Assembly: GCA_950295325.1 (NCBI GenBank)
Contig: OX485809.1
Span: forward strand, 22,940,001 to 23,004,000
Direction: 5' to 3'
From: Polytrichum commune
Lineage: Eukaryota; Streptophyta; Polytrichopsida; Polytrichales; Polytrichaceae
DNA length: 64,000 nucleotides
In this document: one piece after another, positions 1 through 64,000 of the stretch
Layout of the letters: every line of letters starts with the position of its first letter
Numbering within the stretch: the stretch's first letter is position 1
Translations under genes and position numbers: made by a program
The notes under the pieces: generated by a model
What the model saw: the letters and a program-made list of their open reading frames with translations, nothing else
Told to the model about the DNA's origin: nothing
Database searches by the model: none

Positions 1-1018
1 GCAGCCACTCTATTTAAAAGGATCATTGCTCCTCGCGAGTATTTACTTGCATGAGAAATGCTCTAAGTTTCTACCTTAATGTGCTACGAGTACAAAACCA
101 GGTGCCATGCCAGATTACAGATGCCAAACCAGCGGTGACCATGAAACAGCATCTGCGATCCCGGTCGCATGCGCGTTTAATTTGGAGTATCTTTATACTA
201 CTCGCTATGCTAGGGTCCTATGTGTGCATAAATCGCCCCGACACGCGGCTTGAATCGCGCATTATTAGCGTGTCTCTAGCACTTGTCTCGGGAATAAGGC
301 AACGGAGGTGTCCGACTCCGTACAGACCTGCATCGCCAATTGTGTGCTAAGTTGAGAAAATTTATGAACAAAGTCATGAATCGTCCGTACACCAACTCGC
401 ACCCCACTAACGTAGTAACCGTGCTCGAATTGAATAAGCATGCAGAAAGCAGATTGTAGATATCATGGAGGAAAAATCCTCTCTGACCCATCAATGATTC
501 AGTGCGCACATTCCGTGCATAAACTAGTATTTGGCATGCAACTGTTTGTCGCGTTTATGCAACATACCTACGAAGTTTAGTATTCAATGTGTAAGTAAGT
601 CAGGCTGGCCATGCTCCATAGTTGTTTGATCCGGACAGAATGTAATTTGCAGAATCTAGGTTCAGGAAGGAGAGGGAGAGAGAGAGAGAGGGAGTTATTG
701 CATACAAGTGTATCTCTCATGATTCCATCTAACATACAAACTTTGACCCATATACGTTTGTGGCTGATTGATCTCAAACGACTGATTTGAGGTCTGTAAA
801 ACTTATTCCATGATGCCTCCTATTTCAGGACTTTTAGGAGTGATCCCCATAATTTAGAGACAGCTTGAGCCTCACATAAGTAACTTCAGTACGTGTAACT
901 ACAAAATCGAGTTCATTTGCTGGCCTTGACATGCGTTGAGTCCATGACCAGTGAAACACATTGCTCCTTGATAGTGAGCTCCACATTTCCGGAGAATCAG
1001 CAGTCTACAGTAGCATGG
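1..1018. other. Intergenic DNA, no gene recognised
   Basis: Short open frames here show no recognisable domain, no convincing splice-site series and no coding-like composition. A short GA-rich simple repeat lies near 671-693. I see nothing else that can be supported. Confidence 0.5.
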
Positions 1019-1020
1019 TA

Positions 1021-1143
1021 AGGGTTGGTTTCCATCTAGGCCGCTCGCCCACCAGATTCTAGTGGAAATGTAGATGCCACCAAGTGGAATCTACATTTCG
1101 ACTAGAATCTGGTGGGCGAGCGGCCTACATGGAACACTAACCC
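1021..1143. mobile_element. Foldback MITE-like hairpin, TA target duplication
   Basis: The two halves are near-perfect reverse complements: the left arm starts AGGGTTGG and the right arm ends ACTAACCCT. The arms share a long GC-rich core containing GGCCGCTCGCCCACCAGATT and its complement. Each arm is about 55 bases, with a small loop near 1075-1085. TA flanks both ends (1019-1020 and 1144-1145), as expected for a Tc1/mariner-type Stowaway-like MITE. It is too short to code. A small-RNA hairpin precursor is an alternative reading, because the stem would fold strongly if transcribed. Confidence 0.7.
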
Positions 1144-3571
1144 TAACAAACCTCAAAAGGTGGTGCTTATTTAAGTTATCATGAAAGGTTGGGTTAGAGG
1201 GTGAAACAAAATTTTATTTTTTATTTTTAGGTTTTTTGTTCTTGTACAGCTTGTCGTTCATGTATTAGGACCTATATTAATAAGCACATGGGTAAAGACA
1301 ACATTCACTTCTAAGAATTGGATGGATGTTCATGTGATCTTACCACTACAATTTTTTTTCTGGTATAAACTGTCACTTATTATTCAGGGTTATGGAATGC
1401 TATAACTTTTTACTAAGAGTGTAAGTTTATACCAACTACAGTCATTTATGTTGCAATCTTGAAGGTCACCTTCTCCAAAAACATTTCTCAAATGTCCAAA
1501 ATCACAACCTCAAATGTATACATGGTGCACATTTGATGGGTATTTGACGGGTACAAATTTCAACATTAATAAGAATAACTCATGGAAATAGAAACTATGC
1601 ACTATTAGAAATACCCCTACAATGTGAGTAAGAACACTATTTTCCTCTCTTTCCTTTTAGATTTTTTGGAGAATATATGTATTAGGAGCCAATTCACGAA
1701 GGGTTGCAACAATATTGTAACTTATGTGCTTCCTAGTGCATGTCATTATGCTAGATTGTGATTTCCATATGGGACCCATGATCAGGTAAAGGTAACGGCC
1801 TCGCATTCATGTATATGCATGTATATTGTGTATTGTTTAATTTTCTTTCCCATGTGGAAGTTTAGAGGTTTGGAGCATTGTAAGAATACATTGTGGCAAA
1901 CAATCAAGAATACTTATTAAATGAAAACCGAAGCGGGAAGCACTCTCTGGCAGTGAGTCCAAGGTCAAAGTACTATAAACCCCCAACTAGAAATGTTAAC
2001 ACTTATAGATTTAACAAATATAAAAGGGCAGGCTATAGATTTGTGGCAAGCCCACGTACATGATCCGGTAACATCACATGCGTGAGGTTTGTCTTATTAG
2101 TGTGAGTTTCATGTAGGCTGGTGGGGTAGGGTTCATATGTGCCAACTAGCTACTCTCATCTTCTCAAATCCGGGTCCACCTCTTTACCTCCTCCTAACAT
2201 CAATCTTCAATCCGACTGGCCCTTGTAGGTTAAAAAGTGCTTAAGTGGGCACATGGAAGTCTAGCAGTCCATGTCCACAGCCCTCCACATCCTAGTAGGC
2301 TACCAGAATGTGATTCCTAGTGCTCTTAAATGTGTATGTGTATGTGTGTGTGGGGGGGGGGGTCATACAAGGTTCAGTATAGGGGGGGAACATGTGCCCG
2401 TTTATGTATCTAGTTTCCTTTATTAAGCATTAAGTCTCTTATTAAAATTTATGCAATTTGGTGTATGTTATTCATGAATTGTTTGAGGTTATTCTTCGGG
2501 ATCATGAGAGTTGTTAATTTTATGATGGAGAATTCATGGATGGCTCCTCTAACTCCTGCAGTTATGGTAATGAAGGGGTTGACTTTCCAACCTTTTGTCT
2601 TAAGTTTGTTATTAACGATCGTATGTGTTGTGCTTTTGTTCGATGACTGGTTCAGGGCATCTATTGTGGCAATATGTGAATGAATTGTAATGCAGTGGAT
2701 GGGGGTGAAAGTGTTGGTGTTGGGCTTTGGTGGGGCGTCCATAATGTATAATATATATGGTCTTAGTATTGATAGGCATCGACATTGTGGGTGGTGGCAA
2801 TTACATGCGAGCAACCATTACGGGATTGTTGTGTCAGGTCGTTGGTTATTATGGGGTTCGGTTTTTGTTAATGTGTAAGATCTTGTTTTGTTTGTTAGGT
2901 TGGAGAGTTTGGGTGATGAGGTGGATGACTTCGTTGTGGCAGGAGATGCAGAGTCCTTTCATGTGGGAATTTTTGCATTTGGATAGGAGGTGTGGCCATG
3001 TGTCTCTTTCGTTGGTTGTGCATTGTATGCATTTAGGGTTTGAGTGGGTGTGGGGCCAAAATAGGTTTTTACTGGGAACATAAGATAAGCTACTGGGGGT
3101 CTCTCAGCTTTGTAGCCTTGTGAGTCTAATCTCCTCTTTGCGAAGCTACTTAGAACTTATTCAAAATTTCTTTATGACCTTTCATACATGGAGAAGATCG
3201 GGGGTTGTAAAGTAGATTGGGGGGGGGGGGGAGACATTGTAGTTTTGGCTTTTGTTAATGTGCAATAAATCTAGGGTAAAAATCTAGTGGATTAGAATTT
3301 GTTTGCACAAATCCAATGTCATAAGAATGAGAATAAGCTCACCGATTAACCTTTGAGTTTTCATAACATTTTAAATTGTTTATATGCAATCTTCTTCTTA
3401 AATGGTTATATATTAGGTGTGTCTAGAATGGTAAATGTTGAGCAGGTGTTAAAATTTATTTTTAGGTATAACATGGTATTTTTGGAAACATCACTTTGCA
3501 TGTAAAAATGTCATTTATGCCATTTTCTCAAATTATACATGGAAGGTTGGCTTGAATTGGTCCTTGGAGGC

Positions 3572-4333
3572 AACTTTTGCCAACTATAGTTTTTCTTTAA
3601 AGTTCAAAGTGCACGCCACAAGACTAGAAACTAAGTCAACATTGGAAAAAAGGGTTACATGTGAATGTGATGTTTTCACGAATACTATGTTGTATATCAA
3701 CCAATGAGTCAATGTATAAATCAGTTAAATAATATGAGAATTTCTTTTAGGGAGATATTGAATTGTTTTGCACCCAAAAGTAGGTGTTTGAATAAGGTTG
3801 GTATTAAATAAGGCATATTGTATACTTCAAAGTTAAGGATAACTTACAAGGATTCATTTTTCTTCATCAATGATGAGGAGTTTGTATAGTTGTGTCCATC
3901 TGTCAGTGTTAACAATAAGAGTTAGTCTTACCACAATAGAATAAGGATAGAAAAACTAAGTAGAATTTTACGTGAATTACCTAGAAGATAAGATAGAAAG
4001 GATTAAGATAGAAGTTTCTGTTGAAGAGAGACCACAAACTTGAATGAGTGGTTAGAAAGATGATAACTATTAGGGAGAAATTTGATTCATTGATTGAATT
4101 CTTGGTTTTGAATAGAGAGTTTGTCTTGCTCTGAATTAAGCTAAGCTATTATCAAAGCATGCATGGTAGAGTCTAATTAACAAGTGGAATAAAATGTGAC
4201 AAGTGGTCTTTTTGTTTTTTGTTTTTTGTTCAAGATACTTTGAGCTTTGATTGCTATTAACCTACAAGATGCAAGAACACACCTAAAGCTATAATTGTCC
4301 AAAACTAAAGAAAAACTATAGTTGGCAAAAGTT
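3572..4333. repeat. 28-bp perfect inverted repeat pair
   Basis: The segment 3572-3599 (starting AACTTTTGCCAACTATAG) is the exact reverse complement of 4306-4333. The two enclose about 706 bases. I see no clean target duplication at the outer edges, so it may be the ends of a decayed element or an inverted duplication. Confidence 0.6.
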
Positions 4334-4371
4334 AAAGAGAAGAACACACCTAAAGCTAGAATTGTCCAAAA
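4274..4371. repeat. 31-bp direct duplication
   Basis: The sequence starting AGAACACACCTAAAGCT occurs at 4274-4304 and again at 4341-4371 with one mismatch, a repeat period of 67 bases. The first copy lies just before the right arm of the 28-bp inverted repeat and the second just after it, which suggests local duplication during rearrangement. Confidence 0.7.
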
Positions 4372-6322
4372 TGTGGTAGACCAAGAAAACTTGCTCCAAT
4401 TAAGATTTGATTTATTGGGAGGGTTTATAAGATGCGTAGAAAATTTGATAATCATTGGGTGGAGTATAGGGGTCCAATTGAATTGATGGACCGTCCATCA
4501 AACATGGAGATTGGCTTATATTGGTATTAAAAAAGCCAACAACAAGTGGACTTACAATCTTATTGGTTATTTGATAAAAAAACATTCTTATGATCTTATT
4601 GATCTTTTGAAACAATAATCACAGAAGTTTTTATGACATATATTGTAGACTTAAATGCTTATGAGTTACATCCAGGGGGATGAAAAAGTCTTCAACCAAT
4701 TTATGTTGAATGTTAGGATTTTGCATTTTACATACGATAGAGGTTGATTGTTATTCAAAAGTATATTTGTATATATTTATGTTAATGACTATATATGAAT
4801 GTAAATTTTTTTATGTATATATATTGTCACTTGTATTTTGATCATTGAAAATTGCACATGTATTGCTTGATTGTCAAAAAGGAAAAAAGAAAAAAGACCT
4901 TGTATAAAGGGGTATTGTAGAGTATATTGCGAACTCATGTGGTTCTTGGTTTTAATGAAAGGTGCACTCCTGGGAGTAACCACATAGTCTTTAATTGCCA
5001 TGCTTGCGATAAACCCAAAATCATGTACTACTCTTAATAAACTTACAACGATCATGCAAATCTTTGGAAATTGTAATCACCACATTCAACTTAATGTAGT
5101 CCTAGCAACTCATCCCAAGAATCATCTACACTAGTTAATGCAAAGACAATGTATAAACAAGTTTGGCTACAACCTTTGTTATATGCTTAATTTACTTTGT
5201 TTTGGGCAACCAAGTCATTTACATTGATTGTAAAACGTACTTCAACAAGGCAAAGTCTTCCTCCTTTCCAAGTTAATAGCATTGGCAACCTATAGCTTGC
5301 ACAAAGTATCCTTGGGCCTTGTCATCATTATATGCAATCACTTTGTCAATTCTTGGCAAGGGGTAGTAGACCTACTAGGCTATACTTTTCTCTTGGTATC
5401 TACGCTTTTCACTCTCTTGGCTACATCATGGCCCCTCGGAGGTGGACTCTTCATACTGCATATAAACTAATGTCAGTGTAAGAAGGGGTTTCATTTGAGA
5501 CATTAGTATAGATAGTATACATGAGGGAGATGTATCTTTTCTCTAGTGTGTATATTTGAAAAGACTATTAAGAATTTTGAAGTGAAGGTAGATGTACAAA
5601 AGGGGCCCTAAGATTTAGAGCGTTTTTTTGGATAATACAAGTAATGTTTTTGTGCAATTTACGTTTTTATTGATTGTTATTATTGCCATAGCTTCAATGA
5701 TGTGTGTTTTAAGGTCAAATCTTCATAAGTTGCATCTTATGGATGAAAAGTGTTCAATGACTTTCTCATTGGAAACTGAAAATAAATTTTACATATGATA
5801 AAGGGATGTTTATTTTATAATTTGTATTCTATGTATGTAATGGAGACATTTACATCTTTGAATTCAAAACTTTAGTATAGTTACATGAGTCCATTTTCTA
5901 GCCTATTGTTAGTACATACATATTTGTTCAGATCTATAAATGGGGGGTTTAAATTTTATTTAAAAAAAACATAATCATCCATGCACATCATATGAGATTC
6001 CAATGAAGAGTCCACCCCTTGGGTCTTAGTTTAAGTTATAATTGTAGCCTATCAACTTTATTTTAGGACGACTATATGCACATCTCAGACTCTTAGTTTC
6101 TTTTCTTCACTTTAATTTAGGTCATTTGTTTTTATTTCCTTGTGGGGGTTTGCCATCTCTTGACCTCCTATTGGTCATGCCATTACTCAAACTCATTCTC
6201 TTGAGTTCTCTTGACTCTTGAATCACCTTCTTATAGAAAAACCTCGCATTCATTCATTCCCCAGAGACTATCACCCTTCATGTGGTGATTAATTTTCACT
6301 CCCTCTCATACGCTAAGTGAAC

Positions 6323-6762
6323 GTACACCCTAAACTCCGTAATATCAATCTCCATAATGTCACTCACTCTCTAATATCCCAAAACCCTAGGGAAAAGATG
6401 TTCGTAGTTCAAATATTACTCCTTATTGTCACATTTCTCTCCCTTATATCACAAATTTTGTCATTAATGCAAATCACCAAAGAAGTCAACCCACACCCTT
6501 GCATTGCGCCATGTGTCACATTGTGGAGTGCCATCTTCTTCTTCTTCTTCTTCTTCTTCTTCCTCTTATGTCACTTGTTGAATGTTGGTACATGCATATG
6601 TCACATTACCCGGGAAGGCCAAGTGGAATGGACCACACCACATCATTAAAATATTGCACATAATTCTATAATATCACGCATCCATGTTAACACTACAGAA
6701 CTCTGTAATTTCACATGCACTTTGGTTGCCACATGTGTGATACTACGGAGTTTAGAGTGTAC
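6323..6762. mobile_element. Small TIR element (MITE-like), about 440 bp
   Basis: The left end at 6323-6347 (GTACACCCTAAACTCCGTAA...) and the reverse complement of the right end at 6738-6762 match at 23 of 25 positions. Several internal segments echo the same CTCCGTAATATCA theme. No transposase is encoded. A CTT microsatellite lies inside at about 6535-6563. I could not settle a target duplication, so the family is open. Confidence 0.55.
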
Positions 6763-9700
6763 TCGCATGACTATTGCAGAGAACCTCTCCACCTCTCTTA
6801 AATCTTTGTCACTAGAGTCTCATGTTTGAGATAAATTAATGTTATTGATTAAAAGTACAATTCATCAATGAAATGTGACGAGAGTATGATTGTGCTAAGT
6901 ATTGACTATAAACTTAAATAAAGTTTTGAATACAAACATGAGAATTATTCAAAGGAGTGTCCAAGACTGTCAAAAAAGGGTGACATGTGAGACAATTTTG
7001 GACACCTTACCATGGTTGGACCCTCCAACTTTTACAACCTTCACTCACTCCACTCACAATCTCAACAAATTACTTTGAACAACGCTCATAGCCATCACTC
7101 ACATACATTCCAAGACATCATTTACTTCCAATCACAAAGTTCAAAAATTAAGATTTTACTCAAAATGTGTCAAAATAGTTGCCCATCAAAATTAATCTCA
7201 ATGTCATAATTTTAAAGACTGAAAGTTTGGAGTTCAAATTACTCGGCTCTATTAAGCTAACTACATCCTCAAGCATCGCACTTGGGATTTGCCTCATGTC
7301 TACTCTTCCAAACTCAATCTCTTAGCTTCGGTAATTTCCTAAAAGTCTCTTGCCAAGTTGATATGAGGCTATGCAAGATTCTACTTGTGAGAAATAGCTT
7401 GTCTTTTCTTTAGTTGACCTGCGTCTTGTAGAGCCGAAAGGGAGGAAACAACGGTTGAGACTAATGACTGTCCTGGAGTGGCAATAGCCTTCACATCTTG
7501 CTTTAGATGACATTCAAACTGCCAAATGTTGGATGAAAGACATAAAACTTGAAAATTGGCCACTCTAGGTAAGCTATAGCCAAAACATGTGGCTCATAGT
7601 AAGCAATATTAGTCCTACCAAGAATGAAAATGTGTACTTGTAGAAAATGGAAATAAGTATCGGTAGAGAGTATTGGTACAAAAATAATAGACAAGGAAAT
7701 AGGTGGAGTACTGAGATACGAGAAAGTGGCAAGACCCTATAGAGGTAGAGAATTGGGTTTTGTCTTGGGAAAAAAAAAGATAGTCCAGTTTGAGCGACCA
7801 ATACCCTAGGGGGTATAATAAAAATATTATTTTATAGTCTGCTTTGCAAGGAGGGAAAATATATGAAAAAAAAACATGATGCTTGAATATTTGGAATTGA
7901 CACAAAAACTTTTGTGGTGTAAGCCTTGTCTACACTGCTAGTTAGGGGCTACTTATATTGCTATACAAATTTACAAAGCTAGAATCGGCTATATTTCCAA
8001 GTAGCTGAGCATAACCTATAATTGATGTGAAATTGACTTTGTCTTTTTAATCTTTTAGTTAATAAGGCGCAAGCATGGTCAAGTACACAACTCCATTACT
8101 TACATAGGTTTAAGTGAAAGTGATTCAAGAATATATTCTAACTTTGAATTTTGTGGAGGAAAAATCATAAACTTTTGAAAAACGCATTTATCTACAAAGC
8201 CAAGCAATTTACGTTGACATTTTTTTTTCAAAAAAAATCAACATATTTGAGAAACTGATGCAAATAATGTGCAAATAGATATATTGAACAAGCGATTGTC
8301 TAAAATTTGTTTAAAACATGATAAAATTACATTAAATTGATGATTATCTACAATAATTTGTAATGGTGCCCTCAAGTTTTATAATGAAGTCAAGGAACAT
8401 GAAAAAAAATTCCAACTTCAAAATATTTAAGGTCATGAAATCTATGTCCAAAACCAAATTTAACCATCACATTTTGAGCAGTACTTTTAATGAATTTTTT
8501 TGAGGAACTCATCTTGATAATCTATATTTGAATACCTAACACAACAATAAAGGGCACCATGAAAACAACCCAATTCAAACAACACTTGTTACTACTTTTA
8601 GGCATTTGACCAAAAAAATTATGGGTTGTAGTATACCAGAGCATTTTTTTGTATACTTGATTGTGCTTGCTCCCAAAAATTAGACATAACTAGGATGAAA
8701 GTGAATATGCACACAAGAAGTTTGTCCAAAAGTAATGATGCACATGAAAGTATCATTTGCGGCATCAATACATGCACATGTTTTATCAAAAAAACTAGGG
8801 AAAGAAACTACAAGAATATGATGAAAATCCTAATATATATTTGTGAACCAATATAATTTTCAAATCATCATACTCTGAGGTATACACTCTCATTAGAATT
8901 TAAAAAAAAAAAAAACATGTGTGCATCACCTTCAAATCAACACCCCTATAAGCAAGAATTACAAGAAATTTGCAAGGAAAACAAAATCATCTATACCATG
9001 GGTTGGCAACTCCCATCATGGATGTACAAATGAATGTGATGTAACCCTTGGTTGTCATGTCTCATCACAAATGAAATGACATCATCACGTTGCATCACGT
9101 TGGGACATGTTACGTGACGCCCACTGACATGGTAATTTTCTTGTATTTAGTTGAATTAATGATTCTAGTAGATTTTTTAACTTTTTTGGTTGACTTCTTT
9201 AGTCAATTGCTATTGGCTATCGACTCCTAATAACATAATTAAAAATAAAATATTCTTAATTTCTTGGACCGTTAGATCTTGTTGGATGCAAGACCTCATA
9301 GTCCAAGTTTCTTGGGGGGATTTTATGTTTTTTTGGTTTTCCTTGAAGTCAATTACTAGGAGTATGCTTTAAATCGACTGCAACAATTTGTTTAGGGTAG
9401 TCAACTAGCTAGTTGACTGCTCTTAGTCAACTGTAGCAATTGATGCAAAGCAATTGTCGACTTAGTAGTTGACCAGAGGGTTGACTGCGTCAATTTACAC
9501 CTGGATAGATTGGAAGACTTATACCCCCCCCCCCGATGTGACATTTGTTGGGTTCAATGTCACATTAAAGTGACAAGATGTGATGCCACATGACGGACAT
9601 TGATGTGAAATCCTAGACTCCCATACTCTTTGGCAATATGCACAAGGGATTGGGGTCCAATCGATGAAATAAATCGGATGTTGCCATCATGACAACATAT

Positions 9701-12031
9701 AATAAGCATATAATATGAGCAAGATAAGTAAATATTGATAAAATATAGTAGCAATTTACATTCTTTGGTGGCACATGGTAATATGCATATTTTTAATAAT
9801 AATTTGTATGAAAACATGTGATGAATCATGATGTATGATAATGTATTTAGGGATATACATGAACGCTGGCTCCCTTGGGAGCAAGCATGAATGAAGAGCC
9901 TCTTGACTTGCATGCTATTGTCCCCCTTCCGAGACTGGGCTCTATTGATAACATGTTATAACAATACAATAAGTTGTCCAAAATGATTGAGTTGTCCTCT
10001 CACATGTGTATCAATGATTTTTGTATCTATAGTCATGATGTCTTATAAGATAATTTTAAATGCATGGTTTAAAAATTTATAGATGAAAAGATTATTAAAT
10101 CACTCCCACAAATATGTAACTCTATAACATATTTAAGTTAAGGACATTGACACTACACGTCTTATAACATTCTTTAACTCTACTTTTATAATATGGGAGT
10201 CGCCTCGCCACCTACATGTCTACATTGACCCATGTGACTTTCGATACCAACATGTAGCCTTGTTTCCATGTGGAAAGAGCAGTTCTAAAGGTCGATTGGG
10301 TCCGGTACTTGCCGGGCTCTAAACTACCCTTAGACTCCACCCATCTAATTGCTACTTTGCACCGCTCCTAGTATACACCCTTCTTATTTACCAATTTTTG
10401 TCTTTGTTGGGCCCATAGTCTTAGAAGAGTTTTACATGGCCTATCATTTTGCTTCACCTCTATAACCACCTCATTAAAATAATATGCCACTACAAAATCA
10501 CACCCATTTTAATGTCCTCCGTAGACCTTGGGGGGGGGATTTTAAACTTTAAAGTATGGCTGTATTGTTGGTGCTTTATCAAATAGCCTTAAGTTATACA
10601 TACAAGCCTAATTTTAAACAAGACCTACCCTCCCCCCCCCTCATGTGACATTATAATGAAAAATTGATGTTTAATTCCTAAATCTATTGTACATGCACCT
10701 GGTTGGGTACAATCATTAAAGAGTGCACCCTTCTTGATCACTCTAGTTGTGTTCTTTTCACATATAACACAATGTGAATGCAACTTAAATATATTGCAAC
10801 TAGATATGTTCTCCACAATGATTTAGAACTAGTTCCTGCTAGTTCTATCATACTAGGCTTGCCAATAATTATATAATTATAATTATATATGTTATAAATT
10901 TCATCATGTCCAAGTTCATGGAATCTTAGTCTAGATTTACTTAGTACATAGTTACATGAGAGAGGTCACTTAAAACTTCATTAGACCAGTTAAGTTAAGC
11001 ATTTTAAGAGACATTGATTGTTAGTGTGGCCATGAATTTTGCAAGCCTAACTCCTTGACTAGAATGCCAAGGATGAGGTCATGGATACCTTCAATATAGT
11101 GTGGGGGCCAACAACCTCCTATATCATATGGGTCAAAATATTGGAAAATGAGGACACCTAACATAGACTCAGTTGATCATTCTTAGGTGTCTCAACCTTC
11201 CTGAAAATGTTTCAAATTGGTTCAATAGTCACTATGCGCTCCAGTAGAGAGCTACCTTGCTTTTTGCTTAAATTTGTAACAAGGTAGCCTTCTTGTAGTT
11301 TTTAATATAATTTGGCAATATCATAAGGGGATTTTTAAAGCAACCACACACTAGTTAAAACGATCATAATCAACATGTAAGGTGTTGACTAGGCTCTGAT
11401 TGTCATCCAAGTTGGTCAAATTTATTGATTCTGACATAGAGCTAGTAATATCTTGCTCCTCTTCATGTGTGCGATGAAAAATCAAGTTTTGACAAGTCAT
11501 GTGATTGCGTGACGCATCTTTCTGATCATTTAAACAAACTACATGGTCTATTTAAAAAGTCCCTATCATAAACTTGTTTCATTCATCTCAAAACAAAACA
11601 AAAATAAAAACTTGAGGCATACGGTTTTCCTAATACGGTTCATAAAATATCACTTAAACTGAGCCCAAAACTCATCTTTGAATGCAGGGCATGGGCCTCC
11701 ATTCAAAACAAGAGTTGCCATCCAGCTGCAAATGACATGGTACAATGAAGTGCCATTGCTGAAAAGATATAGCATTGTGTAATTCCAAATAGTAAGTGAC
11801 AATAAAAATCATATTTAGTGTAGTATCTTGACAGGTCAAATTTCAACTCCTGAAAAAACAAAACTTTAATGTCCATTTACCTGTAGTGTGCGTGCTATAA
11901 ATGCATCATAAACCCTCACATGAGGCCAAGACTTATATATGCTATCATCAAGCTATCATCCTGAGGGCTTAGATACCTCATTACTGAGCTACTCGATTTA
12001 TGACTCTTCATGAATAAATTTCATTAGGTAA
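6763..12031. other. AT-rich intergenic DNA
   Basis: No gene is recognised. Minus-strand open frames between 7322 and 7905 overlap one another in different frames and show no domain. Homopolymer runs of A, C and G are frequent (for example C near 9526-9534 and G near 10531-10539). A segment near 11100 (CCAACAACCTCCT) resembles parts of 14275-14480 and 24110-24300, probably a decayed dispersed repeat. Confidence 0.45.
9399..9418. promoter_or_regulatory. 20-bp perfect palindrome of TTGACT (W-box-like) motifs
   Basis: The sequence AGTCAACTAGCTAGTTGACT is a perfect palindrome. It sits in a 300-bp stretch (9190-9500) where AGTCAA/TTGACT recurs at least six times. TTGAC is the core of the WRKY-bound W-box, but no gene start is recognisable nearby, so function is unproven and the motif may be a transposon relic. 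Confidence 0.3.
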
Positions 12032-12414
12032 CTACACAAGATATGATATTTAGTGTCACCAATTCTAACTGTCTCGCTCAATACTAATTGTCGACCGCAG
12101 TGTAGTGTCACCAACACTAAATGCTAACCCACTATTATTTTGTCATTCCTCGTACATTCTCTGAAGGATTACAGATTTACAGCGTTGCAATTACTGTCAC
12201 TCACCGAGTGATTTTTCATCCAAATCTCAATCATCCACAACAACATTCCATCACAAGTTGCTGACAATGAGAAGGTAGGGTTTTGGCCAATGGATGAACT
12301 CATCCACCATCCATGACAGCATTTGTTCCGCTTCTTCATAAGAAGCGCCATCCGAATAGTTACCAACCATAGTGACACTAAATACGGGGACACTAAATAT
12401 CATATTTAGTGTAG
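12032..12414. mobile_element. MITE with palindromic ends, about 383 bp
   Basis: The right end is the reverse complement of CTACACTAAATATGATATTT followed by AGTGTC. The left end has the same sequence with small changes. The end itself is nearly palindromic (ACACTAAATAT then ATATTTAGTGT). A second, truncated copy lies at 28561-28729 and aligns over about 170 bases, which shows this is a repeat family. No protein is encoded, and the target duplication is unclear. Confidence 0.65.
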
Positions 12415-15400
12415 TACTTACAGCTCTTGAAGCATATATTGTAAATTCTGGACAAGGACTTACGCCCAGGCTGGCATATTGTGAGCCACTTGCAAATCAA
12501 TATTCGAAATAATTATGGAACTATTACTTACCAGAGGTACTTGACAGAATCCTGGCCTTTTGTGAGCCGCCCATCGGGCAGTCAGTTCTCCTTCAAATGT
12601 GTATTGAGTTGTTTGCTTTCAAATGTTGGACCCCATATCGAGTTTGTTATCGCAGTACGGCCATGCACTGATGACTATTTTGATCAGCGCCAAAAAGTTC
12701 TTCAAGTGAGTATCAGGAGCGAGCATTGATGGTTTCAAGCAATTTTGTGAGAAATGAGACAAAAATAGGGGACCCACGACAATAAGAGGTCCTCGGAGGA
12801 CACAGGATGTAATTCCGTGGTTTCAACCTCTGACTGTTCCCCTGCTCCAACCAAGTAGAGACATCGAGAAACTCCACTGATCTTAAATTTGTGCTTTATG
12901 AGTTTGCGTACGTAAGAACATAACAAGACCAGCTGGGGGGGTGGGGGTGGGGGTGGGGGGGGGGGGGGGGACTGATACATACTGCTAAGATTCGTGGAAA
13001 TTGGGTAACTTGGACGCAAAGTCTCTCCGGGTTTTTATTGAAGGATATAGATGTACCAAAACACTCTCAAGAGTATAACAAACTGACTACATCTCTTTGA
13101 TTTTGTGATCGACCAGTGGTCCTTTGAGTTTGATGATGAATCTCCGATGACTGTAAGAATATCTTAGTGATGCTCAAAATGGCAAGGGCCAACAGACCTG
13201 ACTATGCACCTTGCATTGCACTCTGGCGGATAAAGCAACCAGCTCCGCTTTCGGATATACATATCGTTGGTATCTATCTATCTCACAAGAGACCACCCGA
13301 AAAGGTGAACAGGGAAAAGAAGACATTCCTATCATGGTTGCTATTCAGTGGTATTCATTGAACACAAACTGCATGCACGACTTGACTAGAGACAGGACCT
13401 CCATTGCCTGTATCTTGTATACGTGTAGAATGGGAGGATAATGACCAAGATGAGACTCGGCTCCCAAATGTCGGAATTCTCTTCCAAAAGAAAAGAAAAG
13501 AAATCATCCAAGATCAACATACATATGTGACACTTGTATAATATCCAATCACAATAAGGTGTACCAAAATTGTGTCACGTGTAACCTTTTTTCCATAGCC
13601 CTTGACACTCTTTTGAATACTTATCATGCTTTTATATTGCGCTTTACTTAGGTTTATAATCCAGACTTAAGAATAATTTTAGATATTGTCATCGCATTTG
13701 ATTGATGGTTTGTAATTTTGATTGGTAATATTGTCTCAAGCATCAAACATGAGTTCTTATGAAACATGAGGACTCCTTTCGATTAGTCCTTAGGGTCCCT
13801 ATCATGGTCGGGCCCTAGATATGTTCATTGTTGACAATGATTTCCCAATTTCTTATGTAAGAGTGAGACGATGTCAAGTTACAACCACATGTGTTGGCAA
13901 GAATGAGGGAAACTTCAGTTTGAGCAAAAGAAGTCTCATGTTCAAAATATGCATGAAAGTGAATGTACTGAAGGTACTAAACTCTTTGGTGACATGTGAA
14001 AATACTATATTCAAATGACATTATGACTTCTGAAACAAGAAACGAAATCATTTGGATTGAAATTATAAGAAATTGTAAGGGAAATTGGGCTAAGGGAACC
14101 CTAAAAGAGTTCACCTTACCTTGAACAACATCAAGTGGGATGTTAGGAAGGTGATACAAATTATCAGGACATGTCTACTTAAGTATTACATGTTAGAATT
14201 ACATGGGAAGGAGCCGTTACGGATGTGGAGAACTTGGCTTCCCATCTACGGCAATGTCCACATAAAATTGAGCATGTTGTGGGCACCCAACAACCTCCTC
14301 TATTATAGATCACATTCTATGATGTCTTGGGAACCTTCAAAGCTAGAAGAGAATGATGTTGGCTTACTAGTTGATCATGCAAGTTAGAGGTGTCACCCTT
14401 CTTCGGGTTGTGTGGTTCCACCTGTGCACCCAAGAGAGTTGCCCTGCTCTTATTGAGTCATTCATTCCAGGTCCAGGATGCCTTCCATGTTTTTCAGCGA
14501 TGGACTCAAAGACGTCCCATCCCATTTGTCTATATATGGATTTTAATGTTCTAATCTTAATTTACTATAATGTTTATATATTAAAATAAAAAAACAGCCT
14601 GGACTGGGGCTGGGAGAAAGAGTGAGCCTGGATTGGAAGTGGAAGTGTTGTCCTCCTCACTAGCTAAGAGCTCAGGCTTCCGGAGTACGATGGGGGGACG
14701 GGGAATCCAGAGGGTAGTTTGTGGTTCACGTGCGTCCTGGGAAGTTGAAGGGGAAGGTGTAAGGAATTAGGTAATGGCCGGCCGGCAGAGGCTGCCTGGA
14801 GCTGGAGCTGGAGCCGGAGCTGGAGCTGGAGCTGGGACTGGTTGGGAATATAATATATATATAGGAAGGCGGGGGCTTGCAAGACAAAACTGGGTGAGCC
14901 AGGTGGGCAAAACTCTCGTGCAAAAGTGACAACATAGATCTGGGTCTCTGGAAAAATGGGAAAAAGGGTCAGGTGCAAATACCACTCTATTGTGAGTCTA
15001 AGAGTTAGTACCGGAATTGACAAGGTTTTGACCCTGTCGTGCATTGGGAAGGAGGCAATAAAAAAGCATAATGCTGGGAGACAAACGGTGTCCTCCAAGC
15101 CGGGTAAGTCTAGCCTGGCACTTGGGGAGAGCGACAGGTGTAGAAAAGAAACGAAAAACATGCAGACTAGCCTGCAGTTTTGTCTCCTGGCAGGGAAGTG
15201 TCGCCGCAGAGAGATTGGAGTCCAGGAAAAAAGTTAGCCGGACAGGGAAAGAGGAGCTTCATCTTCTCGACCTTCAGGCTGCTGCTATGGCTTTTGGGAC
15301 GTCGTAGTAATGTTGCAACTAGAACTTTGTCCATGGTTCTTGAAGGATTCCTGTCATTGCAGCTGCTTGTGTTAAGTCGTCTACATCATCTTGAAGTCTG

Positions 15401-18400
15401 GCTTCTGCTAATGTTCTGACCATCACTAGGTCAGGAACCCCAACATCAAGCCGGCTGTCCGAGAGTTCCTTGGAGTAGTTAAGAACTGTAGAGCCCCTCC
15501 AGAGTCAACACAAATCTTATGTGGAGCTGGTGAAGTTTAAACCTTGAACAAGGCGAAGACATACAGACAGGTCTCACAATTATTATATACGGAGTACAAA
15601 AGTACAAGTCTAGTAAATTTCTTGTAAGACATCATATAACAAAGTCGTTGAGATCGAATTTGGTCTCGATCTCAAATTATCTTGTCAGTGTGCAGTGCAC
15701 TGCTACCTGTGAAGAAATGAGGAGGCCGATGTTCTAAGTGCAGCTGTAAATTGATCCCAGCAAGTAACTCGTCCGTTTTCAGTCAACATGAATGAAGAGA
15801 TTACATATTACAAGGATGGAGCTGAATACTGGATTTACACTATGCACTTAAATGCTCTGGAGCCTTTCGAAATGGATCTCCCTGTCGGTCTCACACTACG
15901 GATATCGACATATTCCACCACAATCATTACATGTTAGGGCATAGATGGTAGTTATGCATGGGACCCAGGCATTGAGAAGCTCGCCTTCATATAACACAAG
16001 GTGCTGGTCACTGTCGATTAGCAGGCTGCCAATTGGGAGCAAAGCTGGACAGGGTCCTGGCGATCAGACCTGTCCTCGCTTATATGACATTGAGATTGAC
16101 TTAGTACGTGGTTTATGTCCACAGTGTTGGAATTGTAAGTTTACCTGGTTTAGATCTTCACGTTAGAATAGTGTGCGTCAGCGAAATGTCCGCGGGATGT
16201 AGAAGTTATCCAATTAGAGTCAGCGGGATATCCGTTCTTGCAGAAATCCAAGTAGAGTACTTTTAGAGTGAGCACCTAAGAATTCATGAAGATCAGGTTA
16301 CTGAAAATCCAGGACAGAAATTCCAAGTGAGTTTGAGGACAAAGTTTGCTGAGACGCATGATGGTTAGCTAGCTGATCCTTCCTGCTTGAAGCATGAGGG
16401 TACATGGGAGTGCCATTAGACGTCGAAGTACTGAACAACAGGCTGCAGCTTGTAATGATCTGTTGCTGTTGATTCAATCCATATTACTTGTCATTACGCC
16501 TTGCTAGCTGATGGCAGTGCTGATAAAGATTACTATTAAACAGTATCGTTGGACTGGATAGTCACGGGTCTGAGAGATGCTATGAGTGGTAGACTCCTGC
16601 ATTGATCTACATTTGGATTCAAGAGGGCTCTGTTGAAACCATAGTCAACAATGTTGGCTTGGATGACCGTAGACGGTGTGGCATTTCCTTGAAGCTCCTG
16701 AGAGAACCAACAGCTTACCATGATGTGCTACTTATAGCTCCCATGCTGTACACTTCATAAAGCCATGTGTGAGTACTAGTGCTCTGACAGCTGCACCATG
16801 CTGCAACATGTGACGTATCTTACATTTTACCAGGCTGTGAGGTAATTGGAGTTATTTAGATGTTCCTGCTACATACATCTTTTGTCCATATAAAAGACAT
16901 TCATATTATATTGTTATTTAAGTTAAAAAATCTCCCTACCACAGGACCATAACAGAGTTATGGAAGCCTCTCGAGTCTCAACATGTGTTAAATGCACTTG
17001 AAAACAGGATGGATAATATTCAATTCGGATGTGATTGATAAAATTCAATTCGGATGTGATTCGAGATTCCTTTCTATCAAGAAATTCAGAGGACTGAGGA
17101 ATGCCACAAAGGGCACTAATATGCTTTGACTGTGTTAATGTCAACTTATTGAGCACAATAATATCACAAATATTAAACTTTCTCTCAGTGGAAACTAAGA
17201 ATGTCACAAAGTCGACAAACGGATATGACATTAAATCCACCGGATTCCAGTAGTGGGGGAACCTTCACAATGTCAAGAAATACCCTTCAAATTGATTAAT
17301 ATAGCCTCTCAACATAATAAAGTGAAATTTGATTAGGAAGCATTACAAGCACACTTATGAAGGGCAGGAAGAATATTTTCCTCCCATTGAAATCTTTGAT
17401 CTAATTCACGTACATAATCTGATACACTTGCCATCCATTCTATTCAAATAGGCTATAGACACAAAATTGTCTGTCTTACAGTCTGAAACTTTCTAACCCA
17501 TGCATAATGCAACATTGAACAGTTAACTATAATACCTGAGGGTTCAGAGATCGAGCATCTACATGATAACTAGATATGGCATGCATGATTACCCACTCCA
17601 CCTACTTGTTCAGGTATTGCTAAGGGTCCTGGGTTGTGAGCCTGGATGTAAGTGTATGAATTAATGTTGGTCAGGGAGCACTTTTCCTCCGTTTCTGTGA
17701 CGCATCATCCATGACAAGTTCCTTATTGTTGTACAAAAAGAGACAAAAGGAAAAGTCTGAGATTGGCCATTCACGAGTACAGAGATTCTTGCCTTTACAA
17801 GTACCATGGTCCACACCGACACCCCTGAGTCCCACACCCCTTCAAGCCATAAACCATTCTGAACTATCTTGCAGCCAGAGCTCACGTACAAGCCTTGTAT
17901 ATATGATTACATCTTATCAATTGGTATCCCACACAATGCGTCCACCAAGTTACTATGATGACAAAGTAAAACTTGTCAGTAGTGGTGTGTTGCCATTAGC
18001 ATACTAAGATCTTATTCTCCTGCCCCCATGTCAAATGCTCAAGTTACGTCAAGAGTAAAACAAAGAAATTAAAATAAGCCTGTTTCTATAATATAGGGAA
18101 CATGAGGATTATACTACCTGGTGGATACTTAGTAATTCACATGAAATAGATGGTCACCTTCTACACTGATATGTGCAATTAGGTTGTCTTTGCAAATAGG
18201 TTGCTTCTTTATCCATGCAAATTACCTTGGGTTAAATCATATCACAAAAACTTTCAACTTTGCTTAACCAACCATATAGCAACCAGAGTGTAAAAAATAA
18301 TTCATAGATTTTGTTACTGTCGTAGTAATTATTCTAAATAGTGTGGAGTGTTGATATATTAGCCTGGTTCAACCTAATGGCACATACCACTGTAGAGAGG

Positions 18401-19264
18401 GTGGATGTTGAACACAGGGGCAACGCGGGAGAAATCATTTGCTGACTAGATGATGGGTCGGCTGCATGTAGCCATAGGCAATGTGTTGCTAACAACTGGC
18501 AGGTTAGCTCATTCAAATAAGGATTTAATAGTTTAGCATCCAAAATTTAGACAGACACATTAGTGGACATTTACTAGCAACACCTTTAAGTACGCTTTAA
18601 TTACTAACTGCCAATTTCAGGAGAGGACCAATATACTGGAAGAATCTATGCTTAGTTTTCACCTCCAAACATCTGACATGCCATTAACATAAGTGAATAA
18701 TCTTTCCCAGTAATTGCAATCTTTGCCAGCCTTAATCCCCTAGGGTTGAAATTACCTTCTGCTCAAGCGGTCCCTATTGTAGCTGCAGCCAGTGTTGGTA
18801 GAGTACAGGGTGGAAGCTGGGTGCAGAATAAACTGTAGCTCCACGCAGGGGTACCTACATGGCATGGTATTTCTGAGCGGGTATACAGCTTTACCCTCAG
18901 TGCCCTGCTTTTGGTTTTGGAAACCTCATGATCATCCTGTGCGCTCATTGCTCATGCACATTGGACTCATTTGCTTGAACTCTCTGTCTGTTCATCCTAC
19001 ACTTTCGAATCTTCATGGCTCAACTGAAAAGAGGAGTAGGGATAGTGTACGGGCATGCAGATTGTCTCTAAGTAATTTAACTACGGGTAGCTACTTACTA
19101 ACTTGTGTAGTTTTCAGGGAATTAAATTATTTACTCCAGGCTTGCCTGCCATAGTACTCTTCTTGAGATACCCGAGCTAGCTCATGGCCTTACATGGACA
19201 GGTGGAGGCTGGGCTGTGTTGCAATAGCAGTTGCTGTTGCAGCAGCAATGGCAGAGCCGCACCC
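12415..19264. other. Intergenic DNA with simple repeats and a dispersed repeat copy
   Basis: No gene is supported. There is a G-rich tract at about 12935-12970 and an AGCTGG-type hexamer tract at about 14797-14840. A 26-bp tandem duplication (ATTCAATTCGGATGTGATT core) lies at about 17012-17060. A segment at 14275-14480 shares CCCAACAACCTCCTCT and CCCAAGAGAG with 24110-24300. The open frames near 14664-15419 are low-complexity and lie on both strands. Confidence 0.45.
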
Positions 19265-19345
19265 TGCTCCTCCTCCTCTTCTCTCTCTCTCCCCGTCTCC
19301 CCCTACTTAGTCTATAAATTGCTGGCACGTGTGCATCATGTCGAT
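19265..19345 (+). promoter_or_regulatory. Putative SHR promoter: TATA box, CT tract, G-box
   Basis: A CT-rich tract (about 19265-19300) is followed by TATAAATT at about 19313 and a CACGTG G-box at about 19327. The arrangement suits a plant RNA polymerase II core promoter about 1.2 kb upstream of the SHR start codon, which would give a long leader with several small upstream ORFs. Position and motifs are seen; promoter activity is inferred, and a 5' UTR intron is possible. Confidence 0.45.
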
Positions 19346-20545
19346 CAGTGCCCGGGCAGCTTGGGAGGAGCCTGGCTGGAGCTTCCTTAGACCCCCCGTC
19401 GCGTCTGGGTAGGTTCTCTATCTTCGAACTTCACCAGTTGGGTGTGCGCAGTTAGCCTGCCTGCCTGCTGAGTTGAGTGTAGAGGGTTGAATCCAACTTA
19501 TGTAGGCAGGGCAGGGTTTGGGCAGGGCAGGGCAGGAGGGGCGAAAGGGGTTGGATGGATGAGCTCGGTAACTGCTCCAGCTAGGTTAGGTCGTCATTTC
19601 TCGACCTCAGTTGCACGGTTACTACCTAAACAGTTGAGTCGACTGGGGGATTGCTTCCCAACCTTGCGGCTAAGGTCACCTTAGCTTAGCCATGGGGAGA
19701 TGATACTCCGGCCCATGTCCTGCCGGACTCATTCTCTTCATCGAGAAGGGTTTCAAACCCTCCTGAGCCTGCAGTTCACCAGTTGACACAAGCAGTTCGC
19801 AGGTTGAGTATATTTGAGCAGTTGTTCTCCTCGGCCGAGGTCGTAGTTAGACTAGTTCTTCCTGATTATACTTTTTCGAAATACGCGAAATAGACAGTTT
19901 TACTTTCGGCTCGAGCTTTTCAATTACTTTGCAAAACAAATTAGATTACGGGGGGAGGGGCTCTAGCAGCAGTGGTGATCTTCCCAATATCGACCCAAGA
20001 ACGAAGTGGTGCTTGGAAAATCTTCTCGCTGATTTTGGGGCGGGGAGAAAGATGATCCTATCCTCCGAGCTAGCATCAAATCTTAGATATGTTTTCCCCC
20101 TCGACGATGGTGTACATAGTACGAAAACGCAGGCAATAGGTTAGCTAACTAGATCGAAACAATGTAGCGATTTGAGAACTCAGGAGTATTAACTTAGAGT
20201 CGTAATCGGCATCCGCAAGATCATAATATTCTCCTCTTATGTTACGAATTTGAGTGTCGGTAGTCCACCGGATGAACCGACGTAACCTTGTCTCAGTGAC
20301 AACCCTCCACTGCTGGTGCTGCCGCCACCATCTCCATGTGAAGCAGTTCCGGAGTTATGCATCGAGATTACATACGTGTATCTCCCAAAAAGCTTTGGAC
20401 CCACTATTATACTCGCGACGTAGGTTTGGATGCAGCGATGAGGGAAAGGTCTGTTGAAGAGTTATTGAAACCGTGTAGTTGATGCATCCCTACACACCTA
20501 GGAAACTTGAAAATCTGCAGCATACCGCCACAGTGATTCCGTAAC

Positions 20546-23070
20546 ATGGAAAATCTCCTAGCGAAACTTTCTGACTATACCCAGTTTGAGCACGTGACGG
20601 ATCTGAACACTAGCGGAGAAGCCACCCCAAGCTCCGAAGATTCCATTTTCGACGGGAGCTCCGCAGGAGCCTCGACGTCTTTTCCACCTCGGAAGGCATC
20701 CAGCCCCGAAGGACAAGTATATTTCAGCTCACAACCTGCTGACGAGTCCAGGCAATCGTTACCCTTGTTTAGACCTAAGCAGTATCACAGTGATCTGGAG
20801 CTAGACAGTAGACAGCACAATCAAGGGATACGAGAGTGGAATTTCACTGGCCCGGACACAAGCTCCGGTTCTCGTGAAGCTGGGAGGATCGATGCGGGGG
20901 TGTTGCTTCCGGAATTTACGACGAGTCTAGCGTCTGATCCATTTGCAGCTGGGACATCGTCGCAGCATCAGCATCAGCATCAGCATCAGCATCAACAGCA
21001 TCAGCCACACCAACCTGGCCCTTCTTCTTCTTCTGCCCCTGACCAATACTATGCTCAGAATCTGCTTGTCGAATGTGCAAGGGCAATAGCTGATAATGAT
21101 TCATCACGTGTTCAAAATCTGATGTGGGTTTTGAACGAGATTGCTTCACCGTATGGAGACTCCGACCAGAGATTGTCGTCATACTTTCTCCAAGCAGTGT
21201 TCTGTAAGATCACTACAACCGGTGTGCGCAATCACCGCATTCTCACTGCGGCGGCGGAGAGGACCTACTCCTTCGACTCCTTGCGTAAAATGATTCTCGA
21301 GTACCAGGTAGAGATTCTCACCTGAAGTGAGAGAGGGAGGAAAAAAAGAAAAAAGAAAAGGGGGTTCTTGAATTCTGTGCCTTTTCTGCATGCGTCTCGG
21401 GATTTGTGCACCCCGAGTCTAACATTTATTTATATTCCACTTAGTTTCGTAATTTTCTTATTTACTGAGCTCAGGATGCAAGCCCCTGGACCACTTTTGG
21501 GCATGTGGCTGGCAATGGAGCATTGATGGAGGCGTTCGAGAAGGAAATGAAAGTGCACATTGTGGACATCAACAGCACCTACTGCACGCAGTGGCCCACG
21601 CTGCTGGAAGCGCTGGCCACGCGGGCCGAAGGCACTCCTCACCTCCGCCTCACCACCATTGTCATCTCCGCTGAGGAGTCTGCATTGAAGGTGATGAAAC
21701 AAATCATGACGAGGCTTGAGAGGTTTGCAAGGCTGATGGGGGTGCCGTTTGAGTATGCGGTGCTTCACCAGCCGCAGCTGGAGAAGCTGGACCTGGCAAC
21801 GCTGGAATTGCGACAAGACGAAGCCCTTGCCATCAACTGCATCCAGACTCTCCATCACAGCTCCGAAATCGTTGCCACTGGAGAGCAGTACAGTCCTCGT
21901 GATTTGCTGCTGTGCACATTCCGAAACGCAGATCCCAAGGTTAGCCCTTTAGTTTCATCCTCATCAAGGAAATAATGTGCTCCATCTGGAAGAATAATTA
22001 CAAAATTCTTGACAAATTGTTTTTTGTGATCTTTCATGATTCAGACAAGTGAATTCGAATTGTTGGAGTGCACAATGAGTGTCGACATATATACATACAT
22101 ACATACATATATATATGTATACCTCATTCTTACATTCATGTTGCCAATTGGTTGTAGATAATGATAATCGTGGAGGATGAAGTTGATCTAGTGTCGCCAG
22201 ATTTCATGACCTGCTTCTGCGAGGCGCTCAGATTTTATTCTCTCCTGTTTGAATCTTTAGAAGAGAGCTTCCCACGAGCTAGCAACGAGCGCCTCATGCT
22301 AGAGCGAACCTGCGCTCGGAACCTCGTCAATTCGATAGCTTGTGACCCTTTAGAGAATGTAGAAAGGCAGGAGAAAGGAATCCAGTGGGATTATCGTCTG
22401 CGAAGGGTAGGCTTTATGCCCGCCCTTTTCAGCGACGACGTTGTTGACGACGTTCGCGCGCTCCTCAAGAGGTAATACCTCCATGATAATTCTCTTACTC
22501 CACGTGCAGATGGAGTCCTGATGTTCTCCCACTGTCACCAAAACAAAAACAACTCTCGACTCTCTCAAATTCCATCATCCAATATCTTTCAGCAACTAGT
22601 CAATTTACAAGCTGCAGATTTACAGTTCTTGAGTTCAAGGAGATGTCAATGTGATATGGAAAGTATAGCAGACATCACCTCAATTTCTGAATGCTGGTTC
22701 TATGTTGATCACAATGTTGGTTGCAATTATGCTGTATTCAGATTGGTAATTCTGGAAAGTTAATACAGTGTGCCGGAACAAGAAAGATAGCACCACAGTA
22801 GCGCCTAATTCCGAATGAAAAACATCATTGAATGCCCTAGTGATCTGGTCCTGATCATCGTTCCTTTCTTTAGAGTAAAAATTGGTTATCTACTGATCTA
22901 GGATTTCCTGTATGTCTCATACGGGTAAGTGTTGGGTGCATTTGATCAGATACAAGGAAGGCTGGGGACTCACCAGCAACGATAATAGATTATACCTTAC
23001 ATGGAAGCAGCAGGTGGTCATTTGCGCCACTGCTTGGAAGCCCATCGCAAGCCCGTCACCAGAATCATGA
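20546..23070 (+). CDS. SHR: SHORT-ROOT-type GRAS transcription regulator, four exons
   Basis: Exons 20546-21307, 21475-21939, 22158-22471 and 22950-23070 join in frame (intron phases 0, 0, 2; all GT-AG) to about 553 residues. The N-terminus is disordered, with Ser-rich stretches and a Gln-His repeat near residues 141-150. The GRAS domain starts near 168 ([13 protein letters not shown], leucine heptad region I), followed by [14 protein letters not shown], the VHIVD motif at about 281-285 and the second leucine region. It continues through the PFYRE-like region and ends in the SAW motif with CATAWKPIA close to the C-terminus. Known family members move between cells and, with SCARECROW, control asymmetric division and tissue patterning. 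[10 protein letters not shown] and the YKEGWGL...WKPIA ending favour SHR over other GRAS classes. Angiosperm SHR genes are normally intronless, so the three introns are notable. Intron 2 contains an ACAT/AT microsatellite (about 22087-22122). Confidence 0.92.
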
Positions 23071-26000
23071 ACCAGTTACTCAGTCAGCTTCATGATTTCA
23101 TCACTACAAATTAGATCCATTATCCCTTTGTCGAAGATTTCTTATGTTACGCATAATTTACCCTTGTAGCTAGGAGTAGAAAAGTCCTTGAAAGTTCTGC
23201 AGTGGTAAATTAGTATTCACGGAGTCAAAGTTCTTTCATATTCTCAACAATTTAAATTCACGTCGGTGTCATTTGGTAGGGGGCACTGGACCCGGTGATG
23301 AGCACTGCCTGATATGTGATTGGCAAAAGATACAGGAGAGGAAGCGCACAAGTAACATTCTGTCTGCAATGTGCAAAAGGATTGCCCAAAGTCTACAACG
23401 ATCGCAGGCAACCTGTGTGTGCGCGAATAGATAGTTTTAATTCAATCTGTGATTGAGCTAGCACATTTCTCCTATGAATGCAGATGATTTGGTATACGTG
23501 AGATGTCAGATATCTCACTAGTTTCTGTAAGAGCTGGGAATTAGCCAAGGTAGACAGGACATTTTGATTTGTTATTAGCAGTGCCTTACAGAGGATTTAG
23601 TTAGGATGCCTGGGAAGATAAACTCCAAATGCAACTCAAAGTGTAACTGAAGTAAAATTCAGATCTACTTGAAGATACAACCGTTCTCGTTCTGTCTTTG
23701 ATTTCAAATCCACTGATGTGTAGGTTCAGGTCAGAAATTAGCATGTAGGTCCGACATTTTGAGTCTGCAAACGCCAAAAACTCCTTGTACAGCCGCAAGA
23801 GATTCTTATTAGAAGCAAAGTCTTAGTTGGTTAAACAATCAGCAAAGTTTCTTTAAGATGAGAGGATCCTAACAAGGATTTTCAGACTTCACGAATCTTG
23901 GAGAAAATATGAGACAGAGAATCTTGCCTCATATCGAAATGTGAATGATATGATTCATCTATCATCAGCTTGAAGCAAGCTACTGCGTGGAATAATGTGA
24001 CTTATAACTGCAGGTGGAATATGAGAAGGGAAAATTGCTGGGGCTGAATAAGGAGCTCAATTAGCTGGCGGAAGCTGAGAACGCCCTAGAGTGTTTGACT
24101 CGTCTTGGGGGTCCCAACAACCTTCTCTACGTCCGCTCCAACTCTAAGATCTCCTGTAGCATTGAATCTCTTGTAACACTAAGGCCCCACCTATCATAGG
24201 CTTAGTTTTGCATGCTTAGTCGTCTCACCTTTCTTGAGGTTATGTGGTGGGCGAGTGCCCAAGAGAGCTGCCCCTCTCTATTTCCAAGTCCAGGTGAACA
24301 ATGTGTATTATTCCTGGCAGTGAATATAGTGTTTCACTTGCTCCACAAAAAACAAAACTAAAAGCAAAGAGACCAACCAGTGCAGACTTTAGCCCGTAGG
24401 AGATGCTCATGAATTGTCTGTACTAGCCGCACATGACACGGCATGCATGAGGATTAATGTTTTCAAAAATGCGCTTGCTTTAATCAGTAAAGCTAGGATC
24501 AGTCAAGACGAAATTATAATTACACAGATATATTAAAGCTGCATCAGAGGTGCACACAATATACGAATCTAGTCTCTGGTCACGCACCCTTGATGCATCT
24601 AAAGCTTATAACTTAACCCTACAGTAGCTCATGACTTACCACATGTCAAGAATATATGAAAGCATGAGAGTCAAAGCATGATTAAGCCGCCCAGTGCAGG
24701 CGCGCCCGCCCTGCATGACCATTGATCACGTGTGTCAGGAGGATACTTATTTCCGACTGCCACAGTGGGTAGCATTTTTGTACCGATATGTGAACCTTGG
24801 TGGGCTAGATGAGACGAAATCCATCAGCTCAGGTGGAGAAACTGTCAGCCTGTGTCAAATTAGTCTTCAATCCAGAAAGAAGCCTCCAGCAGTGCACTTT
24901 ACGGTTCTTCTTCAACACATGCCAAGCCACAATATAAACAGCTACACTGATATGTGCAATTAGGTACTTGCCGTATGCTAAGTTATCCACATTCCACACT
25001 ATTTTGAATACTTGTTACCACAGTAAACAGAATACAAGATAGATTTTTTAGCTGTGATTGCTATATGGATTGATATACAAAGTAATAAGTTTATTGTGAT
25101 ACTAATGGTTTTGACCCAAGATATTCATGTACTTGGCCGGTCCTTAATTAGCGTGCTGCGTCGTTGACATGATACACCATAACAAATATGCTATGTACAT
25201 GTAGCTGCAACCATACTTGCCTCATACCTCCCCGACCAAGCCGCCCTCCGTTCTATCTATCTTCTGTGGTGATCAGAACCACAAGACAACTACAGAGCAG
25301 TGCTTGAGATTGGGGGAGATAGAGGAACGCTAATTGGGTGGGTCCTGTTTGTATATGTTAATCTCTGCAGTCATTCCATGGTCTGCAAGCTGTACTAGGG
25401 TCTCATTGAAGGTAGAAACTCATGGAGCCCACTAGCATAAGGATCAGCCACGCATGGACTCCTTACTAGATAATTAGTGGTGGTCGATACGACGAGCGAC
25501 CTGGTGATGAAGGGACGGTGACTTTATCCCCCCTCAGAAAACAGTTCATCACATCATATATATATGTCTCTGTACAACACACTCAGGAGACATCAAAACT
25601 GTATGATGAGGTATGATTTGGTTTCAGACAGCGAGATAATAATAATTAAGTCAACGTAAATAATATATAGGCGTAAATAATCCTTTCACTTACAGGGTAC
25701 AAAAACTCTGGCAGTCAAGGCAAATTTTGAAAATTGGAGCAGATTATCTGATGGATACATTGTGATGTGGCCTACAAGTGCATAAAACCATTCATGATAG
25801 TCGCTGTTGTAATTATTAAGTAGTTAGAGAAGAAGCATTGTTAGAACGTATTAGATAGGCTTCATCGAGGGCTTTCTGGAATCTTCATTTGTAGTTACTA
25901 GCGAGTGGTTGTTGAGCAGCTTAGTTAGTAGCCATCTCTTTGAGCATATTTGCTCCATTATCAGGTAATTTAGTCCATTGTTGTTCTGACTTTGTAACAA

Positions 26001-26513
26001 GACGTGTTGTTTTTTTGCAATAAAGATCGTGAATAAAAATTGATGCATACCATGCATGAACAATGTGAGTTTGTCTAGTTCTACGGTGAGCGCCGGTTAT
26101 CTTCTGTGACGCACTTTAACTCTGATTAATTGTGTGGTTGGTACTGGGATATTGGAGGAAAAGTCAATCTAGAAGACAATAGCATAGAAATTCTTTTTTT
26201 ATTTGCGATCTTGTATGTCAATTGGCAAGGCCAAGAGGATAATAATCACTTGTAAATGGTAAAAAACAATGTCATGTTTGACACTCAAGAGTCTAGCTCA
26301 AGCAATAAGTACAATGGCACCAACTTCTAACTCCGGAAGATGCATATGATCTCTATCTCTCAATCTTGTGAGCACTTTCTAATCATCAATGGTACTATGA
26401 GATAGTTATCCCTTGCATCTGCCGCCGAAAAAGTTTCATGGGAGAAGAAAGACAAGGAGGCCATTGTGGCCATTCTTGCCACCATTGACTCCTTCCACAT
26501 TGTTCGCCTTGTT
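23071..26513. other. Intergenic DNA downstream of SHR
   Basis: This contains the presumed 3' UTR of SHR and otherwise no recognisable gene. The segment 24110-24300 is a diverged copy of the repeat also seen near 14275-14480 (shared CCCAACAACCT and CCCAAGAGAG blocks). An AT dinucleotide tract is at about 25557-25567. Confidence 0.45.
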
Positions 26514-26668
26514 CAGAACCGTGAATTCCACAAGAGAAGGTCCAAACACATTGATGTGGTGTTCCATCTTATCCGTGAATTTCACACTCATGGTCACCTT
26601 CTTGTCTCTCATGTTTCTACTCGTCTTTAGTTGCCGGATATTTTTACCAAGGCCTTGACTTGTTGGAG
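26514..26668 (+). pseudogene. Ty1/copia retrotransposon remnant, RNase H C-terminus
   Basis: The plus-strand frame reads NREFHKRRSKHIDVVFHLIR, then a spacer, then LPDIFTKALT. These are the conserved blocks at the end of copia polymerase (RSKHID..HxIR and LADIFTKAL). A TAG stop interrupts the frame just before LPDIFTKAL. Upstream sequence from about 26440 stays open but is too diverged to align. No LTRs or other pol blocks are visible, so this is an isolated dead fragment. Confidence 0.75.
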
Positions 26669-28560
26669 CACATCACATCAATCTCATCACACCAATAGCA
26701 TGGTCAGCCTAAAACCACAACTCTTAGCCACGTAGCTAGTTTGTCATATAGTCACCTAATGGATTTAAGAGATACTCCTCAAGATAAGGAGGCACCACAA
26801 TCAACACCAATCATAAGCACATATTGTAAATAGCAATCTTTTAGTTTTACTAGAATGTCAAGTCACCTTATGTTGATTTTTCAGGATGCCTCTCTGGCAG
26901 TAGCATTTGTGTAATAAGCAAAGGTCATTGAAAAAATTATAAGGTTCATACTATTTATATTAAGGTCATAATAAAGCATGAAAATGTTATTATAAATATA
27001 TAAAATGCAAGAAATGTATAACAATAGAATAAGGAAGAATTAAGTATAATTAAGAATATTTGTATTGCACAAGGTGTTAGGAATTTTTAATTAGATTGTA
27101 TTATGATCCATGGCTAATGAGTTCCCTCGTTCTTCTTGTATTGGTCATTTCCTACGGGAAATACCAAATATGGAGGTCAACTATGTCAAATCATAAATAT
27201 GAATCTATCATTGGATTCATCTTTTTGAGTGCTTTGCAACAAGGCCATATTCTTTAAGTTAACAAGATTTGTGGAAGAAAGTAAGCATAATAAAAGAAAA
27301 ATAATTTGTTCATTATAAAAGGCATGTTGCTACTCGAGGTTGGTTTGGCAGCATATTTTGCAACTTTATAAGGTAAAAAGCGGCAACGAGTACTAGACTG
27401 CAGTAAAGTTTCCATTTGAGGCATTTAGTTTTACCAAAGACTCAAAGAGCATGGAACTTAATCAAATACTTTAAAGTGGCTTCACATTTATTCATTCTAA
27501 ACTATGGCGTATTTTAATTTTACTCGACGTGGACTGTGACCCAATTTTCTATAACATTCATGGATTAACAAATACTGTATCTATGTCCCCATGGACCGCT
27601 TGGAACAAGGCTGGCTAGCACAATGTCCAGAACTTAGATCTAGCTACGAAGGTCCCTGACAGCTTCAAAGACCCAGCTTTTTTTTTAACTCCAGAATATT
27701 AACTCTTGAGCTTTAAGTCGATAAGTTTGAATTACCTCTCATGCTTCAGTGGATTAATATGGACATGTCAGGAATTTTGTGATTGGTCAATGTGTCAGGA
27801 TGTATGATGTGCCTACTATTCCTTTAGGGGAGAAATTAATCTTGCAGCACTAGATACTGGAGACCTTAGGGCATGCAAAACTGCTGTCTACTTAATTATT
27901 TCCAATTACCGTAATGAGATGGATCATGGGAGCCCATGTCATTCTCGATTACAGTCTACCTAGTAGAACCTGTGCAGGAGTAGCTAACTAGAACTCTAAT
28001 CTCTCAGACTCTTACTGTGTGTTAGTAGAAGTGATGAAAGGCATCCACTGCAAGTACGAGCTTTAATTCCATTGGTGTACATGTAAGATAATACCTTAAA
28101 ATTCAGTGCATACTACATTAGTTACTCACTGTGAGAAAATCAAGCTAGTGCACAATTACAATTAGTATCTTGGAGGTGGCATCATTGAGGTTCAAGTATA
28201 CAGCATCACATGTGTGTAGACTTCCTCAACTATAAATGACATTTCAGCTTAGCACATAATGGATCGTCATATACATGGTCAAATACGGTGCTGAAATGAC
28301 AAAGGGCCCAGTACCAAGGATAAGTTGGATCTCAATCCTCTACGATGGTAGATGGGACAGTGTCTAGGGAGATTTTGGGGCATAATCGGTTGTGATCCTA
28401 GTGTTTCCAAGTCCAACCGGTTACATGTTGACATCTTTGGGTTTTTTTCTTGAGTTAATAAAGGTATAATATTTTATAAACTCCTTTAAAAGGATGGGTA
28501 ATGTTTCTAAGTCTTCGACTTCAATCAGTTATTTTTCAAACTCAACCGGTTCATCTATAA
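26669..28560. other. AT-rich intergenic DNA
   Basis: No gene, structured repeat or recognisable domain is seen. The beginning may include decayed 3' sequence of the copia fragment. Confidence 0.45.
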
Positions 28561-28729
28561 CTACACTAAATATGATATTTAGTGTCACCAATTCTAATTG
28601 TGTTGCTCAACACTACTTGTAAACCGTAGTATAATGTCACCAACACGAAATGTTAACCCGACATTGTTTGTCATTCCTAGTAAAAAACTTGGAAAATTAT
28701 AGATTTACAATGTTGCAATTACTGTCGCT
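28561..28729. mobile_element. Truncated MITE, same family as 12032-12414
   Basis: The intact left end CTACACTAAATATGATATTT and about 150 following bases align with the copy at 12032. Similarity stops abruptly at about 28729, where an unrelated sequence beginning TGTGAGAGCC starts. The missing right half is not found in the next 4 kb, so this copy was interrupted or deleted by the next element. Confidence 0.65.
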
Positions 28730-29277
28730 TGTGAGAGCCCAAAAATCCACGGAAGTCCGGATTGGCTTCCTAACTGGATTAATATCCGGATAATACCCTG
28801 GTATTGGTCTCAAAGTAGGGTTTTCTAGGGTAGGTTAGTTGTTTTATGAAATAAGGTTCTAAGCATCCGCCTTACACGTTAAAATGGTTAGAACGGACAC
28901 TTTGGCTAGACCGGAACTTAATCTAGGGAGACCGTTTTTAAACGGTCCGGTCCGGAAAACGGTTACACTAGAACCCGAACAGTTACACCGGAACCCGAAC
29001 GGTTACACCGGAACCTGAACGGTTGCAACGGAATCCGAACAGTTGCGGAGGAAGCGGTTGCGGACCCAGAACCGTTCGAGGAAGAGGGAGAGAGTACTTA
29101 AAGGGATTTCTCTCCTTCTCCGAGCCATTTGCGCGAGCGGCATTGTCGAGAGAACGAGTGGTGAGTTGTTTTTCGAGTCACCAGCAGTTGGTTTGCTGGG
29201 ATTCCTTAGTGGTTAGCGGAGAGAACTCCGGAGGGAAGAAGCCGGGGATTGTTAGAGGATTGAGGGTGCGAAGCAAA
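28730..29277 (+). other. Leader of a transposon-type gene, possibly LTR-like
   Basis: Starting with TGTGAGAGCC exactly where the MITE copy breaks off, this stretch leads to the start codon at 29278. It contains short tandem units of the form CGGTTACACCGGAACCCGAA (about 28940-29040). An LTR start is plausible because plant LTRs begin TG, but no second LTR, primer-binding site or target duplication could be found. Confidence 0.35.
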
Positions 29278-29300
29278 ATGCCGGAAGCGCGAGAGGAAGA

Positions 29301-29945
29301 CAGGGTTGTCTATCCCGACGTCATGACGGTGTCGTGCCGTCATGACGTGTCGTGTCGTGACGGACCCCTCCGTCACGACACAATAGGGTACACGTAGGGT
29401 CAACCTAGGGGGAAGCTAGTAGGGTGGGTAAAATACTTACCTTCTTGCCAAGGTGGCGTCCTATGTGGCAGAAAAGGCCGACGTGGACGTGGATATGCCT
29501 AGCGCCAGGTAAACCATTTTGCCATTCTGTTTATCATTTTGTTAAAATCAAAGTAGTAAAATATGACTAAGGAGGGTGTGGGGCGGACGGGGGTGGGGGG
29601 TGGGCGTACGGGGGGAACGGGGGGGGGGGGGGGGAACGGAGCAGACGGGGGCGGGAACGGAGCGGACGGGGGCGGGAATGGGGGCGGACGGGGGAGGGAA
29701 CGGGGCGGACGGGCGCTAGTAATTTTTTCCCCATTTTACCTCTACTTTGTTGACATGTCATCACACGTGGACATCTTACATCCTACGTGTCCGAAATGAG
29801 GTAATGTAATTACACACAAATTTGGTAAAATTCAAGTCTGTCAGGATAAAGACAGCATCCGGCATAATGTCGTGACAGATACGTGTGGTGACGGCACGAT
29901 ATTATGCCGAGATTAGCCTCCATCACGATACAATAGACAACCGTG
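29301..29945. mobile_element. Non-autonomous hAT-like element, 8-bp target duplication
   Basis: The ends are CAGGGTTGTCTAT at 29301-29313 and, on the opposite strand from 29945, CACGGTTGTCTAT: 13-bp terminal inverted repeats with one mismatch. The flanks are exact 8-bp duplications, GAGGAAGA at 29293-29300 and 29946-29953. An 8-bp duplication and CAGGG-type ends are hallmarks of the hAT superfamily. Removing the insert restores the host reading frame. Subterminal parts contain repeated GTCATGACG/CGTGACG motifs. No transposase is encoded. The element lacks the CCGGA motif that pervades its target gene, consistent with a separate origin. Confidence 0.85.
29579..29714 (+). repeat. G-rich tandem repeat inside the hAT-like element
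   Basis: Units of the form GGAACGGAGCGGACGGGGGC repeat several times after a run of about a dozen G. Many G-tracts of three or more bases are closely spaced, so G-quadruplex formation on the plus strand is likely by composition. The open frames across it are glycine-rich or proline-rich artefacts. Confidence 0.7.
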
Positions 29946-31474
29946 GAGGAAGATGAGAGGGAGCATGTCCCAATTCCCGTGAAACCGGTACCACCAGCCA
30001 CCCCGAAAAGAGATTCTGAGCTGAAGGAGCTCATAGAGGACCTTAGCCGGATGGGTTGTGAGGGATTACTCGCCAAGCCCTGGAATCTTCGGGCGGAGGC
30101 CACATTGCGGGAATTTCTGTTTCAGAGGGGAAATCACTGGCTTCGGACAATGAGGCAGGAGCCGGAGAAGTGGACGCCGGAGGTATGGGCTGGAGTTTAC
30201 GGGTTTCCGAAAGGAAAGGGTGAGGCTGGGCTAGCCGCAGGGATAGTTTCTATGTGGGAAAATTCCAAACAGATCCGGATCCGAAGGATGGATTCCATCT
30301 CGGGAACTGCCGGAACCTTAGAGAGAGGAGGGTCATAGAATTCATTCTCCCCATCCTTAGTCCGGAAAAGCCCAAGCGACTCAGCATTACCATGGCCAAC
30401 ACCCTGTTCGGGGCCATGTCCGGAGCCCGGCTTGTCAATTGGGGTAGATTAATTCAGGAGTATGTGGAGAAATTCATCCCCCACATTGGCCGGAAACCCT
30501 CCTTTCTTTCCCCTTACATCCTCCACCTCTACCAGCACCACAGCTGCATCAACGAGGAGGAGGAGGACATGCTGACGATAGCGGAAGATGAGGTGGTGTA
30601 CAAGATCGGTCCGGAAGTTGAAGTTGCGGAGACCGGAACAGAGGATTCCAGCGACACAGCGGTTCCGGAACCACCTCCAGTTTCATCCCCTCCGAAGGTC
30701 CAGAAACCCGCATCACCACCGGCCCGACAAGAAGCTGGACCTAGCCGGGAAGTTCCCTGGAAGGACATCGACCTCTCCACCTTTGAGTTTCCGGAAGCCC
30801 CCTTTAAGCGCGTCCGGGATGAGTTGACGGAGCTCCAGAACCAGTACTTCCGGATGGAGCACATCACTCGGGGAGTGAACAGGGCCCTAGGCAATTGTGG
30901 ACCCGGAAATATCCTCCGGGAGTTGGCCAAGCGGACGGACCGGAAACAGGTGGAGACCCTGGAGACGGAGAAGGCACAGCTGGCGGCACAGTTGGCCGCT
31001 ATGACCCGGGAGCTTGCCCAGAAGAGCGAAGAAATCCGGAAGTACCAGGCGGAACAAGCTGTGGTTCTGAGTCGGGTCCGGGAGTTGGTGGGCCATCCGG
31101 GAGAGATCGTCAACAAGGCACACCTCTACGACCAGCTGATGGAGTCAGCGGATCCGTCTTCCGCCCGGAAAACGCTCCCAATCCTGGTAAAGTATTCCCA
31201 CTCAATGAAGGATCTGCTCAAGGAGATCCAGAAGTTGCTGCCAGGTGGTACCCCCAGGCGGATGCTCTATCCGGGTCCACCAGGATCTCCGACGGGCACT
31301 CTCTACGAGGTTATTGGGGAGGTGGAACTGGTTCCGTCCTCTCAGGCGGGCGCGGGGCCCAGTCAGCCAGCCGGAACTTCCCAGCCACCGGAATCCGGAA
31401 GAATTCCGGATCGAGAGAAGACCCCTGTTTCGGAACGGCCCCGCTCATCCCTAGTTCGACGGAAGAGTACATAA

Positions 31475-32304
31475 CGGTCAGCCAGGTCTGGACGGGGACA
31501 ATCACCGAATCCGGGTCAGGGTAGGGCATCAGGGCGGTCCCGAACGCCGGAGAGGGCCAGAACTCCAGAAAGGATGAGGACGCCGGATCGGACGAAGACT
31601 CCGGATAGGGGTAAGGCACCGGTATCGTAGGTTTCGCCCGTTCCTGCTCTTGACTGCATGATAGTGGAGCCGTGGGCTCCTCCACCCTCATATGCGATGT
31701 CCGCCAGGGATCCCCAGATGACTTCCATCTCATGTGGCCGGAACATGGAACAGGCCACCGGAAGTGACCACTCACCTGGCCAGAGGTCGGACGAGACTTG
31801 TATGTGAGCGGAGAGCGTAGAGCGGAGAGCGGAGAGTGGAGAGCGTAGATGAAATAAAAATAGTAAACTTGCAAGACTAAAATTAGGACATTTAAAAAAT
31901 ATCCAAAAATATACCTAGAATATTCCAGAATCTGCCAATAATAGTAAAAATTTGACCTATTTCCGTGGGATGTATAGGTCAGTAAATTTAAAAAATGGCC
32001 CTGAATTTGGAATGGTCTCCTTAAGTTTGGAAACCGTGAGGTGGTTGAATTATTAAAACCAAGGATGATCACAAGAAAAAATCAATGAAAATGGGTTTTC
32101 GGAGATTGGTATAATTGAAGAACGAGTCAATCAAAATACAAAGGAATCAAAATAATGAACTTCCTTCGTTTTTATTCATCATTTTTCTCTTTGTCTTATA
32201 TGTGAGTCTAGTCTATAGCTTGGACTTTAGCAATTATCGTATGTGGCCGAATAGATTATATATTGGACTCATACCCAACATCATTGTATATACACTTGCA
32301 TACA
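31475..32304. other. Region after the transposon-type ORF; no gene
   Basis: CCGGA-type motifs continue to about 31760 and then stop, marking the likely end of that element's sequence. A GGAGAGC/GGAGAGCGTA tandem tract lies at about 31806-31850. AT-rich sequence follows. Confidence 0.45.
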
Positions 32305-32768
32305 ATGTGTGATGAAAGAGACATGTTTGCTGGATTAGGATGGGAGAAGGAAATTAGGAGTCTAGCAGATCCTCATATTCCGGTTAATTTATCGCTGGAA
32401 TTTGAGTTTGCTGCTGGAAATCGAAGTAGTGATGACTACGACCTGACTCCATTTTCGCAGTCTACACAAGCATGGAGGTGGAGGACGCGGGAGGAGCAAA
32501 AACAACGTGAGAAAAAAAAAAACAGGAAGATGTGTCCGAGAAGGACGCTGATTTGGATGAAGACAAATCGAACGAAACGGAGGAGGAGGTGAAGGTTGTA
32601 GGGGAATCTTCGAAGTCTCTTTCATTTCGCGAATGGATGAGAGCCTTGCCGCCGCATCATCTGCCGTTGAAGGATCGAAAGAGAGATAAGACAGTTTCTT
32701 ATATGGATTTGCTCCGACCGGGTCCACCTCCCTCGGAATCATCCAAGAAGTATGCGAAACGGAAATAG
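32305..32768 (+). CDS. Hypothetical acidic/basic protein, frameshifted at poly-A
   Basis: An open frame from ATG 32305 (MCDERDMFAGLGWEKE) runs to a run of ten A at about 32513-32522. From there a second frame (QEDVSEKDADLDEDKSNETEEE...) continues smoothly to the TAG at 32768, ending KKYAKRK. The join reads as one protein of roughly 153 residues if the A run changes length by one. The C-terminal half has an acidic patch and a segment SLSFREWMRALPPHHLP. No known domain is recognised. It may be an accessory gene of a neighbouring mobile element, or an exon of a longer gene. Confidence 0.35.
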
Positions 32769-33214
32769 AGTTGATAGACATAGGAAGCATTGTAATACAA
32801 AATTTTGAAGTAAATAAAAATAATCATTGAGATTATACTTTTATTAAATCAATCAATTATTGCTTCAAATTAGAATGTTCTATGCTCAAAACAATAATTT
32901 AACTCCAAGCATGGAAATTGTTGAATATAAAACAACCAACTCTCGACCAAAGGTCCTGTTGCATTAAAAGATAATTTTGTATGGCTAGCTTTTAGCATAT
33001 TGCAATGATAGAACAATATTATTTGATTCATTTCCTGATCATCAATATCCATGATTAAGGATAGATTGGTTGTTTAAAGGGTCCATGTGGTGTAATTCTG
33101 CTTTATAAAGGGTAATAAATTGGTAAGGTTCCACCTTACTACTATCAAACTTCATATTATGTCTCATCACAATCTTTGCTAAAAAACTAGTGTTTGTGTG
33201 ACATCTTATTCAAG

Positions 33215-33310
33215 ATGCGCCAGAAGCAGCTTGAAGCTGAGCTTGCTGCCCGTAGAAGGGAATTGGCCATGATTGAGACAAACAACCGTAATGCAAACGG
33301 TAATGTTTGA
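33215..33310 (+). CDS. Short ORF or exon, 31 residues
   Basis: ATG 33215 begins MRQKQLEAELAARRRELAMI and closes at TGA 33310. Its heptad-like Leu/Ala/Arg composition predicts a helix or coiled coil. It may be an exon of the preceding hypothetical gene. There is no other support, so confidence is low. Confidence 0.2.
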   Translation: MRQKQLEAELAARRRELAMIETNNRNANGNV

Positions 33311-33621
33311 AACCAAATACCATATTCAAATCTTTGTTCTTATTGACTCAATTTTGATACATGTATTATGCCTATGCAACACCTAAAGTGTGATCAGCTG
33401 TGTAGAAGCATAACCTCAGTCTTGTAAATAATTATTTTATGCTTAAGCTGCTAGTAACATGCGGTAGCCGTGCATAGTCTATATAGTCTGAATGACAAAA
33501 CATTTTTTATTGAAAAAGACAATATGAATATTGTCTTGCTGACTTAGTACATGTAATGACAAGGGAATTTTGAGTGGGCACCGTCCATTGAAAAGAATCT
33601 AGGATGTTTGTAGGTTGCCTC

Positions 33622-36600
33622 CTAGTTTTTAGCCAAAGGGTGAGTCAAGAGTCCGCTTTCTAGGACTAGCTTGACCTCGTTGAAGCTAAAGGTAGGCGCG
33701 TGAATGAAAAGGTCGGCCTCGGGATCACGGTTGCAAACCTTCAAAAATATGAAATACACATGCTTGCAATAAGAGAATTGGGTCCTCCCTCGGAACTTGG
33801 TCATCGTCTTCTTGAATGCAGGGCAAGTGCAACCCACGAAAGAGCTGATGGTGACTTGATACTGTGTGATGGCAGGAGAAACACCCGAATCCAACCCGAT
33901 AATGCAACCATGTCCTGGATGAGGTATCATATTGATGGAACGGATGCAAGCTTTCAGAGAGTCGGAGGAGGCCATGGAGAGTCGTTGCGCGGGATTTGGG
34001 CGAGTGGCAGTGCGTTTCACAATCTTGCCGTCTCTCTTGCCAGGATAGCGGTCTGGTTCTGCGGGAATGGGTACCGCGCTCAGATTTGCAGGCGGCGGAG
34101 CAGAAGAGAACAAACGTCTTGGAGAGACCGGCTTCTTTAGCGGGAGCTGGAATCCAGCCGCTTCAAGGGCAAGAATTTCAGTAGGCTTGAGGTTTGTGCC
34201 TAGCTTCACCGGCCAAACGTATGGAATCGGCGGCATTTCATGGTCTGCTGAATGCTTAGCAACCCATTTGCGCCTTGTACCCTTCACGCACCGGTCAATG
34301 TCATCGGAGCAGAAGAAGAATTATGTCCTCTCAGATAAATTCCTGCATATATTAGTCCAAACTCCGGTGTAGGTAGGCGCGGCGGTCAAATTGGTGCCTC
34401 TCACAATTCTCTCAGTACATTTTTTCTTCGTGACAGCTCTCTGGGCCCAGCAGCACTTCGCCGAGGTCTTGGGGAGTCTTGATATGTGCCACTCATTGAC
34501 GTTAACCTTTGTCTCTTCGACAGCACTGACATGACGGATCCCCCCCTCGTTCGGCGGGGACGCAAGGATGCTATGAGGCTCAGGCTCATGATGAATATCT
34601 TGGACGATCGTATCATCTTCAATATCTTCAAGAATGATGGGCATCTGCACAGGATGAGCCCTCACGGCACGTCCTGAACCTCTTGGATGTGAGAAGTTAA
34701 CCTTGTCAGGCCGATGAGACTCCTCTTCAGCTCCAAGAGGCAGATCTGCCTTCCGCTTCGAGGACCCGAATACCTCTTCTCCAGCCATGCGAGGAACACA
34801 GGTACAAAATTCTTCTGCTCCAGGCATGTCCAGCATGGGGTCTTCAAGAACTAAAGGATTACCTGTTTGCTTCGCCCTGCGCTCTGCCATCCTTAGTTTG
34901 AGCTCCTTCTTTGTAGGGCTTGTTCCGCCGACGTCATCTTTAAGGAACTGGTAGTAATTGACAACCTGTAAGAAGCCTCGAACGAAGTCGTCAACTGTAG
35001 CAACGTAGAGGTCACCGCCGTAGTTTCCAGACGCTTGAAGCCACTTGTTGTGTATTGTTTCAGCTAGGTTACATGAAGGCATTTCTGCTAGTTCTTCTTC
35101 TGAAAATTTCTGCGATACATATTGGAAGTAATTAGAGATTACAGAAGAGTTGTTTGAGATAAGAGCACAGTGAAAAGAATGAAAATGAAATGAAATGTAT
35201 TGGGAAAACATACCCCGGTCATGAAGCCTCCCCATTGGCGATAACGGTAGTGCCAGAATGCAAGCCAGAGCTCTAGTTTGTTTAGGGCCTTCTCTGTCAC
35301 TGCCCCGGCGGATACCCACCATGCACGTAGCCCGTGGTACATACTGTCTGCTTCGTCCATGGTCCTCGCCGTCCTATACTGGTGGCACATCTTCTTGTGC
35401 TGCTCCCAGAATTCTTCGGGAATGTACTTCTCGGTATACTTAACCATAGATTGGGTCCAGTGAAATTGACAGGTTCTCTCCCGGTCATCCATGCGGTCCT
35501 CCTTCCCGTTGCCATATATGACCCGAACTGCATTCCAATTGGCCTGGGCGCTGTCGGCCATGAAACCCTTGAAGTTGGTATGGACAACACCATTCCTCTC
35601 CATCACAGCATTGAGATTCTTCCAGAAAACGATCTGGGCATCACAGTCCTCCGATTGCATGTCACAGCTTGCAATGGTCATGACACAACAATACGTGGAG
35701 TCATACATGTGGCATACCATTGTGGTCCATTGTCTAACCCGTTTCACATGGTCGAACATCATCCAAGCATTCTCCAGATCTTCGCCGGGCTGCATACGCT
35801 TGACCAAGTCTACCCCACTACTAGGCCCGACTTCCGACATCTTGAAGACAAAAACCTTATCAAGATCAGCCCCTTGACCAGGGAATTTGTTCTCCTGAAC
35901 AAAAGCCCATAAACTGATTCCACGGAGTTTGGTGATAGAGTCCATGACACCATACCTTCTGAGGTATCGGAAGCTCATGACCTTGTTGCGGATGTTTGGG
36001 GAAGCCATGTCCTTGCACCGGTCGAATACAGGAACAAGTTCCTCTAGAGACAGCTTCTTTAGTGGTGCGTCATCGGGTTGAAGAAGATAGTTGCCAATTA
36101 GAATTTTGCTAGCCTCCAACACAACTGCACTCTTGGTAGCCTGAGGAGTCTTCTCGATCTGTTCTTTAATTAGGCCACTGATCTCAGCCTTAGTGTCTAT
36201 GTAGTCGCCCACCTTGACAAGGTGATCGTGAGTTCCAATGTGGATGCACGCTCTTGTGTGGTTGTTTTTGCCAGCAACATAATAAATTTTTGCCCCACAA
36301 GTAGCAATACATGTTGGGGGTTCTTTACATACCTTGCAAACAAGCGTAGAGTCAGGTGGGGGCGCTCGATCCACTACAAAGGCTTGGAGGGTACAACCCT
36401 CAAACTCTGTCTCGTTGACTTCAAAAATACGAGGTCGGCGGATCAAATATTCGCACTCTTTGTTGTTGCAACGCAGGTGTCCAACGCAGGCGGAAGAACG
36501 GAAGGACAAACCAAACTCGTTTGTGATGTTGGTAGTGATGGTCTTCGTCCACACATGGCCGTCGTAACGCTTGTCCATTCCCTGCATAGACTTGGCCTGT

Positions 36601-37316
36601 GACCGTGCGGCCGTGTGACCAACAGGTGGCAACTCGAAGATGACAGCACCATCGAACAGAGCAGGAAGGTACTCTACCCTGTCATGTCTAATGACCGAGT
36701 AGTCTATTTTTTAAAGAATATTTTTTTTTCCTAGCATTGTTGCAAGTTGTTTTAATAATGGTACTATGCTAACAGTATCTTGCGACAAAGGATAGACTTT
36801 AGGAGCGTCCCCACCAACTTTAACTTGAGGCGGGGGCTTGGTGGGACTGGCCTCGTCATCTGAAGAAAGTGTAATTACAGATTCTACTCTAGAGTTCTCT
36901 ACAATAGGCGTCTCGAGACCGGGCTCAAGCTTGACCTTCACATCACGTGGCATAGGAGTTTGAATGGTGCAGGTAGAGGAAGAGCGAGGAGTGAGGATCT
37001 CAGTAGAAGCAGCCATCTGAGATTCAGTGAGGCCATAGACTCGGTAACTACCTGGATGAAAAGTTCAAAACATGTTATTGTTCTCATCACGATGCGAAAT
37101 GCGACCAAGGGTGTGTGTAAGTTCTGACGTGACAACATCAAATATATCCTCGTCAATAACAATAGTGTCCTCACTGAAACCGAAGCGACTACTCAAACGT
37201 TGGGACGTCACGTAAGCTAGTCCGCTGTCCTCCATCCGAAAGGTAAGTGGGACTCTCTCTCCATCAGCATAGAGGATTGCCATCCCCACTTCTCCGTTAG
37301 CAGGCACATGAGCCAT
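33622..37316 (-). pseudogene. MULE-like transposase with SWIM zinc finger, two in-frame stops
   Basis: On the minus strand, a proposed first exon lies within about 37316-37065 (MAHVPANGEVGMAILYADGE). A second exon spans about 37050-35214 and a third spans 35109-33622; the intron 35213-35110 is GT-AG and phase 0. The N-terminal part holds VKLEPG and VITLSSDDE, which look like a sumoylation site and a SUMO-interacting motif. The core reads MYDSTYCCVMT and, further on, FMADSAQANWNAVR followed by CQFHWTQSMVKYTE, a DDE arrangement of MULE/FAR1 type. The C-terminal end contains CTCPAFKK...YCKHVYF, the CxC...CxH pattern of a SWIM zinc finger. TAA stops at 36711-36713 and 34321-34323 interrupt an otherwise continuous frame, so it is either disabled or has introns I could not place. 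It lies divergent to the gene starting at 37948. Confidence 0.7.
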
Positions 37317-37947
37317 GATGAGGGGAATGAGGACTTGCGCGATGACGGAAATGTGAAAGAGGTTTCTCAACATTGTGGGATACCTATTTATTAGAAATGC
37401 ATTGCCAAAGACAACGATGATGGACATGATCCAAATGACGGATGATCTATGAAGGAAAGCATGAATGATACTTCTAAATGTGTAACACCCTAAACCAAGG
37501 AGTCTGAAAGAGAGCGGTAAGTAGGTGACAATACTCCAAATTATATCAGCCAAGTCATGGGAGACATTATACTAGACAAGATATTATTTGTTTACAAATA
37601 ATAGAATTCAATAACAGGCATACATACTAAACATGATAGTAGCTCAGGAATAGAAAATGCCAAACATTAGAATGCAACATTGGTATTAACGACGAATACG
37701 CTTCTGGGGCCCAATATCTGACATGGAAGGATTCCATTAATTATAAAAGGTTTTAGCGCCGCCTTGTGTTGTGTATTAATGCATTGTGGATTAATAGAGG
37801 AATATTTCAAGAAACTGAAGATTACTTTTCCGAATCCAAGGTGAACGTAAATATCCAAAATGTGAACATAATGATGGCGAATAGATGTTAATTATGACAT
37901 AGTTGACAATCATATATAAGAACTGGATTGCTTCATTAATGTCAAAG

Positions 37948-38821
37948 ATGAACACTAGGTCGAGAGTGAGAGCAGATCGAGAAGGTAGAAGGACCATTCA
38001 GAAGCAAAGGCGTATTGAGAGAAGGGAAAGGTTAGAATCAAGAGAGATCCTAGGAACACCATACAACTTGCGGACCACAATGGGTAGAAGAGGGGTTACT
38101 TCTTCTAGGGGGACAGGTAGAGGTTCCCAAGGGGAAAAAACGTTTGATGTTGCAGATGTAGCTCCAGTAGTATTATTTCATGTATCGGAGGAAGACAACG
38201 AAGTTGACAAAGTGGGCAGTGAGGTGATGTTTAACGACAAACAAAATGAAAAGTTTTAATTTGCTTGCAATCATAATGTTTAATTCTAATTGGCAATGAT
38301 ATCGGGTGCTTTATGTTGTGTTTTATGTTTGGTGGGCGATTGTGAATTGAATTTGGTTTGGGTATCTGGAACAGGGAATGACGCAGACACAGGTTCAACC
38401 TGAGGCAACCTCCAGTGCCTCAACATCAGATCATACTGAGGAGCAGGTTTGCAAAGAGTGTTATCAATTGGTGACTTGAGTGGTCTTGGGTTTAGGGTAA
38501 GGGTTCTTCAAATTGATAAAACTTTATAAGGCCAACTTCATAGCTAATGACCACATGACATATACAATGACAGAAGATTGGCGATTTCGAACAAGGCGCT
38601 GATATTGTTGATCTTCGAGAACTAAGCATGGACAATGAAGAACAACAATTCGGGGAAGAGGTAAGTTGTCCAAAACAAAAAACCTTGAATGTTTTTTTGG
38701 AATAGTGCTCGGAGATTACAGATCTATTATTTCAAGAAGTTAGAATCTAGGTCTAGGCCCCGAGATAGACTTTCAAAGGGTCACTGGGCGACACCTATAC
38801 ATGCCGAGGGAGAAATTTCTG
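37948..38821 (+). CDS. 5' exons of a probable element gene (outer ParB-like gene)
   Basis: Four short exons are proposed: 37948-38223 (MNTRSRVRADREGRR...), 38375-38446 (GMTQTQVQPEATSS...), 38574-38660 (KIGDFEQGADIVDLREL...) and 38722-38821 (IYYFKKLESRSRPRDRLSKG...). The first three introns are GT-AG and phase 0. The N-terminus is Arg-rich and the rest acidic, with no catalytic domain. The next plausible exon in the same direction is at 63373, so the arrays and nested elements between would lie in one huge intron. The last donor here is phase 1 whereas the 63373 acceptor is phase 0, so at least one exon is missing or misplaced. The gene is divergent from the MULE-like transposase, with about 630 bases between starts. 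Confidence 0.42.
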
Positions 38822-41800
38822 GTGAGGGGGAGGGATGACGGTCGAGGGAGAGGGGGAGGGTTTGGTGGCGTTCTTGGAGATTCGGCCAATGTATGAGGTG
38901 AGGATAGTTAAGTGTGTTATGAGTGTAACCTGATATGAGGTGAGTTTGCAATGTTGGGTATAAGGGCAATCTGGATTTCTGAGATTCGAGGGCCGAGTTG
39001 AGTGTCTCGGTCCCGAGCCAGATTTTCTGGTATGCAAATCTCGGGATTTTTGGCAGAAGTGCAATATGATATGAGGTCAATCTGGAATCTTAAGAATAAG
39101 GGTAACATGATGTAAGCTGGTATGTTTCTGAAATTTCAGGGCCGAGATGAGTGTCTCGGTCCCGAGACAGATTCGCTTGTATTCAAACTATACTGTCACA
39201 ATCATAGGTGATTTTGATATCTAGATATGCTTTATACAAGTGTTATCTGATATGAGGTCATATATGTGGGTCTCTTATGTAATCTGATATGAGGATATAT
39301 ATGTGGGTGTGAACTGTAATATGATATGAGGTTTCCTATGTGGGTCACAAGTGTAATGTGGTTTGAGGTTTCTTATGTGGGTCACAAGTGTAATATGATA
39401 TAGGTTAAGTTAGCAATGTTGGGTAGTAGTGTAATCTGATCTAAGCTAAATAAGTGAAATGTGATACAATCAGAGTTAGGGTAATGTGATATAATGTTAG
39501 ATATTTTTGAAATTTCAGGGCCGAGATGAGTGTCTCGGTCCCGAGACAGTTTAGGTGGTATTCAAACTATACTATCACAAGCATAGTTGATTTTGATATC
39601 TAGATATGTTTTATACAACTGTTATCTGATATGAGGTTATATATGTGGGTCTCTTGTGTAATCTGATATGAGGTTATATATGTGGGTCTCTTATGTAATC
39701 TGATATGAGGTCATTTATGTGGGTCTCAAGTGTAATTTGATATGAGGTTATATATGTGGGTCTCTTGTGTAATCTGATACGAGGTTATATATGTGGGTGT
39801 GAACTGTAATATGATATGAGGTTATATAGGTGGGTCTCTTGTGTAATCTGATATGAGGTTATATATGTGGGTCTCTTATGTAATCTAATATGAGGTTATA
39901 TATGTGGGTCTCTTGTGTAATCTGATATGAGGTTATATATGTGGGTCTCTTATGTAATCTGATATGAGGATATATATGTGGGTGTAATGTGTAATCTGAT
40001 ATGAGGTTATATGTGTGGGTCAGAAGTGTAATCTGGTTTGAGGTTTCTTATGTGGGTCACAAGTGCAATCTGATATAGGTTAAGTTAGCAATGTTGGGTA
40101 GTAGTGTTATCTGATCTTAGCTAAGTTAGTGAAATGTGATACAAACAGAGATAGGGTAATGTGATATAAGGCTAGATATTTTTGAAATTTCAGGGCCGAG
40201 ATGAGTGTCTCGGTCCCGAGACGGTTTAGCTGGTATTCAAACTATACTGTCACAATCATAGTTGAGTTTGACATCTAGATATGCTTTATACAATTGTTAT
40301 TTGATATGAGGTTATATATGTGGGTCTCTTGTGTAATCTGATATGAGGTTATATACGTGGGTCTCTTATGTAATCTGATATGAGGTTATATATGTGGGTG
40401 TGAACTGTAATCTGATATGAGGTTATATGTGTGGGTCAGAAGTGTAATCTGGTTTGAGGTTTCTTATGTGGGTCACAAGTGTAATCTGATATAGGTTAAG
40501 TTAGCAATGTTGGGTTGTAGTGTTATCTGATCTAAGCTAAGTAAGTGAAATGTGATACAATCAGAGTTAGGGTAATGTGCTATAAGGTTAAATATTTCTC
40601 AAATTTCAGGGCCGAGATGAGTGTCTCGGTCCCGAGACAGTTTAGCTGCTATTCAAACTATACTGTCACAATCATAGTTGAGTTTGATATCTAGATATGC
40701 ATTATACAAGTGTTATATGATATGAGGTCATTTATGTGGGTCTCAAGTGTAATCTGATATGAGGTTATATATGTGGGTGTGAACTGTAATCTGATATGAG
40801 GTTATATAGGTGGGTCTCTTGTGTAAACTGATATGAGGTTATATATGTGGGTCTCTTATGTAATCTGATATGAGGTTATATAGGTGGGTCTCTTGTGTAA
40901 TCTGATATGAGGTTATATATGTGGGTCTCTTGTGTAATCTGATATAAGGTTATATATGTGGGTCTCTTGTGTAATCTGATATAAGGTTATATATGTGGGT
41001 GTAATGTGTAATCTGATATGAGGTTATATGTTTGGGTCAGAAGTGTAATCTGGTTTGAGGTTTCTTATGTGGGTCACAAGTGTAATCTGATATAGGTTAA
41101 GCTAGCAATGTTCGGTAGTAGTGTTATCTGATCTAAGCTAAGTAAGTGAAATGTGATACAATCAAAGTTAGGGTAATGTGCTATAAGGTTAGATATTTCT
41201 GAAATTTCAGGGCCGAGATGAGTGTCTCGGTCCCGAGACAGTTTAGCTGCTATTCAAACTATACTGACACAATCATAGTTGATTTTGATATCTAGATATG
41301 CATTATACAAGTGTTATCTGATATGAGGTCATTTATGTGGGTCTCTTGTGTAATCTGATATGAGGTTATATATGTGGGTGTGAACTGTAATATGATATGA
41401 GGTTATATAGGTGGGTCTCTTGTGTAATCTGATATGAGGTTATATATGTGGGTGTGAACTGTAATTTGATATGAGGTTATATAGGTGGGTCTCTTGTGTA
41501 ATCTGATATGAGGTTATATATGTGGGTCTCTTATGTAATCTGATATGAGGATATATATGTGGGTGTAATGTGTAATCTGATATGAGGTTATATGTGTGGG
41601 TCAGAAGTGTAATCTGGTTTGAGGTTTCTTATGTGGGTCACAAGTGTAATCTGATATAGGTTAAGTTAGCAATGTTGGGTAGTAGTGTTATCTGATCTAA
41701 GCTAAGTAAGTGGAATGTGATACAATCAGAGTTAGGGTAATGTGCTATAAGGTTAGATATTTCTGAAATTCCAGGGCCGAGATGAATATTAGATGTGTCA

Positions 41801-44416
41801 TCTGATATGATGTTTGTATGCACTTTGATGTATTAATGTAATTTGACATGAGGTTAGAAATTTGTGTTATATGTGAAATCTGATGTAGCCCCTACTTATG
41901 TTTGTATTAAGGGATATATGTGAAATCTGATATGAGGCTTAGTTAGTGAATTAAGCTTAGGTAAGCTTAGATAGTCAAATATAAGATATGTTTAGTTATT
42001 GACATCTAATATAATCTTAGTGAGGGTAGTCTGACATAATTTAGTTAGTGTAACCTGAAATAATCTGAGTTTGTGCCGAGGCTAAGTATCTGTAGTTTAA
42101 CATTATTATCTGAAGTTAGTATCTGAAATATATGAGGTATCTGAAGTATCTGAAGTTTAACCTTACTATCTGAAATTTCTGAAATTTCCAGGTCCTAGTT
42201 TGAGGGTCCCAGACACTCTCTCTAGTTTAAGGGTTCCAGGGCCTGGTTTGTGTGTCTCGGTCCCGAGACACTTTTTCTGGTAAAGGGTTCCAGGGCCTAG
42301 TATGAGTGTCTCGGTCCCAAGACACATTTCTGTGCCCGACACAAATTTCTGAATTTCCAAGGTATAAGCTTAGTGGGTTATCTGATACGAGGTCATATAT
42401 GTGGGTCTCAAGTGTAATCTTATATGAGGTTATATATGTGGATGTGAAGTGTAATATGATATGAGGTTTCTTATGTGGGTCACAAGTGTAATCTGATATA
42501 GGTTCAGTTAGCAATGTTGGGTTGTAGTGTAATCTGATATAAGCTAAGTTAGTGAAATGTGATACAAGCAGAGATAGGGTAATGTGATATAAGGCTAGAT
42601 ATTTCTGAAATTTCAGGGCCGAGATGAGTGTCTCGGTGCCGAGATGGTTTAGCTGGTATTCAAACTATATTGTCACAATCATAGTTCAGTTTGACATCTA
42701 GATATGCTTTATACAATTGTTATTTGATATGAGGTTATATATGTGGGTCTCTTGTGTAATCTGATATGAGGTTATATATGTGGGTCTCTTATGTAATCTG
42801 ATATGAGGTTATATATGTGGGTGTGAACTGTAATCTGATATGAGGTTATATGTGTGGGTCAGAAGTGTAATCTGGTTTGAGGTTTCTTATGTGGGTCACA
42901 AGTGTAATCTGATATAGGTTAAGTTAGCAATGTTGGGTAGTAGTGTTATCTGATCTAAGCTAAGTAAGTGAAATGTGATACAATCAGATTTAGGGTAATG
43001 TGATATAAGGTTAGATATTTCTCAAATTTCAGGGCCGAGATGAGTGTCTCGGTCCCAAAACAGTTTAGGTGGTATTCAAACTATACTGTCACAATCATAG
43101 TTGAGTTTGATATCTAGATATGCTTTATAGAATTGTTATCTGATATGAGGTTATATATGTGGGTCTCTTATGTAATCTGATATAAGGATATATATGTGGG
43201 TGTGAAGTGTAATCTGATATGAGGTTATATATGTTGGTCACAAGTGTAATCTGATCTAAGCTAAGTAAGTGAAATGTGATACAATCAAAGTTAGGGTAAT
43301 GTGATATAAGGTTAGATATTTCTGAAATTCCATGGCCGAGATGAGTGTCTCGGTCCCGAGACATATTTTCTGGTCACAATCATTGTTCATTTTGATATCT
43401 AGATGTGCCTAGATAAGGTTGAGATAAGGTTGAATTTGGGTATTGTAAAGGTAAACTGATTTGAGGTTAGATATCTAGGTTAGATTTGTGTGTTTGTAAG
43501 GTCAATGTGATATGAAGTTAGTTAACAGTGTGAGGTAAGAGGTTGAGTTATGAGGTTGAAATATAGTGCCGAATTCAACTGTCTCGGTCCCGAGACATTA
43601 TATTAGCCTACCAATATCTACCACCATGTTATTTATGACTTGTAACATGAGTGTAAACTTATAAAGGTAGTTATGAAGTTGAATACTATTCTATAAATCA
43701 AGTGTCACGGTCCCGAGACTCTATTTGAACCTCCCAAACTCTACAACCTCACTATGAGTTTAGGAGATATAAGTGTAATCTGATAGGTGTGTAATATGAT
43801 CTAACTTTAATGATTGTTAGTTCTGAAACTGATTTTTAGAGTTGATTTCTGGTGTCTCGGTGCCGATACACTATTTCACCATATCAAATTCTGGCACATC
43901 ACGCTGAGTGTAGCTTTAATCTGATATATGTATAAGGATAAGTGCCAAGTTATAGTGTCTCGGTGCCGAGACACTCTTTGAGCCTATCTGATTCCTTACT
44001 CAATGTGAGTGTCTCTGTGCCGAGACACTGTTTGAAACACTAAAACTCTAATACCTCAGTCTGAAATTTAATGTAACCCGATATAACGTAAACCAATATA
44101 TGTGTAATCTGATCTAAGTGTAAGTGAGGTAGTTATGATTTTGAATTTGAGAGTTGATTTATGTTTGTCTCGGTCCCGAGACTGAATTTTAGCCTATCAA
44201 ACTATACTACCTCAGTCTGAAATAAGAGTTATATTGTAATCTTATATATGTGTAATTTGATCTAAGTGTAAGTGTAGGTAGTTATGATTTTGAATTTGAG
44301 AGTTGATTTCTGGTTGTCTCGGTCCCGAGACTGAATGTTAGCCTATCAAACCATCCTACCTCAGTCTGAAATAAGAGTTATATTGTAATCTTATATATGT
44401 GTAATTTGATCTAAGT
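38822..44416. repeat. Higher-order tandem array built round a TGTCTCGG palindrome
   Basis: Two levels of repetition are visible. A short unit of about 41 bases (TGTAATCTGATATGAGGTTA then TATATGTGGGTCTCTT) repeats dozens of times. Every 400-700 bases it is interrupted by a block reading GGGCCGAGATGAG followed by TGTCTCGG-TC-CCGAGACA. About eighteen palindrome copies occur, at positions including 39000, 39145, 39530, 40205, 40620, 41220, 42247, 42628, 43342, 43582, 43960, 44165 and 44316. The spacer is always 2 bases (TC or TG). The best copy, 43954-43975, has 10-bp arms AGTGTCTCGG. No protein is encoded; open frames here are repeat artefacts. Confidence 0.85.
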
Positions 44417-44444
44417 AACACTATATTCGTTAAATTGAGACTTT
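44417..44444 (+). repeat. Left terminal inverted repeat of the 16.2-kb element
   Basis: Twenty-eight bases identical to the reverse complement of 60578-60605. The match ends at 44444, and the next bases (CTCTAG) have no counterpart on the right. Confidence 0.93.
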
Positions 44445-44948
44445 CTCTAGTCTCAAATTAATATATGGATCAAAGAACTTGAAGAGGCCCGAAACTATAT
44501 TGTCAACAATCTCAATTATATTATATGTTCTAATATCTCAAATCTATGATGTGCGGACATAAGCACATATGGTAGAGCACTCGACACCAACTTCATCAAC
44601 AAAAACACATTGGGTAGAGCACTTCAAACAAGTTTCACCCAAAAATATATATAAAATGATTTCTATTATTAGCATGTTCAATAGAATATAGACATTGCAA
44701 CATACAAAGTGCATGTAATAAATGCATGTTTCTTCATTCGAGAATATAGTCCCAAGCATAATAATAAGATGAACTTCAATTGCAGCTTGAAATATAGTAA
44801 ATGGATATTCATCCAACTCCAAACAATATAGTATTCGTAAGTTCTACCCAAACTCTGCCCCAATTTTGAAGAGCACACATATGTGTAATTTATATTGCTA
44901 TAATTACGTATTAAACTATAATCATGCTAACACAATCCTACCAACTTC

Positions 44949-47900
44949 TCATTCAACGTGGGTTGCTTCTTCTGCAATCCGAGCAAGGTTGTCTTTTGCA
45001 AAAGTTATGTACTTTTGAGGGATGGACACTGATCCACTATGGTGTTTCCGTGGTTTCCATGCTATGAATATGGAATCTGTATCTACCCAAGATGGACCGT
45101 GCTCAGAATCCACCTTCCACCGAAAGTTAGGGTTTGTATCCCAGCCTGTATAATGCCGAATCACATCTTCATTCCTTGCTGTCGGTCGATAGTACTCCAC
45201 TTGTATTTGTCGAAAATGAGGGCTGGAAGTTACAAAATTGGGATTGGACAAAGCTCTTGCCACCCACACTGGCTTCGCATATGTCTCGTCTCCAGGACGC
45301 AAAATGAGCATATAACCTTCATGACAATCCACTGCAATGCGGAAAGATGGTGGGGGACGACTACTAGCAGGCCCCACGTAATGGTCGTCCACATCAAACT
45401 CCTCTCGAACCTCTCCATTTCCCAAAAGACTAGGCTCTGAAGCTTGTACATCGACTCGTGTTTGTGGCCAAAATCCATGCCTCAAAGTATGAGGGCTATC
45501 TTGGTGGAGGTCTGCCAAGGCGGCACGAACACGTGTCCAATAATGTATCCAACTCCCATAACGATGCCAACATGATCCGCCAACATCCGCTATTTTCAAA
45601 CTCTCCCAATATTGTATGAAGCCTGATATACCTTTCAAAATATCCTCCAAATTCTTCATGGCTATTGGCTTACAAGGCCTAGGCTCCCCATCCGGTAACA
45701 TGGTCTTTCCATCCGCATCCACGCGCCACACAAGAAGACCCTCCGGCGGGCTCCAGTCTTGTGACGTGCACAACAACTTGTATTGCATGGCCGGGACACC
45801 ATCGTCACGCATATAGAAGCGGAATTGTTGTGCCTTCGTATGCCCGATCAATCGGTGAGCTCCACTTCGAATATAAGGTTCTATAAATGCCTTGAAGTCT
45901 GGCACCTCCTCAATCATATGGGGGATGACGGGAACGTTCTCCAAATCCATGTACGACTTCATCAATAATGGAATTGTAGGGAAATCCTCCTCCCGCAACT
46001 TCATGCTCCACCGCCCAAAAGATGCATCAATATCATCGTGCGTGTGGCCTACCAATAGGAAGGACACAAAAACCTCCTTGAAAATGCCTTTCGCAACCAA
46101 CAACGACCAATATGCAAATACATATCTGCTTTTATTGTCCTTGGCACAATTGTCCAATTGGACACGCAAAGTTGGAGGCAACTTCTTGGCAATCACGGGT
46201 TCATTGGGTGGCTCGGGCAACGAATGCAAGCATACATCTTTTCCATCCAACACCGCTTCATATAAAGGTGTTGAACCCGTGTTCTCAAATAACAATCCTG
46301 AAGAATAGGCTGGTGGTTTCTCTAAATCACGTAAAAGCCTTGCAAATGATCCTATCGTGTGGTTTGAATCCGCTGGATACAAATCAAGAGCATAATGAGC
46401 AAATTTGACATCACCGTGTCCATGTGCAATCATTCCTGCAATGCCAACCCAACGTGATTAGCATCTATGTATGAATAAACCATTATGAAGGAATCCATGT
46501 TCTCCAGTACATCACGGAATAAAATACAACAACATTTAGGGTATGTCATGACATTGTTTCGAAGTTCACCTGTAACCGATACAGGCAACTTGAAAAACCC
46601 ATCCGTGGCCTTGATTCGATTTGCAAAACATGGGGAGGCTGTTTTGGCATGGTCCATTTTGTCATGGATGACCGTAAGAACCTCCAAGGGCCTGGAGATG
46701 GACAAAGCTCTATTTGTGTAGTAATCATTACGGTGTGCCTCTTGCATGTTTACGTGCTTGAAATAGTTCAATTGATGCGCTGCATATGACTCGGTGCCCA
46801 TCGTGTGTGCATCCCGGAGGCGCTTCAACTTCTCGCAATTAGAGCACCTGGCAAATTTGTCCCCTCGTCTTTTTGTAATGTATTCGCTAAAGTTTTGTTT
46901 CTTGATTGCACTCAATTTTGACAATGAAATTGGCTCCAACCCAATCTTCTCGCCAACTGCATTAACGTCCAACAATATGTCTTTCCATTTTGTGCCTGTG
47001 GGAAGAACTTTCTCCACAACCTTTTCACCGGTTGTGAGTGTGCGTGTTTTGTGCGGCATTGCATCGGCAAGAGGGACAATGATGGTTGCTAGAGTGGCCG
47101 TTGCTTGCCTTGTTGCTTCCCTAGGCTTCTTTAAACCCACGTTACCATGGTGACGGGACCGGCGGCCTTCCTTGGCATAAGCAGCTTGTCTATAAAAGTC
47201 CGATTTCGACACACCGTGAATGGTGTACCATGCCTTACAACACACGTCTATGCTTTCAATGGTGATGACCTTGCGACCCGTCCCATTCACATGTATCGCC
47301 CTATGGACATCAAGTTTTCTTGTGGATCTTAGACGGAAATCTCCAAGCCACATTTCTTCGCGGATGACCTTCAATTTATCCCTTGGAAACAATTGGCAAC
47401 AACGATGCACACAACAATCCTTTGTGGCAACTTCTCTAATGGACTCCTCCCCGAGCAACCTTTGACGTTTACAATCAGTTGCAGACGGAGCAGGACGTGC
47501 CAATGTATCGTACTTTCTTTGACCCTTGCGCGGCCGCATGTTTGATTGCACCTCCTTTTCGATTTGCATGTGTCGTTGCTCATGTTCACGCAAGCTAACT
47601 CCATCAATTGTGACATTCCTCAATGGCCACCTGCGGAGGGAGAACCTATGAGTGGGATCCACCTCGGAATGAACGACCGACTCCAATATGACAACCCCAA
47701 CGTCCTCAGTGCCAAGCGGGTTTTCATCAATGCAATCTTGCGGATGGGTGTTACGGCAAATCCCCTCCGCCACAACAACTCCACTATCGTTAAGAAGTAT
47801 CACCTCCAAATTCACCCACGAAGCCCTTGAAAGTCCCGTACATTCAACAATGGGACACTGCGGTACGGAAGACGAAGGTAAATCCAAATGATCTTCATCC

Positions 47901-48013
47901 GCACTGTCAGCCATAGTAGCCTCCCCGACAATGTCTAGGTCATCATCAGATGCAGATGGCCAAGTGGCCATGTCATCAGATGACCAATCCCCTATTTCAC
48001 TAAACCCATCCAT
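44949..48013 (-). CDS. DUF7869-type DDE transposase of the 16.2-kb element
   Basis: Two minus-strand exons, 48013-46570 and 46435-44949, are joined by a GT-AG phase-1 intron (46569-46436). The splice yields ...LPVSVTG|MIAHGHGDVKFAH..., and the product is about 976 residues. The start MDGFSEIGDW was chosen as the first Met after a plausible acceptor. The N-terminal part is acidic. Cys pairs (CCVHRCCQLF, ARCSNCEKLK) suggest zinc binding. The catalytic core shows IHDKMDHAKT (Asp near 451), LRVQLDNCAKDNKSRY (Asp near 576) and VGHTHDDIDASFGRWS (near 612-620), the signature of the DUF7869 transposase-like family. The reading frame is intact, so it may be functional. The palindrome array 48227-49263 lies directly upstream and could be its promoter region or a control site. 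Confidence 0.85.
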
Positions 48014-48226
48014 TCTGCCTACACACATGAACATTGAACATTGTCTTAAAATCACAAAAATTGTAGGTTCAAATCGAAGAACAAAAAAACCATCATATAT
48101 AAACAAAATTGCAAATACTCAGTGCTCATACAAGTTCATATGACTGCTATGCCATTGGGCTTGTAAAGGTTTCGGAAGGCCAGTGGCCACACCGGCACCC
48201 AGATCCCAACCACACTTAGAGGCTGG

Positions 48227-49263
48227 GTTTGGGTCGAGCGACCCAAACCTTTTGGGAGGATGGGTTCAGGCTCAATACAGAGAGCACCCACACTTAGGCG
48301 CTGGATTTGGGTCGAGCGACCCAAACCTTCTGGCAGGATGGGTTTAGGCTCACTACAGACAGCATCCACACTTAGGGGCTGGGTTTGGGTCGAGCGACCC
48401 AAACCTTTTGGCAGAATGGGTTTTGGGTCACGACAGGGAGCACCCACACTTAGAGGGCTGGGTTTGGGTCGAGCGACCCAAACCTTTTTGCAGGATGGGT
48501 TCAGGCTCACAACAGTGAGCACCCACAGTGTAGGGCTAGGTTTGGGTCGATCGACCCAAACCATGAGGCAGGATGGGTTCAGGCTCACAACAATGAGCAC
48601 CCACACTGTAGGGCTGGGTTTGGGTCGATCGACCCAAACCTTGAGGCAGGATGGGTTCAGGCTCACAACAGTGAGCACCCACACTGTAGGGCTGGGTTTG
48701 GGTCGATCGACCCAAACCATGAGGCAGGATGAGTTCAGGCTCACAACAGTGAGCACCCACACTGTAGGGCTGGGTTTGGGTCGATCGACCCAAACCATGA
48801 GGCAGGATGGGTTCAGGCTCACAACAGAGAGCACCCACACTGTAGGGCTGGGTTTGGGTCGATCGACCCAAACCATGAGGCAGGATGGGTTCAGGCTCAC
48901 AACAGAGAGCACCCACACTGTAGGGCTGGGTTTGGGTCGATCGACCCAAACCATGAGGCAGGATGGGTTCAGGCTCACAACAGAGAGCACCCACACTGTA
49001 AGGCTGGGTTTGGGTCGACCGACCCAAACCATGAGGCAGGATGGGTTCAGGCTCACAACAGTGAGCACCCACACTGTAGGGCTGGGTTTGGGTCGATCGA
49101 CCCAAACCATGAGGCAGGATGGGTTCAGGCTCACAACAGTGAGCACCTACACTGTAGGGCTGGGTTTGGGTCGATCGACCCAAACCTTGAGGCAGGATGG
49201 GTTCTGGCTCAATACAGAGAGCACCCACACTGTAAGGCTGGGTTTGGGTCGACCGACCCAAAC
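48227..49263. repeat. Tandem array of 14 palindromes (GTTTGGGTCG arms), unit about 78 bp
   Basis: Fourteen consecutive units each contain arm GTTTGGGTCG, two bases, then CGACCCAAAC (one left arm begins ATTTGGG). The rest of the unit reads GGATGGGTTCAGGCTCACAA and AGCACCCACACTGTAGGGCT. The central two bases are AG in the first four copies, AT in eight and AC in two, while the arms hardly vary. Because most units are a multiple of three and lack stops, long open frames appear on both strands; these are not genes. The array is immediately 5' of the transposase start. Confidence 0.95.
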
Positions 49264-49887
49264 AATTCCGCAAAATCCGCCTATTTATTCGGGTGATGCT
49301 CTATTAATCTATTTATAACCTATTTGGGACAACTGAACTCATAGATGCTTGTTGTAATTAGCTGCTCATGAATGGAAGCGTATACAAACCGTGTATTACA
49401 GCTCCAACTTAGAGAGCTTGCAGCAATCTCAGGATTGGGACATGAAAGAAAGAACCAGCATTTGGGGGGGTTGGGCTCTTTATACTACCCGCCTCCGCTT
49501 TGGGCATCCTCTTTGGATGCCTTTCCCACCTGGTCTCCTTTGGATGTTAATTCAAACCTTCTGACTCAATTTCCCGCTTCTTGTCAATAATAGAGAATGT
49601 ATATTTAGCTTGGCTCTTCGTTGCCCCAACCACCAAATGAATAATTCAACATATATTTAAAGTTGTTACCACCCTAACTTGGTCAACACTATTCTTCAAC
49701 TCTTTCATAATTAGTTTTATACATGAATACACCACCACCTTCCCTATTGCCATCTCCTTTCTCCTTTTATCATTGTTGTATATTTTTCTCACATCCTTAC
49801 TAATACTAAATCCCTATATGTAACTTCCATATATCACCATAGTGGATATTTAGTGTTTGAGTTTACATTTAATGTTACTTACTCTCA

Positions 49888-50023
49888 TAGGGTTAGTAAT
49901 GGGAAGTGTATGCGTTCGTTTTAAGTGTATCAAACACTAACTATCATATAACTAAAAAGGATATAAAGGTTTTGATACACTACATATGAACGCATACACT
50001 AAATACCAATAACCCTATGACAA
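49888..50023. repeat. Imperfect foldback repeat, about 136 bp (MITE-like)
   Basis: The left arm CATAGGGTTAGTAATGGGAA...GTGTATGCGTTC pairs with the right arm GAACGCATACACTAAATACC...AACCCTATG over about 46 bases with several mismatches. It is probably a small non-autonomous transposon inserted within the larger one. The target duplication could not be defined. Confidence 0.5.
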
Positions 50024-50831
50024 TATGTAAGATTATATCTATTAAGGGGTTTTACTCTACTTGTAGTCAAACATTATGGTATATTTCAAACAATATATTG
50101 ACAAAAGATGTGCATGTATTATAAAACTTCATATACTAAAAGTCACTAAATATAATAGTTAATGCTATTATTTAGACTCTCACATGAGGACTTATATTTT
50201 GAAAACAAATAATTAATGCCATGACAAACTTGAATAATTTGGCCAACTTTCAATTTCTGCTAATTAAAAGAACATATGTTGTGTTGTAATGTGTGCACCC
50301 AATATTGCTTCATCCTCAAGACTCCAAGTGTGACAATAACCTAGTACCTATGTGGAAGTCATTAATGGAACCCTAAACCACAAATGACATTTGGCACGTT
50401 CAATCTTCCAAGGATGTTTGAACCTATCGTGAAGTCCCTTGAACTCTACCAATGTGTGTGAGCAAAACATGCAAAGTTCAAAAGGTATGTCCTCATATCA
50501 TTCACAACATGAAATCTACTTTAAATTAATATATAATATTTCACTATTCCAAATAACATGTTAACATGAACCACATCCTATCCATTATAATCTAGTTCTT
50601 ATGCTTTTCTTACCAGGTGACAAGGTTATAGGTTAATATTGTATCACCTACTTGTGAGCACAATATCGTTTATTTCCTTTAGTGCGTTCATTCGTGAAAA
50701 ACCACACATCCATCTTTCACGTTTGTGAATTAGGATGTTGTGATGACAATATACATTTGTATTGGAAACTACAAGCACCAAGGCCCATGTCATTTGACCT
50801 ATGTGCCATCCAGTTATGGTTTGTGTTGTTT

Positions 50832-50868
50832 AAGGTTTAGGGTTTAGGGTTTAGGGTTTAGGGTTCAG
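50832..50868 (+). repeat. Interstitial TTTAGGG telomere-type repeat
   Basis: About four consecutive TTTAGGG units plus variant edges (TTTAAGG, TTCAGG) occur. This is the Arabidopsis-type plant telomere unit, which also appears as telo-box motifs in promoters of growth genes. Here it lies inside a transposon. Confidence 0.75.
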
Positions 50869-51399
50869 GCATCATCAAACATCAAACTGAATGTTTAAAT
50901 GACTTCATATGATATGTGAACTCCATGGGGTTGCAGTAGATACATTTGTAATCATTTGTTTCTCCCATGTACTTCAAATGTGAACTTCTAAGTACATATA
51001 TTAATGTTCACTCTAATGCTACTTGTTAGGGTATCCATTATAGACTAGAGCATTGTCCTCTACCAACAACCATCATATAAATTACAATACATAATCCTAA
51101 ACTGTTAACCATGTGAATGGTTACCATATTTATATTATTGCACCGTGTAATTGCCTTTGTGGATTGCAATATAATTATGACTTACTCCTCTTAGACTTTG
51201 TAACACTCTCATATGATTCCATAAATTACATTATTCATACACCAAAACGATAATGGCTACATTCAACGATGTTATCAATTCCAACGGGTGATCATTCAAT
51301 TGAACACCATTAAAATATGAGTTGGTGATGGTGTTAATTTTGTGGAATACCTTAGTCCACGTAGGTTTTTGACTGGTATTGAATTGCCGCTAATGAATA

Positions 51400-52247
51400 G
51401 CGGGTTAGAAGGCCGGGGCCGGGCGGCCAAGAGAGGCGCCGGCCCTCCTATGTCCCGCACCTAGGGGCAAGGACAACCAGGAAGGCAATCTCCCTAGGGT
51501 GGCAGGTGTCAACACCACAAGCCTCGCGGGCAACCACCTAAACCAAGGAGGTGTCGACACCTGGCAAGGTGTTGGCCCGCGAGGCTTCTGAGCCGTTGAT
51601 GGGCCCGGCGCAATCTAATGGCCCGGATTCGAGGGTTTAGGGTGACCCCTTCCGCTCTCTCCTTCTCTCCCCTCCTCTTTTTTCTTTCTCTCTTTTTCTT
51701 CCTCTCTTCCTCCGCGCCAAGCGCCGCTCTTGGAAACGCCGCCGCCGCTTTCCATAGCGCCGCGCCAAGCGCTTCCTCTCGCACCTTTTGCTTTTGTCTT
51801 GGTCGCGCCGCTTCCCTTCATTCTTCTTTCTCCTTCATTCCTCTCCTCCTCTCTGATGCTTCTCCTCCTCTTCTCTCATTCTATTCCTCGTGTTATTGTC
51901 TTCCTCTTCTTATTCTCTCTTCTTGGTCCAGAGTGTTAGCTTTGAGTGAGTTCGGAGCGGTTTATTGTGTTGAACTCCTTACTTGTTTTGTAAAATTCAT
52001 GCATGGAGTGATTTTAGGTTGAGTAGAAGTGAGCACGGTCGAGTGTGATAGAAATGTAGAGGTCTTTCAAATTAGGCCTGAGTTTGCAAGAATCAGGGGG
52101 TTTGTGAGAAAGTTTTAGGGTGCTTGAGAGATTCATTGTGTTTCTGAGATCTTTGTGAGAGTTGTTCTTTAGTGCCACAACAGAGTTTCTGAGTCTGGTT
52201 GTAAGAAGCAGATTGTGAGAGCAGCTTTCAAGAGTTTGAAAGACAAG
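51400..52247 (+). promoter_or_regulatory. GC-rich promoter region and 5' UTR exon of the large element gene
   Basis: GC content jumps at about 51400. A CT-rich leader (about 51650-51720) and a non-coding stretch follow, ending in a strong donor (GACAAG then GTAAGC at 52248). The next acceptor, TTGCAG, ends at 53175 directly before the ATG. I infer transcription from this region with a 0.9-kb intron in the 5' UTR (52248-53175) that holds a palindrome cluster. The Pro/Ser/Phe-rich open frame at 51618-52022 is a composition artefact of the CT-rich leader. Confidence 0.45.
51519..51587. promoter_or_regulatory. Inverted repeat in the element promoter region
   Basis: AAGCCTCGCGGGC at 51519-51531 is the exact reverse complement of 51575-51587. 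Between and beside them lie GGTGTCAACACC and GGTGTCGACACC, which are themselves palindromic. The cluster sits just upstream of the CT-rich leader, so an operator-like role is possible but unproven. Confidence 0.45.
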
Positions 52248-52440
52248 GTAAGCAATTTGCATCAGTGCACACAATTTGCATCATTCCCTTTAGGTTCCTG
52301 TTACATATACAATGCATAAGCATTGTATATGTTGCCCAAGCATTAAACATGCATCTGGAAACACAGTAGTTTGGGGAGACGACCCAAACTCATATTAAAA
52401 TATAATAAATATTTGAATTGCAGCCTAAAATGAACTAAAT

Positions 52441-53148
52441 GTTTGGGTCGTTCGACCCAAACATTGCAGCCTCTTGTTTGGGTCGAGCGACCCAAACATT
52501 GGAGCCTCATTATGTTTGGGTCGCTCGACCCAAACATTACAGGGAGAAGAACTAAACCACATTGTAAAATATAAAAGAACTTCAAAAATTAAGTAAATGT
52601 TTGGGTCGTTCGACCCAAACATTGCAGACTGAAATGACTGGGTTGAGGTACCTAAATTTGCAGCCTAACATGTTTGGGTCGCTCGACCCAAACATTACAG
52701 GGAGAAGAACTAAACCACATTGTAAAATATAAAAGAACTTTGAAAATTAAGTGAATGTTTGGGTCGTTCGACCCAAACATTGCAGTCTGAAATGAATGGG
52801 TTGAGCTACCTAAATTTGCAGCCTAACATATTTGGGTCGCTCGACCCAAACATTACAGGGAGAAGAACTAAACCACATTGTAAAATATAAAAGAACTTCC
52901 AAAATTAAGTAATTGTTTGGGTCGTTCGACCCAAACATTGCAGTCTGAAATGAATGTGTTAAGATACCTAAATTTGCAGCCTCATCATGTTTGGGTCGCT
53001 CGACCCAAACATTACAGGGTGACCACCTAAACCACACTTTAAAATCTAAAAGATCTTTTAAAACGACTTTGAAAATTAAGTAAATGTTTGGGTCAATCCT
53101 CCAAATGTTAAATGCACATTGCAATACTTTGGGTCGATCGACCGAAAC
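52441..53148. repeat. Palindrome cluster in the 5' UTR intron of the large gene
   Basis: Nine intact or near-intact copies of the GTTTGGGTCG-arm palindrome occur from 52441 to 53010. A degenerate copy follows near 53084 and one with a single arm change at 53127-53148. Central bases run TT, AG, CT, TT, CT, TT, CT, TT, CT; the alternation shows tandem duplication of a unit of about 157 bases carrying one TT and one CT copy. A half-degenerate copy also lies near 52371. Surrounding sequence differs from the 78-bp array at 48.2 kb; only the palindrome is shared. Confidence 0.93.
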
Positions 53149-53175
53149 TCACAGTTTCGATTTCTTGGATTGCAG

Positions 53176-56100
53176 ATGGCCCCTAAAAAGAGACCAGGTG
53201 AAAGGTGGTTCATGCTCGCGCCAGACCACCTTTGGCAGGAGTATGAAACTCCACAGGACGATTCTTACGTCCCAAAAGATGGCGTCGTTTTGGCATGGTC
53301 CGTTCAGGTGGTGAAGGCATCCATGTTCAAGCTGCTATTCGTGGTGAAGGTGGGGACCCACGAGCAGCACACCTGGGCAACGCTGACGGGATGGGAGGTT
53401 GCGTCCGTCCAGTCTCTCGGGGACTACGTAGACGTGATACTGGAGAACTCCGCCGTGCAGAACGTCCACATGTTCATGCACCAGTTCTCCGAGCCCTTCG
53501 ACCCCCTGTACGCCAAGGAGACTTGCGTCGACCCTGAAACCATAAAACCAGAGGCCATATTCATAGATGGTAGTGTAACGAACACGAAGGTTGCGAGCAG
53601 GTTCACGAAGTTAAAACAGGCTATCACGGTTCTCAACAAGGCGCTGCAAAGCAAACCCAAGACGCAGCAGCCTGTGAGGCGGAAGGCAACGACGGAAGAA
53701 GGCGCAGGGTCCTCAAGACCACAAACTGTGAGGAAACCGCGGGCGGTCCCTGCAGACTCGAGACGGACGAGCACTACAACAACGCCGGCTGACAGCGAGA
53801 CGCCAACGCCATCAGGAAGCCGTCAGACGACCCCTTCCAAGAGGGGAAGAGAGTCATCGGGGATGACTGACGAGCCTGTTTCCCCGGAGCTCCGGATGCT
53901 GAAGCCTGGCCAAGAGGTGGATGCAGGCGAAATACAAAAAATAAACAACAACTTCGAGACAAAATGCCTGCACTGCTTCTTCATGGGCAGGGACTTCAAA
54001 TTCGAGGTCAACATTGCGCAGTGCCACCTTGCACCACCAGAGAAGTGCGTCCGAGCCAAGGAGGACGCCTACGTCGACTGGATGGTCGCTCAAATCTTGG
54101 GCGGGCAGTTCAAGGACGACAGGCAGACAATTGTTGTCATGCCACAAGGGCTGAAAAGAATGCCGACGCCTGAGATGTGGCCGGCAATCTCTAAAGGAGA
54201 CTTCTGGCTGATTGACGGGCAGCACAGTGTGGAGGCCTCGAAAAAAATCCAGCTGATGACCGAGTGGGACGACCCGAACAACCAGAAGGAGAAGCTAAAA
54301 GTTTGGAAGGCTTTGGTGGTTTGGTCGGACAACGAGACGGTCCTCAGCGACATCTCCAGGTTCTTCAACATGGGGAACAAAAAGAGGGCCTATCAGGCAT
54401 CGTGGATCAGAAACATCATGGCCTCGAGGGAGGTGTGGGAGTTTTATGGAAGGCCTCCCAAGGAAAGGGAGAATGCTAAAGACAAGAACCCCAAATGGGA
54501 GGTGAGTATGTTTGGGTCGATCGACCCAAACTCCTACATTGTTTTGTTGTCATCGCCAGGTTGATAGTTTGGGTCGGTCGACCCAAACTCTGAAATTATT
54601 TTGATATTGTCCCCAGGTTCATAGTTTGGGTCGGTCGACCCAAACTCTGAAATTGTTAAGATGTTTTCGCCAGGTTCATAGTTTGGGTCGTTCGACCCAA
54701 ACTGCTGTTGCATTTGTTTTTCCATTATGTGTTGTCTAACATGTGCTAATGTCTTCCTGTGCAGGACTTCAAATATCAAATGATCAATAAATTCTCCTCG
54801 ATCGACAATGCTAGCCACAAGCAGAAAAAGTATAACGAGCTGAGAGGAGAAATCTATTTGATCACAGCGTCCGATTCCGTATGGGCAAGATGGAAGAGTG
54901 TTTTTGAAAAACACGAGACGGGGGACCTCATGGACCCCGACACCGGCATGCGGTTCAACCAGACTACGCGCTTCAAGCAAATGAAGCCTCTGGTGAGGGA
55001 GTTCTTCAGAGCGCTTCAAGGTCTCTCCGAGACAGAGATGGGAAAAGCGGCGTCCCACATCCTACACGTGGAGACGACGGCGAAGAGATGCTGGGTCCAC
55101 CCTAAGATCGTCTTCACCAAACCCAAGATCTTCGTCCCTTCATGCTACACAATGAAGGAATGGACGGAGAACAGGAAGAAGAAGACGACCATCGTCCAGG
55201 AGCTGCACAAGCTTGTGCCAGAGAAGAAGCTCATCGTGGACGGAGAGGTCGACGAGGCGCACTGGAGGGCCTTCAAAGCCGAATATAAGTTTACCAGTGC
55301 GTCCATGGCGGCACTCATGAGGGAGGCGGGAGACGACTTCCTCAGATCCAAGCTCGTGAAGGGGGGGAGGAACCGGGCGCTTCCCGAACACTCAGTGCGG
55401 GCCTTCTCCAACTTCATAAAGGAGAAGAAGATCGTCAGTTTCGAAGGCGATGCGCAATTCAACATGGTCACTGTCGAACCTCTCAGGATCCAGGGTTGGC
55501 CGGGTTCTGAGTCAAGGAAGGCGATCAGGACTAGAGCCGGGGACCGCTTCCCCTTCGGAATGATAGACTTCAGGAACATCCCTGGAGCCTCATTCGAGGG
55601 GACTATGAGCACCCCTTTTTACGATCCTTTCTTGTCGAAGTTCGTGGACTACGCCAGCCCCAAATTCAGGGAGGTCGACGTCTGGCTCTGGATTGTCGAG
55701 GACAGAAGGGCAGAGCAGGTTTACGAGATCGTGCGCAAATTGCAGCCGGAGTATGCCGTCTCGAAATCTCACTACGTTGCTGCACCGGCGGAGGGGGCGT
55801 ACAGCACGCTGAAAGACAAGAAGACGAAGATCGTCAACGTGCTGTGTTTGTACTTCGTGTACAAAGCTGAGCTGCTTAAGGTGCCAAACCATCCCATAGC
55901 CAGGATGGAAAAGCTCTTCCAAGTCCAAGAAGGGTTGGGTACCAGCAGGAGCTTATATGACGAGGCGAAGTACGCCAACTACCCCGCGGATGAGCTGCGC
56001 ATGGAGTTCTACCTGCGGATGATGAGGACCCTCACGAAGAGAGGGGACTGCATCTTCAACGTTTTCGGGGGGTCCAAACCGATTTTTGCAGCCATGGTAA

Positions 56101-59100
56101 GCAGAAAACCCAGAAGTCCCTATACGTTCGGTTTGGGTCGAACGACCCAAACTAGGGGCATGCACAGTTTGGGTCGCTCGACCCAAACTAGGGCCATGCA
56201 TAGTTTGGGTCGAGCGACCCAAACTAACTATTCTTATTTTGTTTGGAAGTCATTTTCCATTATATGTTCATTTGGTGTTACTAATAGTATTGATTTTGAT
56301 TGTGCAGATGTCTGGGTTGAACATCTACTCCTATGTAGAGGATGCCGATGTTCAATTCTACAGGACCCAAAAGGCGCTGGCCAAGAGAATGGACATCCTC
56401 GACTGGATACCCGGATCCTACGTCGAAGAGATCGTCGAGGGGGGCGAGAATCCTTTGGATATTGCGAGGCGAATCAACCCGGGTGAATTCGCCATGCGGG
56501 CCCCCGTTCAATTGCCAGAGCCGCTCATCGGGTTGCATCCGGGCAATCCGTCTATGGGAGCAGGTGGCAGGGTTGGGGAGGAGGGGGAGGAAGACGAGGA
56601 GGAGGCGGAGGAGGAAGCAGAGAAAGTGGAGGGGGAGGTGGAGGAAGGGGCAACAGGATTCACTCAAGAATCCGAGGCCCCTCAGCGGAAGAAGGCCATG
56701 CGGCCTGCCACGCCGCAGAGCAGGCTGGTGCCCGCGTTGACGGTGGACGACGCCAAGGATATGTACTCGAGGGACGCGACGGCCACCTTCAGGGAGCGTA
56801 GAAGGATGAAGGGGAAGAAGCTGTACGGGGACTATGCGGTGGAGGAGACGATCGCAATAAGCTCCGAGGACGAGGACGACATGGAACTCGCCAAGAAGCT
56901 GAGGTCTGATCCTGCCTCCCCCAGAGCGTTCGCCGGGAATGTGAGGGTGAAACCGGAGGTCCTCACCGTGGAGGAGGCGAACGCAAAAATGCTCCGAGAC
57001 GAGGAGCAGCGTGTGCGACTGCAGAGGGCTGCCGCCGAGGAACCCTCTGTCCGCAACGAAGTCGCGGAGTTGAGGGCTCTCCTGTTGGAGCAGGAGCGGC
57101 AAAGGGCGATGTCCCAAACTCCGTCCCAAGCGGACCTCATCACGCAAGTGATCCAGGGCATGCTGGCGCAGGGATTGGTGATGGCTCCCCCGAGTTCATT
57201 CCCTCACTTGCCCGCAGGCTTCCCTCCACAGGATATCCGCCCGCGGCCGGCGTTGGAGCATTCCTTCAGCTTCGCGGATTTGCTGCAGCCGCACGCCCGT
57301 CCTTACGCGCCTGTGCAGCAGGTGGATGATCCAAACCTTTGGCGCGTCCCCGGAGCGTCCAGCTCGTTGGCACCCCCCCCCCGCTCCGGCCTCCCATCCT
57401 CTTGCCCCCACACCACCAGCGGGACGACCCCCACATGTTTGGGTCGTCCGACCCAAACAGTGCCGACGTTGCAGCGTCGCAGAGCGACCCTCGCCAAGCA
57501 GCAGGGTTTGGGTCGGCCGACCCAAACCCCGTCCCCCATCAGACCCCGGTCGACGAGCCTATGCTAGATGTTGAAGGCCCGCAAGGGCCTGGTGATACCT
57601 CTACTCCTAACCCAGTCGATGAACCAATGCATGATGCGCATGCGGAGGTTGGGTTGGGACAAAGGCCTGACAGTCAGCCTTTGCAGGAGCAGGTTGCGGC
57701 TGACGGCGTCGTCGGAGGCGGCGGTGACAGAGGTGGGGCAGCGCACGCGATGCCGGCATCAACGTCGTCAAGGCACGACCAAGGCGAGGTAATGCACTGA
57801 CCCCACTCAGTTTGGGTCGGCCGACCCAAACTTCCTGGGTCTTTGACTTCTTGCCTTGGTCGTGTCCCCTAGCTAGGACGAACTTAGGCCCCCCCCCCGG
57901 CACTCGCGCCCTTCGTCACCCCCAGCGACCATTCGTTCGTCCACCTACCCCCGGCTTTGCAACGAAGTCTTCATCACGGCGGCCCGTCTCTTCAATTTTT
58001 TCTAGATGTAGAAGTAGGCTAGTTTGAACGCATCGTTCAACGCGGCTCCCCCAATCAAGATGTACATAGAGCATTGTATATAATATAATCACCATTTTTG
58101 ACTCCTATATACTTGTATATTGTGTTTGAATGTATTTTGTATGCTCTTGTATCCCTTGTATCCCTTGTTGCACCCCCTCCAAAATGAATCAAATGCTTTT
58201 GTGTTTGCACCGAGAACGCTCGTTTCCTTAATGCTTCGTTTGGACATAGCATGACATAAGTCGCCCCCGTTTTCTCTCGCTCGTATCCGCAGGGCTCGGA
58301 GCATAGCGTAGCGGCTCCCCGACGCTCTTCTCCAAGGAGCGCAGAGGGCAGCACGGCGGCCCCCCCGGTTTTACCCGCCCCGCCCCCGCTGCCGAAGAAA
58401 CGATTCCTGGTGTTAGACCTGAACGGTGTCCTCGTGCAGTGCGTTCATTGCCCTAGGGCCCCCACAGTGCCCTTTTGCAAGCCCGAGGACGCTAATTACG
58501 ACGGGCCGCCCACGTTCATAAAGAGCAAACTAGTTCACCTCCGCCCGTGGCTTCGGACCTTCCTCCAGATCGCCCAACAACGATGGTGGGTGGTCGTGTG
58601 GAGCTCCATGAAGGCCGAGAACACCAATGCAGTCGTGGAGTTCATCTTCAAGGGCATCGAGCCCCCCTGCATGGTCCTAGCACAGGAAGCCTGTAGAATA
58701 TTGTACACACCGGACGGCAAAGTCGTCAAAAAACCAAACAACCCCGCTTCCCCCCAATACCTCAAGGTCTTGAAGCCCATTTTTTGGGACCAGCGACCGT
58801 CCTTGATAGGCGTCCCCTACGACGTCCGCCCCACCCGCGAGAACACGCTCATGGTGGACGACAGCGCCGCAAAGAACATGTTGAACCCGACGGCCAACTT
58901 CATAGTGTGCCCTACGTGGACGGTCGAGAAGGTCCGGGACCGATTTTTGTTAGACCTTAGTAAATACCTCCAGGCGCTCTGGGGAAGCGGACTTCCCGTA
59001 AACAATTTTGTTAGGAATAATCCCATAGGCGAGAGATACTTGGATCCACGAGACCATTTGTACAGAGAGTTGTTATCTCACGCGAAATTTAACAAGCTCA

Positions 59101-59105
59101 TTTGA
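53176..59105 (+). CDS. Large element protein: ParB-like, methyltransferase-like and FCP1-like phosphatase domains
   Basis: Exons 53176-54501, 54765-56096, 56308-57788 and 58293-59105 have GT-AG phase-0 introns and give about 1650 residues. Exon 1 starts MAPKKRPGERW and holds a basic Ser/Thr-rich linker and FWLIDGQHSVEASKK near residues 344-358, resembling the DGxHR/ParB nuclease fold. Exon 2 ends GDCIFNVFGGSKPIFAAM (869-886), which with MSGLNIYSYVEDAD of exon 3 matches motif I of N4/N6-type DNA methyltransferases (D.F.GSG..AA). At the expected DPPY position I see only IDFRNIPG (about 709), so catalysis is doubtful. Exon 3 has an acidic tract and a Glu-rich helix. Exon 4 carries VLDLNGVLVQ, VVVWSSMKAEN and TLMVDDSAAKNM, the plant FCP1-like HAD pattern (second Asp replaced by Asn). 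Exon 3 changes frame at a run of ten C (57373-57382), so one base is missing or assembly is wrong. Confidence 0.7.
54510..54702. repeat. Four palindromes in intron 1
   Basis: Four perfect GTTTGGGTCG-arm palindromes, spaced about 57 bases apart, have centres AT, GT, GT and TT. They fill most of the intron 54502-54764; the first begins eight bases inside the donor. Confidence 0.95.
56131..56224. repeat. Three palindromes in intron 2
   Basis: Three perfect copies with centres AA, CT and AG are separated by short spacers containing CTAGGGCATGCA-like sequence. They lie in the intron 56097-56307, which splits the methyltransferase-like motif region. Confidence 0.95.
57437..57527. repeat. Two palindromes inside coding exon 3
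   Basis: Perfect copies at 57437-57458 (centre TC) and 57506-57527 (centre GC) fall within the Pro-rich end of exon 3, just after the poly-C frameshift. In the frame that leads to exon 4 they encode MFGSSDPNS and FGSADPNP. They are the only copies found in coding sequence. Confidence 0.9.
57810..57831. repeat. One palindrome in intron 3
   Basis: A single perfect copy with centre GC lies 21 bases into the intron 57789-58292. The rest of this intron has no further copies. Confidence 0.92.
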
Positions 59106-59248
59106 GACAGTACGTGTGTTTGTATGTGTGTGTGTGTATATGCGCCTACCCATTTTGTGTAATTTACGCTTCATATGTATCTTGATTTTCACGCGCTCTA
59201 TCTCCCCCCTTTTCCTTGGGTTTTGTTTTGTTCCAATTTTGGCTCCAG

Positions 59249-60056
59249 CGTTTGGAGCCCTCGATTGACGTCGTCAGCGAGTCAGACTTGGGGAGCTTCT
59301 TCTACGAGACCGTTTACGACGCCGCGTCAACCATCGACTACTCCAAGGAGCCTCTTGACGCCGGCGTCGTCGATAGCCCCCCACCCAAGCAAATCTTCCG
59401 GCGATCTGCGTCCCCGTCACCGCTCAAAGGCATAAATCGCAAATGCGTCCGGACATCCCCCTCTCGGCCCGGCGGCAGTAGTACACCTCAACGGCGGCTG
59501 CGGATGGACGCTCGGCCTACGAAGAGTGGAACCCTTCCTATTCCTTTGCGGGATGCCTTGCCCCTCCTCGCCAACTCCGACGGGAACGCCCCCGGTGACA
59601 AGGTGAACCCCCCCCCCCCCCAAAAAAACATGGTTATCCGCGCATTACAATCATTTTGCACTTAAAAAATGAATGTGTGACACGTTTGGGTCTTCCTCCC
59701 TAAACTAACACATGTGTTCGTGCGTTGACGCGTTGCAGGTTGCTCCCACCCGTAAACCTATGCGGTCTAGTGCGTCCATCGAGTTGGAGCGTTTCTACTC
59801 CATGACCAGAAATGCAAGACAGTCCACTTCATCGTATTCGAATTCTTCGTCGTATAATTCGGGCGGCCGACGGAATACAAAATGTGTTATTGATGGCGTT
59901 CACCCCAAGAATGGCTATAGTCGCGGGGCGGAGATTTTCAGGAATGTTGAAGCAATGCGAGCAAAAGAAGCTGCAGCAAAAGAAAAAGAGGCAAAAGAAA
60001 AAAAAGCAAAAGAAAATGAAGCAAAAGAAAAAGAGGTAGTATCCGAGGCTAGATAG
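59249..60056 (+). CDS. Two further exons, basic Ser/Pro-rich protein with Lys-Glu coiled coil
   Basis: Exons 59249-59602 (RLEPSIDVVSESDLGSFFYE...) and 59739-60056 (VAPTRKPMRSS...) join across a GT-AG phase-0 intron and end at the TAG at 60054-60056. The last 40 residues are repeats of Lys, Glu and Ala (AKEKEAKEKK), predicting a charged helix. No ATG or promoter is evident at the start, and the first exon has an acceptor-like GGCTCCAG. It may therefore be the 3' end of the preceding large gene, detached by the TGA at 59103-59105, or a separate gene. The donor after that stop (GTACGT at 59110) is out of phase. Confidence 0.45.
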
Positions 60057-60218
60057 GCCATAGTAGGCGTAGGGTTTTGGGCCATAGGCAAGAACATTTT
60101 GGGTCGCACTATCCAATGCATGTGTGGTGTTAGCATGATATGCATTTTACATGCCACACTTTGTATGTTTTTTTTTTGCAATAATACAAGTTAGACATGA
60201 TTTCCCCTTCCATATGGT

Positions 60219-60455
60219 CTAAGGTTTGGATTGCCCTACCTAAACCATCACAAATATGAGTTTGGAATATTTTGTATGCAATATTATATTGGTTAACATA
60301 TTAACCCTTCAATAAGATCTATGGTTTGGATTGCCCTACCTAAACCATATTCATACAAGCTCTAATATTTTGTGTGCAATAATATGAATGTTTTAAGGTT
60401 TCCCCTTAAATGTGGTCTAAGATTTGGATTGCCCACCCTAAACCATCACAAATAT
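60219..60455. repeat. Three degenerate palindromes in the right subterminal region
   Basis: Three tandem units of about 100 bases each contain GTTTGGATTG, CC, CTACCTAAAC or a close variant (ATTTGGATTG, CC, CACCCTAAAC). Length (22) and position of the 2-base centre match the intact family, with four arm substitutions, three of them transitions. They appear to be decayed copies. Similar degenerate forms occur near 59684 and 60096. Confidence 0.7.
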
Positions 60456-60577
60456 GAGTTATTTATGGGGTTCTTGGTCTAAACACCTGCTTCAAAGTGT
60501 TCGCATCTTACAACTTTCTCCAATATGTGTTCCATTTATCCTTGTTCTTATTTATGTGAATGTCTCAAAATGCCCAA

Positions 60578-60605
60578 AAAGTCTCAATTTAACGAATATA
60601 GTGTT
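60578..60605 (-). repeat. Right terminal inverted repeat of the 16.2-kb element
   Basis: Twenty-eight bases, the exact reverse complement of 44417-44444. The target duplication AAGT follows at 60606-60609. Confidence 0.93.
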
Positions 60606-60746
60606 AAGTGTAAGTGTAGGTAGTTATGATTTTGAATTTGAGAGTTGATTTCTGGTTGTCTCGGTCCCGAGACTGAATTTTACCCTATCAAACCATACTA
60701 TCTCAGTCTGAAATAAGAGTTATATTGTAATCTTATATATGTGTAA
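60606..60746. repeat. Outer palindrome array resumes right of the insertion
   Basis: The sequence from AAGTGTAAGTGTAGG onward, including a TGTCTCGG-TC-CCGAGACT copy at about 60657, is nearly identical to the unit at 44260-44410. This shows directly that the 16.2-kb element split one tandem array. Confidence 0.9.
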
Positions 60747-63168
60747 GACTCAAATCATAATCAGTCAAATATCAACTCCTAACCCCCAAACCAGATTCCC
60801 TCAACCCACAGTCAAGCTCAAATTCATATCAACACTTTGAAGCCTCGGCTCTAAGTTCAGATTTCAAGTGCTCACTTTATATATGTCTACGTGGCCTCAT
60901 TTCAGGTCAGAATCTAACAATATGAAGCCTCGGCTCTTAATTCATATTTGAAGTGCTCACTTTATATATGTCTACGTGGCCTCATTTCAGGTTAGAATCT
61001 AACAATATGAAGCCTCGGCTCTAAATTCATATTTCAAGTGCTCACTTTATATATGTCTACATGGCCTCATTTCAGGTTAGAATCTAACAATATGAAGCCT
61101 CGACTCTAAATTCATATTTCGGGTGCTCACTTTATGTTATTTTAGCTGGCCTCATTTCAGGTTAGAATCTAACTCTTTGAAAGTGGCTTTCGGTTTAGAT
61201 TTCAAGTTCTCACATTATGTGGCTGTCCAATATATGGGTTTCGGGACCGAATCCTTCATTTTCAGGTCAAGAGGGTCACACCCTGAAGCCTCGGCTTCAA
61301 GGTTCAAATTAAAGGTGCTCACTTTATATATATCTAGTTGACCTCATTTCAGGTTAGAATCTAAGTCTTTGAAAGTGGCCTATAGGCTTAGATATCAGGT
61401 TCTCACTTTATGTGGGTGTCCAATATATGGGTTTCGGGACTGAAACCTTCCTTTTGAGGTCTAGAGGGTCACACCTTGAAGCCTCGGCTTCAAGGTTCAA
61501 ATTACAGGTGCTTACTTTATATATATCTAGTTGGCCTCATTTCAGGTTATAATCTAAAGCTTTGAAGCCGAGGCTCTAGGTTCAGATTTCAAGTGCTCTC
61601 ACTTTATGTTGTCCTAGTTGGCCTCATTTCAGGTTAGAATATAACACTTTGAAGCCTCGGCTCTACTTTGAGATTTCAGGTTCTCGCTTTATACATGTAT
61701 AGTTGGCCTCAGTTCAGGTTAGAATCTAACAATTAGAGGCCTCGGCTCTAGGTTCAGATTTAAGGTGCTCACTTTACGTTGTTTTAGTTGGCCTTATTTC
61801 AGGTTAGAATCTAGAATTTGAAGGTTGGCTATAGGCTAAGATTTCAAGTTCTCACTCTATGTTGTTTTAGTTGGCCTCATTTCAGGTTAGAATCTAAGTC
61901 TTTGAAAGTGGCCTATAGGCCTAGATATGAGGTTCTCACATTATGTGGCTGTCCAATATATGGGTTTCGGGACCGAAACCTTCATTTTGAGGTCAAGAGG
62001 GTCACATTTTGAAGCCTCGGCTTCAAGCTTCAAATTACAGAAGCTCACTTTATATATATGTAGTTAGCCTCATTTCAGGTTATAATCTACCAATTGGAAG
62101 CCTCAGCTCTAAGCTCATATATCGGGTGCTCACTTTATATAAGTCTAGTTGGCCACATTTCAGGTCAGAATCAACCAATTTGAAGCCTCGGCTCTAGGTT
62201 CAGATTTCAAGTGCTCATTTTATATATGTCTAGTTGGCCACATTTCAGGTGAGAATCAAACAATTAGAGGCCTCGGCTCTAGGTTCAGATTTAATGTGCT
62301 CACTTTATATAAGTCTAGTTGGCCACATCTCAGGTCAGAATCAACCAATTTGAAGCCTCGGCTCTAGGTTCAGATTTCAAGTGCTCATTTTATATATGTC
62401 TAGTTGGCCACATTTCAGGTTAGAATCTAACAATTAGAGGCCTCGGCTCTAGGTTCAGATTAAAGGTGCTCACTTTATGTTGATTTAGTTGGCCTCATTT
62501 CAGGTTAGAATCTAAGTCTTTGAAAGTGGCCTATAGGCTTAGATACGAGGTTCTCACATTATGTGGCTGTCCAATATATGGGTTTTGGGACCGAAACCTT
62601 CATTTTGAGGTCAAGAGGGTCACATTTTGAAGCCTCGGCTTCAAGCTTCAAATTACAGGAGCTCACTTTATATATATGTAGTTGGCCTCATTTCAGGTTA
62701 TAATCTAACAATTTGAAGCCTCGGTTCTATGTTGAGGTTTCGGGTGCTCACTTTATATAAATCTAGTTGGCCTCATTTCAGGTTAGAATCTAACACTTTG
62801 AAGCCTCGGCTTCAAGGTTCAAATTACAGGTGCTCGCTTTATATATCTAGTTTGCCTCATTTCTGGTTATAATCTAACAATTTGAAGCCTCTGCTCTAAG
62901 TTCATATATCGGGTGCTCACTTTATATAAGTCTAGTCGGCATCATTTCAGGTTAGAATCAAACATTTTGAAGTCTCGGTTCTAGGTTGAGCAAATACTCA
63001 AATTTTCTAACTCTACTGGTCACACCATTGGATTGACAAGATTGAAATGCATAAATTTAAAGGAAGAGCAGTACCTTGAGCATGAATGTTTTCAAGTCGT
63101 TGTAGGAAGGGGTGAATTCATCCGTGTCACCGCCAAGAACGTCGTCCAATGAGGAGTTGAGAATGAGC
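60747..63168. mobile_element. 2.4-kb insertion carrying a third tandem array, TAA target duplication
   Basis: The outer array reads ...ATATATGTGTAA before and TAATCTGATCTAAG after, so 60747-63168 is an insert flanked by TAA (60744-60746 and 63169-63171). A 3-bp TAA/TTA duplication suits PIF/Harbinger-type elements, but the ends (GACTCAAATC and its counterpart GCTCATTCTC) are only weakly inverted. Most of the insert is about 25 units of roughly 84 bases, with GAAGCCTCGGCT, CAGATTTCAAGTGCTCACTT and GGCCTCATTTCAGGTTAGAA blocks. Two palindrome types occur: CCTTGAAGCC-TC-GGCTTCAAGG (61474-61495, 10+2+10) and GGTTTCGG-GA-CCGAAACC (61963-61980). The open frames here are repeat artefacts. Confidence 0.6.
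63075..63167 (-). pseudogene. Exon fragment at the right end of the 2.4-kb insertion
   Basis: The minus strand reads LILNSSLDDVLGGDTDEFTP, then SYNDLKTFMLK, and ends at a good donor (CTCAAG then GTACTG). It is coding-like, stops at the insertion boundary and has no partner exon inside the insert. It is probably a remnant of the element's own gene after internal replacement by repeats, or a captured host exon. I do not recognise the family. Confidence 0.35.
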
Positions 63169-63171
63169 TAA

Positions 63172-63372
63172 TCTGATCTAAGTGTAAGTGTAGGTATTTA
63201 TGATTTTGAATTTGAGAGTTGATTTCTGGTTGTCTCGGTCCGGAATGGTAGCCTTTCCAGCTCTAATTCCCCAGTCTGATATAAGAGTTATATTGTAGTC
63301 TGAGATATGTGTAATCTAATATATTTTATTTTCATGCTCTCTCCTAGATTAACTAGTGCATATATTTTGCAG
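63172..63372. repeat. Last unit of the outer array
   Basis: The GTAAGTGTAGG...GAGAGTTGATTTCTGGTTG unit continues here, with a damaged palindrome (TGTCTCGGTCCGGAATGG at about 63232). It then runs into a TTTTGCAG acceptor at 63372. Confidence 0.75.
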
Positions 63373-64000
63373 GTAGAGAACAACGCAATGGAGGATGGAG
63401 AAGGGCTTGGAGAGAGAGATCCTGCTCTTTCTTTGTTTTCTCTAGACTATTCTGAAGAGTGTCAGGATGAGGAAGAAGAAGGGCCTGGAGATAGAGATCA
63501 ATATGAAGGGGATGAGGATGATATCAGGACCCGACAGAAACTTAACTCTGTAGCCACGATTTCACGACTGAGAGTCCAACCCTTAAGTTCATCTAGGTTT
63601 CCGATTCCTTTGTGTAGAATGGTGGCCATGCCCATGGTGAGGCCAACTCTCACAAGCGATCTTGCTAAGTTGGAGCAGGAGTTTGTGCATGGGTATAGAG
63701 AGGGTGCATCGGTCTTTTATGTGACAGTGACCAATGAAGAAGGAAAAACACAGGAGGTTACTGAGGCTGACAAGGCATCTTAGGATCCGATTTGGAGAGC
63801 CAAGAATGAGGAGTTCAACTCATTCCTTCTGTCAGTTCCGGAATTAGCCGGTTTTACGAATTTGTGGTTTTTTGTGTCTGACGGGAACCACAGGCGGCAG
63901 GCCTGGTTGAATCATATTGAACGACTTCATAAAACAGATGAGGCCTGGCATTTTCTTGTGGATAGCATCCTCCTGGACACCAAGGGTAAAATCGGTATTG
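63373..64000 (+). pseudogene. ParB-like gene fragment (DGNHR motif), in-frame TAG, runs off the window
   Basis: After the acceptor at 63371-63372 the frame reads VENNAMEDGEGLGERDPALS, an acidic stretch (EEEEGPGDRDQYEGDEDD) and a folded-looking region. A TAG at 63781-63783 interrupts it; the same frame goes on DPIWRAKNEEFNSFLLSVPE and then LWFFVSDGNHRRQAWLNHIE. The DGNHRRQAW block parallels FWLIDGQHSVEASKK of the inner element gene and matches the DGxHR pattern of ParB-like nuclease folds. It probably belongs to the gene whose first exons lie at 37948-38821, but the link across 24 kb of arrays is inferred. A short unrecognised intron could avoid the stop. Confidence 0.5.

Follow-up and report, generated by a model that had tools for sequence, protein, structure and literature searches.

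Giant DNA transposons of Polytrichum commune with a constrained 22-bp palindrome and a second gene under purifying selection

In Ectocarpus, the giant DNA transposon Sola1-1_Ec32 encodes a ParB-methyltransferase on the strand opposite its transposase, and such proteins have been suggested, in works cited there, to bind the transposon that encodes them and to modify it (PMC12477816). Sola elements have 4-bp target site duplications (TSDs) and terminal inverted repeats (TIRs) of 11-1124 bp, and their size can exceed 15 kb (PMC10741241). In VANDAL21, VANC binds motifs that are found upstream of VANA21 as well as in VANC21 and VANB21 introns, and the VANC21 motif is the 9-base word YAGTATTAY (PMC5735166). 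For fungal DNA transposons bearing a TET/JBP gene, that gene has been proposed to alter DNA modification and to counter silencing (PMC12730594).

The element described here lies in the window, the whole 64,000-bp stretch of DNA that was analysed. It resembles Sola1-1_Ec32 in its giant size and in an accessory gene that runs opposite to the transposase, in which ParB-like and N4/N6 methyltransferase domains were read as well, here by eye (PMC12477816). However, the host here is a plant (a GRAS gene is present in the genome), the accessory gene (the cargo) adds an FCP1/NIF domain, and the excerpted description of Sola1-1_Ec32 mentions no dispersed palindrome (PMC12477816). Like VANDAL/VANC, it has arrays of a short motif specific to the element, located in introns and ahead of the transposase gene, and the number of arrayed motifs varies between copies (PMC5735166, PMC10398659). 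This comparison is one of layout, and the element differs from VANDAL in its 22-bp dyad, DUF7869 transposase and 4-bp TSD. The fungal TET/JBP transposons have a different cargo protein and belong to different superfamilies (PMC12730594).

Borders of the element and other copies of the family

The element measures 16,189 bp (44417..60605) and is bounded by perfect 28-bp TIRs and an AAGT TSD (Table 1). The left and right TIRs are identical at 28 of 28 positions on opposite strands. At up to three mismatches the TIR was found at two sites in the whole window, both of them element ends, and at none in 100 shuffles. The surrounding tandem array provided an empty site, since the flanks joined with one AAGT differed from the uninterrupted array at 44198 by 9 mismatches in 210 bp. 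TIRs, duplication and empty site had all been claimed by an earlier reading of the letters alone (the sequence-only reading), and all three were borne out. The 16.2-kb stretch is almost certainly a mobile element, and its structure points to a putative cut-and-paste mode.

A genome search with the 184 bp of the left end gave full-length matches at 99-100% identity in all 40 scored places (the window copy included; drawn from 988 first-look candidates, the others being unscored). The sequence before the TIR differed at each of eight loci (L001, the window copy, to L008). We read 20 kb of each of ten further copies: the left TIR was perfect in all ten, and a perfect right TIR lay within 20 kb in four, while in the other six it is either beyond 20 kb or lost. 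The four complete copies measured 16,066, 14,890, 19,623 and 18,084 bp, and the TSD was 4 bp in all five copies with both ends read. The absence of these 28-bp ends as borders elsewhere had been named beforehand as grounds for abandoning the element; they were found at other loci, with differing flanks and 4-bp TSDs. An assembly chimera is untenable. The near-identical ends suggest that the family was active recently. An Rfam search of the window gave no match.

The copies belong to a large family of giant DNA transposons that have TIRs and 4-bp TSDs and are most like Sola1. The TSD length in the five copies, the 28-bp TIR and the size (14.9-19.6 kb in five copies) agree with those described for Sola, with a transposase that here is of the DUF7869 type. 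CACTA (En/Spm) elements have CACTA termini and a 3-bp TSD. The TIR here starts AACACTA and so contains these letters, but two bases (AA) precede them and the TSD was 4 bp in five of five copies, and membership was rejected. KDZ elements were considered for their giant size; their TSDs are longer than the 4 bp found here.

Table 1. Features of the element in window coordinates.
Feature	Position	Strand	Remarks
Left TSD, AAGT	44413..44416		read at border
Left TIR, 28 bp	44417..44444	+	perfect in 10/10 other copies read
Transposase coding exon 2, with DUF7869	44949..46435	-	exons 1 and 2 together 994 aa
Best DUF7869 stretch	45765..46190	-	Pfam E 1.1e-42
Transposase coding exon 1	46516..48013	-	splice site inferred from frames
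78-bp tandem array, 14 palindromes	48210..49263		upstream of transposase
34 palindromes, 22 bp, GTTTGGGTCGNNCGACCCAAAC	span 48227..57831		at most 3 mismatches
Cargo 5' UTR intron	52248-53175		inferred; holds the array 52427..53148
Array, 10 palindromes	52427..53148		in inferred cargo 5' UTR intron
Cargo coding exon 1/4, 442 aa	53176..54501	+	ParB-like by eye, IDGQHSVEAS
Cargo intron, 4 palindromes	54502..54764	+	inferred
Cargo coding exon 2/4, 444 aa	54765..56096	+	methyltransferase-like by eye
Cargo intron, 3 palindromes	56097..56307	+	inferred
Cargo coding exon 3/4	56308..57788	+	C-run frameshift 57373-57382; palindromes at 57437 and 57506
Cargo intron, 1 palindrome (57810)	57789..58292	+	inferred
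Cargo coding exon 4/4, FCP1/NIF-like domain and stop codon	58293..59105	+	Pfam NIF E 9e-15
Third open frame, about 220 aa in two inferred exons	59246..60056	+	open in 5/5 copies
98-bp repeats near right end	60170..60454		degenerate palindrome, e.g. GTTTGGATTGCCCTACCTAAAC
Right TIR, 28 bp	60578..60605	-	perfect in 4/10 other copies, those with right end read
Right TSD, AAGT	60606..60609		read at border

Transposase and cargo genes

The transposase frame of the window copy is open once an inferred intron is removed, and inside this intron the subfamilies differ in length by 7 bp. A Pfam scan of the transposase frames showed DUF7869 and no MULE domain, in agreement with the intact DUF7869-type transposase expected from the sequence-only reading; none of the papers searched mentions DUF7869. 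The dN/dS of the transposase between subfamilies was 0.11-0.29.

The cargo had been described as a gene of about 1650 residues. This length holds for another copy, where the frame is intact (1649 aa), but the window copy is frameshifted at a run of C in its third coding exon. The cargo was fully read in 4 of 11 copies and was intact in one of the four. Both exon-3 palindromes are in frame in the intact copy, and the stop codon is common to all five aligned copies. Between subfamilies, dN/dS in three cargo exons was 0.08-0.15, 0.08-0.14 and 0.06-0.13, with dS of 0.12-0.18. Transposase and cargo are both under purifying selection. The third open frame gave no Pfam match.

The FCP1-like domain that had been claimed for the cargo was confirmed by Pfam NIF (E 9e-15, 55.1 bits against a cut-off of 21.8), and two related NCBIfam models matched below their cut-offs. 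The catalytic motif of FCP1/NIF-like phosphatases is DxDx(T/V); in the cargo it reads DLNGV, with the first Asp kept and Asn in place of the second. The other two domains of the earlier reading did not find such support. Searches of Pfam, NCBIfam and PHROG profiles gave no weighty match for a ParB-like domain, for which a DGQH-type motif is seen by eye in exon 1, or for a methyltransferase; remote homology is possible for both.

We compared the cargo with a seven-sequence beta-class methyltransferase profile (YhdJ and six phage enzymes), using 200 shuffles, the reversed sequence and two enzymes kept out of the profile as controls. The best cargo stretch scored -1.1 bits and did not stand above the shuffles, of which at least 10 of 200 scored higher (4.1 bits for the best of all), while the two held-out enzymes reached 109 and 129 bits. 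The reversed cargo was absent among the 12 matches listed. By eye, the methyltransferase-like region is without an evident DPPY motif, which together with the missing second Asp of the NIF motif makes catalytic roles doubtful. PDB sequence searches with three pieces gave weak chance-level matches or none, fold models of two cargo pieces had mean pLDDT values of 35.1 (for the ParB-like reading) and 31.2, both too low for use, and coding exon 2 had no relative in the viral contig set. The ParB-like and methyltransferase-like readings gain plausibility solely from the published ParB-methyltransferase cargo of an Ectocarpus Sola1 element.

A constrained palindrome within the element

The 22-bp palindrome, a new observation here, was present in 34 copies within the element, and the remaining 47.8 kb of the window had none. 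The ten further copies hold 251 exact palindromes, of which 250 were in element-aligned DNA and the last was in an adjoining unaligned gap. No exact palindrome was found in the viral contig set or in the bacterial and archaeal contig set, which says little given the make-up of these sets. The largest array is upstream of the transposase, 20 of the 34 sites belong to the cargo gene, its inferred leader intron included (18 of 34 in inferred cargo introns), and array copy number varies between element copies. At up to three mismatches the element is free of palindromes over its first 3.8 kb and its final 2.7 kb. The degenerate palindromes near the right end would suit a role in transposition.

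Between two subfamilies the palindrome arms showed 4 differences in 1000 compared positions and 3 in 480 (0.4-0.6%). The remainder of the introns that hold them showed 658 in 2410 and 353 in 1299 (27%); the counts are non-independent and were summed over pairs from 8 and 6 of 11 copies. We did not rely on the intron 4 alignment (arms 0/120 against 204/2880), since the mosaic window copy becomes B-like, in subfamily terms, at its 3' end. Among nine hand-picked palindrome contexts no flanking base was common to more than six, so that the sites have no sequence in common beyond the 22 bp. The two exon palindromes were exact in all five aligned copies, in which the adjoining exon sequence was also nearly unchanged. 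Palindrome variants were mostly one-sided, with the partner base unchanged, so that what is kept seems to be a DNA word and not a hairpin in RNA. The palindrome is under strong constraint and, in the DNA examined, occurs only inside the element.

Possible roles of the palindrome

A palindrome kept dozens of times per copy suggests that the element makes a putative protein that recognises, protects or controls its own copies. The palindrome is probably a protein-binding site, and we somewhat favour the cargo product as its putative ligand. The cargo protein, possibly with a ParB-like and methyltransferase-like fold and an FCP1/NIF-like domain at its end, or a partner of it, would bind the palindrome as a dimer. 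All members of the family would thereby be marked, both close to the transposase promoter and within the cargo's own introns, and the mark would keep transposase and cargo expressed against host silencing. As a guess, DNA methylation may be removed or replaced, or RNA polymerase II may be reached via the phosphatase-like domain. The layout is like that of Arabidopsis VANDAL/VANC, with other parts, and would provide sequence-specific self-recognition, perhaps for anti-silencing. That the putative effect is anti-silencing, and not repression or control of transposition, falls a little short of an even chance. A wider proposal is doubtful: a portable self-recognition system like ParB/parS of bacteria. 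In it, a ParB-like cargo protein, whose methyltransferase-like core is degenerate and whose tail is FCP1-like, would bind the 22-bp palindromes placed ahead of the transposase, in the cargo introns and within the cargo coding sequence. It would spread over each copy and keep transcription open throughout the family, and this anti-silencing would have evolved independently of VANC.

The dense array directly upstream of the transposase, and the degenerate palindromes at most 440 bp from the right end, would also be consistent with binding by the transposase or an element-made repressor in autoregulation or end synapsis, as at the TNPA sites of En/Spm. We consider this unlikely: TNPA sites are subterminal, whereas the palindrome is missing from both outer stretches of the element and 20 of its 34 sites belong to the cargo gene or its leader intron. 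A role in RNA, as 10-bp hairpins in splicing or small RNAs, or in recruiting a host protein, could account for the sites in inferred cargo introns and for arms that pair perfectly in the commonest forms. Changes that preserve pairing would do no harm to an RNA stem, but here it is the sequence that is kept; a matching two-sided change was seen in one variant among those listed, and with changes mostly one-sided the hairpin role was ranked low. The largest array, upstream of the transposase, would need to be transcribed as well, and we hold this reading to be quite improbable; a host DNA-binding protein would still fit these results.

Tandem arrays grow and shrink between copies, and some plant transposons capture genes (PMC13317346), as would be expected if the cargo were a passively carried host or bacterial gene and the arrays were neutral satellite expansions. 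However, the cargo dN/dS of about 0.1 between subfamilies makes a passenger role unlikely, the arms diverge by less than 1% against 27% in the same introns, and the two exon palindromes are exact in five of five copies, with the neighbouring exon also nearly unchanged; passive carriage is very improbable. The best explanation as a whole is the element's own recognition of its copies via the palindrome, which we rate at about even.

The family gives a concrete candidate site for the self-binding proposed for the ParB-methyltransferase proteins of algal transposons (PMC12477816). Compared with the surrounding intron, the candidate site is conserved tens of times more strongly, so that a single protein and a single 22-bp probe would be enough to test the proposal. 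If true, VANDAL would be joined by a further plant transposon with sequence-specific self-recognition, one that uses different parts, and the palindrome could report which copies are controlled.

Borders, setting and copies of the element

The element ended in 28-bp sequences that formed a perfect inverted match and occurred nowhere else in the window, and AAGT flanked it on the left and right. The 149-bp array around the insertion supplied an empty site, and the flanks fused with a single AAGT differed from an uninterrupted stretch of the array by 9 mismatches in 210 bp. The structure points to a cut-and-paste mode.

Positions of features in the window (22,940,001-23,004,000 of contig OX485809.1)
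Feature	Position	Strand
30-bp repeats	12031-12415; 28560-28589	both
GRAS-family gene pieces	20537-21975	
Frames, one with SWIM-like zinc finger	33622-36710	minus
Tandem arrays, 37-bp and 149-bp units	39237-44416	
149-bp array around insertion	44096-44416	
Element	44417-60605	
Palindrome sites	48227-57831	
A-to-B changeover of window copy	about 57600-58300	
Third frame	59246-60056	
85-bp-unit arrays	60831-62987	

The tandem arrays to the left showed strong GC skew, with the element inserted within the 149-bp array, and the 85-bp-unit arrays began immediately to its right. Elsewhere in the window, one piece of a gene of the plant family GRAS matched Pfam at E = 7.6e-44, as suits a plant genome. 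The SWIM-like zinc finger (E = 0.0014) fell just under the Pfam cut-off, and the frames resemble a further transposon, perhaps Mutator-like. The 30-bp repeats, of the GGTGACACTAAATATCATATTTAGTGTAGT type, were near-identical and are possibly the ends of small non-autonomous elements.

We searched the 408-Mb genome with the first 184 bp of the element. Scores were taken for 40 of 988 first-look candidates, and all 40 places, the window's own counted, matched over the full length at 99-100% identity. Ten further copies, with 20 kb taken per copy, were compared with the element. All ten aligned to it and had a perfect left TIR (the tenth read at locus L003), and the right TIR lay within the 20-kb stretch in four. 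The sequence-only reading had made its transposon depend on finding these 28-bp ends as boundaries at another locus, and the same ends did border further copies. Duplications of 4 bp were present in all five copies with both ends in hand (AAGT in the window; TCTA, ATAA, TAAG and AAGT in the other four), and these copies ranged from 14.9 to 19.6 kb. The match of one copy, L021/L022, was restricted to the first 3.1 kb of the element, and in several the alignment was interrupted by long stretches without a match, apparently nested insertions. The copies fell into subfamilies A and B. The window copy was a mosaic, A-like over most of the cargo and B-like from the last exon onward, perhaps from recombination or conversion between copies.

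Transposase, cargo gene and third frame

The minus-strand transposase read as 994 aa from two exons across an inferred 80-nt intron, with DUF7869 in the second exon (E = 1.1e-42). This intron was placed from reading frames and has an unremarkable donor site; a 7-bp difference in length between the subfamilies inside it is compatible with its status. The frame was open in four of the six copies read (of 11), including that in the window, and closed in two.

The cargo, divergent from the transposase on the plus strand, had four coding exons and encoded 1649 aa in copy L012/L011. An intact frame was found in one of the four copies (of 11) read over the full frame, and in the window the cargo was frameshifted at a C-run in the third coding exon. 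The copy with the intact cargo had a broken transposase frame, and the window copy was the reverse; since each keeps open the frame that is broken in the other, trans-complementation between these copies is conceivable. The cargo stop codon was common to all five aligned copies. On the 3' side of the cargo came the third frame, roughly 220 aa long, which was open in all five copies read, showed no match in a Pfam search and ended in a lysine/glutamate-rich repeat.

The last cargo exon matched the FCP1/NIF profile (E = 9e-15), in agreement with the FCP1-like domain claimed by the sequence-only reading; its motif is DLNGV, which makes phosphatase activity uncertain. The ParB-like and methyltransferase-like domains claimed alongside it, called by eye from IDGQHSVEAS and a stretch ending FGGSKPIFAAMMSGLNIYSYVEDADVQFY, gained no profile support. 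Pfam, NCBIfam and PHROGs returned nothing of weight for either, and with a methyltransferase profile of YhdJ plus six phage enzymes the cargo could not be told apart from its own shuffles. In Ectocarpus, the 21.5-kb Sola1-1_Ec32 is described as encoding, on the strand opposite the transposase, a protein of 1104 aa in which a ParB-like domain is combined with an N4/N6 methyltransferase domain (PMC12477816). An accessory gene opposite the transposase is a shared trait. Because a protein of such a kind, uncited by the sequence-only reading, is published there, the by-eye reading of the cargo becomes more likely, without being proved.

The comparison of subfamilies A and B covered three of the four cargo coding exons and gave dN/dS of 0.08-0.15 in exon 1, 0.08-0.14 in exon 2 and 0.06-0.13 in the NIF exon, in which the window copy sorts with B. 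The transposase exons came out at 0.11-0.29. Some decayed copies entered these estimates. From these low values, the cargo appears to have mattered to the spread of the element.

Distribution and constraint of the 22-bp palindrome

The palindrome GTTTGGGTCGNNCGACCCAAAC had 34 sites at up to 3 mismatches between 48227 and 57831, with none in the rest of the window, and did not occur in shuffled sequence. Of these sites, 14 were in the array of 78-bp units upstream of the transposase, 10 in the leader intron inferred for the cargo, 4, 3 and 1 in the cargo introns, and 2 in the third coding exon, where the intact copy keeps them in frame. Among the ten further copies, 250 of 251 exact palindromes lay within element-aligned DNA and one in an adjoining unaligned gap; the remainder of their 75.8 kb of unaligned DNA had none, and truncated L021/L022 had no palindromes. 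At every flanking base, agreement was at most six of nine among nine contexts chosen for carrying the palindrome (two from one and the same intron), so no flank travels along with the 22 bp.

In the two middle cargo introns, 4 of 1000 and 3 of 480 positions in the palindrome arms differed between the subfamilies, against 658 of 2410 and 353 of 1299 outside the arms, with counts summed over pairs of related copies (8 and 6 of 11 copies). For the site mask it was enough that one member of a pair matched, and decayed sites were counted unless both were broken. The intron divergence of 27% may be an overestimate, with array units possibly misaligned; with cargo dS between subfamilies (0.12-0.18) as a second yardstick, the conclusion on the arms was unchanged. 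Departures from the consensus were mostly one-sided, many of them C-to-T or G-to-A, and a matching two-sided change was seen in one variant among those listed. Such one-sidedness would be expected if the palindrome is read as double-stranded DNA.

Candidate role of the palindrome and cargo

The cargo product would be the putative binder of the palindrome. The main rival is binding by the transposase instead, which accords with degenerate palindrome forms near the right end of the element but is weakened because the outer 3.8 kb and 2.7 kb of the element carry no palindrome even when 3 mismatches are allowed. In a limited set of literature searches, no published description of the palindrome system was found.

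Binding by the cargo product would have a parallel in VANDAL21, whose VANC21 protein is described as recognising a short motif and clearing silent marks (PMC5735166; PMC10398659). Motif arrays there lie upstream of the transposase and in accessory-gene introns, as in our element, and array number varies between copies in both (PMC5735166). However, the VANDAL21 word has 9 bases in place of a 22-bp dyad, and our element differs in its DUF7869 transposase, its 4-bp duplications and, probably, its cargo protein. Fungal DNA transposons that carry TET/JBP genes may arrive at the same outcome in a different way (PMC12730594). Owing to the VANDAL21-like layout and this fungal parallel, we place most weight on the reading that the element would encode a self-recognition, probably anti-silencing, system acting through the palindrome.

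Follow-up and report, generated by a model that had tools for sequence, protein, structure and literature searches.

A conserved 22-bp palindrome of a large DNA transposon in Polytrichum commune, a probable recognition site of an element-encoded protein

All copies of a 22-bp palindrome found in the 64,000-nucleotide stretch of the Polytrichum commune genome analysed here (the window) lie inside one 16,191-bp DNA transposon, element A, beside and within its genes. Sequence comparison indicates that the two 10-bp arms and the 2-bp spacing between them are under strong conservation. We suppose that the transposon itself encodes, most likely in its gene 2, a DNA-binding protein with two-fold symmetry, and that the palindrome is probably the family-specific site which this protein recognises.

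Results

Copies, spacing and centre of the palindrome

The window contains 34 matches with at most 3 mismatches, falling into six groups, and 31 of them are exact, while 100 dinucleotide shuffles gave none; an earlier note, made from the sequence alone, was thus right in counting about thirty copies with 10-bp arms. Genome-wide, the palindrome occurs in 9,231 exact copies, against none for the reversed control, and in 13,847 matches with at most 3 mismatches (control 5). The arms, which the same note called invariant, are so in 31 of the 34 window copies, but the exact share falls to about two thirds genome-wide, the remaining third being mismatched. Equal frequency of other spacers had been named as evidence that would speak against the proposal; when the arm pair was counted with spacers of 0-6 bp, only 4 of the 9,235 copies had a spacer other than 2. 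An RNA hairpin was set aside as an explanation, given that the arms are fixed in sequence within a family and that a loop of 2 nt is too short for a hairpin. A literature search with the arm as text listed matches that were unrelated, judging by title and the start of the abstract.

Each of the nine central dinucleotides reported earlier (AG, AT, AC, TT, CT, GT, AA, TC, GC) is present in the window. The spacer, described as free, is indeed variable, but pyrimidine-purine steps are almost missing from it: among the 9,231 exact copies TA and CG do not occur at the centre and CA/TG occurs 38 times, purine-pyrimidine centres numbering 5,475. In 125 distinct contexts (at most 2 mismatches) pyrimidine-purine steps were counted 0 times at the centre, versus 25-61 times at ten flanking dinucleotides.

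Placement was surveyed for the window and for the first 100 genome places listed except two at C1:475338-475391; in the fetched loci these palindromes lie either in copies of elements A/B or in a second element type, assigned by resemblance to element M.

Organization of element A

Element A occupies positions 44416-60606 and is characterized by 29-bp terminal inverted repeats (TIRs), a 2-bp target duplication and a DUF7869 gene. Its features are as follows (strand is given where assigned):

44416-44444, forward strand: left TIR, 29 bp, 100% complementary to 60578-60606; same junction in the C1 and C6 copies
44949-48106, reverse strand: gene 1, putative transposase, ORFs 44949-46433 and 46430-48106, with DUF7869
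48227-49263: array of 14 palindromes with a 78-bp period upstream of gene 1, the largest array, directly adjoining this gene
52441-53148: 10 palindromes upstream of gene 2, nine at 52441-53010 and a two-mismatch copy at 53127
53176-54501, forward strand: gene 2 exon 1 (ORF, splice junctions by eye), containing the DGQH...A stretch
54510-54702: 4 palindromes with a 57-bp period in gene 2 intron 1
54765-56096, forward strand: gene 2 exon 2, 36% identical to the family Y exon (E 3e-84)
56131-56224: 3 palindromes with a 36-bp period in gene 2 intron 2
56308-57800, forward strand: gene 2 exon 3, in two frames in the window copy and in one open frame in copies B1 and B2
57437-57458, forward strand: palindrome within exon 3, read as FGSxDPN in B1 and B2
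57506-57527, forward strand: second palindrome of exon 3, arms 19/20 identical in B1 and 20/20 in B2
57810-57831: single palindrome between genes 2 and 3
58410-59105, forward strand: gene 3, NIF/FCP1-like phosphatase (Pfam PF03031, E 2.7e-13)
60578-60606, reverse strand: right TIR, 29 bp, flanked by the 2-bp duplication AG/AG

The TIR starts with TAACAC. Among neighbouring TIRs that face each other at a distance of 15-45 kb, drawn from the first 100 TIR places listed, a 2-bp duplication was present in 15 of 15 pairs and a 3-bp one in none; the C6 copy disagrees with the 2-bp duplication. The palindromes are not terminal: the outer 3.8 kb at the left end and the outer 2.7 kb at the right end are free of them. 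The first ORF of gene 1 carries DUF7869 (Pfam PF25273, E 8e-41) and the second ORF has no Pfam match; the putative role of gene 1 as the transposase is deduced from its TIR-flanked setting. A literature search for DUF7869 found no paper in the collection searched. Families Y and X have relatives of gene 3.

The exons of element A gene 2 gave no significant match in Pfam or PHROGs and no recognised DNA-binding domain, the pieces of its relatives gave none in Pfam or NCBIfam, and a profile search of PDB returned weak unrelated names only, with Cas1 as the best (E 0.008). In the families read, a (D/N/E)G(Q/N/D)H...A stretch resembling ParB-type proteins can be recognised by eye (copy B1 has DGQY in place of DGQH); a ParB N-terminal domain found no support in the Pfam, NCBIfam and PDB searches. 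Structure models of exons 1 and 2 were discarded (pLDDT 34 and 35). From 1,112 genome-wide candidates for exon 1, 89 copies were scored, 32 of which are 99-100% identical, and 28 of those 32 are without a stop; such near-identical copies indicate that the element A family has been active recently.

Conservation of the arms against their flanks

Palindromes occupy homologous positions in element A and its diverged copies B1 and B2. That arms might diverge as fast as flanks had been named as the outcome against the proposal; counting gaps as differences, and using the sites with ungapped arm alignment (10 of 11 for B2, 9 of 11 for B1), we found 198 of 200 arm bases, 313 of 596 flanking bases and 9 of 20 centre bases identical between element A and B2, and 176 of 180 arm bases versus 273 of 536 flanking bases between element A and B1. 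The exon 3 site at 57437 has arms identical at 20/20 positions in both copies and flanks at 31 and 32 of 60, and the site at 53127 is also present in both, with arms 19/20. Many palindromes are carried in arrays with periods of 78, 64, 57, 36 and 32 bp, and in 8 of 9 arrays variation is 6 to 29 times lower in the arms than in the flanks, while the ninth (intron 1, 4 copies) has no variable arm base; for the array at 48227-49263 the diversity is 0.007 in the arms, 0.308 in the centre and 0.201 in the flanks.

Related DUF7869 families

Related DUF7869 families have different 10+2+10 palindromes at similar places:

Family Y: TTTACGGACG, 1,147 exact copies genome-wide
Family Z2: TTTACGAACG, differing from the Y palindrome by one base in each arm
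Family X: CCCACGGGTG, 644 exact copies genome-wide
Family Z1: GGGTGAGGCA

Z1 and Z2 had been predicted, before they were fetched, to carry a palindrome of their own, and a recurrent 10+2+10 palindrome was found in both. Of the two, the prediction for Z2 carries less weight, as Z2 is a close relative of Y. Identities of the transposase segment, the gene 2 segment and the half-site, for six pairs of four families with common ancestry (140-195 transposase residues; not a statistical test), are as follows:

Y and Z2: transposase 93%, gene 2 52%, half-site 9/10
A and Y: transposase 75%, gene 2 41%, half-site 6/10
A and Z2: transposase 73%, gene 2 42%, half-site 5/10
Y and X: transposase 50%, gene 2 22%, half-site 5/10
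A and X: transposase 47%, gene 2 18%, half-site 3/10 (about chance, 2.5)
Z2 and X: transposase 44%, gene 2 21%, half-site 4/10

Between A and B gene 2 is 89% identical and the half-site is the same. Judging from these alignments, changes in the half-site go along with changes in gene 2, and gene 2 has diverged further between families than the transposase.

A motif-free scan of 15 element loci revealed recurrent palindromes in 12, never with an odd spacer, and none in a 33-kb control stretch or in shuffles; the loci G6, G3 and L021 had no recurrent palindrome. Across the scanned loci there are nine different recurrent main half-sites, one of them (locus G7) on three copies only, and each is confined to one family, except that of element A, which is shared by two element types.

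The second element type

Element A is inserted into an element of the second type, N, which has its own palindrome:

39002-44333: GTGTCTCGG-NN-CCGAGACAC, 18 copies, with a 19th at 60656

These 19 matches (at most 3 mismatches) compare with 0 expected, and 997 exact copies were found genome-wide. Elements of the second type carry other palindromes, and one sublineage also has that of element A; it is best read, from sequence, as an element that may profit from the protein of another. The scanned transposase-like pieces of M and N gave a SWIM finger match just under the curated cut-off (E 0.0013), no match to the MULE catalytic domain and no DUF7869 in Pfam. Homology of gene 2 between element A and the second type found no significant support: hhalign alignments were collinear, with probabilities up to 5.4% (A/B/Y/Z2/X versus the second type: 5.4%, E 0.007).

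Discussion

The product of gene 2 would bind the palindrome as a dimer, one subunit per arm, with the dyad placed at a palindrome centre where a flexible step would not be tolerated. A dimeric protein contacting each arm, as suggested in the earlier note, is the best reading of the constraint on the arms and the fixed dyad. Binding may keep the promoters of the element active, self-specifically, either by countering host silencing or by activating transcription, as do the VANC anti-silencing proteins, which bind their motif and remove DNA methylation.

Several other explanations deserve consideration. That the palindromes are internal sites which the gene 1 transposase has to bind for transposition seems unlikely to us, although the largest array is directly upstream of gene 1 and this gene, only more slowly than gene 2, also varies among families whose half-sites differ. 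The palindromes lie away from the element ends, the same palindrome is found in the second element type, whose scanned transposase-like pieces lack DUF7869, and the half-sites of Y and Z2 differ despite the 93% identity of their transposase segments (140 residues). A host activator or silencer would account for one palindrome being present in two element types; it is, however, quite unlikely to be the binder, given nine main half-sites each kept, apart from that of element A, to one family, and half-sites that in the DUF7869 elements drift together with an element gene. A site of host silencing would moreover be expected to be lost, yet the arms are kept at 198/200. We give little credence to gene 2 as a DNA methyltransferase-like enzyme with the palindrome as its modification site. 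Symmetric modification suits palindromic sites, and the C-terminal piece of the second-type gene 2 matches phage DNA methyltransferases (PHROG 3008, E 5e-5); the same piece, however, has no Pfam match, element A gene 2 has no such match, and DPPY, the usual catalytic motif of DNA methyltransferases, was not seen, its presumed place reading QFPDG or DLPEG. A site of 22 bp is also long for a methylase.

Sites of serine recombinases have a 2-bp centre flanked by inverted arms, as the palindrome does, and the earlier note had accordingly offered a recombinase-type site as its other option. Such a crossover site, or a tiny mobile palindrome inserted many times, is nevertheless very improbable: Pfam detected no recombinase domain in the scanned ORFs of element A (gene 2 matching no known domain), the sites stand at homologous positions in diverged copies and subfamilies, and odd spacers never recur in the motif-free scan. 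As for the palindromes having arisen passively, through tandem amplification and gene conversion but no selection, many copies do sit in the five kinds of arrays, and the claim that tandem duplication is insufficient has to be narrowed, as it explains many of them, including the 78-bp array at 48227-49263. It leaves the single sites unexplained, those of the exon and the 3' region keeping their arms while the flanks diverge, and the low variation of the arms within all nine arrays makes this explanation extremely unlikely.

Recognition by the gene 2 product, which we prefer, has its closest parallel in the VANDAL elements of Arabidopsis, whose noncoding regions are reported to contain tandem-repeated short motifs that differ between related families, the VANC6 motif occurring also in the unrelated element AT9TSD1 (PMC5735166). 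In VANDAL21 and VANDAL6, as here, arrays of short motifs occupy introns and upstream regions of the element (PMC5735166, PMC10398659). Further likenesses are related families with different motifs, an unrelated element sharing a motif, and an accessory protein that outpaces the transposase in divergence (here in six pairs of four related families); as differences, the site is a strict 22-bp palindrome here versus nine bases for VANC21 and eight for VANC6, and here it also occurs in an exon (two sites). In addition, Pfam scans of gene 2 exons and pieces found no DUF1985, and the transposase candidate is a DUF7869 protein with 2-bp target duplications, not that of VANDAL. The system of element A is best read as functionally similar to Arabidopsis VANC but without the VANC domain.

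Many copies of a short site within a large DNA transposon are also a feature of CACTA (En/Spm) elements, whose subterminal repeats are bound by TNPA-type proteins and which have a TIR starting with CACTA and a 3-bp target duplication. The sites of element A, in contrast, are internal, its TIR starts differently and its duplication is 2 bp. Bacterial ParB-parS systems have palindromic loading sites, and to these, together with the stretch seen by eye in gene 2, the likeness extends; here the site is longer, the carrier is a eukaryotic transposon, and database searches lend the ParB domain no support. Literature on ParB/methyltransferase transposons, moss palindromic transposons and VANC contained no such palindromes among the matches listed.

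More tentatively, large DNA transposons of two unrelated classes might have built the same kind of private address system, consisting of a fast-evolving element-encoded protein and a 22-bp palindrome whose two arms drift symmetrically alongside it. The protein could then be a new self-recognition factor, ParB-like and independent of VANC, which perhaps loads at the palindrome and spreads from there; within the second class, a sublineage could have adopted the address used by the first for activation in trans.

To our knowledge, selective escape of a transposon from silencing while the rest of the genome stays locked has been worked out in detail mainly in Arabidopsis, for VANC. If gene 2 does bind the palindromes, this would be a second, independent solution to anti-silencing. 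Its code would be very clean, since the nine main half-sites of the loci read have a fixed length and spacing and most have a candidate protein gene next to them. Protein-DNA co-evolution, the capture of a motif by an unrelated element and the way in which orthogonal DNA-binding specificities originate would then become directly testable.

Carrier element and its palindrome

Element A, a 16,191-bp DNA transposon, has sharp ends at 44416 and 60606, as judged by comparing the window with the copies on contigs C1 and C6, and perfect terminal inverted repeats of 29 bp. It is flanked by a 2-bp target duplication, which reads AG in the window as well as in the C1 copy; the bases flanking the C6 copy, CT and GT, do not agree. 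The first 100 repeat places listed include 15 pairs that are neighbours, face each other and lie 15-45 kb apart; all 15 agree over 2 bp and none of the 15 does over 3 bp. Gene 1 (minus strand) contains a DUF7869 domain (E 8e-41) and is the putative transposase, a role taken from its setting; gene 2 (plus strand) has three exons in which no recognised domain was found, and gene 3 is a NIF-like phosphatase. The family has moved recently, since 32 of the 89 copies of gene 2 exon 1 scored among 1,112 candidates are 99-100% identical, 28 of these being stop-free. Further features are as follows:

46189, insertion of 1.5 kb inside gene 1 in the C1 copy (L001), bordered by a 5-bp repeat
50828-50869, GTTTAGG units forming a short telomere-like run
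58410-59105, NIF/FCP1-like phosphatase gene, coming after gene 2 in A, its subfamily copies B1 and B2, and the related families Y and X

The palindrome GTTTGGGTCG-NN-CGACCCAAAC occurs 34 times in the window with up to 3 mismatches (31 exact; shuffles gave 0): 14 copies lie upstream of gene 1, 10 upstream of gene 2, 4 and 3 in the two introns of gene 2, 2 in exon 3, and 1 between genes 2 and 3. They lie beside or inside genes and not at the element ends. In the whole genome (407.8 Mb, 64 contigs) there are 9,231 exact copies and none of the reversed control, or 13,847 against 5 with up to 3 mismatches. The fixed 2-bp spacer claimed in the earlier note holds genome-wide: of 9,235 arm pairs with spacers 0-6, all but four are exactly two bases apart.

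Constraint on the arms and the centre

B1 and B2 match the window element at 75-86% and carry palindromes at corresponding places. Where arms could be aligned without gaps (10 of 11 sites for B2, 9 of 11 for B1; 30-bp flanks, gaps counted), identity with the window element was 198/200 in arms, 313/596 in flanks and 9/20 in centres for B2, and 176/180, 273/536 and 9/18 for B1, though the tandem arrangement of the units means that some intron pairs are perhaps not strict orthologues. The two exon 3 palindromes of B1 and B2 are in frame and read FGSxDPN; their arms match those of the window at every base, third codon positions included, save for a single one in B1, while the flanks differ at roughly half of their positions. 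Within nine arrays, diversity is 0.000-0.070 in arms and 0.168-0.525 in flanks.

The centre, previously described as hypervariable, does take many values but is not free. Pyrimidine-purine steps make up 38 of the 9,231 exact copies, all of them CA/TG (TA 0, CG 0), against 5,475 purine-pyrimidine centres and 3,718 in the remaining class. Across 125 distinct contexts such steps number 0 at the centre and 25-61 at each of ten flanking dinucleotides. This bias may be in part mutational, since transitions alone cannot yield pyrimidine-purine from the other classes; several centres, however, differ by transversions between the window element and the B copies, and we therefore read it as constraint at the dyad. 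At 56167 the centre is CT in the window and AG, its reverse complement, in the C1 copy, as if the palindrome had been flipped.

Related DUF7869 families

Searching with the DUF7869 model revealed several families (150 scored among 1,491 candidates). Copies of TTTACGGACG-NN-CGTCCGTAAA lie upstream of gene 1 in family Y, which has the gene order of element A, as well as alongside gene 2 and within or adjoining the gene 2 introns; family X has CCCACGGGTG-NN-CACCCGTGGG at similar places. A palindrome of arm, 2-bp centre and arm (10+2+10) was predicted for families Z1 and Z2 before their sequences were retrieved, and both had one of their own: GGGTGAGGCA-NN-TGCCTCACCC, between genes 1 and 2, in Z1 and TTTACGAACG-NN-CGTTCGTAAA in Z2. 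Z2 and Y are closely related; their half-sites (single arms) are one base apart, the change being present in both arms, and Y has one site of Z2 type, adjoining gene 2. Among the matches listed, the centres of the TTTACGGACG palindrome are CG or CA/TG, all pyrimidine-purine, which may represent CG plus ordinary decay, and those of the CCCACGGGTG palindrome are AA/TT or AT. The six pairwise identities fall together; therefore gene 2 varies more between families than gene 1 does, and the half-site changes along with it.

Table. Identity between families: transposase segment (140 or 195 residues), gene-2 segment, half-site (chance identity 2.5 of 10)
Y-Z2: 93%, 52%, 9 of 10
A-Y: 75%, 41%, 6 of 10
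A-Z2: 73%, 42%, 5 of 10
Y-X: 50%, 22%, 5 of 10
A-X: 47%, 18%, 3 of 10
Z2-X: 44%, 21%, 4 of 10

Scanning without a given motif (arms of 10 bp, three or more copies, up to one mismatch, spacers 0-6) recovered recurrent palindromes in 12 of 15 element loci, the dyad being always even. No odd spacer gave one in the 15 loci, and there were none in a 33-kb control stretch or in two mononucleotide shuffles per sequence (spacers 0-3). The main half-sites were GTTTGGGTCG, TTTACGGACG, TTTACGAACG, CCCACGGGTG, GGGTGAGGCA, CCCTGTGCGT, AGTGTCTCGG, GGCATCTCGG and GAATTGTGCA. Loci G6, G3 and L021 had none under these settings; the family of G7 rests on three copies, and Y and the host element N each have an additional family, also with three copies.

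A second element type

Element A sits inside element N, within a 149-bp repeat unit. The N palindrome, GTGTCTCGG-NN-CCGAGACAC, has 19 copies in the window (up to 3 mismatches; 39002-44333 and 60656-60675) and 997 exact ones genome-wide. The transposase-like gene of N matches a SWIM finger just below the cut-off, and its gene 2, with an apparent start near 63307, is 40% identical to that of element M over the segment aligned. M and other relatives of N combine a putative SWIM-finger transposase-like gene with a gene 2 of divergent sequence; in M, the final segment of this gene 2 matches phage DNA methyltransferases (E 5e-5) and has no Pfam match. Other features noted are:

38001-43000 (N), 5-kb stretch of strong GC skew (+0.34 to +0.49), 37-bp repeats included
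60831-62987 (N), 85-bp repeats; another recurrent near-palindrome, CCCTGAAGCC-TC, occurs there in three copies
L012:3594-4970, 64-bp array with palindrome CCCTGTGCGTTAACGCACAGGG, its left arm altered in about half of the units

M carries CCCTGTGCGT-TA-ACGCACAGGG together with the palindrome of element A, which lies there in 32-bp arrays. The CCCTGTGCGT palindrome, with up to 4 mismatches, is found in 8 of 9 relatives with gene-2 identity of 55-85% (absent in L026), and the element A palindrome in none of the nine (about 4 kb upstream covered for seven). The listed coordinates put the latter upstream of two gene-2 copies on C1 (93% and 87%); its presence is not strictly ordered by gene-2 identity, because the copy beside L010 (81%) carries one. 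We read this as a probable acquisition of the element A palindrome by a sublineage of the second element type. PMC5735166 describes comparable sharing, the unrelated element AT9TSD1 bearing a VANC6 motif.

Proposed function

A two-fold symmetric protein at the palindrome would fit, because the arms and spacing are fixed, the centre is not read base by base and flexible steps are avoided. The half-site drifts together with gene 2. A stretch (D/N/E)G(Q/N/D)H...A, recognised by eye in gene 2 of A, B2, Y, Z2, X, Z1, M and G3-G7 (B1 reads DGQY), is the basis for a possible ParB-like reading of gene 2; database searches gave no such match. To judge from sequence, the most economical account of the palindromes is a candidate element-encoded protein that would bind those of its own family and control that family. 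The likeness to VANC, the Arabidopsis VANDAL anti-silencing proteins, lies in layout and evolution and not in the protein domain (PMC5735166; PMC10398659). The candidate binder might activate transcription, remove silencing marks, or both. A carboxy-terminal-domain phosphatase, which the NIF/FCP1-like gene at 58410-59105 may encode, would suit a role in transcription.
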